Origin: Blastocystis sp. Blastoise
Taxonomy: Eukaryota > Sar > Bigyra > Opalinata > Blastocystidae
Direction: 5' to 3'
Length of the DNA stretch: 64,000 nt
Assembly (NCBI GenBank): GCA_039096225.1
Contig: JBBPEB010000022.1
Location: 1 to 64,000, forward strand
This document shows, piece by piece, positions 1-64,000 of the stretch. How positions within the stretch are numbered: position 1 is the stretch's first letter; every line of letters begins with the position of its first letter. The notes under the pieces are model-generated. The model made no database searches. It worked only from the letters and a program-made list of their open reading frames with translations, and was not told the DNA's origin. Made by a program: the position numbers and the translations under genes.

Positions 1-1921
1 ATGAGAATAGGCAAAAAAATTCCCATTGGTCAGTTTTTGGAAAAACCATTTGATTGGCTAATGTATACTATAGTTTGTCGCCGCAACTCCTCTAAACTTA
101 CGGGGAGTTAACTTTTGGCTGAAACACAGTTCAATACGATATAACGTGTAGTTGTGCACCGTATATTTGGTTAAGCGATATTATTAATAATTAAAAAGTT
201 ATTAATAAAAAAACAGAAAACATGATTTTTGAGTCGTTTTTGATTGGCTCTTTGGGATCATCCCGATAAAAATTGTTGACCAGACAATTGGAAAATAAAC
301 ATGGGGTAAACTTGATTTTTTCTCAATCCCACAATATACGTTATCCGTGTTTATTCTTTATATTTATCTACTTTTTAATACTTTTTCATATTGAACACGT
401 GAGGCCTTAACGGTCAAATTTAGATTCTTATTTTGACATGATATTCTGATTCAGGAGGTCGAAAAACCTAGGTGTACCAATTTTGAGCTCCTGAGGACGA
501 TTTTTGAGTGATCGATATTTTCTTTGATCTTCTTATAATCAACTAATATTGTAGTATTGTAATCAATAGGTCATCAAACTACTATATCTAAAACAAAGTC
601 TTAAAATAATGAGTTTTAGTGTCACAATTTTGAAAAGTGTGAATTAAGTGGTCTTAGAGTGAGAGATTCAATATAATGACTTTTATTTAGTAAACTAGAG
701 ATAATACTCTATTCTATGTTAAAAGGAAAGTCAAAATTATGAAGGTCAAAGTGTATGACCAAATGACAAAATGTGTCTTAAAAAGTAAAATGGTTTATAT
801 ATGTGTATAGAATCTTATATCAAGTCTATTCTATGAATAATAGCTTTAAATAAATAGTTTAAGGTTGTCAAATTTAAAAGAATGTGTAAAACATAGTCTT
901 AAACTGTGAATAAAAAATTTAGAGATATTAATTAGTATACAGCTGTAGTAGCTCTACAACATATCAAAAGTACAAAGAAAATAATTTTTAGAGAGTGGAT
1001 GTGTGAGGTGTTGTGACTATTATTTAAAATTTATTTTCACTTCAGTTTATATAAAATCGTGAATTTCGTGCATTGTAGAAAAATTGAGTCAAAATATCAA
1101 CTCTAAGGGTCTTAAATTTTGAAAAATGTAAAAATGAGTGACTTAGAGGACGAGATTCAAAATAAGAGCTTTTATTCATTAAACTAGAGTGTATGATCTA
1201 TATTATATTAAAAGAAGGGACGAAAATGTTTTGATCAAAGTGTATGAGCAAATGGTAAAGTGTCTTTAAAAGTGTTATGATGATGACAGTTGTGTATATA
1301 GGTTTAAATCAAGTCTACTCTTAAAATATTAGCTTTAAATAGCAAGTTAAAGGTTGTCTATTTGTCAAAATGTTTTAAAGACTGTCCTAAAATAAGAGAT
1401 TCAAGAAGTTGACTTTCATTTTATACATTATATGTCTATATAAACACTTTACTAAAAGAACTTTGGAAAATATTGTGGATGAGTGTTTTATCAAATGGTA
1501 AAGTTGTATCAAGAGTTGATTGTTTTCATTCCTTTTAGTATAAATCAATGTTTTGTGTCTACTCTTTAAAACTAACCATTTAACACTGAGTTTAAAGTTT
1601 TAAAGTCAACATGTGTGTTTGGTTTGTTTACTTTTAATTATTAAAATTGAGTTTAAATCAATAAAACAAGTTTAACACATGTATTTTGATTGATATAATC
1701 AGTTTTAAGATGACTTGGCTGTTTAAGTATAAATGGATTTGTTCTCATTGTGACTGTTGTTGAGAAGAGTAAGTCTAAAAAAACTATAAAAAGTTAGATA
1801 TATATATATATAAGGTCAAAATTGAAAAGTATAAATTAAACTGGATTAAAATAAATTTAAAAAAGAGAATATATATATATAATAATATATAAATAAAATA
1901 TTTAAAAAAAGAAAAATAAGA

Positions 1922-1988
1922 CTTCATGTCAGGAATTGAACCTGAAAACAATCTATAATGATTGCTTCTCTCCTTCCAGAGCATAAAG
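1922..1988 (-). ncRNA. tRNA-like cloverleaf, type I (Helitron A)
   Basis: Read on the minus strand it folds as a 7-bp closing stem (CTTTATG with CATGAAG), a CTCT/AGAG arm with a GG-containing loop, a long anticodon-like stem (CAATC/GATTG core) and a T-arm TCAGG-TTCAATT-CCTGA. The T-loop fits TTCRANY, and GGTTCAATTCC matches a Pol III B box. TGCTCTGGAAGG matches 11 of 12 positions of the A-box pattern TRGYNNANNNGG. T-rich runs that could terminate Pol III follow. The anticodon-like loop has only 6 nt, so this is tRNA-like and not an ordinary tRNA. Confidence 0.65.
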
Positions 1989-2014
1989 GGAGTTTAAAGA
2001 GTAATAATAATAAT

Positions 2015-2047
<33 letters not shown>

Positions 2048-2050
<3 letters not shown>

Positions 2051-2390
2051 GGAATGAAGGAAGTAGGAAGAATGTGGAAGTAGGAAGTAGGAAGAAAGAA
2101 GAAGGAAGGATGAAGGATGAAGGAAGAAGGAAGAAGTAGGAAGAAGGATGAAGGAAGAAGAAGGAAGAAGGAAGAAGTAGGATGAAGAAAGAAGGATGAG
2201 GAAGTAGGAAGAAGAAGGAAGAAGAAGGAAGAAGGAAGAATGACGGATGAGGAAGTAGGAAGTAGGAAGGAAGAATGAAGAATGAAGAATGAAGAATGAA
2301 GAATGAGGAAGAAGGTAGTAGGAAGGATAAGGAAGAAGTAAAATGAAGTAGAAAGAAGGAAGAAAGAAGAAAAAGGAACAAGAAGACTAT
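2048..2390 (+). repeat. Polypurine GGAAGAAGGAAGTA tract (Helitron A)
   Basis: Almost uninterrupted purines on the plus strand, built from GGAAGA, GGAAGTA and GAATGA units. The long open frames seen through it (Phe/Leu/Ser/Pro) are a consequence of the repeat. The same tract is present in all five copies (26951-27330 and 42001-42425 on plus, 19085-19455 and 37280-37885 as pyrimidines). On the antisense strand it is preceded by a TATATAG|GTTTAATAG acceptor-like junction, so it may lie in the last exon of the antisense unit. Such tracts can form triplex (H-DNA). Confidence 0.85.
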
Positions 2391-2427
2391 TAAACCTATA
2401 TACAATAGAAAAAATATAAAAAGATAA

Positions 2428-2434
2428 CATAAAA

Positions 2435-2465
<31 letters not shown>

Positions 2466-2669
2466 AATAAATAAATAAATATAATAAATATAATAAATAT
2501 AATAAATATAATAAATAAATAAAAAACATAAATAAATAAATAAATAAATAAATATAATAAATAAATAAATATAATAAATAAATAAATAAATATAATAAAT
2601 AAATATATATAAATATAATAAATATAATAAATAAATAAATAAATATAATAAATAAATAAATAAATATAA

Positions 2670-2700
<31 letters not shown>

Positions 2701-2752
2701 AAAACATAAATAATAAATAATAAAAATGAAAACAATAAATAAAATATAAATA
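2428..2752 (+). repeat. AAATA/TTTAT microsatellite tract (Helitron A)
   Basis: AAAT and AATA-type units interspersed with ATAAT. It lies in the presumed intron between antisense exon b and the polypyrimidine exon. Equivalent tracts occur at the same place in B, C, D and E. Confidence 0.85.
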
Positions 2753-2757
2753 TATAC

Positions 2758-3069
2758 CTAATAGAATAATCTGAAACCACAGACTAAGAAGAACGACATG
2801 AAAAAACGAAGACCACAACACATCAACAACATTTTCTTTCCTATAGAATAAAAATAATTAAAAACAATTTAATAGATGATATAAAAAGACAAAATAAATA
2901 ATATAGATAATAAAATTAAATAATAACAAAAAGTAATTAGTAAAAAATAAACAGATGTTAAGAAATAAATAATATATTTATATACCTGATAATAAGTAAC
3001 CCATTTCACACAACCAGGACCACTTTAAGAACCACTCACCACCACAACCAAGACAAATACAAGAGAATC
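2758..3069 (-). CDS. Antisense conserved exon pair of unknown product (Helitron A)
   Basis: Two exon-like blocks on the minus strand: exon a 3069-2986 (84 nt, TATAG before it and CAG|GTATA after it) and exon b 2840-2758 (CTATAG before, TAG|GTATAT after). The joined frame reads GFSCICLGCGGEWFLKWS at its start and stops in exon b. Exon a is 28 codons and stays open in A, D and E with the pattern CICLGC...FLKWS.LC, but has stops in B and C. A preceding exon-like stretch ends near 3171 at CTGG|GTATGT and has no ATG. The unit is transcribed away from the Rep/Hel gene and has the same polarity as the tRNA-like element. I do not recognise the peptide; the Cys spacing suggests metal binding at most. 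It could also be a spliced non-coding RNA. Confidence 0.4.
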
Positions 3070-3216
3070 CTATAAAAAAGTGTATTATTATAAATAAATA
3101 AATTAATATATACAAATAAATATAAAAATAATAACTAAATAACATCAAATTAATTAATAAAACATACCCAGACAATCAATACAAACAAATATTTAAAAAA
3201 TGTAAAAAACTATAGT

Positions 3217-3232
3217 TTTTGGGTACCCAAAA
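3217..3232. promoter_or_regulatory. TTTTGGGTACCCAAAA palindrome between divergent units
   Basis: A 16-bp perfect palindrome lies between the antisense exons and the first Rep/Hel ATG at 3427. It is conserved at 18311 (B), 28081 (C) and 43119 (E) and damaged in D (near 36550). Its place in the roughly 360-bp divergent gap fits a bidirectional promoter or a binding site for a dimeric protein. Function is inference. Confidence 0.5.
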
Positions 3233-3426
3233 TGTTTTTAATAAAAAATGTCCCTATTATCAGCTTAGCATAAGATAATAATAAAAATTCGAGGTTATTT
3301 ATGATTCCTATTAATTTTTAAATATGCATATTTTAAATATTGTCCCTATTTTACAAAAGTTCAAATATGAATATGTTTTTGTTTTCTACATAAAAATACT
3401 TATTTTATAATTAGTTATTAAATAAG

Positions 3427-6400
3427 ATGCCTAGAAAAGGCAGAATGTCATCAAGGCGGAGGTCCTTGAATCAAAAAAAATACGTTTCTCAAAGACGGTC
3501 CAGTATGTATTGTATTTATTTTTTTTTATTATTCATATATAGGTTCTTCTACTCAACAGGATGCAAGTATGGATGTCATTGATGGTGATGGTGCTTATCA
3601 ATATGGTCTTGAAGGTATATATTTATACATTTCTTTTTGTTTTATTATTTTATATTATCTTAGACTCTTCTCTGTCCTTGGTGTCCTTTACTGATGATGG
3701 TATAATGTTTTCAAGTGGTCTTGAAGGTATGTTGTCAATCATTTGTTTTTATTTTTATATTTTTATTTATCTATAGGTTCTTCTGTTGTTGTGGACTCTG
3801 TTGCTGGAGCTATTGATGATGATATACACTCCACTAATGGTCTTGAAGGTATGTTGTCAATCATTTATTTTATTTTTTTTTTTTATTTTTATTTATCTAT
3901 AGGTTCTTATACTCATGATGATGTTGTTGCTGATGCTACTGATGGTGATGCTAACTCTTCTCATGGTCTTCAAGGTATGTAATCATTTATTTATTTATTT
4001 ATTTTTAATTATTTCTTTTATTTCCTATTTATATGTTATTATAGGTTCTTCTGTTGCTATGAATGTTGGTGCTGATCTTAATCATAAAGAAGGTATATAT
4101 AATATATTTTCTTTTTCTTCTTTTTGATTTACTTTTATTTTATAAATATATATAGGTCCTTCTGTTCTGATAGTGTCTTCTGTTCATGGTACTGTATCTG
4201 ATGGTGATCATCCTTCTAATGCTAAAGGTATATAGATATATCATATATATATATTTTTTATTATTCTTTTAATTCTTTCTTATTTGTTTTTATATAGGTC
4301 CTTCAACTCAGTTAGTACATGGTCATTCTTCTATTCCTTCTTCAGAAGGTATATATATATATATATATATATATGTATCTATGTTTATTCTATTTTATGA
4401 TTCTATATAGGTGTGTCTTTTAATTTGGGATCGTGTGACTCTGTTGTTGGTCTTGATATAGTTACTACTAATATATATAAAGGTATATATATATATATAT
4501 AATATTATTTATTTATTTATACTTATACTATTGTATATATATATATAGGTGATGGTGTTAATAATTCTTCAGTCGTTGATGGTGTCAACAATTCTTCAAT
4601 TATTCAATGTATATTTATACTTATATTATATTCTATACTTATATAGGTTCAAATAAAGTTGTGGGTAAGTATTATTTATTATTTTAGTTTCTTTTTCTTT
4701 TGTTTTATTATTTTTTTTTCTTTCACAGATAATAGCTTTCTGTTGTCTGCTTTCTTTTTATTATCTATTTATATATTTATTTACTAAGCTTAGCTTTAGC
4801 TACTTAGTATTTAAATATTTAATAGAATCCTTTCTTTTTTCATTTTTGTTTTGTTATTTTTTTTTTTATTTTAATTTTACTTTAATCGTATCGATTAACG
4901 GGAAGGTGTCGGATATTAAGATAATTTTTGAATTACTTAATATTAAATAGTGTTGAGTATTTTAATATTTGTATTTAATTTAATTAATACAACTATTGAT
5001 TACCTATATGACTCATACTATTGCTGACTATTGTTCGCTTCTAACTCTATATAGTCTAACCGATGTAATACTATCAATGATGAGATATCTAAGTGTTAAG
5101 ATTCTTCACTTACTCACATTGTATATGATATTAACTGGTAGTTAGCTATATGTTTATAGAATGTTGTAACAAAGCACAATAGCTATAGATGTCCTCTATG
5201 AGGTTGAATCATATAGATTGTTTAATAAATTATACAATATTAATTACCTATACTTATTTAATATTAGTTTTCATTAATTATAATATTATCTTTCATTACA
5301 TTATAGTATTGAAGATAATTATTAATTAATAAAGTTTTTACTTTATATTATTTAATATATCATACTATATGTATGTATTATTATATTAATAAAGGTTATA
5401 TACTTTATATTAATAAATATATCATAGTATATCTATGTATTATTATATTAATAAAGGTTATATACTTTATATTAATAAATATATCATAGTATATCTATGT
5501 ATTATTATATTAATAAATGTTATACTTTATATTAATTAATATATCATAGTATATTCTATGTATTATTATATTAATAAAGGTTATATACTTTATATTAATA
5601 TATATAATATCATACTATACTTATGTATTATATTATATTAATAAAGGTTATACTTTATATTAATAAATATATCATAGTATATCTATGTATTATATTATAT
5701 TAATAAGAGTTATATACTTTATATTAATAAATATATCATACTATATCTATGACTTATATTATATTAATAAAGGTTATACTTTATATTAATTAATATATCA
5801 TACTATACTTATGTATCATATTATATTGATGAAGGTTATACTTTATATTAATTAATATATCATACTATACTTATGTATGTATTATTATATTAATAAATGT
5901 TATACTTTATATTAATATATATATTATCATACTATATCTATGTATTATATTATATTAATAAAGGTTATACTTTATATTAATTAATAAATACTTCAACAAC
6001 TATAACAATGAAAGTTAATTTATATACTACACAACTAAACTTTATTCTAAACTTAAACATAATATATTTAATATCTAATAATTAATATATATAGGTTCCA
6101 ATAAGGATAAAATAAATAATAATGATTTATCTAAATCATTTGGTTTTAACTCAAAACCTTTAGCTTTGTTTTCGACTTTTAATTTTCAAAATAATATTCC
6201 TTTACAAAACATTCAAAACAATAATTCAAATAACAATATTGATATTGATATCGATAATCGTTATTCACAAATAAATAATAATAATTCTATATTAAATAAT
6301 GGTTCAAACCTATTCAATCAAATGAATCCAGTTAATCAATCAATTAATAACATATCTATTGTTCAAAGTCAAATTAATAATAATAATCAATCTATTCCTA

Positions 6401-9400
6401 TATCAACTACTATTATACAACCTACAGAAAAAAATACTTCTGTTTCTAATAATAATAATGATTCTATTAATACTTCTTCACACTCTTTACCTGTTGTTAC
6501 TACTATTCCAACTGATGTAAATATATCTAACAATAATAATTCTACAATCATTAATGATAATACAAATAATTCAAGAAATAACACTAATACTAATAATAAT
6601 GAAACAATAATACATAGAAATAATAGATCTATTAATTCCATTATGAATAGTTATTTAACTATTCCTGATTTAAGTCCTATTCTTCCTCCTTTAAGTATTC
6701 TAACAAATATTCCTCATATTAATTTAAATAATGATAATGAATCAGAAATTATAACAACAATACCTAATAGTAGTAGTAGTAGTAGTTCAAGTGATAGTAG
6801 TAGTAGTAGTAGTAGTAGTTTTTCTGATAATGATTCTGATTCTGATTATATTGATCCTTTTCCTAATATTAATAGTAATACTCAAAATAATGACGAAATA
6901 CCAGTTGTAAGAACTATTAGAAGACCTATAACAGATAATAGTATGTTTTTTATTATTTAAATATATTTATTTAATACTTTTTTATAGTTGAAGAAGATAT
7001 AATTATTCATCCTATTATTAATAGAGGAAGAAGAAGAGCTTTAGATATTTGTATGCTATTTATTTTTTATAATTCTTTATGAATAATTAAATAACAAATT
7101 ATTTTTATAGATAATCAACAAAGATTATTATATCCTGGATTACATAATTGTATTGCTTCTATTCAAAGAAGTATTTATATATATTTAATATTTATTTTAT
7201 ATTATTTTATATAGATTCTCATGGTGATTTCGTATTAAATGAAGCATTGAATACTTATAAAGCTAATTATTTAGGTGATTTTAATGTTCATTGTGAATAT
7301 TGTCATGCTAAACATTTTGAATTAGAGAAAGGAATGAATGATAAGTTTTATACTTGCTGTGGTAGTGGTAAAGTAGTTCTTCCTGAGCTTCCTGATCTTC
7401 CTAATACTATTCGTTCTTTATTACAAAGAGATAATCCAGATTCAAGAGAATTTATTAATAATATTATTCGATATAATAATTCTGTTGCTTTAGCTTCTTT
7501 AGCTGGAAATAATACTTCTGATGATGATTTAAGAAATTCTTCTGGACCTTTACTATTTAAATGTGGAGGTAATATATATCATACTTTTAAGAGTGCTTTA
7601 GATTTTGATGTGAATGATCCTACAAGACATCCTGTATTCAATCAATATTATATGATAGATGGAGATGAAGCTACTCATATGAGAAGTATGAATCGATATT
7701 TTTGTGATTTAAAACCAAATATTTTAGAGATATTAGATAGTACAATAAGAGAATATCATCCATTAGCTCAAATATATAATTCACTTCGAGAAAGAGTAGA
7801 TGAAGTATTAGAAGAGAATAGTCAAATGAATAGAAATAATATTAATTTATTAATAGAGTTTAAGAAACAAAGAAGAGAAGTACCTGATATAAGAAGATAT
7901 AATACTCCTCAAGTAGATGAAGTAGCAGTAATATATCAATATAGAGAAGGAGGAGTAATGCCAGAAAGAAGTTATTGTTGTTTTCCTAGAAGTGGTATGG
8001 AAATAGTAGCTACTAATAGTAATAATGAACAGAATCGTTATACTTCAGGTCAATATATAGTAATGAAGAATACTAATTCTTATATAGATTGTATGGTTTA
8101 TCCAGTTATGTTTCCAACTGGAAGACAAGGTTGGTATCCAGATTTATTATCATTGAATCGTTCTAATCAAATTACTATTACTATGTTAGAATATTATAAT
8201 TATATGCTTCAAATGAAAGATCCACCTTATGATAATTATTTATTAAAATATAAGAAATTAACTTTACAATATATTACTGATAATTATATTCGAGTAGAAC
8301 AAAATAGAATTAATTATATACGAAATAATCAAAATAAGTTAAGAGCTTCAACTTATCAGAATATAAATAATATGTTAGAAGAGAGAGGAGATCAAATAAA
8401 TGAGAATGATAGAAATATAGATAGAATAGGTAAAGCTATTATATTACCTTCTTCTTTTGTTGGTAGTCCAAGAAATTTGCAACAGAAATATATGGATGCT
8501 ATGAGTGTAGTTCGAGAATATGGTAAACCTGATTTATTTATAACATTTACTTGCAATCCAGATTGGTTAGAAATAAAGAATAATATTCCAGAAGGTTATA
8601 CTGTTAATGAATTTCCAGATTTAGTTTCAAGAGTGTTTCATTTAAAGTTGAAACAATTACTTTCTGATATAAAGGATAAGAATATATTTGGTACTGTAGA
8701 AGCTTTATTATATTCAGTGGAATTCCAAAAGAGAGGTTTACCACATTCTCATATATTAATTATTTTAGATACGAATTCTAAATATAGAACAGAAGATGAA
8801 GTAGATAGTATAATAAGTGCAGAGATTCCTGATAAAGAATCAACTCCTCTTCTTTATGAATTAGTTAAGAAACATATGATTCATGGTCCATGTGGTCCTG
8901 ATTATGATACGAATTGTGTTTGTATTGATAGATCAACAGGTAAATGTAGTAAGAGATTTCCAAAAGAATATATAGAGCAAACTAATTGTCATTTAAATTC
9001 TTATCCTTTATATCAAAGAAGAAATATTCCTGATAGAACTATTACTCTTATTCGTAGTCATAATACTTATACTATTGATAATCGTTGGGTAGTTCCTTAT
9101 AATCCTTATTTATTATTGAAATATCAAGCTCATATTAATGTAGAAGTCTGTTGTAATATTCAAAGTACAAAATATATATATAAGTATGCATTAAAAGGAA
9201 ATGATTCTGTGATAGCTCAATTAAGAAGAGTGAATGATAATGGAATAGTAGATGAAACTCAAGCTTATTTAGATTGTCGATATGTTTCTCCTCCTGAAGC
9301 TTCTTATCGTTTGAATTGTTTTGAAATTACTTATAATTCTGTTTCTATTAATAGATTACCTATTCATTTACCTGATGATCCATATATATTATTTCGAGAA

Positions 9401-11827
9401 GGACATGAAGTAGAAGCATTAAGGAATAGTTTAGAGAAAGGTACTAAATTAACAAAATACTTTGATTTAGAGAAAGAAGTTCAGAATCAAAGAAAGATAT
9501 ATACTTATTATTATATAGAGAAGAAGCATGGTATTCGTAATATGAATAATGTAGAAGAAGAAAGAGAATTGATTCAAGTTCGTTTAGAAGAGATAAATAG
9601 AATAAATAGTTATGAAGTAGATGATGATAATATATCCGAAGAATTATTGAAAATATTAGATGAGAAATATCCTATTTATGCTTATCATGAAATACCAAAA
9701 TATTATGTATGGAAATCGAATACAAATACTTGGAATAGACGTCAGAGAGATATAAAAGCTTTAGGAAGAATGTATTATGTGAATCCAAAAGATAAGGAAC
9801 GATATGCTTTGAGATTATTATTATTGAATACGAAAGGAGCTGATAGCTTTGATTCTTTGAAGATAGTAAAAGGATTGAATAGTAATGAACCTTATAGAAC
9901 CTTTAGTGAAGCAGCTATAGCAAGAGGATTATTGAATAATGAGAGAGAAGTATTTGATTCATTTTCAGAAGCTATTGTTTTTGCTACTCCATGTCAATTG
10001 AGACAATTATTTATTACTTATATTTCAGAATCATTATTAACAAATGTGAAAGAGTTTTGGATTCGATTTAAATCATTTCTTAGTGAGGATTATAAACATT
10101 CAATGCATAATAATGAAATAGATTATATAAATACTCCTTTAGCTCAAGATTTAGATTCATCAAGTGTTATAGAAGATGATACTAATAGTGTTCTTCAAGA
10201 TTATGAAATACGTACTTTACAAGATATAAAAGAGATGATGATAAGTATAGGAGTGAATTATAATGATTTAGGATTACCTCAAGTAGAAGAACAACATCAT
10301 TATAATGATTATAATTATAATCCTACATTAGAATTACAAGAAGCTAATAGAGTAATAGAATTATTAAATGAAGAACAAAGAAATGCATTTGATAGAGTAA
10401 TTCATTCAATAGAAAGTAGTAGAATAGAAGATAAGTTATGTTTCTTTATAGATGGTCCAGGTGGAAGTGGAAAGACTTTCTTATATAATAGTTTATTAAG
10501 TTATTTACGTGGACATAATAAGAATGTATTACCTGTAGCTTCAACAGGAATTGCTTCTACTTTATTACCAGGTGGTAGAACAGCTCATAAACAATTTGGT
10601 ATTCCTTTGAATGTTGATCCTGATTCTACTTCAAATATAGATTTAGCTAGAGATAGAAGAAAAGTAGAAGAAATAAGAATAGCTGATTTAATAATATGGG
10701 ATGAAGCTCCTATGATGAAAGGTGATTGTTTTATGGTAGTACATAGATTATTATGTGATATAATGAATACAGAATTAGATATTCCTTTTGGTGGTAAAAC
10801 AGTAGTATTAGGAGGAGATTTCAGACAATGTTTACCAGTTATAAGAAAAGGAACTCAAGCTCAGATTGTTAGTTCTTCTATAAAGTTTTGTTCCTTATGG
10901 AATTCTATCAAAAATAATGTCATTCATTTATCAAGAAATATGAGAGCTTTAGAAGGAGCAGATGATTTTAGACAATGGTTATTACAAGTAGGAGATGGTG
11001 TTCTTTCTAATAATTATACTATTAGTCATCATTTAGATATAGATTATATTCCTATTCCTCCTCAATGTATTGTGAATGATGATTTATGTGTTACTGTATT
11101 TGGACATCGAATCAATACTTCTCTTGATTCTGATATCAAACGATTAGCTTCTTCTGTTATATTAGCTTCTACTAATGATTGTGTTGGTACTTTAAATGAT
11201 TTCATTGTTGATAATCTTCTTTCTGGAACTACTACTCCTTATATCTCTTCTGATTCTATTCTTGATTCTGAAACAGATGATCCAGAATCAAATTATCCTA
11301 TCGAGTTTATCAATTCTCAAACACCTTCTGGAATGCCTCCTCATATATTAAATTTAAAAATAGGTTGTATCATTATGCTTTTAAGAAATCTTAATCCTTC
11401 TAAAGGATTATGTAATGGTACTAGACTTATAGTAACTCGATTAGGATCAAATAATATTACTGCTACTATTTTAAATCCTCCTCCTTCTCTTACTATTGAT
11501 GAACAAACTGTTATTATTCCAAGAATCATCTGTAATTCAAATCCTGAAGATCTTCCTATTATTATATCCAGAAGACAATTTCCTATTCGTTTAGCCTTTG
11601 CCATGACTATCAACAAATCTCAAGGACAAACATTTGAAAGAGTTGGTGTTTACTTAGATCGTCCTGTCTTCTCTCATGGTCAACTCTATGTTGCTTTCAG
11701 TCGTGCTCGATCTTTCAACGCTCTTTTTATTAAGGTAGTTGATAGTGTCTCTCAAGGTAAGATGATTAGTAGTAGTAATGAAATATTTACTAAGAACGTG
11801 GTCTTCAGGTCTACTCTAAATAATTAA
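3427..11827 (+). CDS. Helitron Rep/helicase transposase, 15 exons, about 2085 aa
   Basis: Encodes the replication-initiator and PIF1-type helicase that drives rolling-circle transposition. Inferred exons: 3427-3502, 3543-3614, 3664-3726, 3777-3848, 3903-3974, 4045-4092, 4156-4227, 4298-4348, 4411-4482, 4549-4608, 4647-4664, 6095-6940, 6988-7050, 7111-7170, 7215-11827. Every intron is phase 1 and every internal exon is a multiple of 3, so the frame stays open throughout. Residues 1-225 are a basic start (MPRKGRMSSRRRS) followed by short acidic Ser/Gly/Asp units, most opening with GSS or GPS. Residues 226-507 are Asn/Ser-rich low complexity. The Rep domain shows PHSH (HUH histidines near 1059 and 1061) and KYIYKYALKG (tyrosines 1202 and 1206). 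The helicase shows Walker A GPGGSGKT (1629-1636), Walker B IIWDEAP (D1711, E1712), GGDFRQCLPVI and INKSQGQTF. No frameshift or stop is seen, so the gene may be active. The domain calls are secure; the N-terminal microexons are inference supported by frame continuity. Confidence 0.9.
5340..5985 (+). repeat. About 62-bp AT-rich minisatellite in Rep/Hel intron 11
   Basis: A unit containing 'ttaataaaggttatac' and 'atatcatagtatatctatg' repeats roughly ten times with small length changes. It lies within the 1.43-kb intron between exons 11 and 12, by far the longest intron of the gene. The first part of that intron (about 4700-4960) is homologous to the sequence just after the exon series in B-E. 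Confidence 0.8.
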
Positions 11828-12017
11828 ATGCTTTATTTTTTCTTTTTTCTTCTTTTGTTATATTTGTTTGTTTTTGTTTTATGTTTGTTAATTATTTTTT
11901 CTTTTTAATCTATTACTTCTTCACTTTTTATTTGTTTTTTAAATGTTTATAATAAACAAGGTTGTTTTGTTCAATAAAGTTAAAGAAATAATTTTAAAAC
12001 CCAACTGCACAACGCAG

Positions 12018-12063
12018 CCGCGGCGCGTCGCCGTTAGGCGGTGCGCCAGCGGCGTTACCCTAG
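12018..12063 (+). other. Helitron A 3'-terminal hairpin and CTAG end
   Basis: CCGC-GGCGCGTCGCC-GTTA-GGCGGTGCGCC-A-GCGG folds into an 11-bp stem with a GTTA loop plus an outer 4-bp stem. CTAG follows after 7 bases. This is the Helitron transposition terminator. B-E have the same loop and outer stem but different paired bases in the inner stem. Confidence 0.92.
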
Positions 12064-12909
12064 TAGTATATAGATATACATAAATGATATATATATATAT
12101 AATATATAATATTATATAAATGATATATAGATATAGATACAAGTAATAGATAATATATATACGATATATAGATGATATATAGATGATATATAGAAGGAAT
12201 AGATTGTAAATAGAATGAATACATGATATATACATGATATATACATGATATATAAATGATATATAAATGATATATAGATAATATATAGATAAAATATAGA
12301 TGATATATATAGAAATTATGTATATAATGTATATAGAATGAATAGATGGTAAAGATAATATATAGAAGAAATAGATAATACATAGAATGAATAGATTGTA
12401 TATAGATAATATATAGAATGAATAGATAATACATAGAATGAATATATGATATATAAATGATATATAGATTATATATAAAATATATATAGATAACATATAT
12501 ATAATATATAGAAATTATGCATATGATGTATATAGAATGAATAGATGATATATAAATGATATATAAATGATATATAAATGGTATATAAATGGTATATGGG
12601 TAATATATATATGACATATAGATATATATATAATATATAGATATTATGCATATGATGTATATAGGATGAATCGAAGGTATATAGATAATACATAGAAAGA
12701 ATAGGTCATATATAGATGATATATAGTAATATATAGTAATATCTAGATATAAATGGTATATATATAGATAATATATAGATGATATATATAGATATTATAT
12801 ATGTGATATATATAGAAGGAATAGATGGTATAAAGATAATATATAGAAGGAATAGATAATACATAGAAGGAATAGATGATATATAGATGATATATAAATG
12901 GTATATATA
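12064..12909. repeat. TATAGATGATATA-type satellite
   Basis: Degenerate short repeats of ATATAGATGATATA with interspersed GAATAGATGATA and GTATATAGAATGAATAG motifs fill this stretch. The long minus-strand open frames through it (Tyr/Ile/Ser) are repeat artefacts. No gene is visible. Confidence 0.8.
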
Positions 12910-13575
12910 TATAATATATATATAAATTATATCATATATTATATATATATGTAAAATGATATAAGGATATATATAAAGATGTAGATGAGTTATATATTGA
13001 TGTAAATGGTCTTTAGATTCATTTGTGATATAATGTTATATATATAATATATATATTCTATATATAGTATATATAGTACTTATATAGAATATATATGTTA
13101 TATAGAATATATAAATAGTACTTATATAGCATATATATATTATATAGAATATATAGTATATATATAACCAATATACATAAAGATATATATAACTTGTATT
13201 ATAAAGATGCGAAATTATTATAACTACGAAGAGATATTATTTTTTTATGTAAAACCATTCTATATACTAGTTATATATATCTTTATGTATATAGGTTATA
13301 TCTATACTATATATACTATATATCATATATATATGTTCCATATAAGTACTATATATACTCTATATAATATATATATTCTATATAAGTATTATAATATAGA
13401 ATATATACTATATATACTATATATAGTACTAATATAGAATATATATATTATATATATAACATTATGTCACAAATACATTCAAAAATCATATACATCAATA
13501 TATAACTCATCTACATCTTTATATATATCCTTATATCCTTTTACATATATATATATTATATATCATATATATACC
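12910..13575. repeat. Long imperfect inverted repeat
   Basis: The left arm (about 12910-13200, 'gatataaggatatatataaagatg...') is matched in reverse complement by the right arm (about 13257-13575, '...catctttatatatatccttatatcc'). The arms also share non-microsatellite words such as TAGATGAGTTATATATTGATG and TATGTATATTGG/CCTATATAC variants. The spacer of about 56 bp holds 'aagatgcgaaattattataactacg'. It could be a hairpin-forming MITE or a palindromic duplication; no target duplication is obvious in this low-complexity DNA. Confidence 0.7.
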
Positions 13576-14660
13576 TGTAATGACAAGAGCTACACTACTG
13601 AGACCCATGAAAGTACCACAAAGAAGGATTACTGATGGAGATAAAGTTAATAGACTTATGTTACCTACTATCATGGTATACTATGATAACAAACGAAGAT
13701 CCTTAGGTATACTGTGACTATTCAAAGCTATTTCATTATTGGTTTTCTATTTACCAAATAACATGAAGAATACTTAATTATTTATATTCATTTTATTAAC
13801 TACTTCTATTATTAAAACGATATAACTATATGAATTTTCATTAAGTATAATATTAGTAACAGCATAATGAATATTGTTGTAGTTAATTTTAGGAAATCTC
13901 TCTCTTATCCTCTTCTTAGCTTAACCTATAGATATGGTCTTAAATTCTGAATGACTCTTTAATAATTCAGAACAAATGTATCATTTAATGGATCAGAGCG
14001 TCAGTTTATATTCTGTTTTTATAAAGACTATATTAATTGTATAAGTAGATTGATCCAATAATGATTGACATTTATTTATGTCAACAGTATATACAATTTT
14101 TGTATTTATTAATAAAGCTTGAATCATATCATTTTCCATATATCTCTTCACAAATATCGTTTTTCTCTTCATCTATATAATCTTCATGTTAAATATAATT
14201 AAAAGAAACTATATTATTATTATCTCTATTATTTAGAGTCTGTAGAAGCTTATCTATATATGATGAATTAGTAATATCAACTGAAGATGTAGACTCTTTA
14301 ATTTTATTAATTAATTCTTCTTCATCTTTTGCTAAATTATCATCTATATCTTGTTCTATATATACTTCCTCTTCTATGTTAAAAAAGTATTTATTTTAGT
14401 AAAACTTTGATTATTCATTTGTTTCATGAATTTTTTTTTCAGATTTTGAGAAGTTTTACATTCTTCTTGTGTTATTGTAATAGAAGTATAATTAGAATTT
14501 ATACTATCATTAGTCTCATTTGTTTGATTATTGATTGAATCTGATATCATATCTTTATAGTAGTCATATGATGATTCTCTTATACTATTATATTTAAATA
14601 ATTCTATATAATCAGCATCATGTTTTGAATATTTCTATAAAAATCTTATGTTAATAATAA
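13576..14660 (-). pseudogene. Decayed minus-strand gene of unknown origin
   Basis: Base composition here is higher than in the flanking satellites. On the minus strand there are coding-like stretches without simple repeats: one of about 80 codons (near 14640-14385) containing DADYIELFKYN and DMISDSINNQTN, and one (near 14375-14195) containing EEELINKIKESTSS and YIDKLLQTLNNRD. They are separated by stops and frame changes. The part at 13580-13800 also contains short open stretches on both strands (MTRATLLRPMKVPQRR on plus). I cannot name the family. Confidence 0.4.
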
Positions 14661-14674
14661 TAGTTACTACATTT

Positions 14675-14951
14675 ATTAATTTAATAATATATATAATATA
14701 TATAATATATATAATATATATAATAATACATAATAATATATAATAATATAAGATATATAAAATAATATATAATAATATATAATAATATATAAAATAATAT
14801 ATAATAATATAAAATTATATATAATAACATACAATAATATATAATAATATAAAATTATATATAATAACATACAATAATATATAATAATATATAATAATAT
14901 ATAATGATATATAATAATACATAGTAATATATAATAATATATATAATAATA
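14675..14951. repeat. ATATAATA microsatellite
   Basis: TATAATAATATA and TATATAATA units run up to the TC of the older Helitron F at 14952. No gene is visible. Confidence 0.85.
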
Positions 14952-14962
14952 TCATTACTATA
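14952..14962 (+). mobile_element. 5' terminus of older Helitron F, split by insertion of B
   Basis: TCATTACTATA preceded by A matches the start of the complete Helitron 5' end at 24851. If B (14963-21547) is removed, it joins 21548 to give TCATTACTATATTGTGAGAA, a close relative of TCATTACTATATATATGAGAA. This indicates that B landed 11 bp inside another Helitron. Confidence 0.65.
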
Positions 14963-15008
14963 CTAGGGTCACGCCGCAGGTCCGGGGCCTAACGGCACCG
15001 GACCGCGG
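14963..15008 (-). other. Helitron B 3'-terminal hairpin and CTAG end
   Basis: On the minus strand: CCGC-GGTCCGGTGCC-GTTA-GGCCCCGGACC-T-GCGG, then CTAG. The inner stem has one T/C mismatch. The same sequence ends copies C, D and E. Confidence 0.9.
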
Positions 15009-15191
15009 CTGCAATGAATAATAAGTGTTTGGTTTTTATACAATTTCTTTCCTTATTATCTATAATATATTATATATTATATATTATATATTATATATTA
15101 TATAATATGTATTATTTATTAAATATTATCTATTAGATGTTACTTATTATATATAATATATTATATATATTATACATTATTTTAATAAAAC

Positions 15192-15261
15192 TTCTTATAC
15201 TCTATATGGAGAGTAACAATCATTTATTGATTGTTATCAGGTTCAATTCCTGATATAAGAA
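15192..15261 (+). ncRNA. tRNA-like cloverleaf, type II (Helitron B)
   Basis: An 8-bp closing stem TTCTTATA/TATAAGAA, arm CTCT-ATATGG-AGAG, anticodon-like arm CAATC-ATTTATT-GATTG and T-arm TCAGG-TTCAATT-CCTGA. Read as a 7-nt loop, the base before the triplet is U and the anticodon is UUA, which would pair with UAA. The stem can extend to 8 bp with a 5-nt loop, so the anticodon reading is uncertain. TACTCTATATGG fits the A-box pattern at 11 of 12 positions and the B box is intact. No T-run lies immediately downstream. Confidence 0.6.
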
Positions 15262-16756
15262 TTAAATAGATTATTTAAATAATATCTGAAAAACTAAAAA
15301 CAAAAAAAAATATATAAATTCTTGTTTGATTCATTATATTTGTTATTTATTTTTTTTTAAATATATTTTGTATTTATAAATAGTTTAGTTACTTTTTTAA
15401 TCATTATGGAATTTCTAAAGCTAATAAATCTCGAAATGGGTCACAATGTGAAGTATTGAAAAATATTTTTATTTTATTAAATTAATTTAAATAGATTAGA
15501 ATAAAGTAGTTTAAACTATTTTTAACCATTTCATAAAACTAAAACAAATTTAACACAACAATATCAACATTTATTTTCACATTAACGACTTAAACACATA
15601 GTTTTAGAATTAATATTAATGAAATCAATCTAAATAGAATTTTTATACATAACAGTATCAACAATATCGCTTTTAGAGAGACTTTACCATTTCGATATCC
15701 ACTGTATCAAAATCGTTTTAGACATAACTTTCACACAGTATAGATCTCATTGTATTATTTATTAATTATAGTTTAATGTCTTGAATCTCTGACCTCATGA
15801 CGCTTTTTAATACATTTTGAAAAATTGACACACTTATAGTTAATTTAAAACTCTAATATTTAAACACTATACTCAACATAACTCTATCAATACATTAGTT
15901 ACCATTTTAACACTCTTTATAAACATTTTACATTTGGTCATACACTTTTTCAAGAGTATTTTTGTCACTTCTTTTAATATAATTTAGACTATAGTTCATA
16001 GTTTGATAAATAAAATGTTTTATATTGAATCTCGTCCGTTGAGTAACTTATTTCTACATTTAAAAAAATAAACCCCTTTAAACTTGTTTTTAAAAGTCAA
16101 AATTTTCATAGTATAATAAAAACACAATTTTAAACAAAGAAGCTAACTCTTTAAAATTTCTAGACAACTCAAACACATTGTTAATTAACTTTTCAAAAAT
16201 GAAATTCTCTTAATTTTTAATATGTTGTAGAATTTAGCTTAGTGTATATTAAATCATTTTTTAGAATTTCGAATCTCTTAGTTTAAGAACCCCTTTTTAC
16301 AATTTTTTAAATTTTACAACCTTAAACTTACTTTTATGACTTTATATTTACACAATAATATATATATGCAAGATGAATTAGTGGAGAAAAACAAAACTTA
16401 AATATCTCAATCATTGACAGTATTAAATCAGTTATACTATATAAAGTTAAAAGTGGACAATAGATATTTTAAATTAAATTGAATCCAAACATTTAAAAAC
16501 TTGACACTATTTAATATATTAAGTAATTGAAGAATTATCTTAATAGTCGACACAATTTAAATAAAAAAAAAAAAAAAGAAAAAGAACAAAACAAAAATAG
16601 AACAAAAGAAAACATTTAAATATAGAATAGCTAAAACGATAACAACAGCATAAATAAATAAATAATATAAAGAAAGCAGATAATAGAAAGCTATTAAATG
16701 TGAAAAATAATAATAATAATAAGCAAAAGAAAAAGAAAAAGAACTAAAAAAAAAAA

Positions 16757-18119
16757 ATCTAAACATAACCATAACACTAAGAGAACCTATATAGATAAAA
16801 GATATATATATATATAATAAGAGATAGTATAATAAATATATCTAACATATATATATATACCTTCAGTATTAAAAACTATTCACACCATCACTATATAGAT
16901 ATAAGATATAGATATATTAAAAGAAATATTATAAATATTTGTTATATATATATATATATATATATACCTTTAGATACATTTTTATTATTAAAATGAAAGC
17001 TAACATTAGGGTGATAAGATCCCCTATTAGAAAAGACACCTATATATAATATAATAAATGATAAAATATATATAAACAATAAATATATATATATACCTTC
17101 TAAAGAAGGAACAGAGGAAACACCATGATATCTTAACTGACTTGAAGAACCTATATATAATGAAAAGATAATTAATAAATCAAAAAAAAAAGAAAGGAAG
17201 AAATAAGAATATACCTGTATCATTATTACCATTAATCCAAGACTCCATAAGAAAAGAACGACCTATATAAGATAAAAATAATAATAAACTAAATTAAATT
17301 TAAAAAGTAGACATACCTTCATCATTAATACGTTCAGCAACTACAACCACAACAGTAGAATAACCTATAAAGAAACAGTAATAGACAAATAATAAATAAA
17401 AAAAAATAATAATAAATGAATGACAATATATATATACCTTTAATATCATATGAGCAGTCTACCTGATCACCAACAACATCCATAGCAACATTTACATCAA
17501 TAAAACAAACCTATATATATAAAAGTAAAAAAAGAAAAATAAATGAATGACAACATACCTTCAACACCACACAGACATCTATTATCAACATCACTGTTAA
17601 CATGTACAACAACTGAAGAACCTATATATATAGAAATAATAAAAAAATAATAATAAAATATAAAAAAAAAAAAATAAATGATTGGTAACATACCATCTAT
17701 AAAGCAAGAAGAACCTACATCAACACCGATATCACTATTGGAATCACTTACAATAACAGAAGAACCTATATATAAAGAAAAGTTAAAAAAATAAAAACAA
17801 ATCATTGACAACATACCTTCACAGTTAGCATAACAGGCAACACCACCACCTCTGTATGATACAAATAACATAGAACAACCTAAAATAATATAATAAATAA
17901 TTAATAAAAAAAGAAATGGAAAATATATACCTTTAAGACCATCAGAGCAAGTACCACCAAGACTAAGAACATACATAACTGGATTCTATTGAGTAGAAGA
18001 ACCTAAATATGAATACTAATAACAAATAGATACAATATACCTGATTTTCTTTGAAATATAAATTATTTTTTATTTCCAGACCTCCACCTTGAAGCAATTT
18101 TGTTGTTCTTAGACATCAT
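16757..18119 (-). pseudogene. Broken Rep/Hel 5' exon series (Helitron B)
   Basis: Homologous to exons 1-11 of the autonomous gene in copy A: ATG at 18119, then short exons bounded by TATAG|GTTCTTCT and AAG|GTATGT. Exon 1 has a stop (GNKK-stop) and exon 2 reads SSTQ-stop-NPV with TAG at the codon that is CAG in copy A. The series ends at GGTTCTCTTAGTG (16787) with no downstream Rep exons. All introns seen in C are retained. Confidence 0.75.
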
Positions 18120-18891
18120 AATTAATAATTTAATATATAAATGAGTATTAGATTATGTATTTAACAATCCTATTTCATTTGAATTAATAAATATAATAGG
18201 GTCTATTTTTAAAATATGCTTCTTAAAACATAATAGAAATCAAAAATAGCCTTAATTTTTCATTGATTTTATTACAAAAGTAATAATTGGGTCATTCTGG
18301 TTTAAAATCATTTTGGGTACCCAAAAAACATAGTTCTTTACTCTTTTTTAAATATTTTATTGTATTGATTGACTTAGTGTGTTTTATTTATTTATTTAAA
18401 GTTATTTAACTTAGTATTATATTTATCTATTTATATACTAATTTATTTATTTAAAATAATACACTTCTTTATAGGATTCTCTTGTATTTGCCTTGGTTGT
18501 CATGGTTAGTGGTTCTTGAAGTGGTCCTGGTTAAATGAAATGGTTTATTTAGTGTCAGGTATATAAATATATATATTTTTTATAATATTTCATTTTTAAT
18601 TCATTTGTTTCTTTAATTGTTTCTTTTTTTATTATCTTTTTGGTTTATATTTTCTTTATATATAATTAATCAATAGATTATTAGTTATTTTTATTCTATA
18701 GGGAAGAAAATGTAACTGATGTGTGTGTTATACTCTTCGTTTTTTCATGTCTTTCTTTTAAATCTGTGGTTTCAGGTTGATTTATATGTATATATTTATA
18801 TTTTATTTATTATTTTTGTTATTTATTGTTTCTTTATTTATTTATATTTTATTTATTAAATTTATTTTATTTATTTATTTATTTATTTATT

Positions 18892-18934
<43 letters not shown>

Positions 18935-19084
18935 TTATATTTATTATATTTATATGTTTATTTATTTATTATTATTTATTTATTTTATATGTTTATTTAT
19001 TTATTTTTAATATTTATTTATGTATTTATTAATTATTTATATTATCTTTTTTATATGTTTTCTATTTTATATAGGTTTAAAATC

Positions 19085-19455
19085 TTCTTATTCTTTTTTT
19101 CTTCTTTCTTCTTCCTTCTTACTTCTTTCTCATTCTTTCTACTTCCTATTTCCTTCTTCATTCCTTCTTCCTTCTTCCTATTTCCTTCTCCATTCATGCT
19201 TCCTTCTTCCTATTTCATTCTTCATTCATGCTTCCTACTTCCTACTTCCTACTTCCTTCTTCCTTCTTCCTCATCTTTGATTCTTCTTACTTACTTCTTC
19301 TTCATTCTGGATTCTTCCTTCTTCCTCATCCTTCCTTATTCTTACTTCTTCTTACTTCCTTCTTTCTCATCCTTCTTCCTCATCCTTCCTTATTCTTACT
19401 TCTTCTTCCTAATCCTTCCTACTTCCTTCTTCCTCATCCTTCCACTTCATTTCCT
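19085..19455 (+). repeat. Polypyrimidine tract (Helitron B)
   Basis: TTCTTCCTTCTTCCTCATCC-type units, the reverse complement of the purine tract in A, C and E. It is preceded by the TTTA tract (about 18800-19030) and an ATATAG|GTTTAAAATC junction. Open frames in it are artefacts. Confidence 0.85.
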
Positions 19456-19512
19456 TCTTATTATATATATATAAATATATATATTTGATTATTATTATTA
19501 TTTATAAACTCC

Positions 19513-19578
19513 TTTTATGCTCTAGAAGGAGAGAAACAATCATATAGATTGTTTTCAGGTTCAATTCCTGACATAAAG
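19513..19578 (+). ncRNA. tRNA-like cloverleaf, type I (Helitron B)
   Basis: Closing stem TTTTATG/CATAAAG, CTCT/AGAG arm, AAACAATC-ATATA-GATTGTTT arm and T-arm TCAGG-TTCAATT-CCTGA. A box TGCTCTAGAAGG and B box GGTTCAATTCC are present. A run of seven T follows shortly (TTATTTTTTTATTTTTT), a good Pol III terminator. Confidence 0.65.
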
Positions 19579-19611
19579 TGTTATTTTTTTATTTTTTAAT
19601 ATTTTATTCAC

Positions 19612-19668
<57 letters not shown>

Positions 19669-21547
19669 TCTTTTTTAAATTTATTTTAAACCATTTTAAT
19701 TTATACTTTTCAATTTTGATCTTAAACATATATATCTAACTTTTTATAGCTTTTTTAGACTTCCTCTTCTTAACAACAGTCACAATGAGAACAAATCTAT
19801 TTATACTCAAACAAATAAATTATCTCTAAACTGTTTGAATCAATCAATATAGACGTGTCTGACATAATTTATCAATTTAAACTCAATTTTAATAATTAAA
19901 AGTAAACAAACCAAACACACATGTCGACTTTAAAACGTTAAACTCAGTATTAATAATTTATTTTTATAGAGTAAACACGAAACATTGATTTATACAAAAA
20001 GGAATGGAAACAATCAACTCTTGATACAACTTTACCATTTGGCAAAACACTCATCCACAATATTTTCTAAAGTACTTTTCATAAAGTGTTTATATACACA
20101 TGCTATCTATAAAATGAAAGTCAACTTCTTGAATCTCTTTGTTTAAGACACTACTTAATACATTTTGACAAATAGACAACCTTTAACTTATTATATAAAG
20201 CTAATATTTTAAAATTAAACTTGATTTAGACCTATGAACACATTAGTCAACACTTTAGACTTTTTAAAGACACTTTACCATTTGGTCATACACTTTGATC
20301 AAAATATTTTTGTCCCTCCTTTTAATATAATATAGGTTATACACTCTAGTTTAATGACTAAAAGCTCTTATTTTGAATCTCGTCCTCTAAGTCACTCATT
20401 TTTACATTTTCTAAAAATTAAGACCCTTAGAGTTGATTTTTTAAGTTAATTTTTCTACAGTGTTCCAAAAACACGATTTTGCTCAAACTGAAGTAAAAAT
20501 AAATTTTAAATAATAGTCACAACACCTCACACATCCATTCTTTAAAAATTATTTTAACTGTACTTTTGATATGTTGTAGAGCTACTATAGCTGTACACTA
20601 ATTAATATCTCTAAATTTTTTATTCATAGTTTAAGACTATGTTTTACACATTCTTTTAAATTTGACAACCTTAAACTATTTATTTAAAGCTCTTATTCAT
20701 AAAATAGACTTGATACATGATTCTAAACACATATATAAACCCTTTTACTTTTTAAGACACATTTTGTCATTTGGTCATACACTTTGACCTTCATAATTTT
20801 GACTCTCCTTTTAATATAGAATAGAGTTATAAGTCTAATTTACTAAATAAAAGTCATAATATTGAATCTCTCACTCTAAGACCACTTAATTCACATTTTT
20901 CAAAATTGTCACTTTTAAACTCGTTATTTTAAAACTCTGTTTTAACTATAGTAGTTTGATGACCTATTGATTACTATGCTACAATATTAGTCCATTATAA
21001 GAAGATCGAAGAAAAATATCGATCACTCAAAAATCGTCCTCAGGAGCTCAAAATCGCTACACCTAGGTTTTTGGACCTCCTGAATCAGAATATCATGTCA
21101 AATTGAGAATCTAAATTTGACCGTTAAGGCCTCACGTGTTCAATATGAAAAAGTATTAAAAAATAGATAAATATAAAGAATAAACACGGATAACGTATAT
21201 TGTGGGATTGAGAAAAAATCAAGTTTACCCCATGTTTATTTTTCAATTGTCTGGTCAACAATTTTTATCGGGGTCACCCCAAAGAGCCAATCAAAAACGA
21301 CTCAAAAATCATGTTTTCTGTTTTTTTATTAATAACTTTTTAATTATAAACAATATCGCTTATCCAAATATACGGTGCAAAACTACACGTTATATCGTAT
21401 TGAACTGTGTTTCAACCAAAAGTTAACTCCCCGTAAGTTTAGAGGAGTTGCGGCGACAAACTATAGTATACATTAGCCAATCAAATGGTTTTTCTAAAAA
21501 CTGACCAATGGGAATTTTTTTGCCTATTTGCTTTATAATAGTAATGA

Positions 21548-24500
21548 TTGTGAGAAATATGATTAGCAGTGTTTGGGAAATATATTAGTAAATGTTTTAA
21601 TGTATTTTATACATAAAGAGTATACGATAAATGATGACTACGATTCTATATTGTTCCTAAAGTAGTTGAATGTTTTTATTTTGTTCTTTCACTTCTCAAT
21701 TCTGTAAAACCCTCCTATATATCAGAAATATTTAATTATTGTGTTTTTTTAGTTGACAAACTGGAAATGTTCTTGAATGTTGTTGACATTTTTTAAACGT
21801 TTTCATGATAGATGAGAATATTTCGTTTATCATAATATAATATACTTGTATATTACTTAAATAACAAATATTTATTTTATTTTGTAAACCACTTACAAAT
21901 AGTTTTTTCTTATGAATGTCAACATTTCTCATTTACACAAAGTATAGAAACCTTTGTTTCATTTATTTTTTATATATTGTTTTATCACCTTTAATATATT
22001 CTATACTTAAATCATTTTGTAATAAATAATTATTGTCAATAGAGATAAAATATTGTTTTAAATATGCCAAAAAAAACTTTTTTAAATACCTCTAATAAAC
22101 CGTCAGTCACATGTTGAACTATTTTAATATTCTAGTTAGAAATGAAACAACATAGAGATTTATAATAACAAAACAAAAAGATTTTGTGATATATTGTATA
22201 TTGTTTTCTGAAGAAAATTGCAAAATGGTTAAATTCAATAATAGCTAAGATTAATACTTTATTAATATCCTTAATTTAGTTCATGTAGCGTACGGTGTCT
22301 CACACACTTTCACTATTATTGACTTTGTTATTAACTTTTATAAAATAAAAATTACATCATAAAATCCAGAACACAATTCTGAAAATGACTGTTAAAGAAA
22401 TTTTTCAAAAACTCTAAATTTCTGGCTAAAAAACGGAAAAAACCATTTTCGCACAAAATTTTAACCAAAATTATTGGATTATTTTTATTTTATCCAATAT
22501 TTTTCATTTTTATAAAAACACTTATTTTTCGTTTTTCATTTTTTATTGTTTTCTTATTTTTCCTATATCACTTCACATACTCTATATTTATTTTTATAAA
22601 ATTGACTTTTATTGACGGGTTAGTCTTATAAATAGTTTTGACGGGTAAATTTGTTTATATTTACAACTTGACAACATATCAATACACACATCACTAACTA
22701 TAAACTCTAAAATGGTTTCAGTTGTTATGATACTGACCTCAACTACTCTGAAACCACAATAATTCCTTTAAATAACAACAAAAGTCAAACTGATATCCGA
22801 CACATTCCTTCTTTATAAACTTATTTGAGCTTTAATGTATTTATTTAACTCTGTATCCGTCATAAATATGTTTTATATTTTAATAATATGTTTTAATAAG
22901 AAAATATTTGATAATAGAAATTTTGATGTTTTGATAGTATAGTTTGTTATTCGTCTTTCTCCTTGAGTTTTGGGTATTTTTTAAAAATAAAAGTATAATT
23001 ATAATTAAGATAAGCTATTGCAGATACATATTTTTTATTTTATCTAAATATTTAATATTGACTGAGAAACATTCATTTATATGAAAAACATAAAAATGAA
23101 AATTTTCAAAAAAAGGGTATAGTTTGTTATTGTGATTTCTCAATCAATTCTTAATAAGATAAAAAAGTTAGAACATATTTAGAAACTAGACATGTCATAG
23201 CAGATACATATTTTTCATTTTTTTAATTAATTGAAAACTCAGGTGACAAGAGTCAATAGTTGAACTCAATAAAAAATGACTTTCAAAAAATTTTCTTAAA
23301 AAGTTTTCATTTGTTTTTTGTTTATATTTTCATCATTAACAATTTTATTTGATATTTGACTTTATATTTAAAAACTACATACCAAAATAAACATATTTTA
23401 CAATTTTATTTTGTTTTTAAAAGACTTTAACAACAGATCACCAGACAATGTTAACTCAATAAACTCTTAAAACGTTTTAATACGTGTTTAGAACCACTCA
23501 TAGACACTGTACGTGACTTATTTGAAAAAGTTAAGACAACATGTTGAACTGATACTGACAATGTTTGTTCTAAAAAGTTCATTATGAGTCTTTATGAGTT
23601 GTATATGTCATAAATAAACTTAAAATAAATAAATTTGTTTTTAATTGTCTTTAATTAGTGAAATAAGTCGTTTAAAAAGAAGAAAGCATTTTGGATACTA
23701 TAGTTTATTTTGACAATTTCTCCATCAATATTAATTTAAATAAAATAAATAAATCTTATTTATAAACTAGACAACCTATAGTTTATATATTTATAAAAAT
23801 ATTATCAAAATATAAAATAACTTTTGAGATAAAAAATTATATATACAAAACATAAAAAAATTAATTTTTGAAAAAAGGGTATACTTTATAACATTAATTT
23901 CTCAGTCAATATTTAATTATTTTATATAATTTTAACAAATAAATATAGAGAATAAAATATATTAATTATATTATTTTTAATATTTGAAATTAATAAAAAA
24001 ATGAGTTCAGTAGAGTCAATAGTGTAACATGTTAAAAAACTGAAAATTGAAAAATCATTTTTCTAAAAATTTTCCAAAAGTTGACAAATCAAATTCATAT
24101 TTGACAATTAATTTTTACATTTTTGAAAACTAGACCTTATATGTATTGCATATCTCAAAAAAATAGTCAAAAATAAGTTAGACGAGTGTATGAGTATATG
24201 CACATGTTGACTCATAATTTTGAAAAAAGTAGTTAAATATGTCCTAAACCACATATCAAAGCAATTCTATAAATATTATCACTTTATAATGAGTTTAAAG
24301 GGTAAAATAATTTTGAATTGTCTGTTTGACTGTCTTAAGTGAAGAGATTCAATACACTTTTTGTAAAAATGAGTATTAGAGTGTTTAATGTTTATAATAA
24401 TAAAAGAATTGTTTGAAATAAAGGTGGTTATGTGTTTGACCAAAATGTTAAAATGAGTCTATTTTTAAAAAATGGTTAGAATAAGAAAGTATTGAGTGTT

Positions 24501-24850
24501 TTTGGAGTATTTTATATTAAAATCTACAATAAATAAACATTTTAAGTTGTTTAAAAATTTGATTCTTTAGAATTACAATAGTTAAGTCAAGAGATTCAAG
24601 TCACTTTTTATAAAAATAATAAATAGACGTATTATAGAATATAAAATATTAAAAATTAGTCTAATTAAATGTGGTTGACTGTTTGATAGGAATGTTAAAA
24701 TGGGTAAAAAGATTTTAATTGTTTCTAAAACAGTATAATACGTTTTTTTGTCACTAAATAAAAGAATATTATTTTTATAAGAATGTTTTTTGTCTTTCAA
24801 AAGAACTCATTTTTTGTAATTGTGACTTTAAACAAAAGAGATTCAAGTTA
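21548..24850 (+). mobile_element. Probable body of decayed Helitron F
   Basis: It begins with sequence that continues the split 5' end at 14952-14962 and ends at the A|T where C is inserted. There are no credible coding frames. The right part (about 24350-24850) contains 'gagattcaa' followed at similar spacing by 'gtttgaccaaaatgttaaaatg', diverged versions of the modules in the 5' region of A-E. The middle (22000-24300) is AT-rich unique sequence with nothing I recognise. Confidence 0.45.
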
Positions 24851-26719
24851 TCATTACTATATATATGAGAATAGGCAAAAAAATTCCCATTGGTCAGTTT
24901 TTGGAAAAACCATTTGATTGGCTAATGTATACTATAGTTTGTCGCCGCAACTCCTCTAAACTTACGGGGAGTTAACTTTTCGTTGAAACACAGTTCAATA
25001 GGATATAACATGTAGTTGTGCACCGTATATTTGGTTAAGCGATATTATTTATAATTAAAAAGTTATTAATAAAAGAACAGAAAACATGATTTTTGAGTCG
25101 TTTTTGATTGGCTCTTTGGGATCATCCCGATAAAAATTGTTGACCAGACAATTGAAAAATAAACATGGGGTAAACTTGATTTTTTATCAATCCCACAATA
25201 TACGTTATCCGTGTTTATTCTTTATATTTATCTATTTTTTAATACTTTTTCATATTGAACACGTGAGGCCTTAACGGTCAAATTTAGATTCTTATTTTGA
25301 CATGATATTCTGATTCAGGAGGTCAAAAAACCTAGGTGTAGCGATTTTGAGCTCCTGAGGACGATTTTTGAGTGATCGATATTTTCTTCGATCTTCTTAT
25401 AATTGACTAATATTGTATCATAGTAATCAATAGGTCCTCAAACTACTATAGTTAAAACAAAGTCTTAAAATAATGAGTTTGAGTGTCACAATTTTGAAAA
25501 ATGTGAATTAAGTGGTCTTAGAGTGAGAGATTCAATATAATGACTTTTATTTAGTAAACTAGACTTATAACTCTATACTATGTTAAAAGGAGAGTCAAAA
25601 TTATGATGGTCAAAGTGTATGACCAAATGACAAAATGTGTCTTAAAAAGTAAAAGGGTTTCTATATATGTTTAGAATCATGTATTAAGTCTATTTTATGA
25701 ATAAGAGCTTTAAATAAATAGTTTAAGGTTGTCAAATTTAAATAAATGTGTAAAACATAGTCTTAAACTTTGAATAAAAAATTTAGAGATATTAATTAGT
25801 GTGCAGCTATAGTAGCTCTACAACATATCAAAAGTACAAAGAAAATAATTTTTAAAGAGTTGATGTGTGAAGGGTTGTGACTATTATTTAAAATTTATTT
25901 TTACTTCAGTTTATACAAAATCGTGAATTTCGTGCACTGTAAAAAAACTGAGCCAAAAAGTCAACTCTAAGGGTCTTAATTTTTAGAAAATGTAAAAATG
26001 AGTGACTTAGAGGACGAGATTCAAAATAAGAGCTTTTAGTCATTAAACTAGAGTGTATGACCTATATTATATTAAAAGAAGGGACAAAAATATTTTGATC
26101 AAAGTGTATTAGCAAATGGTAAAGTGTCTTTAAAAGTGTTATGATGATGACAGTTGTGTTTAAGTAGTTAAATCAAGTTTACTCTTAAAATATCAGCTTT
26201 AAATAGCAAGTTAAAGGTTGTTAATTTGTCAAAATGTTTTAAACACTGTCTTAAACAAAGAGATTCAAGAAGTTGACTTTCATTTTATACATAATATGTG
26301 TATATAAACACTTTACTAAAAGAACTTTGGAAAATATTGTGGATGAGTGTTTTGTCAAATGGTAAAGTTGTGTCAAGAGTTAATTATTTTAATTCATTTT
26401 TGTTTAAATCAATGTTTTATGTCCACTCTATAAAAACTATCTTTTAATACTGAGTTTAACGTTTTAAAGTCGACATGTGTGTTTGGTTTGTTTACTTTTA
26501 ATTATTAAAATTGAGTTTAAATTGATAAATTATGTCAGACACGTCTATATTGATTGATTCAAACAGTTTAGAGATAATTTATTTGTTTGAGTATAAATAG
26601 ATTTGTTCTCATTGTGACTGTTGTTGAGAAGAGGAAGTCTAAAAAAACTATAAAAAGTTAGATATATATATATAAGGTCAAAATTGAAAAGTATAAATTA
26701 AACTGGATTAAAATAAATT

Positions 26720-26727
26720 AAAAAAAG

Positions 26728-26800
<73 letters not shown>
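26720..26800. repeat. (AT)n microsatellite (Helitron C)
   Basis: An almost pure AT dinucleotide run beside the tRNA-like element. It corresponds to 19618-19665 in B and is much shorter in A, D and E. Confidence 0.9.
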
Positions 26801-26804
<4 letters not shown>

Positions 26805-26837
26805 GTGAATAAAATATTAAAAAATAAAAAAATAACA

Positions 26838-26903
26838 CTTTATGTCAGGAATTGAACCTGAAAACAATCTATATGATTGTTTCTCTCCTTCTAGAGCATA
26901 AAA
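26838..26903 (-). ncRNA. tRNA-like cloverleaf, type I (Helitron C)
   Basis: Identical in plan to the B copy: closing stem TTTTATG/CATAAAG, T-arm with TTCAATT loop, A and B boxes, then a T7 run on the minus strand. Confidence 0.65.
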
Positions 26904-26950
26904 GGAGTTTATAAATAATAATAATAATCAAATATATATATATATATATA

Positions 26951-27330
26951 TATAATAAGAAGGAAATGAAGTGGAAGGATGAGGAAGAAGGAAGTAGGAA
27001 GGATTAGGAAGAAGAAGTAAGAATAAGGAAGGATGAGGAAGAAGGATGAGAAAGAAGGAAGTAAGAAGAAGTAAGAATAAGGAAGGATGAGGAAGAAGGA
27101 AGAATCCAGAATGAAGAAGAAGTAAGTAAGAAGAATCAAAGATGAGGAAGAAGGAAGAAGGAAGTAGGAAGTAGGAAGCATGAATGAAGAATGAAATAGG
27201 AAGAAGGAAGCATGAATGGAGAAGGAAATAGGAAGAAGGAAGAAGGAATGAAGAAGGAAATAGGAAGTAGAAAGAATGAGAAAGAAGTAAGAAGGAAGAA
27301 GAAAGAAGAAAAAAAAAGAATAAGAAGATT
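26951..27330 (+). repeat. Polypurine tract (Helitron C)
   Basis: GGAAGAAGGAAGTAGGAAGG-type repeats, followed by the AAATA tract at about 27375-27620. Same position and polarity as in A and E. Confidence 0.85.
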
Positions 27331-27476
27331 TTAAACCTATATAAAATAGAAAACATATAAAAAAGATAATATAAATAATTAATAAATACATAAATAAATA
27401 TTAAAAATAAATAAATAAACATATAAAATAAATAAATAATAATAAATAAATAAACATATAAATATAATAAATATAA

Positions 27477-27515
<39 letters not shown>

Positions 27516-28287
27516 AATAAATAAATAAATAAATAAATAAAATAAATTTAATAAATAAAATATAAATAAATAAAGAAACAATAAATAACAAAAATAATAA
27601 ATAAAATATAAATATATACATATAAATCAACCTGAAACCACAGATTTAAAAGAAAGACATGAAAAAACGAAGAGTATAACACACACATCAGTTACATTTT
27701 CTTCCCTATAGAATAAAAATAACTAATAATCTATTGATTAATTATATATAAAGAAAATATAAACCAAAAAGATAATAAAAAAAGAAACAATTAAAGAAAC
27801 AAATGAATTAAAAATGAAATATTATAAAAAATATATATATTTATATACCTGACACTAAATAAACCATTTCATTTAACCAGGACCACTTCAAGAACCACTA
27901 ACCATGACAACCAAGGCAAATACAAGAGAATCCTATAAAGAAGTGTATTATTTTAAATAAATAAATTAGTATATAAATAGATAAATATAATACTAAGTTA
28001 AATAACTTTAAATAAATAAATAAAACACACTAAGTCAATCAATACAATAAAATATTTAAAAAAGAGTAAAGAACTATGTTTTTTGGGTACCCAAAATGAT
28101 TTTAAACCAGAATGACCCAATTATTACTTTTGTAATAAAATCAATGAAAAATTAAGGCTATTTTTGATTTCTATTATGTTTTAAGAAGCATATTTTAAAA
28201 ATAGACCCTATTATATTTATTAATTCAAATGAAATAGGATTGTTAAATACATAATCTAATACTCATTTATATATTAAATTATTAATT

Positions 28288-29610
28288 ATGATGTCTAAGA
28301 ACAACAAAATTGCTTCAAGGTGGAGGTCTGGAAATAAAAAATAATTTATATTTCAAAGAAAATCAGGTATATTGTATCTATTTGTTATTAGTATTCATAT
28401 TTAGGTTCTTCTACTCAATAAAATCCAGTTGTGTATGCTCTTGGTCTTGGTGGTACTTGCTATGATGGTCTTTAAGGTATATATTTTTCCATTTCTTTTT
28501 TTTTTTAATTATTTATTATATTATTTTAGGTTCTTCTATGCTATTTGAATTATGCAGTGGTGGTGGTGTTGCCTGTTATGCTAACTGTGAAGGTATGTTG
28601 TCAATGATTTGTTTTTATTTTTTTAACTTTTCTTTATTTATAGGTTCTTCTGTTATTGTAAGTGATTCCAATAGTGATATCGGTGTTGATGTAGGTTCTT
28701 CTTGCTTTATAGATGGTATGTTACCAATCATTTATTTTTTTTTTATATTTTATTATTATTTTTTTATTATTTCTATATATATATAGGTTCTTCAGTTGTT
28801 GTACATGTTAACAGTGATGTTGATAATAGATGTCTGTGTGGTGTTGAAGGTATGTTGTCATTCATTTATTTTTTTTTTTTACTTTTATATATATAGGTTT
28901 GTTTTATTGATGTAAATGTTGCTGTTGATGTTGTTGGTGATCAGGTAGACTGCTCATATGATATTAAAGGTATATATATATTGTCATTCATTTATTATTA
29001 TTTTTTTTTTATTTATTATTTGTCTATTACTGTTTCTTTATAGGTTATTCTACTGTTGTGGTTGTAGTTGCTGAACGTATTAATGATGAAGGTTGTCTAC
29101 TTTTTAAATTTAATTTAGTTTATTATTATTTTTATCTTATATAGGTCGTTCTTTTCTTATGGAGTCTTGGATTAATAGTAATAATGATACAGGTATATTC
29201 TTATTTCTTCCTTTCTTTTTTTTTTGATTTATTAATTATCTTTTCATTATATATAGGTTCTTCAAGTCAGTTAAGATATCATGGTGATTCCTCTGTTCCT
29301 TCTTTAGAAGGTATATATATATATTTATTGTTTATATATATTTTATCATTTATTATATTATATATAGGTGTCTTTTCTAATAGGGGATCTTATCACCCTA
29401 ATGTTAGCTTTCATTTTAATAATAAAAATGTATCTAAAGGTATATATATATATATATAACAAATATTTATAATATTTCTTTTAATATATATATGTTAGAT
29501 ATATTTATTATACTATCTCTTATTATATATATATATCTTTTATCTATATAGGTTCTCTTAGTGTTATGGTTATGTTTAGATTTTTTTTTTTTTTAGTTCT
29601 TTTTCTTTTT
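28288..29610 (+). pseudogene. Broken Rep/Hel 5' exon series (Helitron C)
   Basis: ATG at 28288 (MMSKNNKIASRWRSGNKK, then TAA). Exon 2 from 28405 reads SSTQ-stop with TAA where copy A has CAG, and ends GL-stop (TAA). Introns at 28367-28404, 28477-28529 and 28593-28643 are intact with GTAT...TAG borders. Later exons keep GSS or GR-type starts. Rep and helicase exons are absent; the series runs into a tail homologous to the first part of intron 11 of copy A. Confidence 0.78.
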
Positions 29611-31059
29611 CTTTTGCTTATTATTATTATTATTTTTCACATTTAATAGCTTTCTATTATCTGCTTTCTTTATATTATTTATTTATTTATGCTGTTGTTA
29701 TCGTTTTAGCTATTCTATATTTAAATGTTTTCTTTTGCTATTTTTGTTTTGTTCTTTTTCTTTTTTTTTTATTTAAATTGTGTCGACTATTAAGATAATT
29801 CTTGAAATACTTAGTATGTTAAATAGTGTCAAGTTTTTAAATATTTGAATTAAATTTTAAAACATTTATTGTCACTTTTAACACTGTATAGTATTACTGA
29901 TTTAAAACTGTCAATAATTGAGATATTTAAGTTTTGAGTTTCTCTGTTTACTCGCATTTATATTTACATAATTTTGTGAACGTATTAACTCATAAAAGTA
30001 ACTTTAAGGTTGTAAAATAAAAAATATTATCTTAAAATAGGAGATTCGAAATTCTAATAGAAGTTTAATATATAATAAGCTAAATTCTACAACATATTAA
30101 AAAATAAGAGAATTTCATTTTTGAAAAGTGAATTAACAATGTGTTTGAGTTGTCTAGAAATTTTAAAGAGTTAGTATATTCTTTTAAAATTGTGTTTTCA
30201 TTAGACTATGAAAATTTTGACTTTTAAAAACAAGTTTAAAGGGATTAATATTTTTAAATGTAGAAATGAATTATCCAAAGGATGAGATTCAATATAAAAT
30301 ATTTTATTTATCAAACTATGAATTATATTCTAAATTATATCAAAAGAAAGGACAAAAATACACTTGACAAAGTGTATGACCAAATGTAAAATGTTTATAA
30401 AGAGTGTCAAAATGGTGACTCTTATGTTGATAGAGTTATGATGAGTATAATGTTATAATATTAGCTTTTAAAATTAATTATAAGTGTGTCAACCTTTCAA
30501 AATGTGTTAAAAATGATCTTGAAGTCAGAGATTCAAGACATTAAACTTGAATTAATAAATAAAATAATGAGATCTATACTATGTGAAAGTTATGTCTAAA
30601 ACTATTTTGATACACTTGATATCGAAATGGTAAAGTCTCTCTAAAAGTAATATTGTTGACACTTTTGTGTTTAGAAATGCTATTTAGATTGAATTTATTA
30701 ATATTAATTCAAAAACTTTGTGTTTAAGTTGTTAAAGTCAAAATGAATGTTGACTTTGTTGTGTTAGATTTGTTTTAGTTTTATGAAATGATTAAAATAA
30801 GTTTATGCTATTTTATTATAATCTATTTAAAATGATTTTACAACATAAAAATATTTTTCAATACTTAACATTATGACCCATTTCTAAATTTATTAGCTTT
30901 AGAAACTCCATAATAATTAAAGCAGTAACTCAACTATTTATAAATACAAAATATATTTTTAAAATAATAAATAACAAATATAATGATTCAAAAAGGATTT
31001 CTTATTTTCTTCAAGTATTGTTTTTAGTTTTTCAGATACTATTCAAATAATCTATTTAG

Positions 31060-31129
31060 TTCTTATATCAGGAATTGAACCTGATTACAATCAATAAATG
31101 ATTGCTACTCTCCATATAGAGTATAAGAA
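31060..31129 (-). ncRNA. tRNA-like cloverleaf, type II (Helitron C)
   Basis: Closing stem TTCTTATA/TATAAGAA and a T-arm with TTCAATT loop, on the minus strand. The central arm varies slightly from B (GTAGCAATCATTTATTGATTGT). A and B boxes are present. Confidence 0.6.
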
Positions 31130-31298
31130 GTGTTATTAAAATAATATATATAATATATAATATATAATATATAATAAGTAACATATTATAGATAATATTT
31201 AATAAATAATATATATTATATAATATATAATATATAATATATAATAGATAAAAAGGAAAGAAAGTAAATAAAAACCAAACAGTTATTATTCATTGCAG

Positions 31299-31344
31299 CC
31301 GCGGTCCGGTGCCGTTAGGCCCCGGACCTGCGGCGTGACCCTAG
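31299..31344 (+). other. Helitron C 3'-terminal hairpin and CTAG end
   Basis: The same hairpin as in B, followed by GCGTGACCCTAG and then T. Confidence 0.92.
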
Positions 31345-32295
31345 TTTTTTATAAATTAAAATACTAAATTAAATATATATGTATATTAATATAAAATTCG
31401 TTTTAACAAAAGTGGATATGTGTATTTAAAAACGTTAAAATCTTTTAGAGTTTTTTAAAAATAACTTATTTGTTTTATAAACTATATTTTATGTATAATA
31501 GGTAAAGTTTCCAAAGTATTTAAATCTATTTAGTTATGAAATGGAATGTAATTTTTGGTTTATATTTAGTTTTTCGTTTCATTTAATGAAATGATTTTGA
31601 TAACACTATAAAAATTGAATTAAACTTGAATTAATTAATTTTAAATAATGAAAAGATAATTTCTCTATAAATATTCTCTTTTACTTAAAACGAATAGATT
31701 CTATTAATGATAAATATTAAAATAAGACTCTAATTTTTTTGTTTAGTATATAAAGTAATAAATATCTTTTAATTATTAAGAGTACTTTTGTATTAATAAT
31801 TCAAACTAAAATAAGTATAATAAAAGAAAAATTATAATATTTATCAAATAATATCAAGATATGATTACTATTTATATAATTAAACATTTATTAATTGAGA
31901 AAAGCTGTATAATAAAATTTCTAAAATATTTATATAATAGTATATATAAAAGGAAAGGATAAAATATAAAAAAACAAATAGATATCAAAATTATAATATT
32001 TTAAAAATAAAACAAAACAATATATGAAAAGAATATATAATGTTTTTTTTAGACAAGAGAATAAGCTATTTCTCACAATAATAATTATATAGACTAATTC
32101 AAATAAAACATAAATATTTAAAGGTAGGGTATAAGTGATAATAATATGTTTTAAAAGAAAAAGTATTTTATAATCATATTGATATTATTTAAAATACTAA
32201 ATATTTATAAAACTAAATGAATTGATAAAATACATAGAAAGTTATAAATGAAATAACAAAGAAAAGTGAATTAATATTGAAAACTAAAAACTAAA

Positions 32296-32519
32296 TAGAA
32301 ATAGAAATAGAAATAGAAATAGAAATAGAAATAGAAATAGAAATAGAAATAGAAATAGAAATAGAAATAGAAATAGAAATAGAAATAGAAATAGAAATAG
32401 AAATAGAAATAGAAATAGAAATAGAAATAGAAATAGAAATAGAAATAGAAATAGAAATAGAAATAGAAATAGAAATAGAAATAGAAATAGAAATAGAAAT
32501 AGAAATAGAAATAGAAATA
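32296..32519. repeat. (GAAATA) hexanucleotide array, about 37 units
   Basis: A perfect AGAAAT/GAAATA repeat without visible interruption. Because the unit is 6 bp, frames stay open (Phe-Leu and Ile-Ser dipeptides on minus), which explains the long artefact ORFs. Confidence 0.97.
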
Positions 32520-32873
32520 AGATCAAAAATAAAACACAAGAGTTAATTAATTATCATTGATAAACAATAAATATATATAATCAATAATAAAAATGGCTAA
32601 AAAGAATATTAAAAAAAAAAAGGAAATAATACTCAAGAACATATAGAATGTTAAGTAAGAATTATCAATATGTATGAATTAAATTATTTAAAATACTAAA
32701 TTGAAAATTAAGATTAGAAGATAACAATTAAAAGCAATTGAAATAATATTTTATAGAATATGAAATAGTTTTAATCCTAAAAAAAATAAAAACAGAAATG
32801 AATAACAAAAACATAAGAATAAATATTCATTTTTTAAAATTCACTGTAAGATATAACAATTGAGAGATAATAA

Positions 32874-32931
32874 TTATCTAAACTCAAGCGTAGGCTGGCG
32901 TAGCCAGTCGTGAAACGCTTGTTTATCTAAA
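32874..32931. mobile_element. GC-rich 40-bp hairpin flanked by 9-bp direct repeats
   Basis: TTATCTAAA (32874-32882) and TTATCTAAA (32923-32931) flank a GC-rich insert with outer stem CAAGCGT (32885) / ACGCTTG (32915) and inner stem GGCTGGC-gta-GCCAGTC. GC content is far above the surroundings. It looks like a small palindromic insertion with a target duplication. An alternative is a relic Helitron 3' hairpin (CTAA follows), but the base after CTAA is A and not T. Confidence 0.5.
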
Positions 32932-33376
32932 TTCTCTGCATTATCAAGTATTTATTGTAAATATATAAAGAATTTGAAATTAAATATTTTTAAAGAAAAA
33001 TTGAGAAGAAAACTAGAAAAATAGTGTTTTTTGGCAAATAGTTTAAAAGAGTCTTTGAGTTATATCTTATAATATTGCATTCACAGAGTAACTAATCTTG
33101 TCTTCTTACGTGATATTCGTACTTAAGTGTTTCAAAATAAGTAGTTACAGAGTTTTGTTTAATTGCCATTTTCGGTATTTTATTTTTTGATTTTAAAGTT
33201 GGTTTTCTAATAAATAAAATTAAAATGACTATCTTAATAAAAAAAAGTTTATATTATACTGAAATACATATACAAAATGTTGGACAATTGTGAGCCAAAT
33301 CTTTAGAAACTTAATGTAAACTTACAAGAATCTAAACTTTGGTAGCTGACATCCTTATGATTAAAAATCATTATTA

Positions 33377-33389
33377 TCATTACTATATA
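33377..33389 (+). mobile_element. First 13 bp of Helitron E, split off by insertion of D
   Basis: TCATTACTATATA after A (33376) is the Helitron 5' terminus. Joined to 39957 (TATGAGAATAGGC), it restores exactly the sequence found at 24851 in copy C. Confidence 0.9.
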
Positions 33390-33435
33390 CTAGGGTCACG
33401 CCGCAGGTCCGGGGCCTAACGGCACCGGACCGCGG
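33390..33435 (-). other. Helitron D 3'-terminal hairpin and CTAG end
   Basis: Hairpin 33435-33401 with GTTA loop, then CTAG at 33393-33390. Identical to B, C and E in the stem. Confidence 0.9.
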
Positions 33436-33557
33436 CTGCAAAGAATAATAACAGTTTGGCTTTTATTTTCTTTTTTTCATTATTATCTATTATATATAAT
33501 ATATAATATATATTATATACTATATATTATATATTATATATATTATTTTATTAACAC

Positions 33558-33627
33558 TTCTTATACTCTATATGGAGAGTAATAATCATTTGTTGATTAT
33601 AATCAGGTTCAATTCCTGATATAATTA
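33558..33627 (+). ncRNA. tRNA-like cloverleaf, type II, partly decayed (Helitron D)
   Basis: The T-arm and A and B boxes are intact, but the 3' side of the closing stem has changed (TATAATTA against TTCTTATA), losing at least two pairs. The 7-nt loop reading gives UUG as the middle triplet here instead of UUA. Confidence 0.5.
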
Positions 33628-34917
33628 TTAAATTGATCATTTGAATAGTATCTGAAAAACTAAAAACAATACTTAAAAAAATGAGAAACCCTTTTTGAAT
33701 CATTATATTTGTTATTTATTATTTTAAAAATATATATTGTATTTATAAATAGTTAAGTTACTATTTTAATTATTATGGAGTTTCTAAAGCTAATAAATTT
33801 AGAAATGGCTCACAATGTTAAGTATTGAAAGTCATTATTATGTAAAATCATTTTAAATAGATTATAATAAGGTAGTTTACACTTTCTTTAATCATTTCAT
33901 AAAACCAAAACCCATTTAACACAACAAAGTCAACATTCATTTTCACTTTAACGACTTAAACACATAGTTTTAGAATTAATATTAATAAAGTCACTTTAAA
34001 TAGCATTTCTATACATAAAGGTGTCAACAATATCGGTTTTAGAGAGACTTCACCATTTTGATATCCAGTGTATCAAAATAGTTTTAAACATAACTTTCAC
34101 ACAATATAGATCTCATTGTGTTATATATTAATTAAAATTTGATGTCTTGAATCTCTGATATAGAGACCCTTTTTTATACATTTTGAAAAGTTGACACACT
34201 TAAAGTTAATTTAAAAAGCTAACATTTACACACTATACTCAGCATAACTCTATAAACACGTTAATAACGATTTTAACACTCTTTATAAGCCTTTTACATT
34301 TGGTCATACACTTTGTCAAGTGTATTTCTGTCCCTCGTTTTGATATAGTTTAAAACATAAATTATAGTTTGATAAATAAAATGTTTCGTATTGAATCGCA
34401 TCCTCCTAAAACTTATTATTATATTTTTTTTAAATAAAACCCTTTAAACTTGTTTTTAAAAGTCAGTACTTTCATATTATAACAAAAACACAGTTTTAAA
34501 CAAACAGACAAACTCTTTTAAATTTTTAGACAACTCAAACACATTTTTAATTCACTTGTGAAAAATAAAATTATTTTAATTTTTTACATGTTGTAGAGTG
34601 CATGCTATTTTATATTAAACAATTTTTAGAATTTTTAATCTCTTAGTTGAAGAGCCTATTTTTTAACATTTATTAATTTTTACAATTTTACATATAATAA
34701 ACTATATAAAAAAAGTATGTGGAGGATTCAAAACTTAATAATAAGTCAATTATTGATATGATTACATTGGTGAGTCTATATAGAATTAGATGAGATCAAT
34801 AAATGTTTTAATTAAATTAAATACAAAGATTAAAATGATCCATACTATTAATATTAACTAATTTAACAATTGTTTTAATAGTCAACAATTAAAATTAAAA
34901 AACAAAGCAAAAAAACA

Positions 34918-34948
<31 letters not shown>

Positions 34949-35084
34949 CAAAGTATTATATTAAATAAGTAAATATAGATTAGCTAAAGCTAAACAAAGT
35001 AAATAAATAGATATATAAAGAAAGAAAATATAAATAAAAAATAATAAGCAAAAGAAAAAGAAAATTAAAAAAATAAAAACATTC

Positions 35085-36352
35085 TAAGTATACCCATCAT
35101 ATTAGAAAAGCCTAAAAAATAAAAGACATATATATATATATATATATAAGAGATATAATAATAAATATATGATATATATATATACCTTTAAGTATTAGAG
35201 ACCTATCCACACTATCACCTATATAGATAAAGATATATATATAAAAGATACATTATAATAAATATATGTAATATATATATATACCTTTAGATATATTTCT
35301 ATTTATAAGAATAAACATTATCATCATGATGATAGTATTCCAAATTAGATGGTACACCTATATATAATAAATGATTGAGATAATAATAATAATATACATG
35401 AATAAACAATAAATATATATATATATATACCTTCTAAAGAAGGAACAGAAGAATAACCATGATATCATAACTGAGTTGAACAACCTATATATGAACAAAT
35501 TAGTATTAATAAAATAAAAAGAAATTAAAAAATAAAGAAATATGAATATACCTGTATCATTACCTATAATAGAAGACTCGATCAGAATAGAAGGACCTAT
35601 ATATAAATAATAAATAAAAATAAACTAAATTAAATTTAAAAAATAGACATACCTTAATTATTAACACCTTCAGCAACCACACACACAACAATAAAAGAAC
35701 CTATAAAGAAACAGTAATAGACAAATAATAAATAAAAAAATAATAATAATAAATGAATGACAATATATATATATACCTTTAATACCATAGGAACAGTCTA
35801 CCTGATCACCAACAACATCAGCAGCAGTATTGAAAACATCAGAAGAACCTAAATATATATAAAAGTAAAAAAGAAAAATAAATGAATGACAACATACCTT
35901 CAACACTACACAGATATCTTCATCTACACCACTGTTTACATGCACAACAACTGAAGAACCTATATATACAAAGAAATAACAAAAGAAAAATATAATAAAA
36001 TAAATGATTGGCAACATACCTTCAATACCATAAGAGGAACCTATATCTACGTAAACAGAACCATTAGCATCATTTAAAGCAACAGAAGAACCTATAAATA
36101 AAGAAAAATTAAAGAAATAAAAACAAATCATTGACAACATACCTTCACAGTTAGCATAACAGGCAACACCACAGCCTCCGTATGATACAAATAACATAGA
36201 AGAACCTTTAAGACCATCAGAGCAAGTAATACCAAGACCAAGAACATACACAACTGGATCCTATTGAGTAGAAGAACCTGAAAGTTTTTGAGAAATGTAT
36301 ATTTTTCCATCTACACACTTCGATCTTGACAGCATCATGCCTTCTGAGGCAT
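35085..36352 (-). pseudogene. Rep/Hel 5' exon relics with introns 1 and 2 missing (Helitron D)
   Basis: Starts at ATGCCTCAGAAGG (36352), with an early frame break relative to copy A. Exon 1 joins exon 2 directly at 36278/36277 (TCAG|GTTCTTCT), and exon 2 joins exon 3 directly at 36206/36205 (AAAG|GTTCTTCT). Intron 3 and later introns are present. Exon 2 has TAG at the codon that is CAG in copy A. Confidence 0.75.
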
Positions 36353-37279
36353 CTTAGATAATATTTTAATTATAAAAAATAAGTGTTTTCTCTTAATATA
36401 AAAATTGTGTTTATATTTCTACTTTTAAAGAAAAGGGTCTTTTATAAAAATATGCTTCTTAAAATCTAATAGAAATCAAAAATACCCTTGAGTTTTCATT
36501 GATTTATTTACAAAAGTAATAATTGGGTCATTTTCTATTAAAAACATTTATGGTACCCAAAAAACATAGTTTTTTACATTTTTTAAATATTTGATTATAT
36601 TATTTGATTCTGTATATTTTATTTATTTATTTGATATTGTTTTATATTGCATTATATCTATCTATCTATATAGTTATTTATTTATTCAAAATAATACACT
36701 TTTTTATAGGATTCTCTTGTATTTGTCTTGGTTGTTGTAGTAAAGAGTTCTTGAAGTGGTCACGGCTATGTGAATTGGATTACTTTGTGTCAGGTATATA
36801 ATATATATTTATTTTTATAGTATTTGTTTTTTAATTCTCTCATTACTTTGTTTTATTTTATATTTTTGTTATCTATATTATTTATTTTGTCTTTTTATAT
36901 CATTTATTAAATAGTTTTTAATTATTTTTATTCTATAGGAAAGAAAATGTTGTTGATGTGTTGTCGTCTTCGTTTTTTCATGTCATTCTTCTTTAGTCTG
37001 TGGTTTCAGATTAATCTATTAGGTATATATTTATATTTTATTTATTATTTTCATTTTTATTATTTATTATTTATGTTTTTTATTTATTTATTTATGTTTT
37101 TTATTTATTTATTTATTATATTTATTTATTTATTTATTATATTTATTTATTATATTTATTATATTTATTTATTATATTTATTTATTTATTATATTTATTT
37201 ATTTATTTATTTATTATATTTATTTATTTATTATTTATTTATTATTTATTTATTTTTATATGTTTTCTATTATATATAG

Positions 37280-37882
37280 GTTTTATAGTCTTCTTGTTCT
37301 TTTTTCTTCTTTCTTCCTTCTTTCTTCTTCATTTTACTTCTTCCTTCTTCCTTATCCTTCCTACTTCTTTCTTCCTTCTTTCTTCCTTCTTTCTTCTTCC
37401 GTCTTTCTTATCCTTCCTACTTCTTTCTTCCTTCCTTCCTCATCCGTCATTCTTCCTTCCTTATTCTTCCTTCTTCCTCATCCTACTTACTTCTTCCTTC
37501 TTTCTCATCCTTCTTTCTCATCCTTCTTCCGTCTTCCTTATTCTTCCTACTTCCTTCTTCCTCATCTGGCATTCTTCCTACTTCTTCCTACTTCTTCCTA
37601 CTTCTTCCTGCTTCATCATTCATCATTTCCTTCTTCCTGCTTCCTTCTTTCTTCTTTCCCATCCTTGATTCTTCCTTCTTCCTTCTTCCTCATCCTTCAT
37701 CCTTGTTTTTTCCTTCTTCTTCCTCATTCTTCCTTCTTCCTCATCATTCCTACTTTTACATCCTTCCTCATTCTTCCTTCTTCCTCATCCTTCCTCATCC
37801 TTCCTACTTCATTCTTCCTCATTCTTCATTCTTTCTTCTTTCTTCCTACTTCCTACTTCTTTCTTCCTACTTCCTTCATTCC

Positions 37883-37885
<3 letters not shown>
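37280..37885 (+). repeat. Polypyrimidine tract, longest copy (Helitron D)
   Basis: About 600 bp of TTCTTCCTTCTTCCTCATCC-type units, followed by a pure AT run to about 37920. It is preceded by a TTTA tract (about 37070-37255) and ATATAG|GTTTTATAG. Confidence 0.85.
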
Positions 37886-37923
<38 letters not shown>

Positions 37924-37948
37924 ATTATTATTATTATTTATAAACTCC

Positions 37949-38015
37949 CTTTATGCTCTAGAAGGAGAGAAGCAATCATTATAGATTGTTTTCAGGTTCA
38001 ATTCCTGACATGAAG
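37949..38015 (+). ncRNA. tRNA-like cloverleaf, type I (Helitron D)
   Basis: Closing stem CTTTATG/CATGAAG, CTCT/AGAG arm, CAATC-ATTATA-GATTG arm and T-arm TCAGG-TTCAATT-CCTGA, followed by a T5 run. Confidence 0.65.
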
Positions 38016-41000
38016 TGTTATTTTTCTCCTGTTTTTTAATATTTTTTTTTACATATTATTATTATATATATATATTCTCTTTTTTAAATTCATTTTAATC
38101 CATTTTACTTTATACTTTTCAATTTTGACATTGCATACATATATCTAACTTTTTATAGTTTTTTTTAGACTTCCTCTTCTCAACAACAGTCAGAATGAGA
38201 ACAAAATCCATTTTAACTCGAGCAACTAAGTCATCTCAAAACTGTTTGAATCAATCAATATAGACGTGTATGTCATAATTTATCATTTTAAACTGATTTT
38301 CAACTCTCAAAAGTAAACAAACCAAACACACATGTTGACTTTTAAACGTTAAACTCAGTATTAAAAGGTTATTTTTATAGAGTAGACATAAAACATTGAT
38401 TTAAACAAAAATGAATGGAAACAATCAACTCTTGATACAACTTTGCCATTTGACAAAACACTCATCCACAATATTTTCCAAAGTTCTTTTAGTAAAGTGT
38501 TTATATATACATGTTATGTATAAAATGAAAGTCAACTTCTTGAATCTCTTTGTTTAAGACACGCTTTAAAACATTTTGACAAATTGACAACCTTTAACTG
38601 GTTATTTAAAGTTGATATTTTAAGAGTAAACTTGATTTAGACCCTTAAACACAACTGGCATCACCATAACACTTTTAAAGACACTTTACCATTTGGTCAT
38701 ACACTTTGATCAAAACATTTTCGTCCCTTCTTTTAATATAATATAGATCATACACTCTAGTTTAATGAATAAACACTCAAATATTGAATCTCGTCCTCTA
38801 AGTTACTCATTTTTACATTTTTTTAAATTAAGACCCTTAGAGTTGATTTTTTGACTCAATTTTTCTACAGTGCACGAAATTCACGATTTTGCTCAAACTG
38901 AAGTAAAAATAAATTTTAAATAATAGTCACAACCCTTCACACATCCACTCTCTAAAAATTATTTTCTTTGTACTTTTGATATGTTGTAGAGCTACTACAG
39001 CTGTACACTAATTAATATCTCTAAATTTTTTATTCATAGTTTAAGACTATGTTTTACACATTCTTTTGAATTTGACAACCTTAAACTATTTATTTAAAGC
39101 TCTTATTCATAGAATTGACTTGACTTAACATTTGAAACACATATAGACACCCTTTTACTTTTTAAGACACATTTTGTCATTTGGTGATACACTTTGACCA
39201 TCATAATTTTGACTTTCCTTTTAACATAGTATAGAGTATTATCTCTAGTTTACTAAACAAAAGTCATTATATTGAATCTTATCCTCTAAGACCACTTAAT
39301 TCACATTTTTCAGAATTGTGACACTCAAACTCATTATTTTAAGACTCTGTTTTAACTATAGTAGTTTGAGGACCTATTGATTACAATACTGTAATATTAG
39401 TCGATTATAAGAAGATCAAAGAAAATATCGATCACTCAAAAATCGTCCTCAGGAGCTCAAAATTGGTACACCTAGGTTTTTTGACCTCCTGAATCAGAAT
39501 ATGATGTCAAATTAAGAATCTAAATTTGACCGTTAAGGCCTCACGTGTTCAATATGAAAAAGTATTAAAAAATAGATAAATATAAAGAATAAACACGGAT
39601 AACGTATATTGTGGGATTGAGAAAAAATCAAGTTTACCCCATGTTTATTTTCCAATTGTCTGGTCAACAATTTTTATCGGGACGATCCCAAAGAGCCAAT
39701 CAAAAACGACTCAAAAATCATGTTTTCTGTTCTTTTATTAATAACTTTTTAATTATAAACAATATCGCTTAACCAAATATATGGTGCACAACTACATGTT
39801 ATATCCTATTGAACTGTGTTTCAACCAAAAGTTAACTCCCCGTAAGTTTAGAGGAGTTGTGGGTACAAACTATAGTATACCTTAACCAATCAAATGCATT
39901 TTCCAAAAACTGACCAATGGGAATTTTTTTGCCTATTCTCATATATATAGTAATGATATGAGAATAGGCAAAAAAATTCCCATTGGTCAGTTTTTGGAGA
40001 ATGCATTTGATTGGCTACTATATACTATAGTTTGTCGCCGCAACTCCTCTAAACTTACGGGAAGTTAACTTTTGGTTGAAACACAGTTCAATAGGATATA
40101 ACGTGTAGTTGTGCACCGTATATTTGGTTAAGCGATATTATTTATAATTAAAAAGATATTAATAAAAGAACAGAAAACATGATTTTTGAGTCGTTTTTGA
40201 TTGGCTCTTTGGGGTGACCCCGATAAAAATTGTTGACCAGACAATTGGAAAATAAACATGGGGTAAACTTGATTTTTTCTCAATCCCACAATATACGTTA
40301 TCCGTGTTTATTCTTTATATTTATCTATTTTTTAATACTTTTTCATATTGAACACGTGAGGCCTTAACGGTCAAATTTAGATTGTCAATTTGACATCATA
40401 TTCTGATTCAGGAGGTCAGAAAACCTAGGTGTAGCGATTTTGAGCTCCTGAAGACGATTTTTGAGTGATCGATATTTTCTTCGATCTTCTTATAATGGAC
40501 TAATATTACAGCATTGTAATCAATAGGTCATCAAACTACTATAGTTAAAACAGAGTCTTAAAATAATGAGTTTAAGTATGACAATTTTGAAAAATGTGAA
40601 TTAAGTGGTCTTAGAGGACAAGATTCAATACAATGACTTTTATTTAGTAAACTTGAGATATTACTCTATTCTATGTTAAAAGGAGAGTCAAAATTATGAA
40701 GATCAAAGTGTATGACCAAATGACAAAATGTGTCTTAAATAGTAAAAGGGTTTCTATATGTGTTTAGAATCATGTATTAAGTATATTCTATGAATAAGAG
40801 CTTTAAATAAATAGTTTAAGGTTGTCAAATTCAAAAGAATGTATAAAACATAGTCTTAAACTATGAATAAAAAATTTAGAGATATTAATTAGTGTACAGC
40901 TGTAGTAGCTCTACAACATATCAAAAGTACAAAGAAAATAATTTTTAGAGAGTGGATGTGTGAAGGGTTGTGACTATTATTTAAAATTTATTTTTACTTC

Positions 41001-41879
41001 AGTTTGAGCAAAATCGTGAATTTCGTGCACTGTAGAAAAATTAACTTCAAAAATCAACTCTAAGGGTCTTAATTTTCAAAGATGTAAAAATGAGTGACTT
41101 AGAGGACGAGATTCAAAATTCCGCCTCACTTTCATATAACTAGACCACACAGTCTATATTATGTCAAAAGAAGGGACAAAAATATTTTGATCAAAGTGTA
41201 TGACCAAATGGTAAAGTGTCTTTAAAAGTGTTATGGTGATGACAGTTGTGTTTACATGTCTGAATCAAGTCTATTCTTTAAATATTAGCTTTAAATTGCA
41301 AGTTAAAGGTTGTCAATTTGTCAAACTGTTTTAAAGACTATCTTAAACAAAGAGATTCAAGAAGTTGACTTTCATTTTATACATAATATGTCTATATAAA
41401 CACTTTACTAAAAGAACTTTGGAAAATATTGTGGATGAGTGTTTTGTCAAATGGTAAAGTTGTATCAAGAGTGAATTGTTTCCATTCCTTTTTGTTTAAA
41501 TCAATGTTTTATGTCCACTCTATAAAAACTATCTTTTAATACTGAGTTTAACGTTTTAAAGTCAACATGTGTGTTTGGTTTGCTTACTTTTGAGAGTTGA
41601 AAATCAGTTTAAATTGATAAATTATGTCATAGACGTCTATATTAATTGATTCAAGCAGTTTTGAGATGACTTAGTTGTTTGAGTTAAAATGGATTTGTTC
41701 TCATTGTGACTGTTGTTGAGAAGAGGAAGTCTAAAAAAACTATAAACAGTTAGATATATGTATATAATGTCAAAATTTAAAAGGTATAATCTAAAAGAGA
41801 TAAAAATAAGTTTAAAAAAAGAGAAAATATATATATATATATAATATGTAAAAAATATTAAAGAAAAAGAAAAATAAGA

Positions 41880-41946
41880 CTTCATGTCAGGAATTGAACC
41901 TGAAAACAATCTATAATGATTGTTTCTCTCCTTCTGGAGCATAAAG
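41880..41946 (-). ncRNA. tRNA-like cloverleaf, type I (Helitron E)
   Basis: Closing stem CTTTATG/CATGAAG on minus, intact T-arm and B box, and A box TGCTCCAGAAGG. A T5 run follows. Confidence 0.62.
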
Positions 41947-42000
41947 GGAGTTTATAAATAATAATAATAATCAAATATATATATTTATATATATATAATA

Positions 42001-42425
42001 AGAAGGAAATGAAGTGGAAGGATGAGGAAGAAGGAAGTAGGAAGGATTAGGAAGAAGAAGTAAGAATAAGGAAGGATGAGGAAGAAGGATGAGAAAGAAG
42101 GAAGTAAGAAGAAGTAAGAATAAGGAAGGATGAGGAAGAAGGAAGAATCCAGAATGAAGAAGAAGTAAGTAAGAAGAATCAAAGATGAGGAAGAAGGAAG
42201 AAGGAAGTAGGAAGTAGGAAGCATGAATGAAGAATGAAATAGGAAGAAGGAAGCATGAATGGAGAAGGAAATAGGAAGAAGGAAGAAGGAATGAAGAAGG
42301 AAATAGGAAGAAGGAAGAAGGAAGAAGAAGGAAGGAAGAAGAAGTAAGTAGGAAAGATGAGGAAGAAGGAAGAAGTAAGAAGGAAGAAGAACGAAGATAG
42401 AAAGAAGAAAAAAAAACTAAGAAGA
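42001..42425 (+). repeat. Polypurine tract (Helitron E)
   Basis: GGAAGAAGGAAGTA-type repeats, nearly identical to C over most of its length, followed by a shorter AAATA tract with an AT run at about 42495-42535. Confidence 0.85.
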
Positions 42426-42490
42426 ATATTAAACCTATATACAATAAATAAACATAATAAATAAATAAATAAATAAATAAATAATAAACA

Positions 42491-42540
<50 letters not shown>

Positions 42541-43328
42541 TAAATAAATAAACATATAAAAAAAATGAATAAATAAATAATAAATAAATAAATAAATAAT
42601 AAAAAAAAAGTAAACAATAAATAATAAAAATAATAAATAAAATATAAATATATACCTTTAAAATAACCTTGAACGACAGATTAAAGAAGGAAAATATTTA
42701 GCAACGAAGACCACAACACATCCATTAAAGTTTCTTTCCTATAGAATAAAAATTATTAATAATATATAGAATAAATTATATGTAAAGACTAAATAAATAA
42801 TATTGATAATAAAAATAATAAATAATAAAAACGAATTAACAAAAAGAAAAACAGATCTTAAGAAATAAATAATATATTTATATACCTGATCATAAATAAA
42901 CCATTTTACACAGCCAAGACCACTTCAAGAACACTTCAACACCACAACCAAGGAAAATACAAAAGAATCCTATAGAAAAGTGTATTATTTTAAATAAATA
43001 AATATATACATACAAATATATATAAAAATAATAACTAAACAATATCAAATAAATAAATAAAACATACTCAGTCAATCAATATAATTAAATATTTAAAAAA
43101 AGAGTAAAGAACTATGTTTTTTGGGTACCCAAAATGATTTTAAATAAGAATGACCCAATTATTACTTTAGTAACAAAATCAATAAAAAATTAAGGTTTTT
43201 TTTTATTTCTATTATGTTTAAAGAAGCATATTTTGAAAATAGACCCTATTATATTTATTAATACAAATGAAATAGGATTCTTAAATACATATTCAAATAC
43301 TTAATTGTATATTATATTATTAAATAAG

Positions 43329-44480
43329 ATGTCTGAAAACAACAAAATGTCATCCAGGAGGAGGCCTGGAAATAAAAAATAATTTATATTTCAAAGAAAA
43401 TCAGGTTCTTCTACTCAATAAAATCCAGTTGTGTATGCTCTTGGTCTTGGTGGTACTTGCTATGATGGTCTTTAAGGTTCTTCTATGCTATTTGAATTAT
43501 GCAGTGGTGGTGGTGTTGCCTGTTATGCTAACTGTGAAGGTTCTTCTGTTATTGTAAGTGATTCCAATAGTGATATCGGTGTTGATGTAGGTTCTTCTTG
43601 CTTTATAGATGGTATGTTACCAATCATTTATTTTTTTTTTATATTTTATTATTATTTTTTTATTATTTCTATATATATATAGGTTCTTCAGTTGTTGTAC
43701 ATGTTAACAGTGATGTTGATAATAGATGTCTGTGTGGTGTTGAAGGTATGTTGTCATTCATTTATTTCTTTTTTTACTTTTATATATATAGATTTGTTTT
43801 ATTGATGTAAATGTTGCTATGGATGTTGTTGGTGATCAGGTAGACTGCTCATATGATATTAAAGGTATATATATATTGTCATTCATTTATTATTATTTTT
43901 TTTTTATTTATTATTTGTCTATTACTGTTTCTTTATAGGTTATTCTACTGTTGTGGTTGTAGTTGCTGAACGTATTAATGATGAAGGTATGTCTACTTTT
44001 TAAATTTAATTTAGTTTATTATTATTTTTATCTTATATAGGTCGTTCTTTTCTTATGGAGTCTTGGATTAATAGTAATAATGATACAGGTATATTCTTAT
44101 TTCTTCCTTTCTTTTTTTTTTGATTTATTAATTATCTTTTCATTATATATAGGTTCTTCAAGTCAGTTAAGATATCATGGTGATTCCTCTGTTCCTTCTT
44201 TAGAAGGTATATATATATATTTATTGTTTATATATATTTTATCATTTATTATATTATATATAGGTGTCTTTTCTAATAGGGGATCTTATCACCCTAATGT
44301 TAGCTTTCATTTTAATAATAAAAATGTATCTAAAGGTATATATATATATATATAACAAATATTTATAATATTTCTTTTAATATATATATGTTAGATATAT
44401 TTATTATACTATCTCTTATTATATATATATATCTTTTATTTATATAGGTTCTCTTAGTTTTATTGTTATGTTTAGATTTT
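43329..44480 (+). pseudogene. Rep/Hel 5' exon relics with introns 1-3 precisely missing (Helitron E)
   Basis: ATG at 43329 (MSENNKMSSRRRPGNKK, then TAA). Exons 1-2, 2-3 and 3-4 are fused at 43404/43405, 43476/43477 and 43539/43540, exactly at the positions of C introns 28367-28404, 28477-28529 and 28593-28643. Intron 4 and later introns remain. The stops in exon 2 are shared with C. Confidence 0.8.
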
Positions 44481-45953
44481 TTTTTTTTTAGTTCTTTTTC
44501 TTTTTCTTTTGTTTATTATTATTATTATTTTTCACATTTAATAGCTTTCTATTATCTGCTTTCTTTATATTATTTATTTATTTATGCTGTTGTTATCGTT
44601 TTAGCTATTCTATATTTAAATGTTTTCTTTTGCTATTTTTGTTTTGTTCTTTTTTTTTTTTTTTATTTAAATTGTGTCGACTATTAAGATAATTCTTGAA
44701 ATACTTAGTATGTTAAATAGTGTCAAGTTTTTAAATATTTGAATTAAATTTTAAAACATTTATTGTCACTTTTAACACTGTATAGTATTACTGATTTAAA
44801 ACTGTCAATAATTGAGATATTTAAGTTTTGAGTTTCTCTGTTTACTAGCATTTATATTTACATAATTTTGTGAACGTATTAACTCATAAAAGTAACTTTA
44901 AGGTTGTAAAATAAAAAATATTATCTTAAAATAGGAGATTCGAAATTCTAATAGAAGTTTAATATATAATAAGCTAAATTCTACAACATATTAAAAAATA
45001 AGAGAATTTCATTTTTGAAAAGTGAATTAACAATGTGTTTGAGTTGTCTAGAAATTTTAAAGAGTTAGTATATTCTTTTAAAATTGTGTTTTCATTAGAC
45101 TATGAAAATTTTGACTTTTAAAAACAAGTTTAAAGGGATTAATATTTTTAAATGTAGAAATGAATTATCCAAAGGATGAGATTCAATATAAAATATTTTA
45201 TTTATCAAACTATGAATTATATTCTAAATTATATCAAAAGAAAGGACAAAAATACACTTGACAAAGTGTATGACCAAATGTAAAATGTTTATAAAGAGTG
45301 TCAAAATGGTGACTCTTATGTTGATAGAGTTATGATGAGTATAGTGTTATAATATTAGCTTTTAAAATTAATTATAAGTGTGTCAACCTTTCAAAATGTG
45401 TTAAAAATGATCTTGAAGTCAGAGATTCAAGACATTAAACTTGAATTAATAAATAAAATAATGAGATCTATACTATGTGGAAGTTATGTCTAAAACTATT
45501 TTGATACACTTGATATCGAAATGGTAAAGTCTCTCTAAAAGTAATATTGTTGACACTTTTGTGTTTAGAAATGCTATTTAGATTGAATTTATTAATATTA
45601 ATTCAAAAACTTTGTGTTTAAGTCGTTAAAGTCAAAATGAATGTTGACTTTGTTGTGTTAGATTTGTTTTATTTTTATGAAATGATTAAAATAAGTTTAT
45701 GCTATTTTATTATAATCTATTTAAAATGATTTTACAACATAAAAATATTTTTCAATACTTAACATTATGACCCATTTCTAAATTTATTACCTTTAGAAAC
45801 TCCATAATAATTAAAACAGTAATTTAACTATTTATAAATACAAAATATATTTTTAAAATAATAAATAACAAATATAATGATTCAAAAAGGATTTCTTATT
45901 TTCTTCAAGTATTGTTTTTAGTTTTTCAGATACTATTCAAATAATCTATTTAG

Positions 45954-46023
45954 TTCTTATATCAGGAATTGAACCTGATTACAATCAATAAATGATTGCT
46001 ACTCTCCATATAGAGTATAAGAA
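45954..46023 (-). ncRNA. tRNA-like cloverleaf, type II (Helitron E)
   Basis: Same sequence plan as in C: closing stem TTCTTATA/TATAAGAA, intact T-arm, A and B boxes. Confidence 0.6.
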
Positions 46024-46192
46024 GTGTTATTAAAATAATATATATAATATATAATATATAATATATAATAAGTAACATATTATAGATAATATTTAATAAA
46101 TAATATATATTATATAATATATAATATATAATATATAATAGATAAAAAGGAAAGAAAGTAAATAAAAACCAAACAGTTATTATTCATTGCAG

Positions 46193-46238
46193 CCGCGGTC
46201 CGGTGCCGTTAGGCCCCGGACCTGCGGCGTGACCCTAG
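46193..46238 (+). other. Helitron E 3'-terminal hairpin and CTAG end
   Basis: Same hairpin and CTAG as in C, followed by T at 46239. It marks the right border of the transposon cluster. Confidence 0.92.
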
Positions 46239-46295
46239 TATATTAATATAAGCTTAGTCAATAACAAAATAATAAACAAAACAAGATTTTTTTTC

Positions 46296-46642
46296 TCAGT
46301 CATTTTTTTGGAAAAACCGGGTTTTTTCCAAAAAACCGGGTTTTCCCCATGAGTGTAAAATAACATTGATATAGTCATCATCTTTGTCATAAAACCCATT
46401 ACAATTGTTTTGAGCTACCCACGACACATAATCAGTAACATAATTGGACGGAACTCGTATAAAAGATGCTTTCGTTAAAGGGTTTATTACTCTGGTGTCT
46501 TTTGATCGTTTATAAAAGGTTTATTGACTAAATAAAACGTTCTGACAGTAATCATATTGTGAATCTGTTTGATAAACTTATTAAAATTCATACTTTGAAC
46601 TCTGTCAACTATTGCATTATAAATCTCGTCATAAGACTCCAT
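46296..46642 (-). pseudogene. Minus-strand ORF with a frame break, unknown protein
   Basis: ATG at 46642 opens MESYDEIYNAIVDRVQ and continues to YLVNKPFINDQKTPE, stop at 46487. A second frame overlapping it reads YKRSKDTRVINPL and VPSNYVTDYVSWVAQNN and ends at TGA 46296. The two read as one protein with a one-base frame change near 46515, or possibly two exons, though no clear GT-AG pair is visible. The end lies in repeated AAAACCGGG sequence, about 60 bp from Helitron E. The family is not recognised. Confidence 0.4.
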
Positions 46643-46801
46643 AACACTCGTCAACAACGTCAAATATAGAATAATTAATATAAACAAAGAATTGTGTATT
46701 TTTTTCCCCTTAATTATTTTCTCTATAATTTACAACAATAAAAACACTGCCATTTTGTCAAGTTTATCGCGGTAATAATAGTACTCAAAAATAGACTGTC
46801 C

Positions 46802-46837
46802 TGAGTCAAGTTTTACAATTTAGAGCGTCCTGAGTCA
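46802..46837. promoter_or_regulatory. Two TGAGTCA sites upstream of RPT3
   Basis: TCCTGAGTCAA occurs twice (TGAGTCA at 46802-46808 and 46831-46837), 130-165 bp before the RPT3 ATG. TGAGTCA is the consensus of Gcn4/AP-1-type bZIP factors. Use here is inference. Confidence 0.4.
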
Positions 46838-46966
46838 ATTATCTCTTCTGTTCTTACATATTCCCATGAATATGGCAAATTGTAGTAATTCCTTCTTTTA
46901 TTCTAATTGAAGAACTACAACTCGTAGCTAGTATATTTTGTGTTAGTTTTAAGAGTTTTGTGAGGA

Positions 46967-48886
<1,920 letters not shown>

Positions 48887-49296
48887 ACAAATATTATTTC
48901 TTATATATACATCGCTTCTCTATTGTATTTCTTATAATTAAGAGTAATATATTATACATAATTTTTAAGTTTTATTTTTGTTTTGTTAATAGTAAATAAT
49001 CCCTTTTTCTATCCAAATACTATACTACAAATAATATGACATTTATATTCTATTTTAATTTTTTTTTATATTTGAAAATATAATCACATTATTACTTATG
49101 CTATAGGTATTATCTAAAGAGAATACTTTTTCAAAACTAAATTCCATTATTACTACAAAATTGTCTATACGTTCATATAGTCGAAAATAAAACAAGCGAA
49201 TAACTAATTTATTACATAAAAAAATAAACTAAATAAACAAAATTTATGTATAGTATATAAACAACAAAAGAACTGAATGAAAAAATAAAAAAGAAT
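48887..49296. other. Intergenic region, 3' flank of RPT3
   Basis: AT-rich sequence without an open frame. The part next to the tRNA gene supplies its T6 terminator on the minus strand. Confidence 0.7.
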
Positions 49297-49380
49297 TGCC
49301 AGCTGTGGGGTTTGAACCCACGCATGCGTTCGCATAAGGGATCTTAAGTCCCCCTCCTTGGACCACTCGGACAAACTGGC
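49297..49380 (-). tRNA. tRNA-Leu (UAA)
   Basis: On minus: acceptor stem GCCAGTT/AGCTGGC with discriminator A at 49297, D-arm with GAGTGGTCCAAGG, anticodon stem GGGGA/TCCCT with loop CTTAAGA (anticodon UAA), a long class II variable arm (ATGCG-AAC-GCAT) and T-arm GTGGG-TTCAAAC-CCCAC. There is no intron. TTCTTTTTTA follows as terminator. The length and long variable arm fit leucine. Confidence 0.97.
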
Positions 49381-49987
49381 TTGTAACTTTTATTTTTCTA
49401 ACTCTATTTGTACCATATTAAATAATTGTATGTCACAAATGCATCTCTTTTATTCTTCATTTTATTCAAATTTTATCAACATTAATTCTATTTGAAATCT
49501 ACAAATTATTAATATGAAATATATATTATGACTTCAATCGGAATATCTCTAGAATTAATTAAAATAAAAAAACGAATAACATCTTGTTGGTCAAATAAAT
49601 ACTACTGATGCATAAAATTATTAAATAAATGCTATAGAATACATATATCAATTTATAAACGTTTTTTAAGCATTCTTATGTACGAAAAAGAATTGAAAAA
49701 AAATAAAATTTTTGAATCACTCTTTGTATAAATTATTCATGTGTTATATCATTGTTTTTGGATTATAAACAAAAAATACGTTAATTATCTATATTTTGGA
49801 AAACATATTTTGTTTGTAGTTCATCAACTTTGTTTATTGAGGAAACGACAATAAATTACCATTTCATAATTACATTATTTTTTAACAATTCAAAATAAAA
49901 CTTTTCATATTACGTACGATACATGCGCATGAATTTGAGTTGATTAATCGAAATAAAAGCAAATGCATATTTTTTTTTACTATTTAC
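49381..49987. other. Intergenic region, nothing recognised
   Basis: AT-rich sequence between the tRNA gene and the next plus-strand gene. No open frame or structured element is seen. Confidence 0.6.
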
Positions 49988-52816
49988 ATGGATTTAAAGA
50001 ACTTAATAAAAAAGAAAAAACTCGTTAATGAGTATGATCAAGCACAAAAAGTATTTACATATAAATATAATGTATGTTTGACAATATAGAATGTGATTGA
50101 TGGAAACTCTATTGATAATTTGAGTTCAGCAAATATTTTAAAATGGATGACAAACAGTGAAAACTTCAAAAACTCTACTTCTATGGCTATTGATGTTGAT
50201 AAGTATTTCATTTTTATCTCTGTTTCTATGTATAGCAACAAAGAATCTCAAAGTGAGGATATATCTCAATATGAGATTGTATTTAATAATACTGACATGA
50301 ATACACACAAAAAGAAGTATAAAAATAATCAATCCACTTCAAATCCTTCATTAATAAATGAAAATAATAAAATGGCTATCTGTAAAAAAGATATATCGGA
50401 TACAATAGGTCAATTTATTATTACAAATGAACAAACTTATGAATCCAATGTATATATTTTTTATTATAGGATACTATTGAGTGTTTTATACTAATACTAT
50501 TATTTAGTTCGATATAGGTAATTGTATTATCTATTGGGCAACAGATAGATTTTATGTAAAGAATAACATAGCTTTGTATTTAGCAATGGAAATCAGGTAA
50601 GCATTCATTATTGTAATAATAACAATATTCATTTTATTAAGAAATATTAGAATAAATTAAATATTAATATCTATATATAGTATGAAGATGAGTCTTCCCT
50701 TGTTAGTTATGTCTGTTTTTACTAATTTTATTGAAATCCCTCCAAAACCATCTCAAATACAATTATATTCTCAAATAATTCAATTCCGATGTGAATTATA
50801 CATTCATTTTATTCCTTATTTATGTGTTTTTACTGATGATATATATGATACTGTCACTAAATATATATCTATCTATAAACCTAAATATGTAATAACAGAA
50901 TATTCAACAAGTATTTCATACTCTTCTTGTCTTGAATTACTTCAGATCGATTTCCCGCGGTTAATTATTCAAGTATATCAAGACTTACTTGGTATTTCAA
51001 AGAAATGTATAGAGGGACAATTAAATACATGTATTTATTTAATTATATAATAATTGTGTAGCGTTTCAAATTATATATGTTTATATTAATAGTTATCTCT
51101 CTTTATGTTTAGTAACAGTATTTCCTTCTTCCTCAACTCTTTCTGCAATAACATCAACACTTTCTTCTTCTCTTCTTTCTCTCTCTAATCAATTATCAAT
51201 TTATACTCCTTCCTCTCTTCCTCTCTCTAGTCAACAGTATTTCTGGAAAAATCATGAATATATATCAATTTTAACAGACATAAACTCTATTTCCCTTGAT
51301 TCCCTGAATAGTTCTATCTATACATGTTTTCCTCTATTAAATACAATAGATCTATATAATAAAACTATAGAGTCTATTACTCGATCTATTCCTTCTATTT
51401 ATATTCCTGATGATACTATTCTAGAATGTGATTGGAGTCATATATATATGTATATACAAAGCATGAACAAGACACTTCATTTTGAGGGTAATCTATATAT
51501 ATATTGATATTGAATATATTTATATATATTGGTATTTAATTTTATTTTTCTCATTATTAGTATAGTATATGTATATTATAATTGAATATCTCTCTAGACC
51601 TTCTTTTTAGTGGTAGCGGATTATATACAGCGTCAATTGCTTTATCTTATCTGAATAATAATCAGTCAATTTCATCGCTTTATCATTATCTACATTTATC
51701 TCCTAATATTTATGTACATAAATCATCTATAGTAGAACTATATTCGTATATAAAGGATAATTCTATTTCTATATTTACAATAATGCAGTATTTTAAAGAT
51801 ATAAATGTATGATAATTATATATATTTATATTTCTTATATTCATAGAGTATATATAATACATTTGTTGAATGGATATCTAGTTATATGTTTTCGTTAATC
51901 TATGGTCAATCTTTATATAATAGTATATCTATAACTAGTTCTTTGTTAGTATTTATATATATATATATTTATATCATATATATAGAATATGGTATATATG
52001 ATATATATAATAGCATACCAAAAGAACAGATAATTATATTCAAAGAAATGACAGATAAGTTCTTAGATATACAGTATATTGAATTTATATAATTATATAT
52101 TATTATATCTACAATAGTTTATTATATAAAGTTTTTTTTGTATATTATTATTAAAGATTTATTTTTGTAATATATAACTATATATATAGTTATACTCCTT
52201 TAGATATAAAAGAAGGAACTATTCCAAATCAACTTTATAACTGTATAATTCATTTATACCAATTATATAATGTATATATATATTAAATAATCCTTATTTC
52301 AGCTTTATATTATTATTACATATATAATGTAATATATAAGTCTCTATAATATATATCTATATAATAATATATAGTCTATTCCATTTGTTTGTCGTGTTTA
52401 TATCATTCAATATCGAATTATATTTTTATTTCATATTCCTCCATATCTATTTATAAGACCTTTATTAGATCTATATACAGATAATACAAATATAAGTATA
52501 TACATATATTTTTTTAATTGTAATTTTGAAAATATCTATATAAACAATATATATTATATATTATATATTTAAAGTGATTACCTATGATATACTTACAGAT
52601 ATAATTCAAATTCTGACTATTATAGCAAATCATTATATTCAAAAAGTATTCTTTTATATATAATATTATATATGTATAGAAATATATAATTGATTCTACA
52701 GAAATAAAAAAGGTATATATTTCATAAAATACATACTTAATAGTATTATAATATAGATTATTCCAGATTTAAACAGTTTTTATCAGTATATAACAGAGTT
52801 GAAAAATAAAATATGA
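49988..52816 (+). CDS. Divergent class II photolyase-like protein, many short introns
   Basis: Inferred exons: 49988-50071, 50090-50449, 50470-50482, 50518-50596, 50681-51030, 51113-51487, 51598-51806, 51847-51948. Less certain ones follow near 52198-52270 and 52377-52499, and a last exon ends at TGA 52816. The N-terminal 150 residues are polar. Then IIYWATDRFYVKNNIALYLA and LPLLVMSVFTNF resemble the class II photolyase start (YWMxRDxRxxDNWAL), and SISSLYHYLHLSPNIYV resembles the LSPYLHFG motif. FVEWISSYM and PNQLYNCIIHLYQLYN fall where the FAD-binding helices would be, but the usual Trp/Arg/Asn residues are largely replaced. It may be a photolyase-derived protein without FAD chemistry. Exon borders after 51948 are not resolved. 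Two introns appear to be only 18 and 20 nt. Confidence 0.5.
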
Positions 52817-53027
52817 ATAAATTTTTGTTTGTTTTTTGCTTTCATTTCATTTTATATATATTCAAAAAGTTAAATGATCAAAATAAATATTAAAAACATA
52901 CATATAAACATTCAACAAAACAATAGCTAACAAAGACAACATTTACAATATAATAAAAAAAAATGAAAAAGTTAAAAAGATACAGATAGACTGATAAAAA
53001 ATAATTACTATTTATAGAATAATAAAT
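52817..53027. other. Convergent 3' intergenic region
   Basis: Short AT-rich gap between the 3' ends of the photolyase-like gene (+) and the CAF-1 gene (-). No feature is recognised. Confidence 0.7.
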
Positions 53028-53490
53028 TTATGAGTTTTTGACAGAGAAATAATTAAATATGGTGTTTTGTTTTGAAGGTGTTTGCTGATCATTTGTATTG
53101 ATTGAAGAAGATGTATTATTAACAATAGTAGAGTTATTTGATTCGTTATTAGTTTCTTTTCTTCGTTTTTTATTGGATATATTAGAATCTTTAATAGATC
53201 GTTTTTTCTTATTACTTGTATTTGAGTTTATAGAAGAAGGAGAAGAAGAAGAATAAGCTTGTTTAGTAGGTGTGACTAATAACATACTTACATCTTGATC
53301 TTCATCACTATCTTCTTGAATAATTTGTGTACCCGTAGTAGTTATATCATTATTATTCTTTATTATAAGATTTGTATGAATTCTATTTATTGTTGACAAA
53401 GTAGTTGAATCGTTACTTTGCTCTAAATCTGAATCTAAAATAGTAATTACTGGTGAGTTAGAATGAATAATCTCTTCTTCTTTAGAAGGT

Positions 53491-53533
<43 letters not shown>

Positions 53534-53801
53534 CTGAGATATTATTATTATCTGAGATATTATTATTATTAGATTGTATGGGAATAATTTCTTTGGTTTC
53601 TAAAACGACAGATGATTGTATACCTTTTTCTATAGGATGATTTTGACTATGTTCATTTACTAATTTATTAATTAATTCAATATCATTATGTTCTTCATTC
53701 ATCATTGTTTCTTCATCATTATCTGTTGAATCATGGAATGATGTTGATAATGTAGAATGAATTATACTATTTGATATAGTATTTTGAGAAGACAAAGTCT
53801 C

Positions 53802-53895
<94 letters not shown>

Positions 53896-54093
53896 ATAGG
53901 TAATCTATCTAATGAAGGCATATGAAGAGTTGAATTACTATTACTTGATTCTTTAATAATTTCTCTGCTTGCTTCATCTAATACTATAGTTTCTTGTTTC
54001 ATTTCTTGAGATAAACTTAATCTTTGTTCTTTATTTATTATATTCTTCTTTGTATCTCTAATAAACTGTCTCATTGGACTACCTTCTTCTTCA

Positions 54094-54151
<58 letters not shown>

Positions 54152-54780
54152 TAAAAGTAAATATTTCTTTATTATCTTTCTTAGGAGTATGTAATAAATC
54201 ATTTGAGTCCTGTATATCTATATCTATATCCATATCTAAATTTAATTTATCTAATTCATGTTTTTGTTTTTTATTTATATTAAATAATGAATGATTATTA
54301 TTTATATAAGGTAACGATTGAGGATGAAGAGGACAACTTGGTCCCATACATATATTATTATTATTAATATTATTATTATTATTATTATTATTAGTTATAG
54401 AAGAAATAGTAGGAATTGAATTATTTGTAGAATTTGAAAGCATATTATTCGTAGAAGATAGTGTTTTATTTGTATCTAATTGATTTCTTATACTTTGTAT
54501 AGATGAAAAACTAAAAGAAGAAATAGAATTACTATTATTATTCTCTTTAATAGGTAATAATCCACGATAACTATTACTAAATTCATTAAAGGAATGTTGA
54601 GATAATTCGATTATTTCATGTTGAGTTAAAGTCTGTGGAACAATATGCTTCTTCTTCTTAGAATTTGAATTATTATTATTATTACTAGTTGAACTAGTAG
54701 TAGAAGAAGATGAAATTGTACTTGAATTTGATATCTTTTGAGGGGAAACAGGTGACGAAGAAGAGAATGTAAATGAAGAT

Positions 54781-54822
<42 letters not shown>

Positions 54823-54913
54823 GTATTATTAGTATTAGTATTATTAGTATTATTATCAACAATAAAATTAAATCCTGATGAATAACAAGAAGAAGATACA
54901 GGCATTGAGAAAC

Positions 54914-54980
<67 letters not shown>

Positions 54981-56766
54981 TGGAGTAGATAAAGTTAATG
55001 GATGAGGTAAGAGTGTAGATTTATTATTAATATTATTATGAGGAGTATTGATTTTAGGAGAAGGAAGAGCAGGAGACATAGCTATAGGTATATAGGGTAT
55101 TTTATAATCATATATAAAAGAATCATCAATTTGATAATTATCTAAAATTTCTTTTTTAATTTTCCATACTTTTGCTTTAGAAAGTTGTGTTTTTTCTTTT
55201 CTATCAACTATTTCTCGGAATTTTCGTTCAATCTATATTATTAACGAGGTTCATAGATAGAATAAATATAATAATAAAAGAATAATAGTAAAAATATTAA
55301 AAATAAAAGACAAACTAAAATTAATAACAAATAAATTACATAAATAATAAAAACTAAAACCTTAGAAAAAAAAAGAAACATAAATAAAACTAAGCTATTA
55401 ATAATAAAAATATATGTATATATATACTTGTATTTTCTTTAAAACAGGATATTTATCAAATACTGTTTCTACAACATTAGGAATAGAAATAGAATGATTA
55501 TGACTAATATAAATAATATATTTTATCATTTCATCATTAATTTCTATTCTTTGTTTAGATGGAGAAGTAATGTCACTTCTATTTATATGGTTATCATTAA
55601 TAGTATTAATAGAATCAAGACCATGTTTCTGAATAACATCTTTCTTTTGTTTAATATCATTATAATTTAACATATGTAAACAACAAAAATATAAATCAGA
55701 TTCTTTTTTAATTGTTTTAATAGTATTTACAGTAATAGGAAGTATAGATTTATTATTATTATTATTTATATTTTCATTATTATTATTATTATTATTATTT
55801 TCTATAGTCATACAATTAGATAGATCAATAGACATAGAAGAAGAAGAAGACAGAGTATTTATAGTATCTTCTTGATATATATTTGTTAAAGGACCAATAC
55901 AAATAGGTTTTTTAGTACGTAATGTAGCATCTTCACCATTTCTTCTTCCTGATAATTGATTTAATATATATGTACTTTTCTCTTCTGCAGACATTTGAAG
56001 ACCTTCTGGTATTTCAACATCATCTTCTACCATAAATCCATCATTATAATCAAATTTATTAGGTTCTTGTTCATTTTCTTGATCATTCTCATCATCATCA
56101 TCTTCTTCATTAATATCATCATTAATAATATCACTATCTACATGACTATCTTCATCTTCATCTTCTGACCATTCTATACCACTATCAAAACTATAATCTA
56201 ATTCATTCTCTTGCTTAAAAGGAGTTCTAGGAGTTATTATTAATGAATGTTTATGCCTTCTACCAAAGAAGGCAGGACGATTATCCTCATAAAATTGTGT
56301 TAATTGATATCTATAATATTGGCGAAGATGATAATATATTTCATTTGAAGTATACTGTTTTATAGATTTATGTAAAGATATATATGGCTTTATAGAAGAA
56401 ACAGAAGGAGAAGGAGAACAAGGAGATATTGAAGACGTATTTAAAATTTCGATATCATTTGAATTCTCATTTTGATAGCTAGTATTATTATTATCACTAT
56501 TATTATTATTATCATTAGATGATGGAAATAGAAGGGATTTATGAGTATTTGAATTCGATTTTAATCCATTATATATAGTATTATATTCTTGTTTAAATTG
56601 TTTATATAATAATTGATTCTCTTTTTGGATATTTAATTTCATTTTACGAAATAATTGTATATCATCCATTATTAAATTAGGTATAGAATCATTATTATTT
56701 AAAGAATGCTTATATTCTACTTTCTTTCTCTCCTCTTCTTCTAAATAATAATAATAATAAAGAGTA

Positions 56767-56801
<35 letters not shown>

Positions 56802-56982
56802 ATATATATATACGTTGTAACTGTGTGAGTAATTCAGGATTATTTTCTTGTTTCGTAATAATATCTTTTTTCTCTTCTTGTTTAATTTTAGGAGCAGCAC
56901 TAAAGAAATTAAATATACTATTTATTTGCTTTGTTTCTTTCTCTTTCTCCTTTTCTTTCTTATCTTCTATCTTCTCTTTTCT

Positions 56983-57073
<91 letters not shown>

Positions 57074-58214
57074 TCAACATAATATATTTAAACATTCATT
57101 ATTAAATGAAAATAATATATATATAAACTAAATAATATATATACTTTTCTTCTTCTATTTTCATTTTCTTTGCTAATTCTTCTTCTTTTTTCTTTTGAGC
57201 TAATAATTCTTTCTGTTTCTTTTCCTCTTGCTTCTTTAATAATTTCTCTTCTTCCTTCTTCTGTTTTTCTTCTTTCTTCTGCTTTTCTTCTTTTATCTAT
57301 AAATAGTGTAGAAAAAATAAAATGCTTATAAATTAGATTAATAATTTTATAATATATTGATACCAAAAAATATATGAATAGGATATCATAAAAAAAAATA
57401 ATAATAATAATAAAAAAATAAACAATATAAAACCATTACAACTATCGTAAATCATATAAAAATACTTTATTATCAATTTCAATATATTTCTGATGAGCTA
57501 ATACTTTTGCTTGTGCATTTTTTGTGTTTATATTTTCTAATTTACTTATTTTTTCAGCAGATTGTTGCTCTTTTATTGCTTTTATTAATTGACTTAATGA
57601 AGAAATAGTTTTCTGACGACATTTCCTTTCTTTGCGAACTGCAAATATATATCGTTTTGAATCTGAAGGAAGAAAATTTGTATTAATACATTGCCAAAAC
57701 CATGCATAAATAGGATTTGTATCATCATAAGGTTCAACAGAATCCGTTGGAGTAGCTCCATTATACTCTCTTGTCGCTAAGAGCTTTATATAACTTTTCA
57801 TTATATCTTTATTCAACTTTGAATAAAGAGAAGACACTTCATCTGTTATATCTATAGGTATATCTTCATCGATATCTTCATCATTCATCATTTCTTCAGT
57901 CTCTGGACGAAGAAAACTTAATATATAGTCAGCTAACACATTCAATGAGAGTGATGATCCTTCACAAAGTCTTGCAATCAATGTAGAAACACTACTGTCA
58001 AGTTCATCAGGCGTACTGGGAGCCGTAGCAACTTTGATATTTCGAAATGTTTGTAATAATTCTTGAGTATTCTCATGTTCTGTTAAATTAAAGGTAATAT
58101 TATCCTCCGATGCTTCTTTAATTAAAGTATCATACTGACTCTTTAATAATTCCAATTGGTCAGTCGATGACTATATTCAAATTATCGTTGATGAACATAA
58201 AAACAATATACCAT
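53028..58214 (-). CDS. CHAF1A: Chromatin assembly factor 1 large subunit (p150/CAC1-like), 6 exons, about 1514 aa
   Basis: Deposits H3-H4 behind replication forks through PCNA. Inferred exons in transcript order: 58214-58212 (only the ATG), 58170-57466, 57296-57145, 56980-56814, 56740-55428, 55232-53028; all phases agree. Residues 237-302 are the charged Lys/Glu/Arg (KER) helix. QINSIFNFF (305-313) is a PCNA-binding-like motif. DNRPAFFGRRH (about 497) leads into the CAF-1 A signature with DYSFDSGIEWSEDEDED and a long acidic ED region. IERKFREIVDRKEKTQLSKAKVWKIKKEIL (from 781, longer stretch) matches the C-terminal winged-helix region. Then follow several hundred poly-Asn residues and a canonical PIP box QNTIFNYF (1502-1509) at the extreme C terminus. 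The protein is longer than usual because of Asn tracts. It is divergent to the OCRL-type gene. Confidence 0.85.
56985..57069. repeat. (TA)n microsatellite in a CAF-1 intron
   Basis: About 42 perfect TA units fill half of the intron between exons 3 and 4; the acceptor is ATATCTAG. Open Tyr-Ile frames here are artefacts. Confidence 0.95.
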
Positions 58215-58751
58215 ATCTATTTTTGACTTCTATATAACTTGATATTCTTTGTAATTGATAAATAACTAATAAAAGACGTATATCAGACAGTATCAAACGA
58301 GATATACAAAAATATTGACCTAGAACAGTCAACCGATACTAAAATGGAGGGAAAATTTCCCACAGGAGGTATTCATTTTTGTTTATAGAAAAAGAAAATG
58401 CTGTTCCTCATAGAAAAAAAATAATTGTGGGAATTTCTACAAAATTGGTCAGAATATTCGGATTTCCTGAGTACTAGGAATACAATGGGAAGAAATTGAG
58501 TTTGCAATTTTCATTTTTGTGTTAAAATAGAAAAATAGATCTTTGGATTTTCAAAGGAATTCAAACAAATTCTGCATAAAAGTCAGAATAATTACGATTG
58601 TGCTCTACATATGGGAAGGGGATAATTGAAGTGTCCTTTATTTTATCGGGTGTTCGTAGCAAAGTTTACCCCCTGGATGGAAAAATCCAAAATAATCTTT
58701 ATTATTTCTGTTTTTTTAACTATAATCTTTGTTAATAAAAGACAAAACAAG
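58215..58751. promoter_or_regulatory. Divergent promoter region of the CAF-1 and OCRL-type genes
   Basis: A gap of about 540 bp separates the two presumed start codons, which point away from each other. It is less AT-rich than its surroundings and contains the near-palindrome GGGAAAATTTCCC (about 58349). No defined promoter motif is recognised. An in-frame upstream ATG at 58677 would add a hydrophobic segment (IIFIISVFLTIIFV) to the OCRL-type protein; I favour 58752. Confidence 0.5.
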
Positions 58752-59647
58752 ATGATTCGTATGTTTTCTAAGAAGGGCGTTGATGCAGGAGAGAAGAAAA
58801 ATGAAGAAATAGAAGAAGTCGACAACCATGATCTTATTCCTCCTCCTCAAAAAAACTTTGAATTACCTCAAGAATTTATTGATGCTGAAGAAGAAGATTT
58901 CAATGGAAGAAAAACAAATCCTTCTGTATTTTGATGATTTCTCTACACATATGTTTTCTACATTATTCTTTATTTAGATTAAAAAATATATTATGGATCA
59001 TTATATTGAAAGTGAAATGAGAAAAAAGTATTTTCAATAAATTTTATTTATTTTTCATTATTCATAATATATATCTACGTATTATGTCTTTTTAGGGAAG
59101 ATTCTTTTTCTACTTATAAAGATGTCTCAGTATGGTGTGGTACTTGGAATGTAAATGGTAATAAAGTAGATGAAGATATTACTGAATGGCTTACTGGTGA
59201 AAAAGAAGGAGTTCCTGATGATGATATTTATGTTCTTGGTCTTGAAGAAATGGTTGATTTAACAGCTACATCTATTGTTATGGAAAATCAAAGTCAAAAA
59301 CGTGCTGAAGTTTGGAAAGAAACTTTATATAAAACACTTAATAAAGATTATGAAAACCCTGAAGTATGTATTATATATATATGTATTATTTTATTCATAT
59401 TTTATTTATTTTATTATATTTTATGTATTTTTATTATATATATATATATAGGAAGATGGATATAAATTTGTTGATCAAAAGATATTAGTAGGTGTTTATA
59501 TATGTATTTATGCTAAAGCTGAAATCTATGATCTTATTTCTAATGTTATGGGTATATATATATATATATTATTTTATTTATATTATTATATTTATATATA
59601 TTATTATGTTTATATTATTATATTTATATTATTATTATTTTTTTTGC

Positions 59648-59702
<55 letters not shown>

Positions 59703-60676
59703 ATGATACTGCAGCTGTTGGTTTTATGGGTATTATGGGTAATAAAGGAGGTGCTGGTATTCGATTCAATCTAGATTGTAGTAACATATGCTTTGTTTGC
59801 TCTCATTTAGCTGCTCATAGAGAAAAAGTTTATAATAGAAATGCTGATTTCCATAGGTATATATATATATATTATTCTATTTATTATTAATATGAATATA
59901 TTATAAAGAATATATTTTATTTTATCTATTATTTTAAAAATTTCTCTATATATAATAATTATTTTATAGTATTATTGATCGTTTAAGATTCAGTAATGAA
60001 GCTAAGCCTTCTTTAACAGAATCTAAATCTTATAATAATATTGTAAAGACTGAAGAAGAAGAAAAAGAAGAAGAGGAAAAGAAAGAAAAGGAAGAAGAAG
60101 AAAAGAAAGAAGAAGATGATGAAGAAGAAGATAATAGTAATGCTTATAAAGTCTTAGATCATGATGTTGTTATTTGGGTATTTATATATATTATTATATA
60201 TATTATTATATTTATTATTATATTTATTATTATATTTATTATTATATTTATTATTATATTTATTATTATATTTATTATTATATTTATTATATTTATTATA
60301 TATAATTATATTTATTATTATATATTATTATATATAGATTGGTGATTTGAACTACCGTATTACTACTGATGTTCCTACAATGACTGTGTTTGAACAAGCA
60401 GAAGCTGGACAATTAGATTATCTCTTAAAGAAAGATCAAGTATATATTATTATTTATTATTATTTACTATTTTGATAAATATCATTATATTTATTTATAA
60501 TAATAATATTATTATTCCCTATACTATTTCTATATAGTTAATTGAATCTCATAAGGCTGGATTAGTCTTTGAAGACTTTACGGAGCCCGCCATTACCTTC
60601 CCGCCTACTTATAAATATGTTAAGAAGACTAATACTTATGATAAGAGAAATGAAAAGAAACTTAGAGCTCCTGCTT

Positions 60677-60721
<45 letters not shown>

Positions 60722-61805
60722 AATATTATTATCTTCTATTTATATTATATTTATCTTCTATTTATATTATATTTATCTTCTATTTATATTACTATTATTA
60801 TCATAATACTTATTATATGTTATAGGTGTGATAGAGTATTATATCATTTGAATGATACAGTTAATGAGGACACGATAGAGGTTCAGAAATACGACCATGT
60901 TATGGACATGATGGCCTCGGATCATAAACCTGTATACTGCTTATTTAAGATGAAAGTGAAACATCATAATAAGAAACAAATGAAAACTATTCGTAATACT
61001 ATCGAAAAGGAATTAAATGATGTTAATAGCAATGATATTCCCGATGTATATTTTATTTTTTATATTTATTTATATTTTATTTTTATTTTATTTTTATTTT
61101 ATTTTTATTAGATTATATTATTTATTTATTTATTTATATCTTTTTTTTTATTTATATTATTTATATTTATATATATTATTATTATTATATTTATTTATAT
61201 TATTATTATTATATTTATTATATTTATAATAGATAACTGTTAGTACTGAATCTATTTCTTTCGATAATATCAGTTATAAAGTACCTCAGGAACAGACTAT
61301 TCAAATTACTAATAATGGTTCTAATATTGCTTATTTCAATTTCTTAGCTAAGGCTGAAGATCGTTATATATGTAAACATATGTATAATATTACTCCTTCT
61401 TATGGTATGATATTACCTGGTGAACATACAGATATTAAAGTTGAATGTAATATTGATATCAGATCTGCTCAAGAATTAAATAAAGGTGATTTATTATTAG
61501 AAGATATAGTTACTTTAAGAGTTCATGGAGATAATGATTATCATATACAAATAGATGGTTCTTATAATATATCTTCATTCGGTCAAACACTTGATAACTT
61601 AGTTAAGATGAAATTACCTATTCGTAAATGTACTAATTTGGTTCTTACTCCTGTTTCTCCTTCTTATATGAATATACCTAAGGAAATGTGGAGAATGGTT
61701 GATTATTTATATAAGAATGGATTATATACAAAAGGATTATGGATTGAAAAGGGTAGTTATATATTTTATTATATATATTATTCTATTTATTATTATTATT
61801 GTATT

Positions 61806-61884
<79 letters not shown>

Positions 61885-61950
61885 AGAAGAAGATAAGATT
61901 CGTACTATTCGTGAGGCTTTAGATACAGGTGATGCCTTCCAAGGTGTTGA

Positions 61951-61982
<32 letters not shown>

Positions 61983-62622
61983 TACTAATAATAATAATGA
62001 TTATATATATATAGTGCATTAAGTATGGCGGATGCTTTCCAAGATTTCTTATCTTCTTTATATATACCTATATTACCTGATATATATACTCAGAAATTAG
62101 AAGGAGTTAAGAAAGTAAATATGAAGGCTGCTAGAGCTTTTGTAGATACTTTACCTACTATTCATCGTAATTCATTTATTTATATTATTATGTTCTTAAG
62201 AGAATTATTAAAATATGACCAACAAAATGATCTTACTCCTGCTTTCTTATCTATGGTATTTGCTCGTTGTCTTATATCTCCTCCTGTTAATAAACATAGT
62301 ATAAGCAAGAAATATAGAACTATTCAAGTATATATATATTAATAATAATTATTAATCAAATATGAATATATCATCAATTCTTATAATTATATCTATAATA
62401 TTAATTATTATTATATACATCAATACATATATACTATTATTATAGGAAGCTGTAACTAGCTTATTAGCTGTATTCCTTAAGAGCAGTGTTGCTGAATTAT
62501 GTGGAGAAGAAGAAGAAGAAGAAGGAGAAGAGGAAGGAGAAGGAGAAGAAGATGATGATGATGATGATCGTACTCCTATGTCACCTGCTGAAGGAGAAGG
62601 AGAAGGAGAAGAAGAAGAATAA
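58752..62622 (+). CDS. OCRL/INPP5B-type inositol polyphosphate 5-phosphatase with ASH and RhoGAP-like domains, 13 exons, about 830 aa
   Basis: Removes the 5-phosphate of PI(4,5)P2 and related lipids at endosomal or contractile membranes. Inferred exons: 58752-58925, 58978-59027, 59096-59363, 59452-59551, 59703-59856, 59970-60177, 60338-60439, 60538-60677, 60826-61045, 61233-61752, 61884-61950, 62015-62327, 62446-62622. Catalytic motifs: GTWNVNG (90-96), GLEEM (metal-binding E125), GIMGNKGGAG (207-216), SHLAAH (231-236), GDLNYRI (320-326), WCDRVLY (399-405), SDHKPV (430-435). An acidic Glu/Lys insert sits before GDLNYR. Residues 473-610 form the ASH domain and about 620-770 a RhoGAP fold in which the usual arginine finger position reads LWIEKG, so GAP activity is unlikely, as is known for OCRL. 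The tail is Glu/Asp/Gly-rich. The acceptor of exon 5 is non-canonical or lost in an AT run; AG at 59714 is an alternative. Confidence 0.9.
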
Positions 62623-63669
62623 ACAAATTATTTATAATTGTACTATTATTTATTTTTGTATTCTTATTCATTATATATATATTTGCTTATATATATTATA
62701 TTTATTTTATTCTTTCTTCTTTTTATAAAAGAAACATACTTTTGAATTTATTTTATTTTTCAACTGTTGTTTTTTTTTAATTTAAATTTTTAATTGACAT
62801 CTTCATCACTTGAATAATTATTTATATTCTTATCATTTCCAATACTCAATACTCTTTTTCCTATTTACTTTAAAACCATTTTAACTTTATGATTTCATTT
62901 ATTTATATCTTTATAAACAAAATATACATTCTCCTTGTTTTAATAGTTTTATTATTTCATATTTACAATTCATTATACTATACATATTATGGATGTATCC
63001 TATTTGTATTACTACTATATTATGTATATCTTTTATTCTAAAGATTTTTTATTTTTTAATATAAATAATTTTTCTTTTATTTTTAGATAGTTTAAATTGT
63101 GTTTTGCTTGTATAGTTTATGTTTTCAATATAATTATAAGCTATTCATTAGTAATTATGTTCATGATCGACATAAAAAATCATGATTTCTCAAAACATTA
63201 TAATATATGTGCTTTGTATATAGCACGAAAACAATAAAAAATCAACATTATTGATATGAGGCATATTTTAATTGAAAATGTTTTTAGAAAAGTTGACTGT
63301 TTCAACATATAATGTCAGGAGAACAATACAAATAACATGAATAAAATAAGGAAACTTTCAAATATGATTCTTGAAATAAAACCAACTCCATTGCTACGTT
63401 ATTTAATAAATATATTCTTGTATATCTCTAAAAATAAACCAAATGTCTTTTATTTAGCTGTCATTATCGTTGAATAACATGCTATGATTAAAAGAATAAA
63501 ACACAATGAAATTTGAAAGAAAACAGTTGTGTTTTTAAAATTTATTGTTTATTCGTATTTCTTTCTTCAATTTTTCATTTTCATATCAATCTACTTTTTT
63601 CGTAAAGAACAGACGTACCGTGGTTTTTCATACAAATTATTGTCTCTTCATTATTTAAGATAATTGCTC
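62623..63669. other. Intergenic region of 1 kb, nothing recognised
   Basis: AT-rich sequence between two plus-strand genes. No open frame, RNA gene or repeat of note; the last 150 bp are probably the promoter of the protease gene. Confidence 0.6.
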
Positions 63670-64000
63670 ATGAATTGCTTTTCAATTGTTTTTCTCTTCC
63701 TAATCTCTATTGTTTCAGCAGTTACAAAGAATGGAGAACAACAAATCAACTATTTTTCACTCAATAAAGTTCCATTAGATGAAACAGATGAAGATAAAAG
63801 ACGTTTAAGTGATAGTTTTTATAAAGCTCCTACATTTGGAAGTGTTCTCAGACTTGGGTATATGCTTTATTCTATTATTCTTACTTTATTAATAGTTATT
63901 ATTATGCTATTGGATACATTGGAACACCTCCTCAACGAACAACTTTGATTATAGATACAGGTAGTCATTTAACAGCTACACCATGCTCAGATTGTAGAGA
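63670..64000 (+). CDS. Secreted pepsin-like (A1) aspartyl protease, N-terminal part
   Basis: ATG at 63670; exon 1 63670-63857, exon 2 from 63896 to the window edge. MNCFSIVFLFLISIVSAVT is a clear signal peptide with a likely cleavage after VSA. A short pro-region (DETDEDKRRLSDSFY) follows. Across the 38-nt intron the frame continues as YYYAIGYIGTPPQRTTLIID and then DTGSHLTATPCSDC, the first catalytic Asp motif of A1 proteases. The Cys pair after DTGS (PCSDC) resembles plasmepsin V-like proteases of protists. The second catalytic Asp and any membrane anchor lie outside the window. Confidence 0.88.

Follow-up and report, generated by a model that had tools for sequence, protein, structure and literature searches.

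Five Helitron copies at the start of the contig

The window, the first 64,000 nucleotides of contig JBBPEB010000022.1 (C11) in the 33.3-Mb, 34-contig genome of Blastocystis sp. Blastoise, has a GC content of 23% and contains five Helitron copies, A to E, of which A is autonomous and B to E are relatives of ~6.3-6.6 kb without RepHel. Helitron A (1..12063, + strand), whose 5' terminal bases are missing at the contig start, ends in a 3' GC-rich hairpin and CTAG/T, the slash marking the junction. Its main open frame (7148..11827, + strand) encodes RepHel, with Pfam matches to Helitron_like_N (2.2e-56) and PIF1 helicase (2.1e-64), and aligns with WA158_002607 of the same organism at 100% identity along 99% of the query. 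Helitron B (14963..21547, - strand) has the ends TCATTAC...CTAG. Both ends of Helitron C (24852..31345, + strand) were set by an empty site in locus L034, giving the junctions GTTA/TCATTAC...GTGACCCTAG/TTTTTTATAAATT and no target duplication; C is flanked by A and T, and the empty copy has A-C at that point. Helitron D (33391..39956, - strand) is inserted into the 5' terminus of Helitron E (39957..46238, + strand), the first 13 bases of which (TCATTACTATATA) lie severed at 33378-33390. The ends TCATTAC...GC-rich inverted repeat...CTAG occur in B, C, D and E; in A the 3' end is present and the 5' end lies off the contig. By its RepHel (HUH Rep and PIF1), A is a Helitron, and B to E are assigned to the Helitrons by their common ends and sequence.

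The genome holds at least 22 RepHel loci of this family (family 1), 19 of them (nearly) full length with 99-100% identity, so that the family must have been active recently; two copies have one in-frame TGA. A second family (family 2), with ~43% identity to the first, is present at eight loci.

A (GAAATA)n array lies between Helitrons C and D (32290-32519), and 55398-56900 (- strand) is probably a host gene, with a CAF1A dimerization domain. Beyond the window, contigs C10, C13, C14, C29 and C33 hold long reverse-transcriptase frames, several of them ~8.5 kb apart in tandem; their distance to tRNA genes, all of one class, is a few kb, and they may be tRNA-targeted non-LTR retrotransposon arrays. 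Contigs C9 and C12 carry matching tRNA sets in opposite orientation, perhaps an organelle genome assembled twice.

Antisense cloverleafs in the window

An earlier note on this DNA had described a 66-67-nt cloverleaf in all five Helitrons, always antisense to the element, and this description was confirmed by folding and by a covariance model. In Helitron A this cloverleaf (type I; 1922..1988, - strand, 67 nt) consists of a 7-bp acceptor stem, a D arm, an 8-bp anticodon-like stem and a T arm with TTCAATT; its minimum free energy (MFE) fold is exactly the cloverleaf, at -20.4 kcal/mol, with none of 200 shuffles as good, and it matches the model at 95.9 bits, this copy being in the training set. 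Model match and fold likewise identified type I in B (19513..19578, + strand, the element being on -; 66 nt), C (26838..26903, - strand; 66 nt), D (37949..38015, + strand, the element being on -; 67 nt) and E (41880..41946, - strand; 67 nt).

A diverged 68-nt cloverleaf, type II, lies 4.1-4.4 kb from type I in four of the five Helitrons, A being without it. Model match and fold support the copies in B (15193..15260, + strand), C (31061..31128, - strand) and E (45955..46022, - strand); the copy in D (33559..33626, + strand) matches the model and, with the outer acceptor pairs broken, has no acceptor stem in its MFE fold. Type I is situated ~1.9 kb from the Helitron 5' end and type II ~0.2 kb from the 3' end, both antisense to the direction of RepHel. 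A 17-nt T-arm pattern (up to 3 mismatches) gave nine matches in the window as compared with 0.12 in shuffles. For one type II copy the model gave a second, much weaker match on the opposite strand (33.2 versus 96.1 bits).

In all five window copies a pyrimidine-rich tract (0.88-0.95 C+T per 200 nt) is found 0.3-1.1 kb upstream of type I; that of Helitron A (2052..2390, - strand), upstream in the tRNA sense, reaches 0.92 C+T per 200 nt. Among the further types described below, such a tract also lies upstream of the cloverleaf at all three type IV loci tested and at the single type VII locus, and was not found at types II, III, V and VIII. Internal repeats of ~490 nt (518-1454 in the window, and elsewhere) occur 0.53-0.58 kb downstream of both type I and type II, so that the two cloverleafs are parts of related modules. 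By eye, the stretch 3540-4660 of Helitron A contains short exon-like units, repeated and bordered by GTATAT...TATAG; such units are present in L014 and L015 beside type VIII cloverleafs, there in the same sense as the cloverleafs.

Spread through the genome and other repeat families

A search with the 15-nt T-arm core CAGGTTCAATTCCTG produced 253 matches in the genome (106 + 147), and the reversed control none. Exact type I made up 40 of the 100 places listed out of these 253; 17 of the 40 had a same-strand partner other than type I at 3.9-4.5 kb on the expected side, as against one with the partner on the wrong side and one with it on the other strand. An exact type I lay antisense, 4.7-7.8 kb upstream, in 10 of the 19 full-length family-1 RepHel copies, and was missing from the other nine.

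Further types were traced from looser T-arm matches in the genome, and at least four repeat families besides the Helitrons carry related cloverleafs, two of them with host telomere repeats at the end. Type III, from L016, has three copies at ~100% (including the query) among the matches listed; type IV is found at L017-L022 and also at L034; types V and VII lie 4.0 kb apart within one element on C10; in type VIII, where two cloverleafs lie ~200 nt apart, (AT)n replaces the anticodon arm; and type IX, from L058, has three copies at ~100%, the query among them, as well as four at 79%. An 801-nt type III query gave three full-length matches, the remaining 38, among the matches listed, being short and around the cloverleaf; its similarity to the Helitrons was, among the matches listed (40 candidates scored), confined to the surroundings of the cloverleaf.

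The C10 element and the type VIII elements have their last ~255 nt in common and end, in the sense of the cloverleaf, in a T-run and then CCCTAACCCTAA. The terminal CCCTAA repeats of types V/VII and VIII match the host telomere (TTAGGG), and this sequence match suggests that these elements may be added at chromosome ends. No RVT_1 match was found in the telomere-ended loci examined, where intron-split exons could escape detection. The similarity that BLAST found between Helitron type II and types V, VII and VIII extends past the cloverleaf, with ~70% identity across as much as 673 nt, and by eye consists mostly of AT repeat; given this similarity and the common terminal ~255 nt, the different families are to be understood as largely, not wholly, dissimilar.

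Repeats that have a T-run and then CCCTAACCCTAA as their end were also seen at internal chromosome sites, in the cloverleaf sense at L013 5700, L015 2356/5750 and L031 5638, and at C10:93600-107500; in L015, two such ends follow in succession. Several of these repeats lie near contig ends, oriented as if attached at former chromosome ends. A 5S rRNA gene is situated at L014 57-175, near a type VIII element.

The earlier note had presented the cloverleaf as a feature of Helitrons, which is right for every copy in the window and does not hold generally: besides its presence in the other repeat families, the motif is absent from the stretch examined of a single family-2 Helitron locus (C4:1521000-1533600), in which the 5' end was not located, and we therefore rejected the idea of a trait of all Helitrons. 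Type II also occurs in other arrangements. At L033 6831-9993, a 3.16-kb Helitron with type II only directly follows the 3' end of another Helitron, and type II places at C4:1506842/1510007 and 1536271/1539434/1542615 are ~3.16-3.18 kb apart, a spacing like that of a tandem array.

The fold is conserved by compensatory change

Covariation was evaluated on two alignments. The first (A4), aligned with MAFFT and no structure fitting, comprises 19 rows chosen by the authors, with type VIII and near-duplicates left out; the second (A2) is structure-fitted and has 29 distinct rows, including two poor matches. The earlier note had made the cloverleaf depend on compensatory changes across copies, and these were found: in A4, 96.4% of cells were paired and 12 of the 22 pairs had changed on both sides, with a covariation of 0.398 as compared with 0.147 ± 0.016 in shuffles (none of 500 as high) and 0.045-0.103 in slid versions. 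In A2, two-sided change affected 18 of 22 pairs, and covariation was 0.550 versus 0.168 in shuffles. The shuffles leave the relatedness among rows in place. For the Helitron copies alone (10 distinct rows), 4 of 22 pairs were two-sided and covariation was 0.216 versus 0.144, mostly due to the split between types I and II; one of five covariation measures, that of further pair types, here fell below the shuffles (9 versus 10.9).

RNAalifold recovered the cloverleaf from A4 unaided, and extended the anticodon stem by two pairs to 8 bp, closing the junction. These two pairs are kept in 17 and 14 of the 19 rows, with two-sided changes in 5 and 4, respectively. Single-sequence folds were weak for types III, VII and IX (z -1.68, -1.44 and -1.49), for which the support is comparative. 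A chance fold was rejected on the shuffles together with the covariation.

Conservation of the cloverleaf exceeded that of either flank in 19 of 20 pairwise comparisons, which were author-chosen and non-independent, with flanks that are partly simple AT repeats and, in L020, a Helitron inserted upstream; the exception was type II in C versus D (90% versus 93% and 91%). The pairing cells include 16 G-U and 4 A-C, plus 18 other mismatches, and this greater tolerance of G-U than of A-C points to an RNA of one strand. The motif is a constrained cloverleaf of defined anatomy with a favoured strand.

These data bear on two further explanations. The cloverleaf might act in the DNA, serving transposition as a site bound by protein or as a single-strand hairpin, or else as an insulator or as an insertion target for other elements. 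Rolling-circle transposition does pass through single-stranded DNA, and in two cases an element has inserted directly at a cloverleaf or near it: in L033, what is apparently a family-2 Helitron adjoins the 5' edge of type II, and in L020 a family-1 Helitron lies ~60 nt away from type IV. We consider a DNA-level role distinctly unlikely, however, in view of the G-U excess, of the location within the Helitron (1.9 kb from its 5' end for type I, ~0.2 kb from its 3' end for type II), and of the occurrence of the motif in repeats whose Helitron status is not established.

Helitrons capture host sequence, and a host tRNA might have been taken up passively, without any function. A possible precedent is an Arabidopsis tRNA-Cys gene cluster that overlaps Helitron annotations (PMC10701932); that cluster, however, consists of genuine tRNA genes, mostly with an expression signal, and its placement in Helitrons is putative. 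The Blastocystis motif is, by comparison, a degenerate mimic that forms a conserved part of Helitrons with defined ends and is common to other repeat families. Passive capture appears very improbable, given the compensatory changes in all four arms, the conservation above the flanks and the presence of the motif in several other repeat families; moreover, none of the 17 host tRNAs examined (16 from the genome plus the tRNA-Leu of the window) has the shape of the cloverleaf.

Comparison with tRNA genes

According to the earlier note the cloverleaf was of Pol III type, with a TTCAATT T-loop, A-box-like and B-box sequences and a T-run after it. For the counts of boxes and T-runs and for the upstream A-run check given below, two of 37 model matches (one antisense, one poor partial) were dropped, and the box test used 12 of the 17 host tRNA sequences. 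The T-loop and the B-box stood: TTCRANT is present in all 27 distinct tRNA-likes (TTCAA in 26) and the B-box pattern in 26 of them, as compared with 9 of 12 host tRNAs, most copies having been found with the help of this T-arm motif. The A-box had to be given up, since its consensus TRGYNNAR occurs in 0 of 27 tRNA-likes and in 11 of 12 host tRNAs. All 27 have GG in the D-loop, and in 24 the acceptor and D stems adjoin directly, with 0 nt between them.

The T-run was partly upheld. A run of four or more T within 15 nt after the cloverleaf was found in 23 of 35 rows as compared with 10.4 expected, and follows type I in all seven rows, whereas the five type II rows from the window and L033 lack T4 within 60 nt. 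Four type IV rows (L017, L019, L020 and L034) have their nearest T4 at 54 nt, and the type II relatives L024, L025, L057, L061, L063 and L066 have a T-run close by. All 17 host tRNAs have T4 within 14 nt.

At its standard setting ARAGORN called none of the nine window copies and, in 20 further loci, one type VIII copy (L015 2731-2817, as 'tRNA-???'); relaxed settings called five (-mt) and eight (-ps20) of the nine. The 'anticodon' reported by relaxed ARAGORN differs with the setting and the type, and a decoding or suppressor tRNA was rejected. The Rfam tRNA model RF00005 did not match any cloverleaf up to E 10. Nor was there any Rfam match above the cut-off for the cloverleafs, those up to E 10 being at chance level, namely Plastid-ycf2 (E 3.2), which overlaps two type II copies on the opposite strand, and miRNA models, which fall on the (AT)n in type VIII. 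The known Rfam families were rejected, the MIR matches at ~39890-40010 representing the head-to-head palindrome of D and E.

The main alternative to the interpretation given below is that the motif is a Pol III gene, with a tRNA-derived internal promoter from which Pol III would make a short RNA or transcribe the element. The B-box and the T-runs, constant after type I and, beyond the window, present after certain type II relatives, agree with it; the B-box doubles as the T-arm and so does not discriminate between a Pol III gene and an RNA mimic. On the other side are the missing A-box, the type II and type IV rows without a near T-run, which differ in this from every host tRNA, and the failure of the tRNA model and of standard ARAGORN. 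On balance we regard a Pol III gene as rather unlikely. tRNA-derived SINEs are dispersed repeats with a tRNA-type B-box; the Blastocystis motif differs from them in lacking an A-box, in residing inside kilobase DNA transposons and in its covarying fold.

A candidate tRNA mimic for RNA processing

RNase P and RNase Z cleave mascRNA and menRNA, the tRNA-like 3' ends of the long noncoding RNAs MALAT1 and NEAT1 (MENbeta), and the crystal-structure description of mascRNA and menRNA gives a linker-free junction, a long anticodon stem, GG in the D-loop and a UUCAA T-loop (PMC11693755). In the terms of that description, the architecture of the Blastocystis cloverleaf is the one reported for mascRNA and menRNA and not that of a tRNA gene. 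A 7-bp acceptor adjoins a T arm with a UUCAA loop, their 0-nt spacing implying that they would stack, and the consensus has the D-loop GG, a long (8-bp) anticodon stem and no unpaired junction base; the junction-closing pairs fail, however, in 2 and 5 of the 19 rows, as compared with the linker-free junction described for mascRNA. The Blastocystis motif also differs in its larger D and anticodon arms and in its setting, since it belongs to mobile elements of a stramenopile, with 253 core matches and two per element in some, and is antisense to the transposase.

MALAT1 has a stabilising U-rich/A-rich triple-helix element upstream of mascRNA. This triple helix is named in PMC12941219. An A-rich tract of the MALAT1 type is absent from the 27 distinct Blastocystis upstream sequences, the longest A run within 100 nt upstream being 5. 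Rfam includes a mascRNA-menRNA family, which did not match the Blastocystis cloverleafs up to E 10. Plant-virus tRNA-like structures, too, are RNA mimics without parts of the canonical tRNA core; they are situated at the 3' termini of viral RNAs, whereas the Blastocystis motifs are internal to DNA elements and antisense to them. Judged by titles and the beginnings of abstracts, the open-licence PMC papers listed for Helitrons with tRNA-like or Pol III elements, for Blastocystis, and for tRNA-like structures with RNase P/Z and transposons describe no tRNA mimic of Helitrons.

The interpretation that we favour, and hold to be almost evenly poised, is that the cloverleaf is a tRNA mimic at the RNA level, a predicted processing signal for RNase P and RNase Z that would set the ends of antisense noncoding transcripts. 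The antisense strand of the Helitron would be transcribed into a noncoding RNA carrying the cloverleaf, the host RNase P and RNase Z would recognise it as a tRNA and cut the transcript there, and the cut would define the ends of the antisense transcript, presumably with some benefit to the element. Several observations speak against such a mimic: the broken outer acceptor stem of type II in Helitron D, the presence of an exact type I in only 10 of 19 family-1 RepHel copies, the missing A-rich tract and mascRNA-type Rfam match, the excess of T-runs, which a Pol III gene would lead one to expect, the lack of the pyrimidine tract at types II, III, V and VIII, the rows in which the junction-closing pairs fail, the covariation measure that falls below the shuffles in Helitrons alone, and the weak match on the opposite strand of a type II copy.

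An RNA mimic could also serve another use, such as aminoacylation, translation control or, in the telomere-ended elements, recruitment of a reverse transcriptase or telomerase, for which the CCCTAA ends of types V/VII and VIII in the cloverleaf sense might be cited. We find this quite improbable, because the 'anticodon' loops vary, with (AT)n replacing that arm in type VIII, because Helitrons are not known to have a reverse transcriptase, and because the telomere-ended loci examined gave no RVT_1 match, apart from intron-split exons that could be missed.

Extending the processing mimic from single elements to the whole set, we suggest, more cautiously still, that there may be a class of selfish, linker-free mimics in the style of MALAT1, residing in Helitrons, telomere-ended elements and other repeats, whose transcripts RNase P and RNase Z would finish, with one or two mimics per element as punctuation. 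If this is true, 3'-end formation by tRNA mimics arose outside vertebrate long noncoding RNAs too, as a mobile module, and mobile DNA is able to carry this route; mimics of the same structure on numerous transposons in so distant a eukaryote would suggest that it was invented more than once. Helitrons would gain a noncoding antisense product, and the Blastocystis motifs would constitute a natural set of sequence-diverse mimics from which the requirements of RNase P and RNase Z may be learned.
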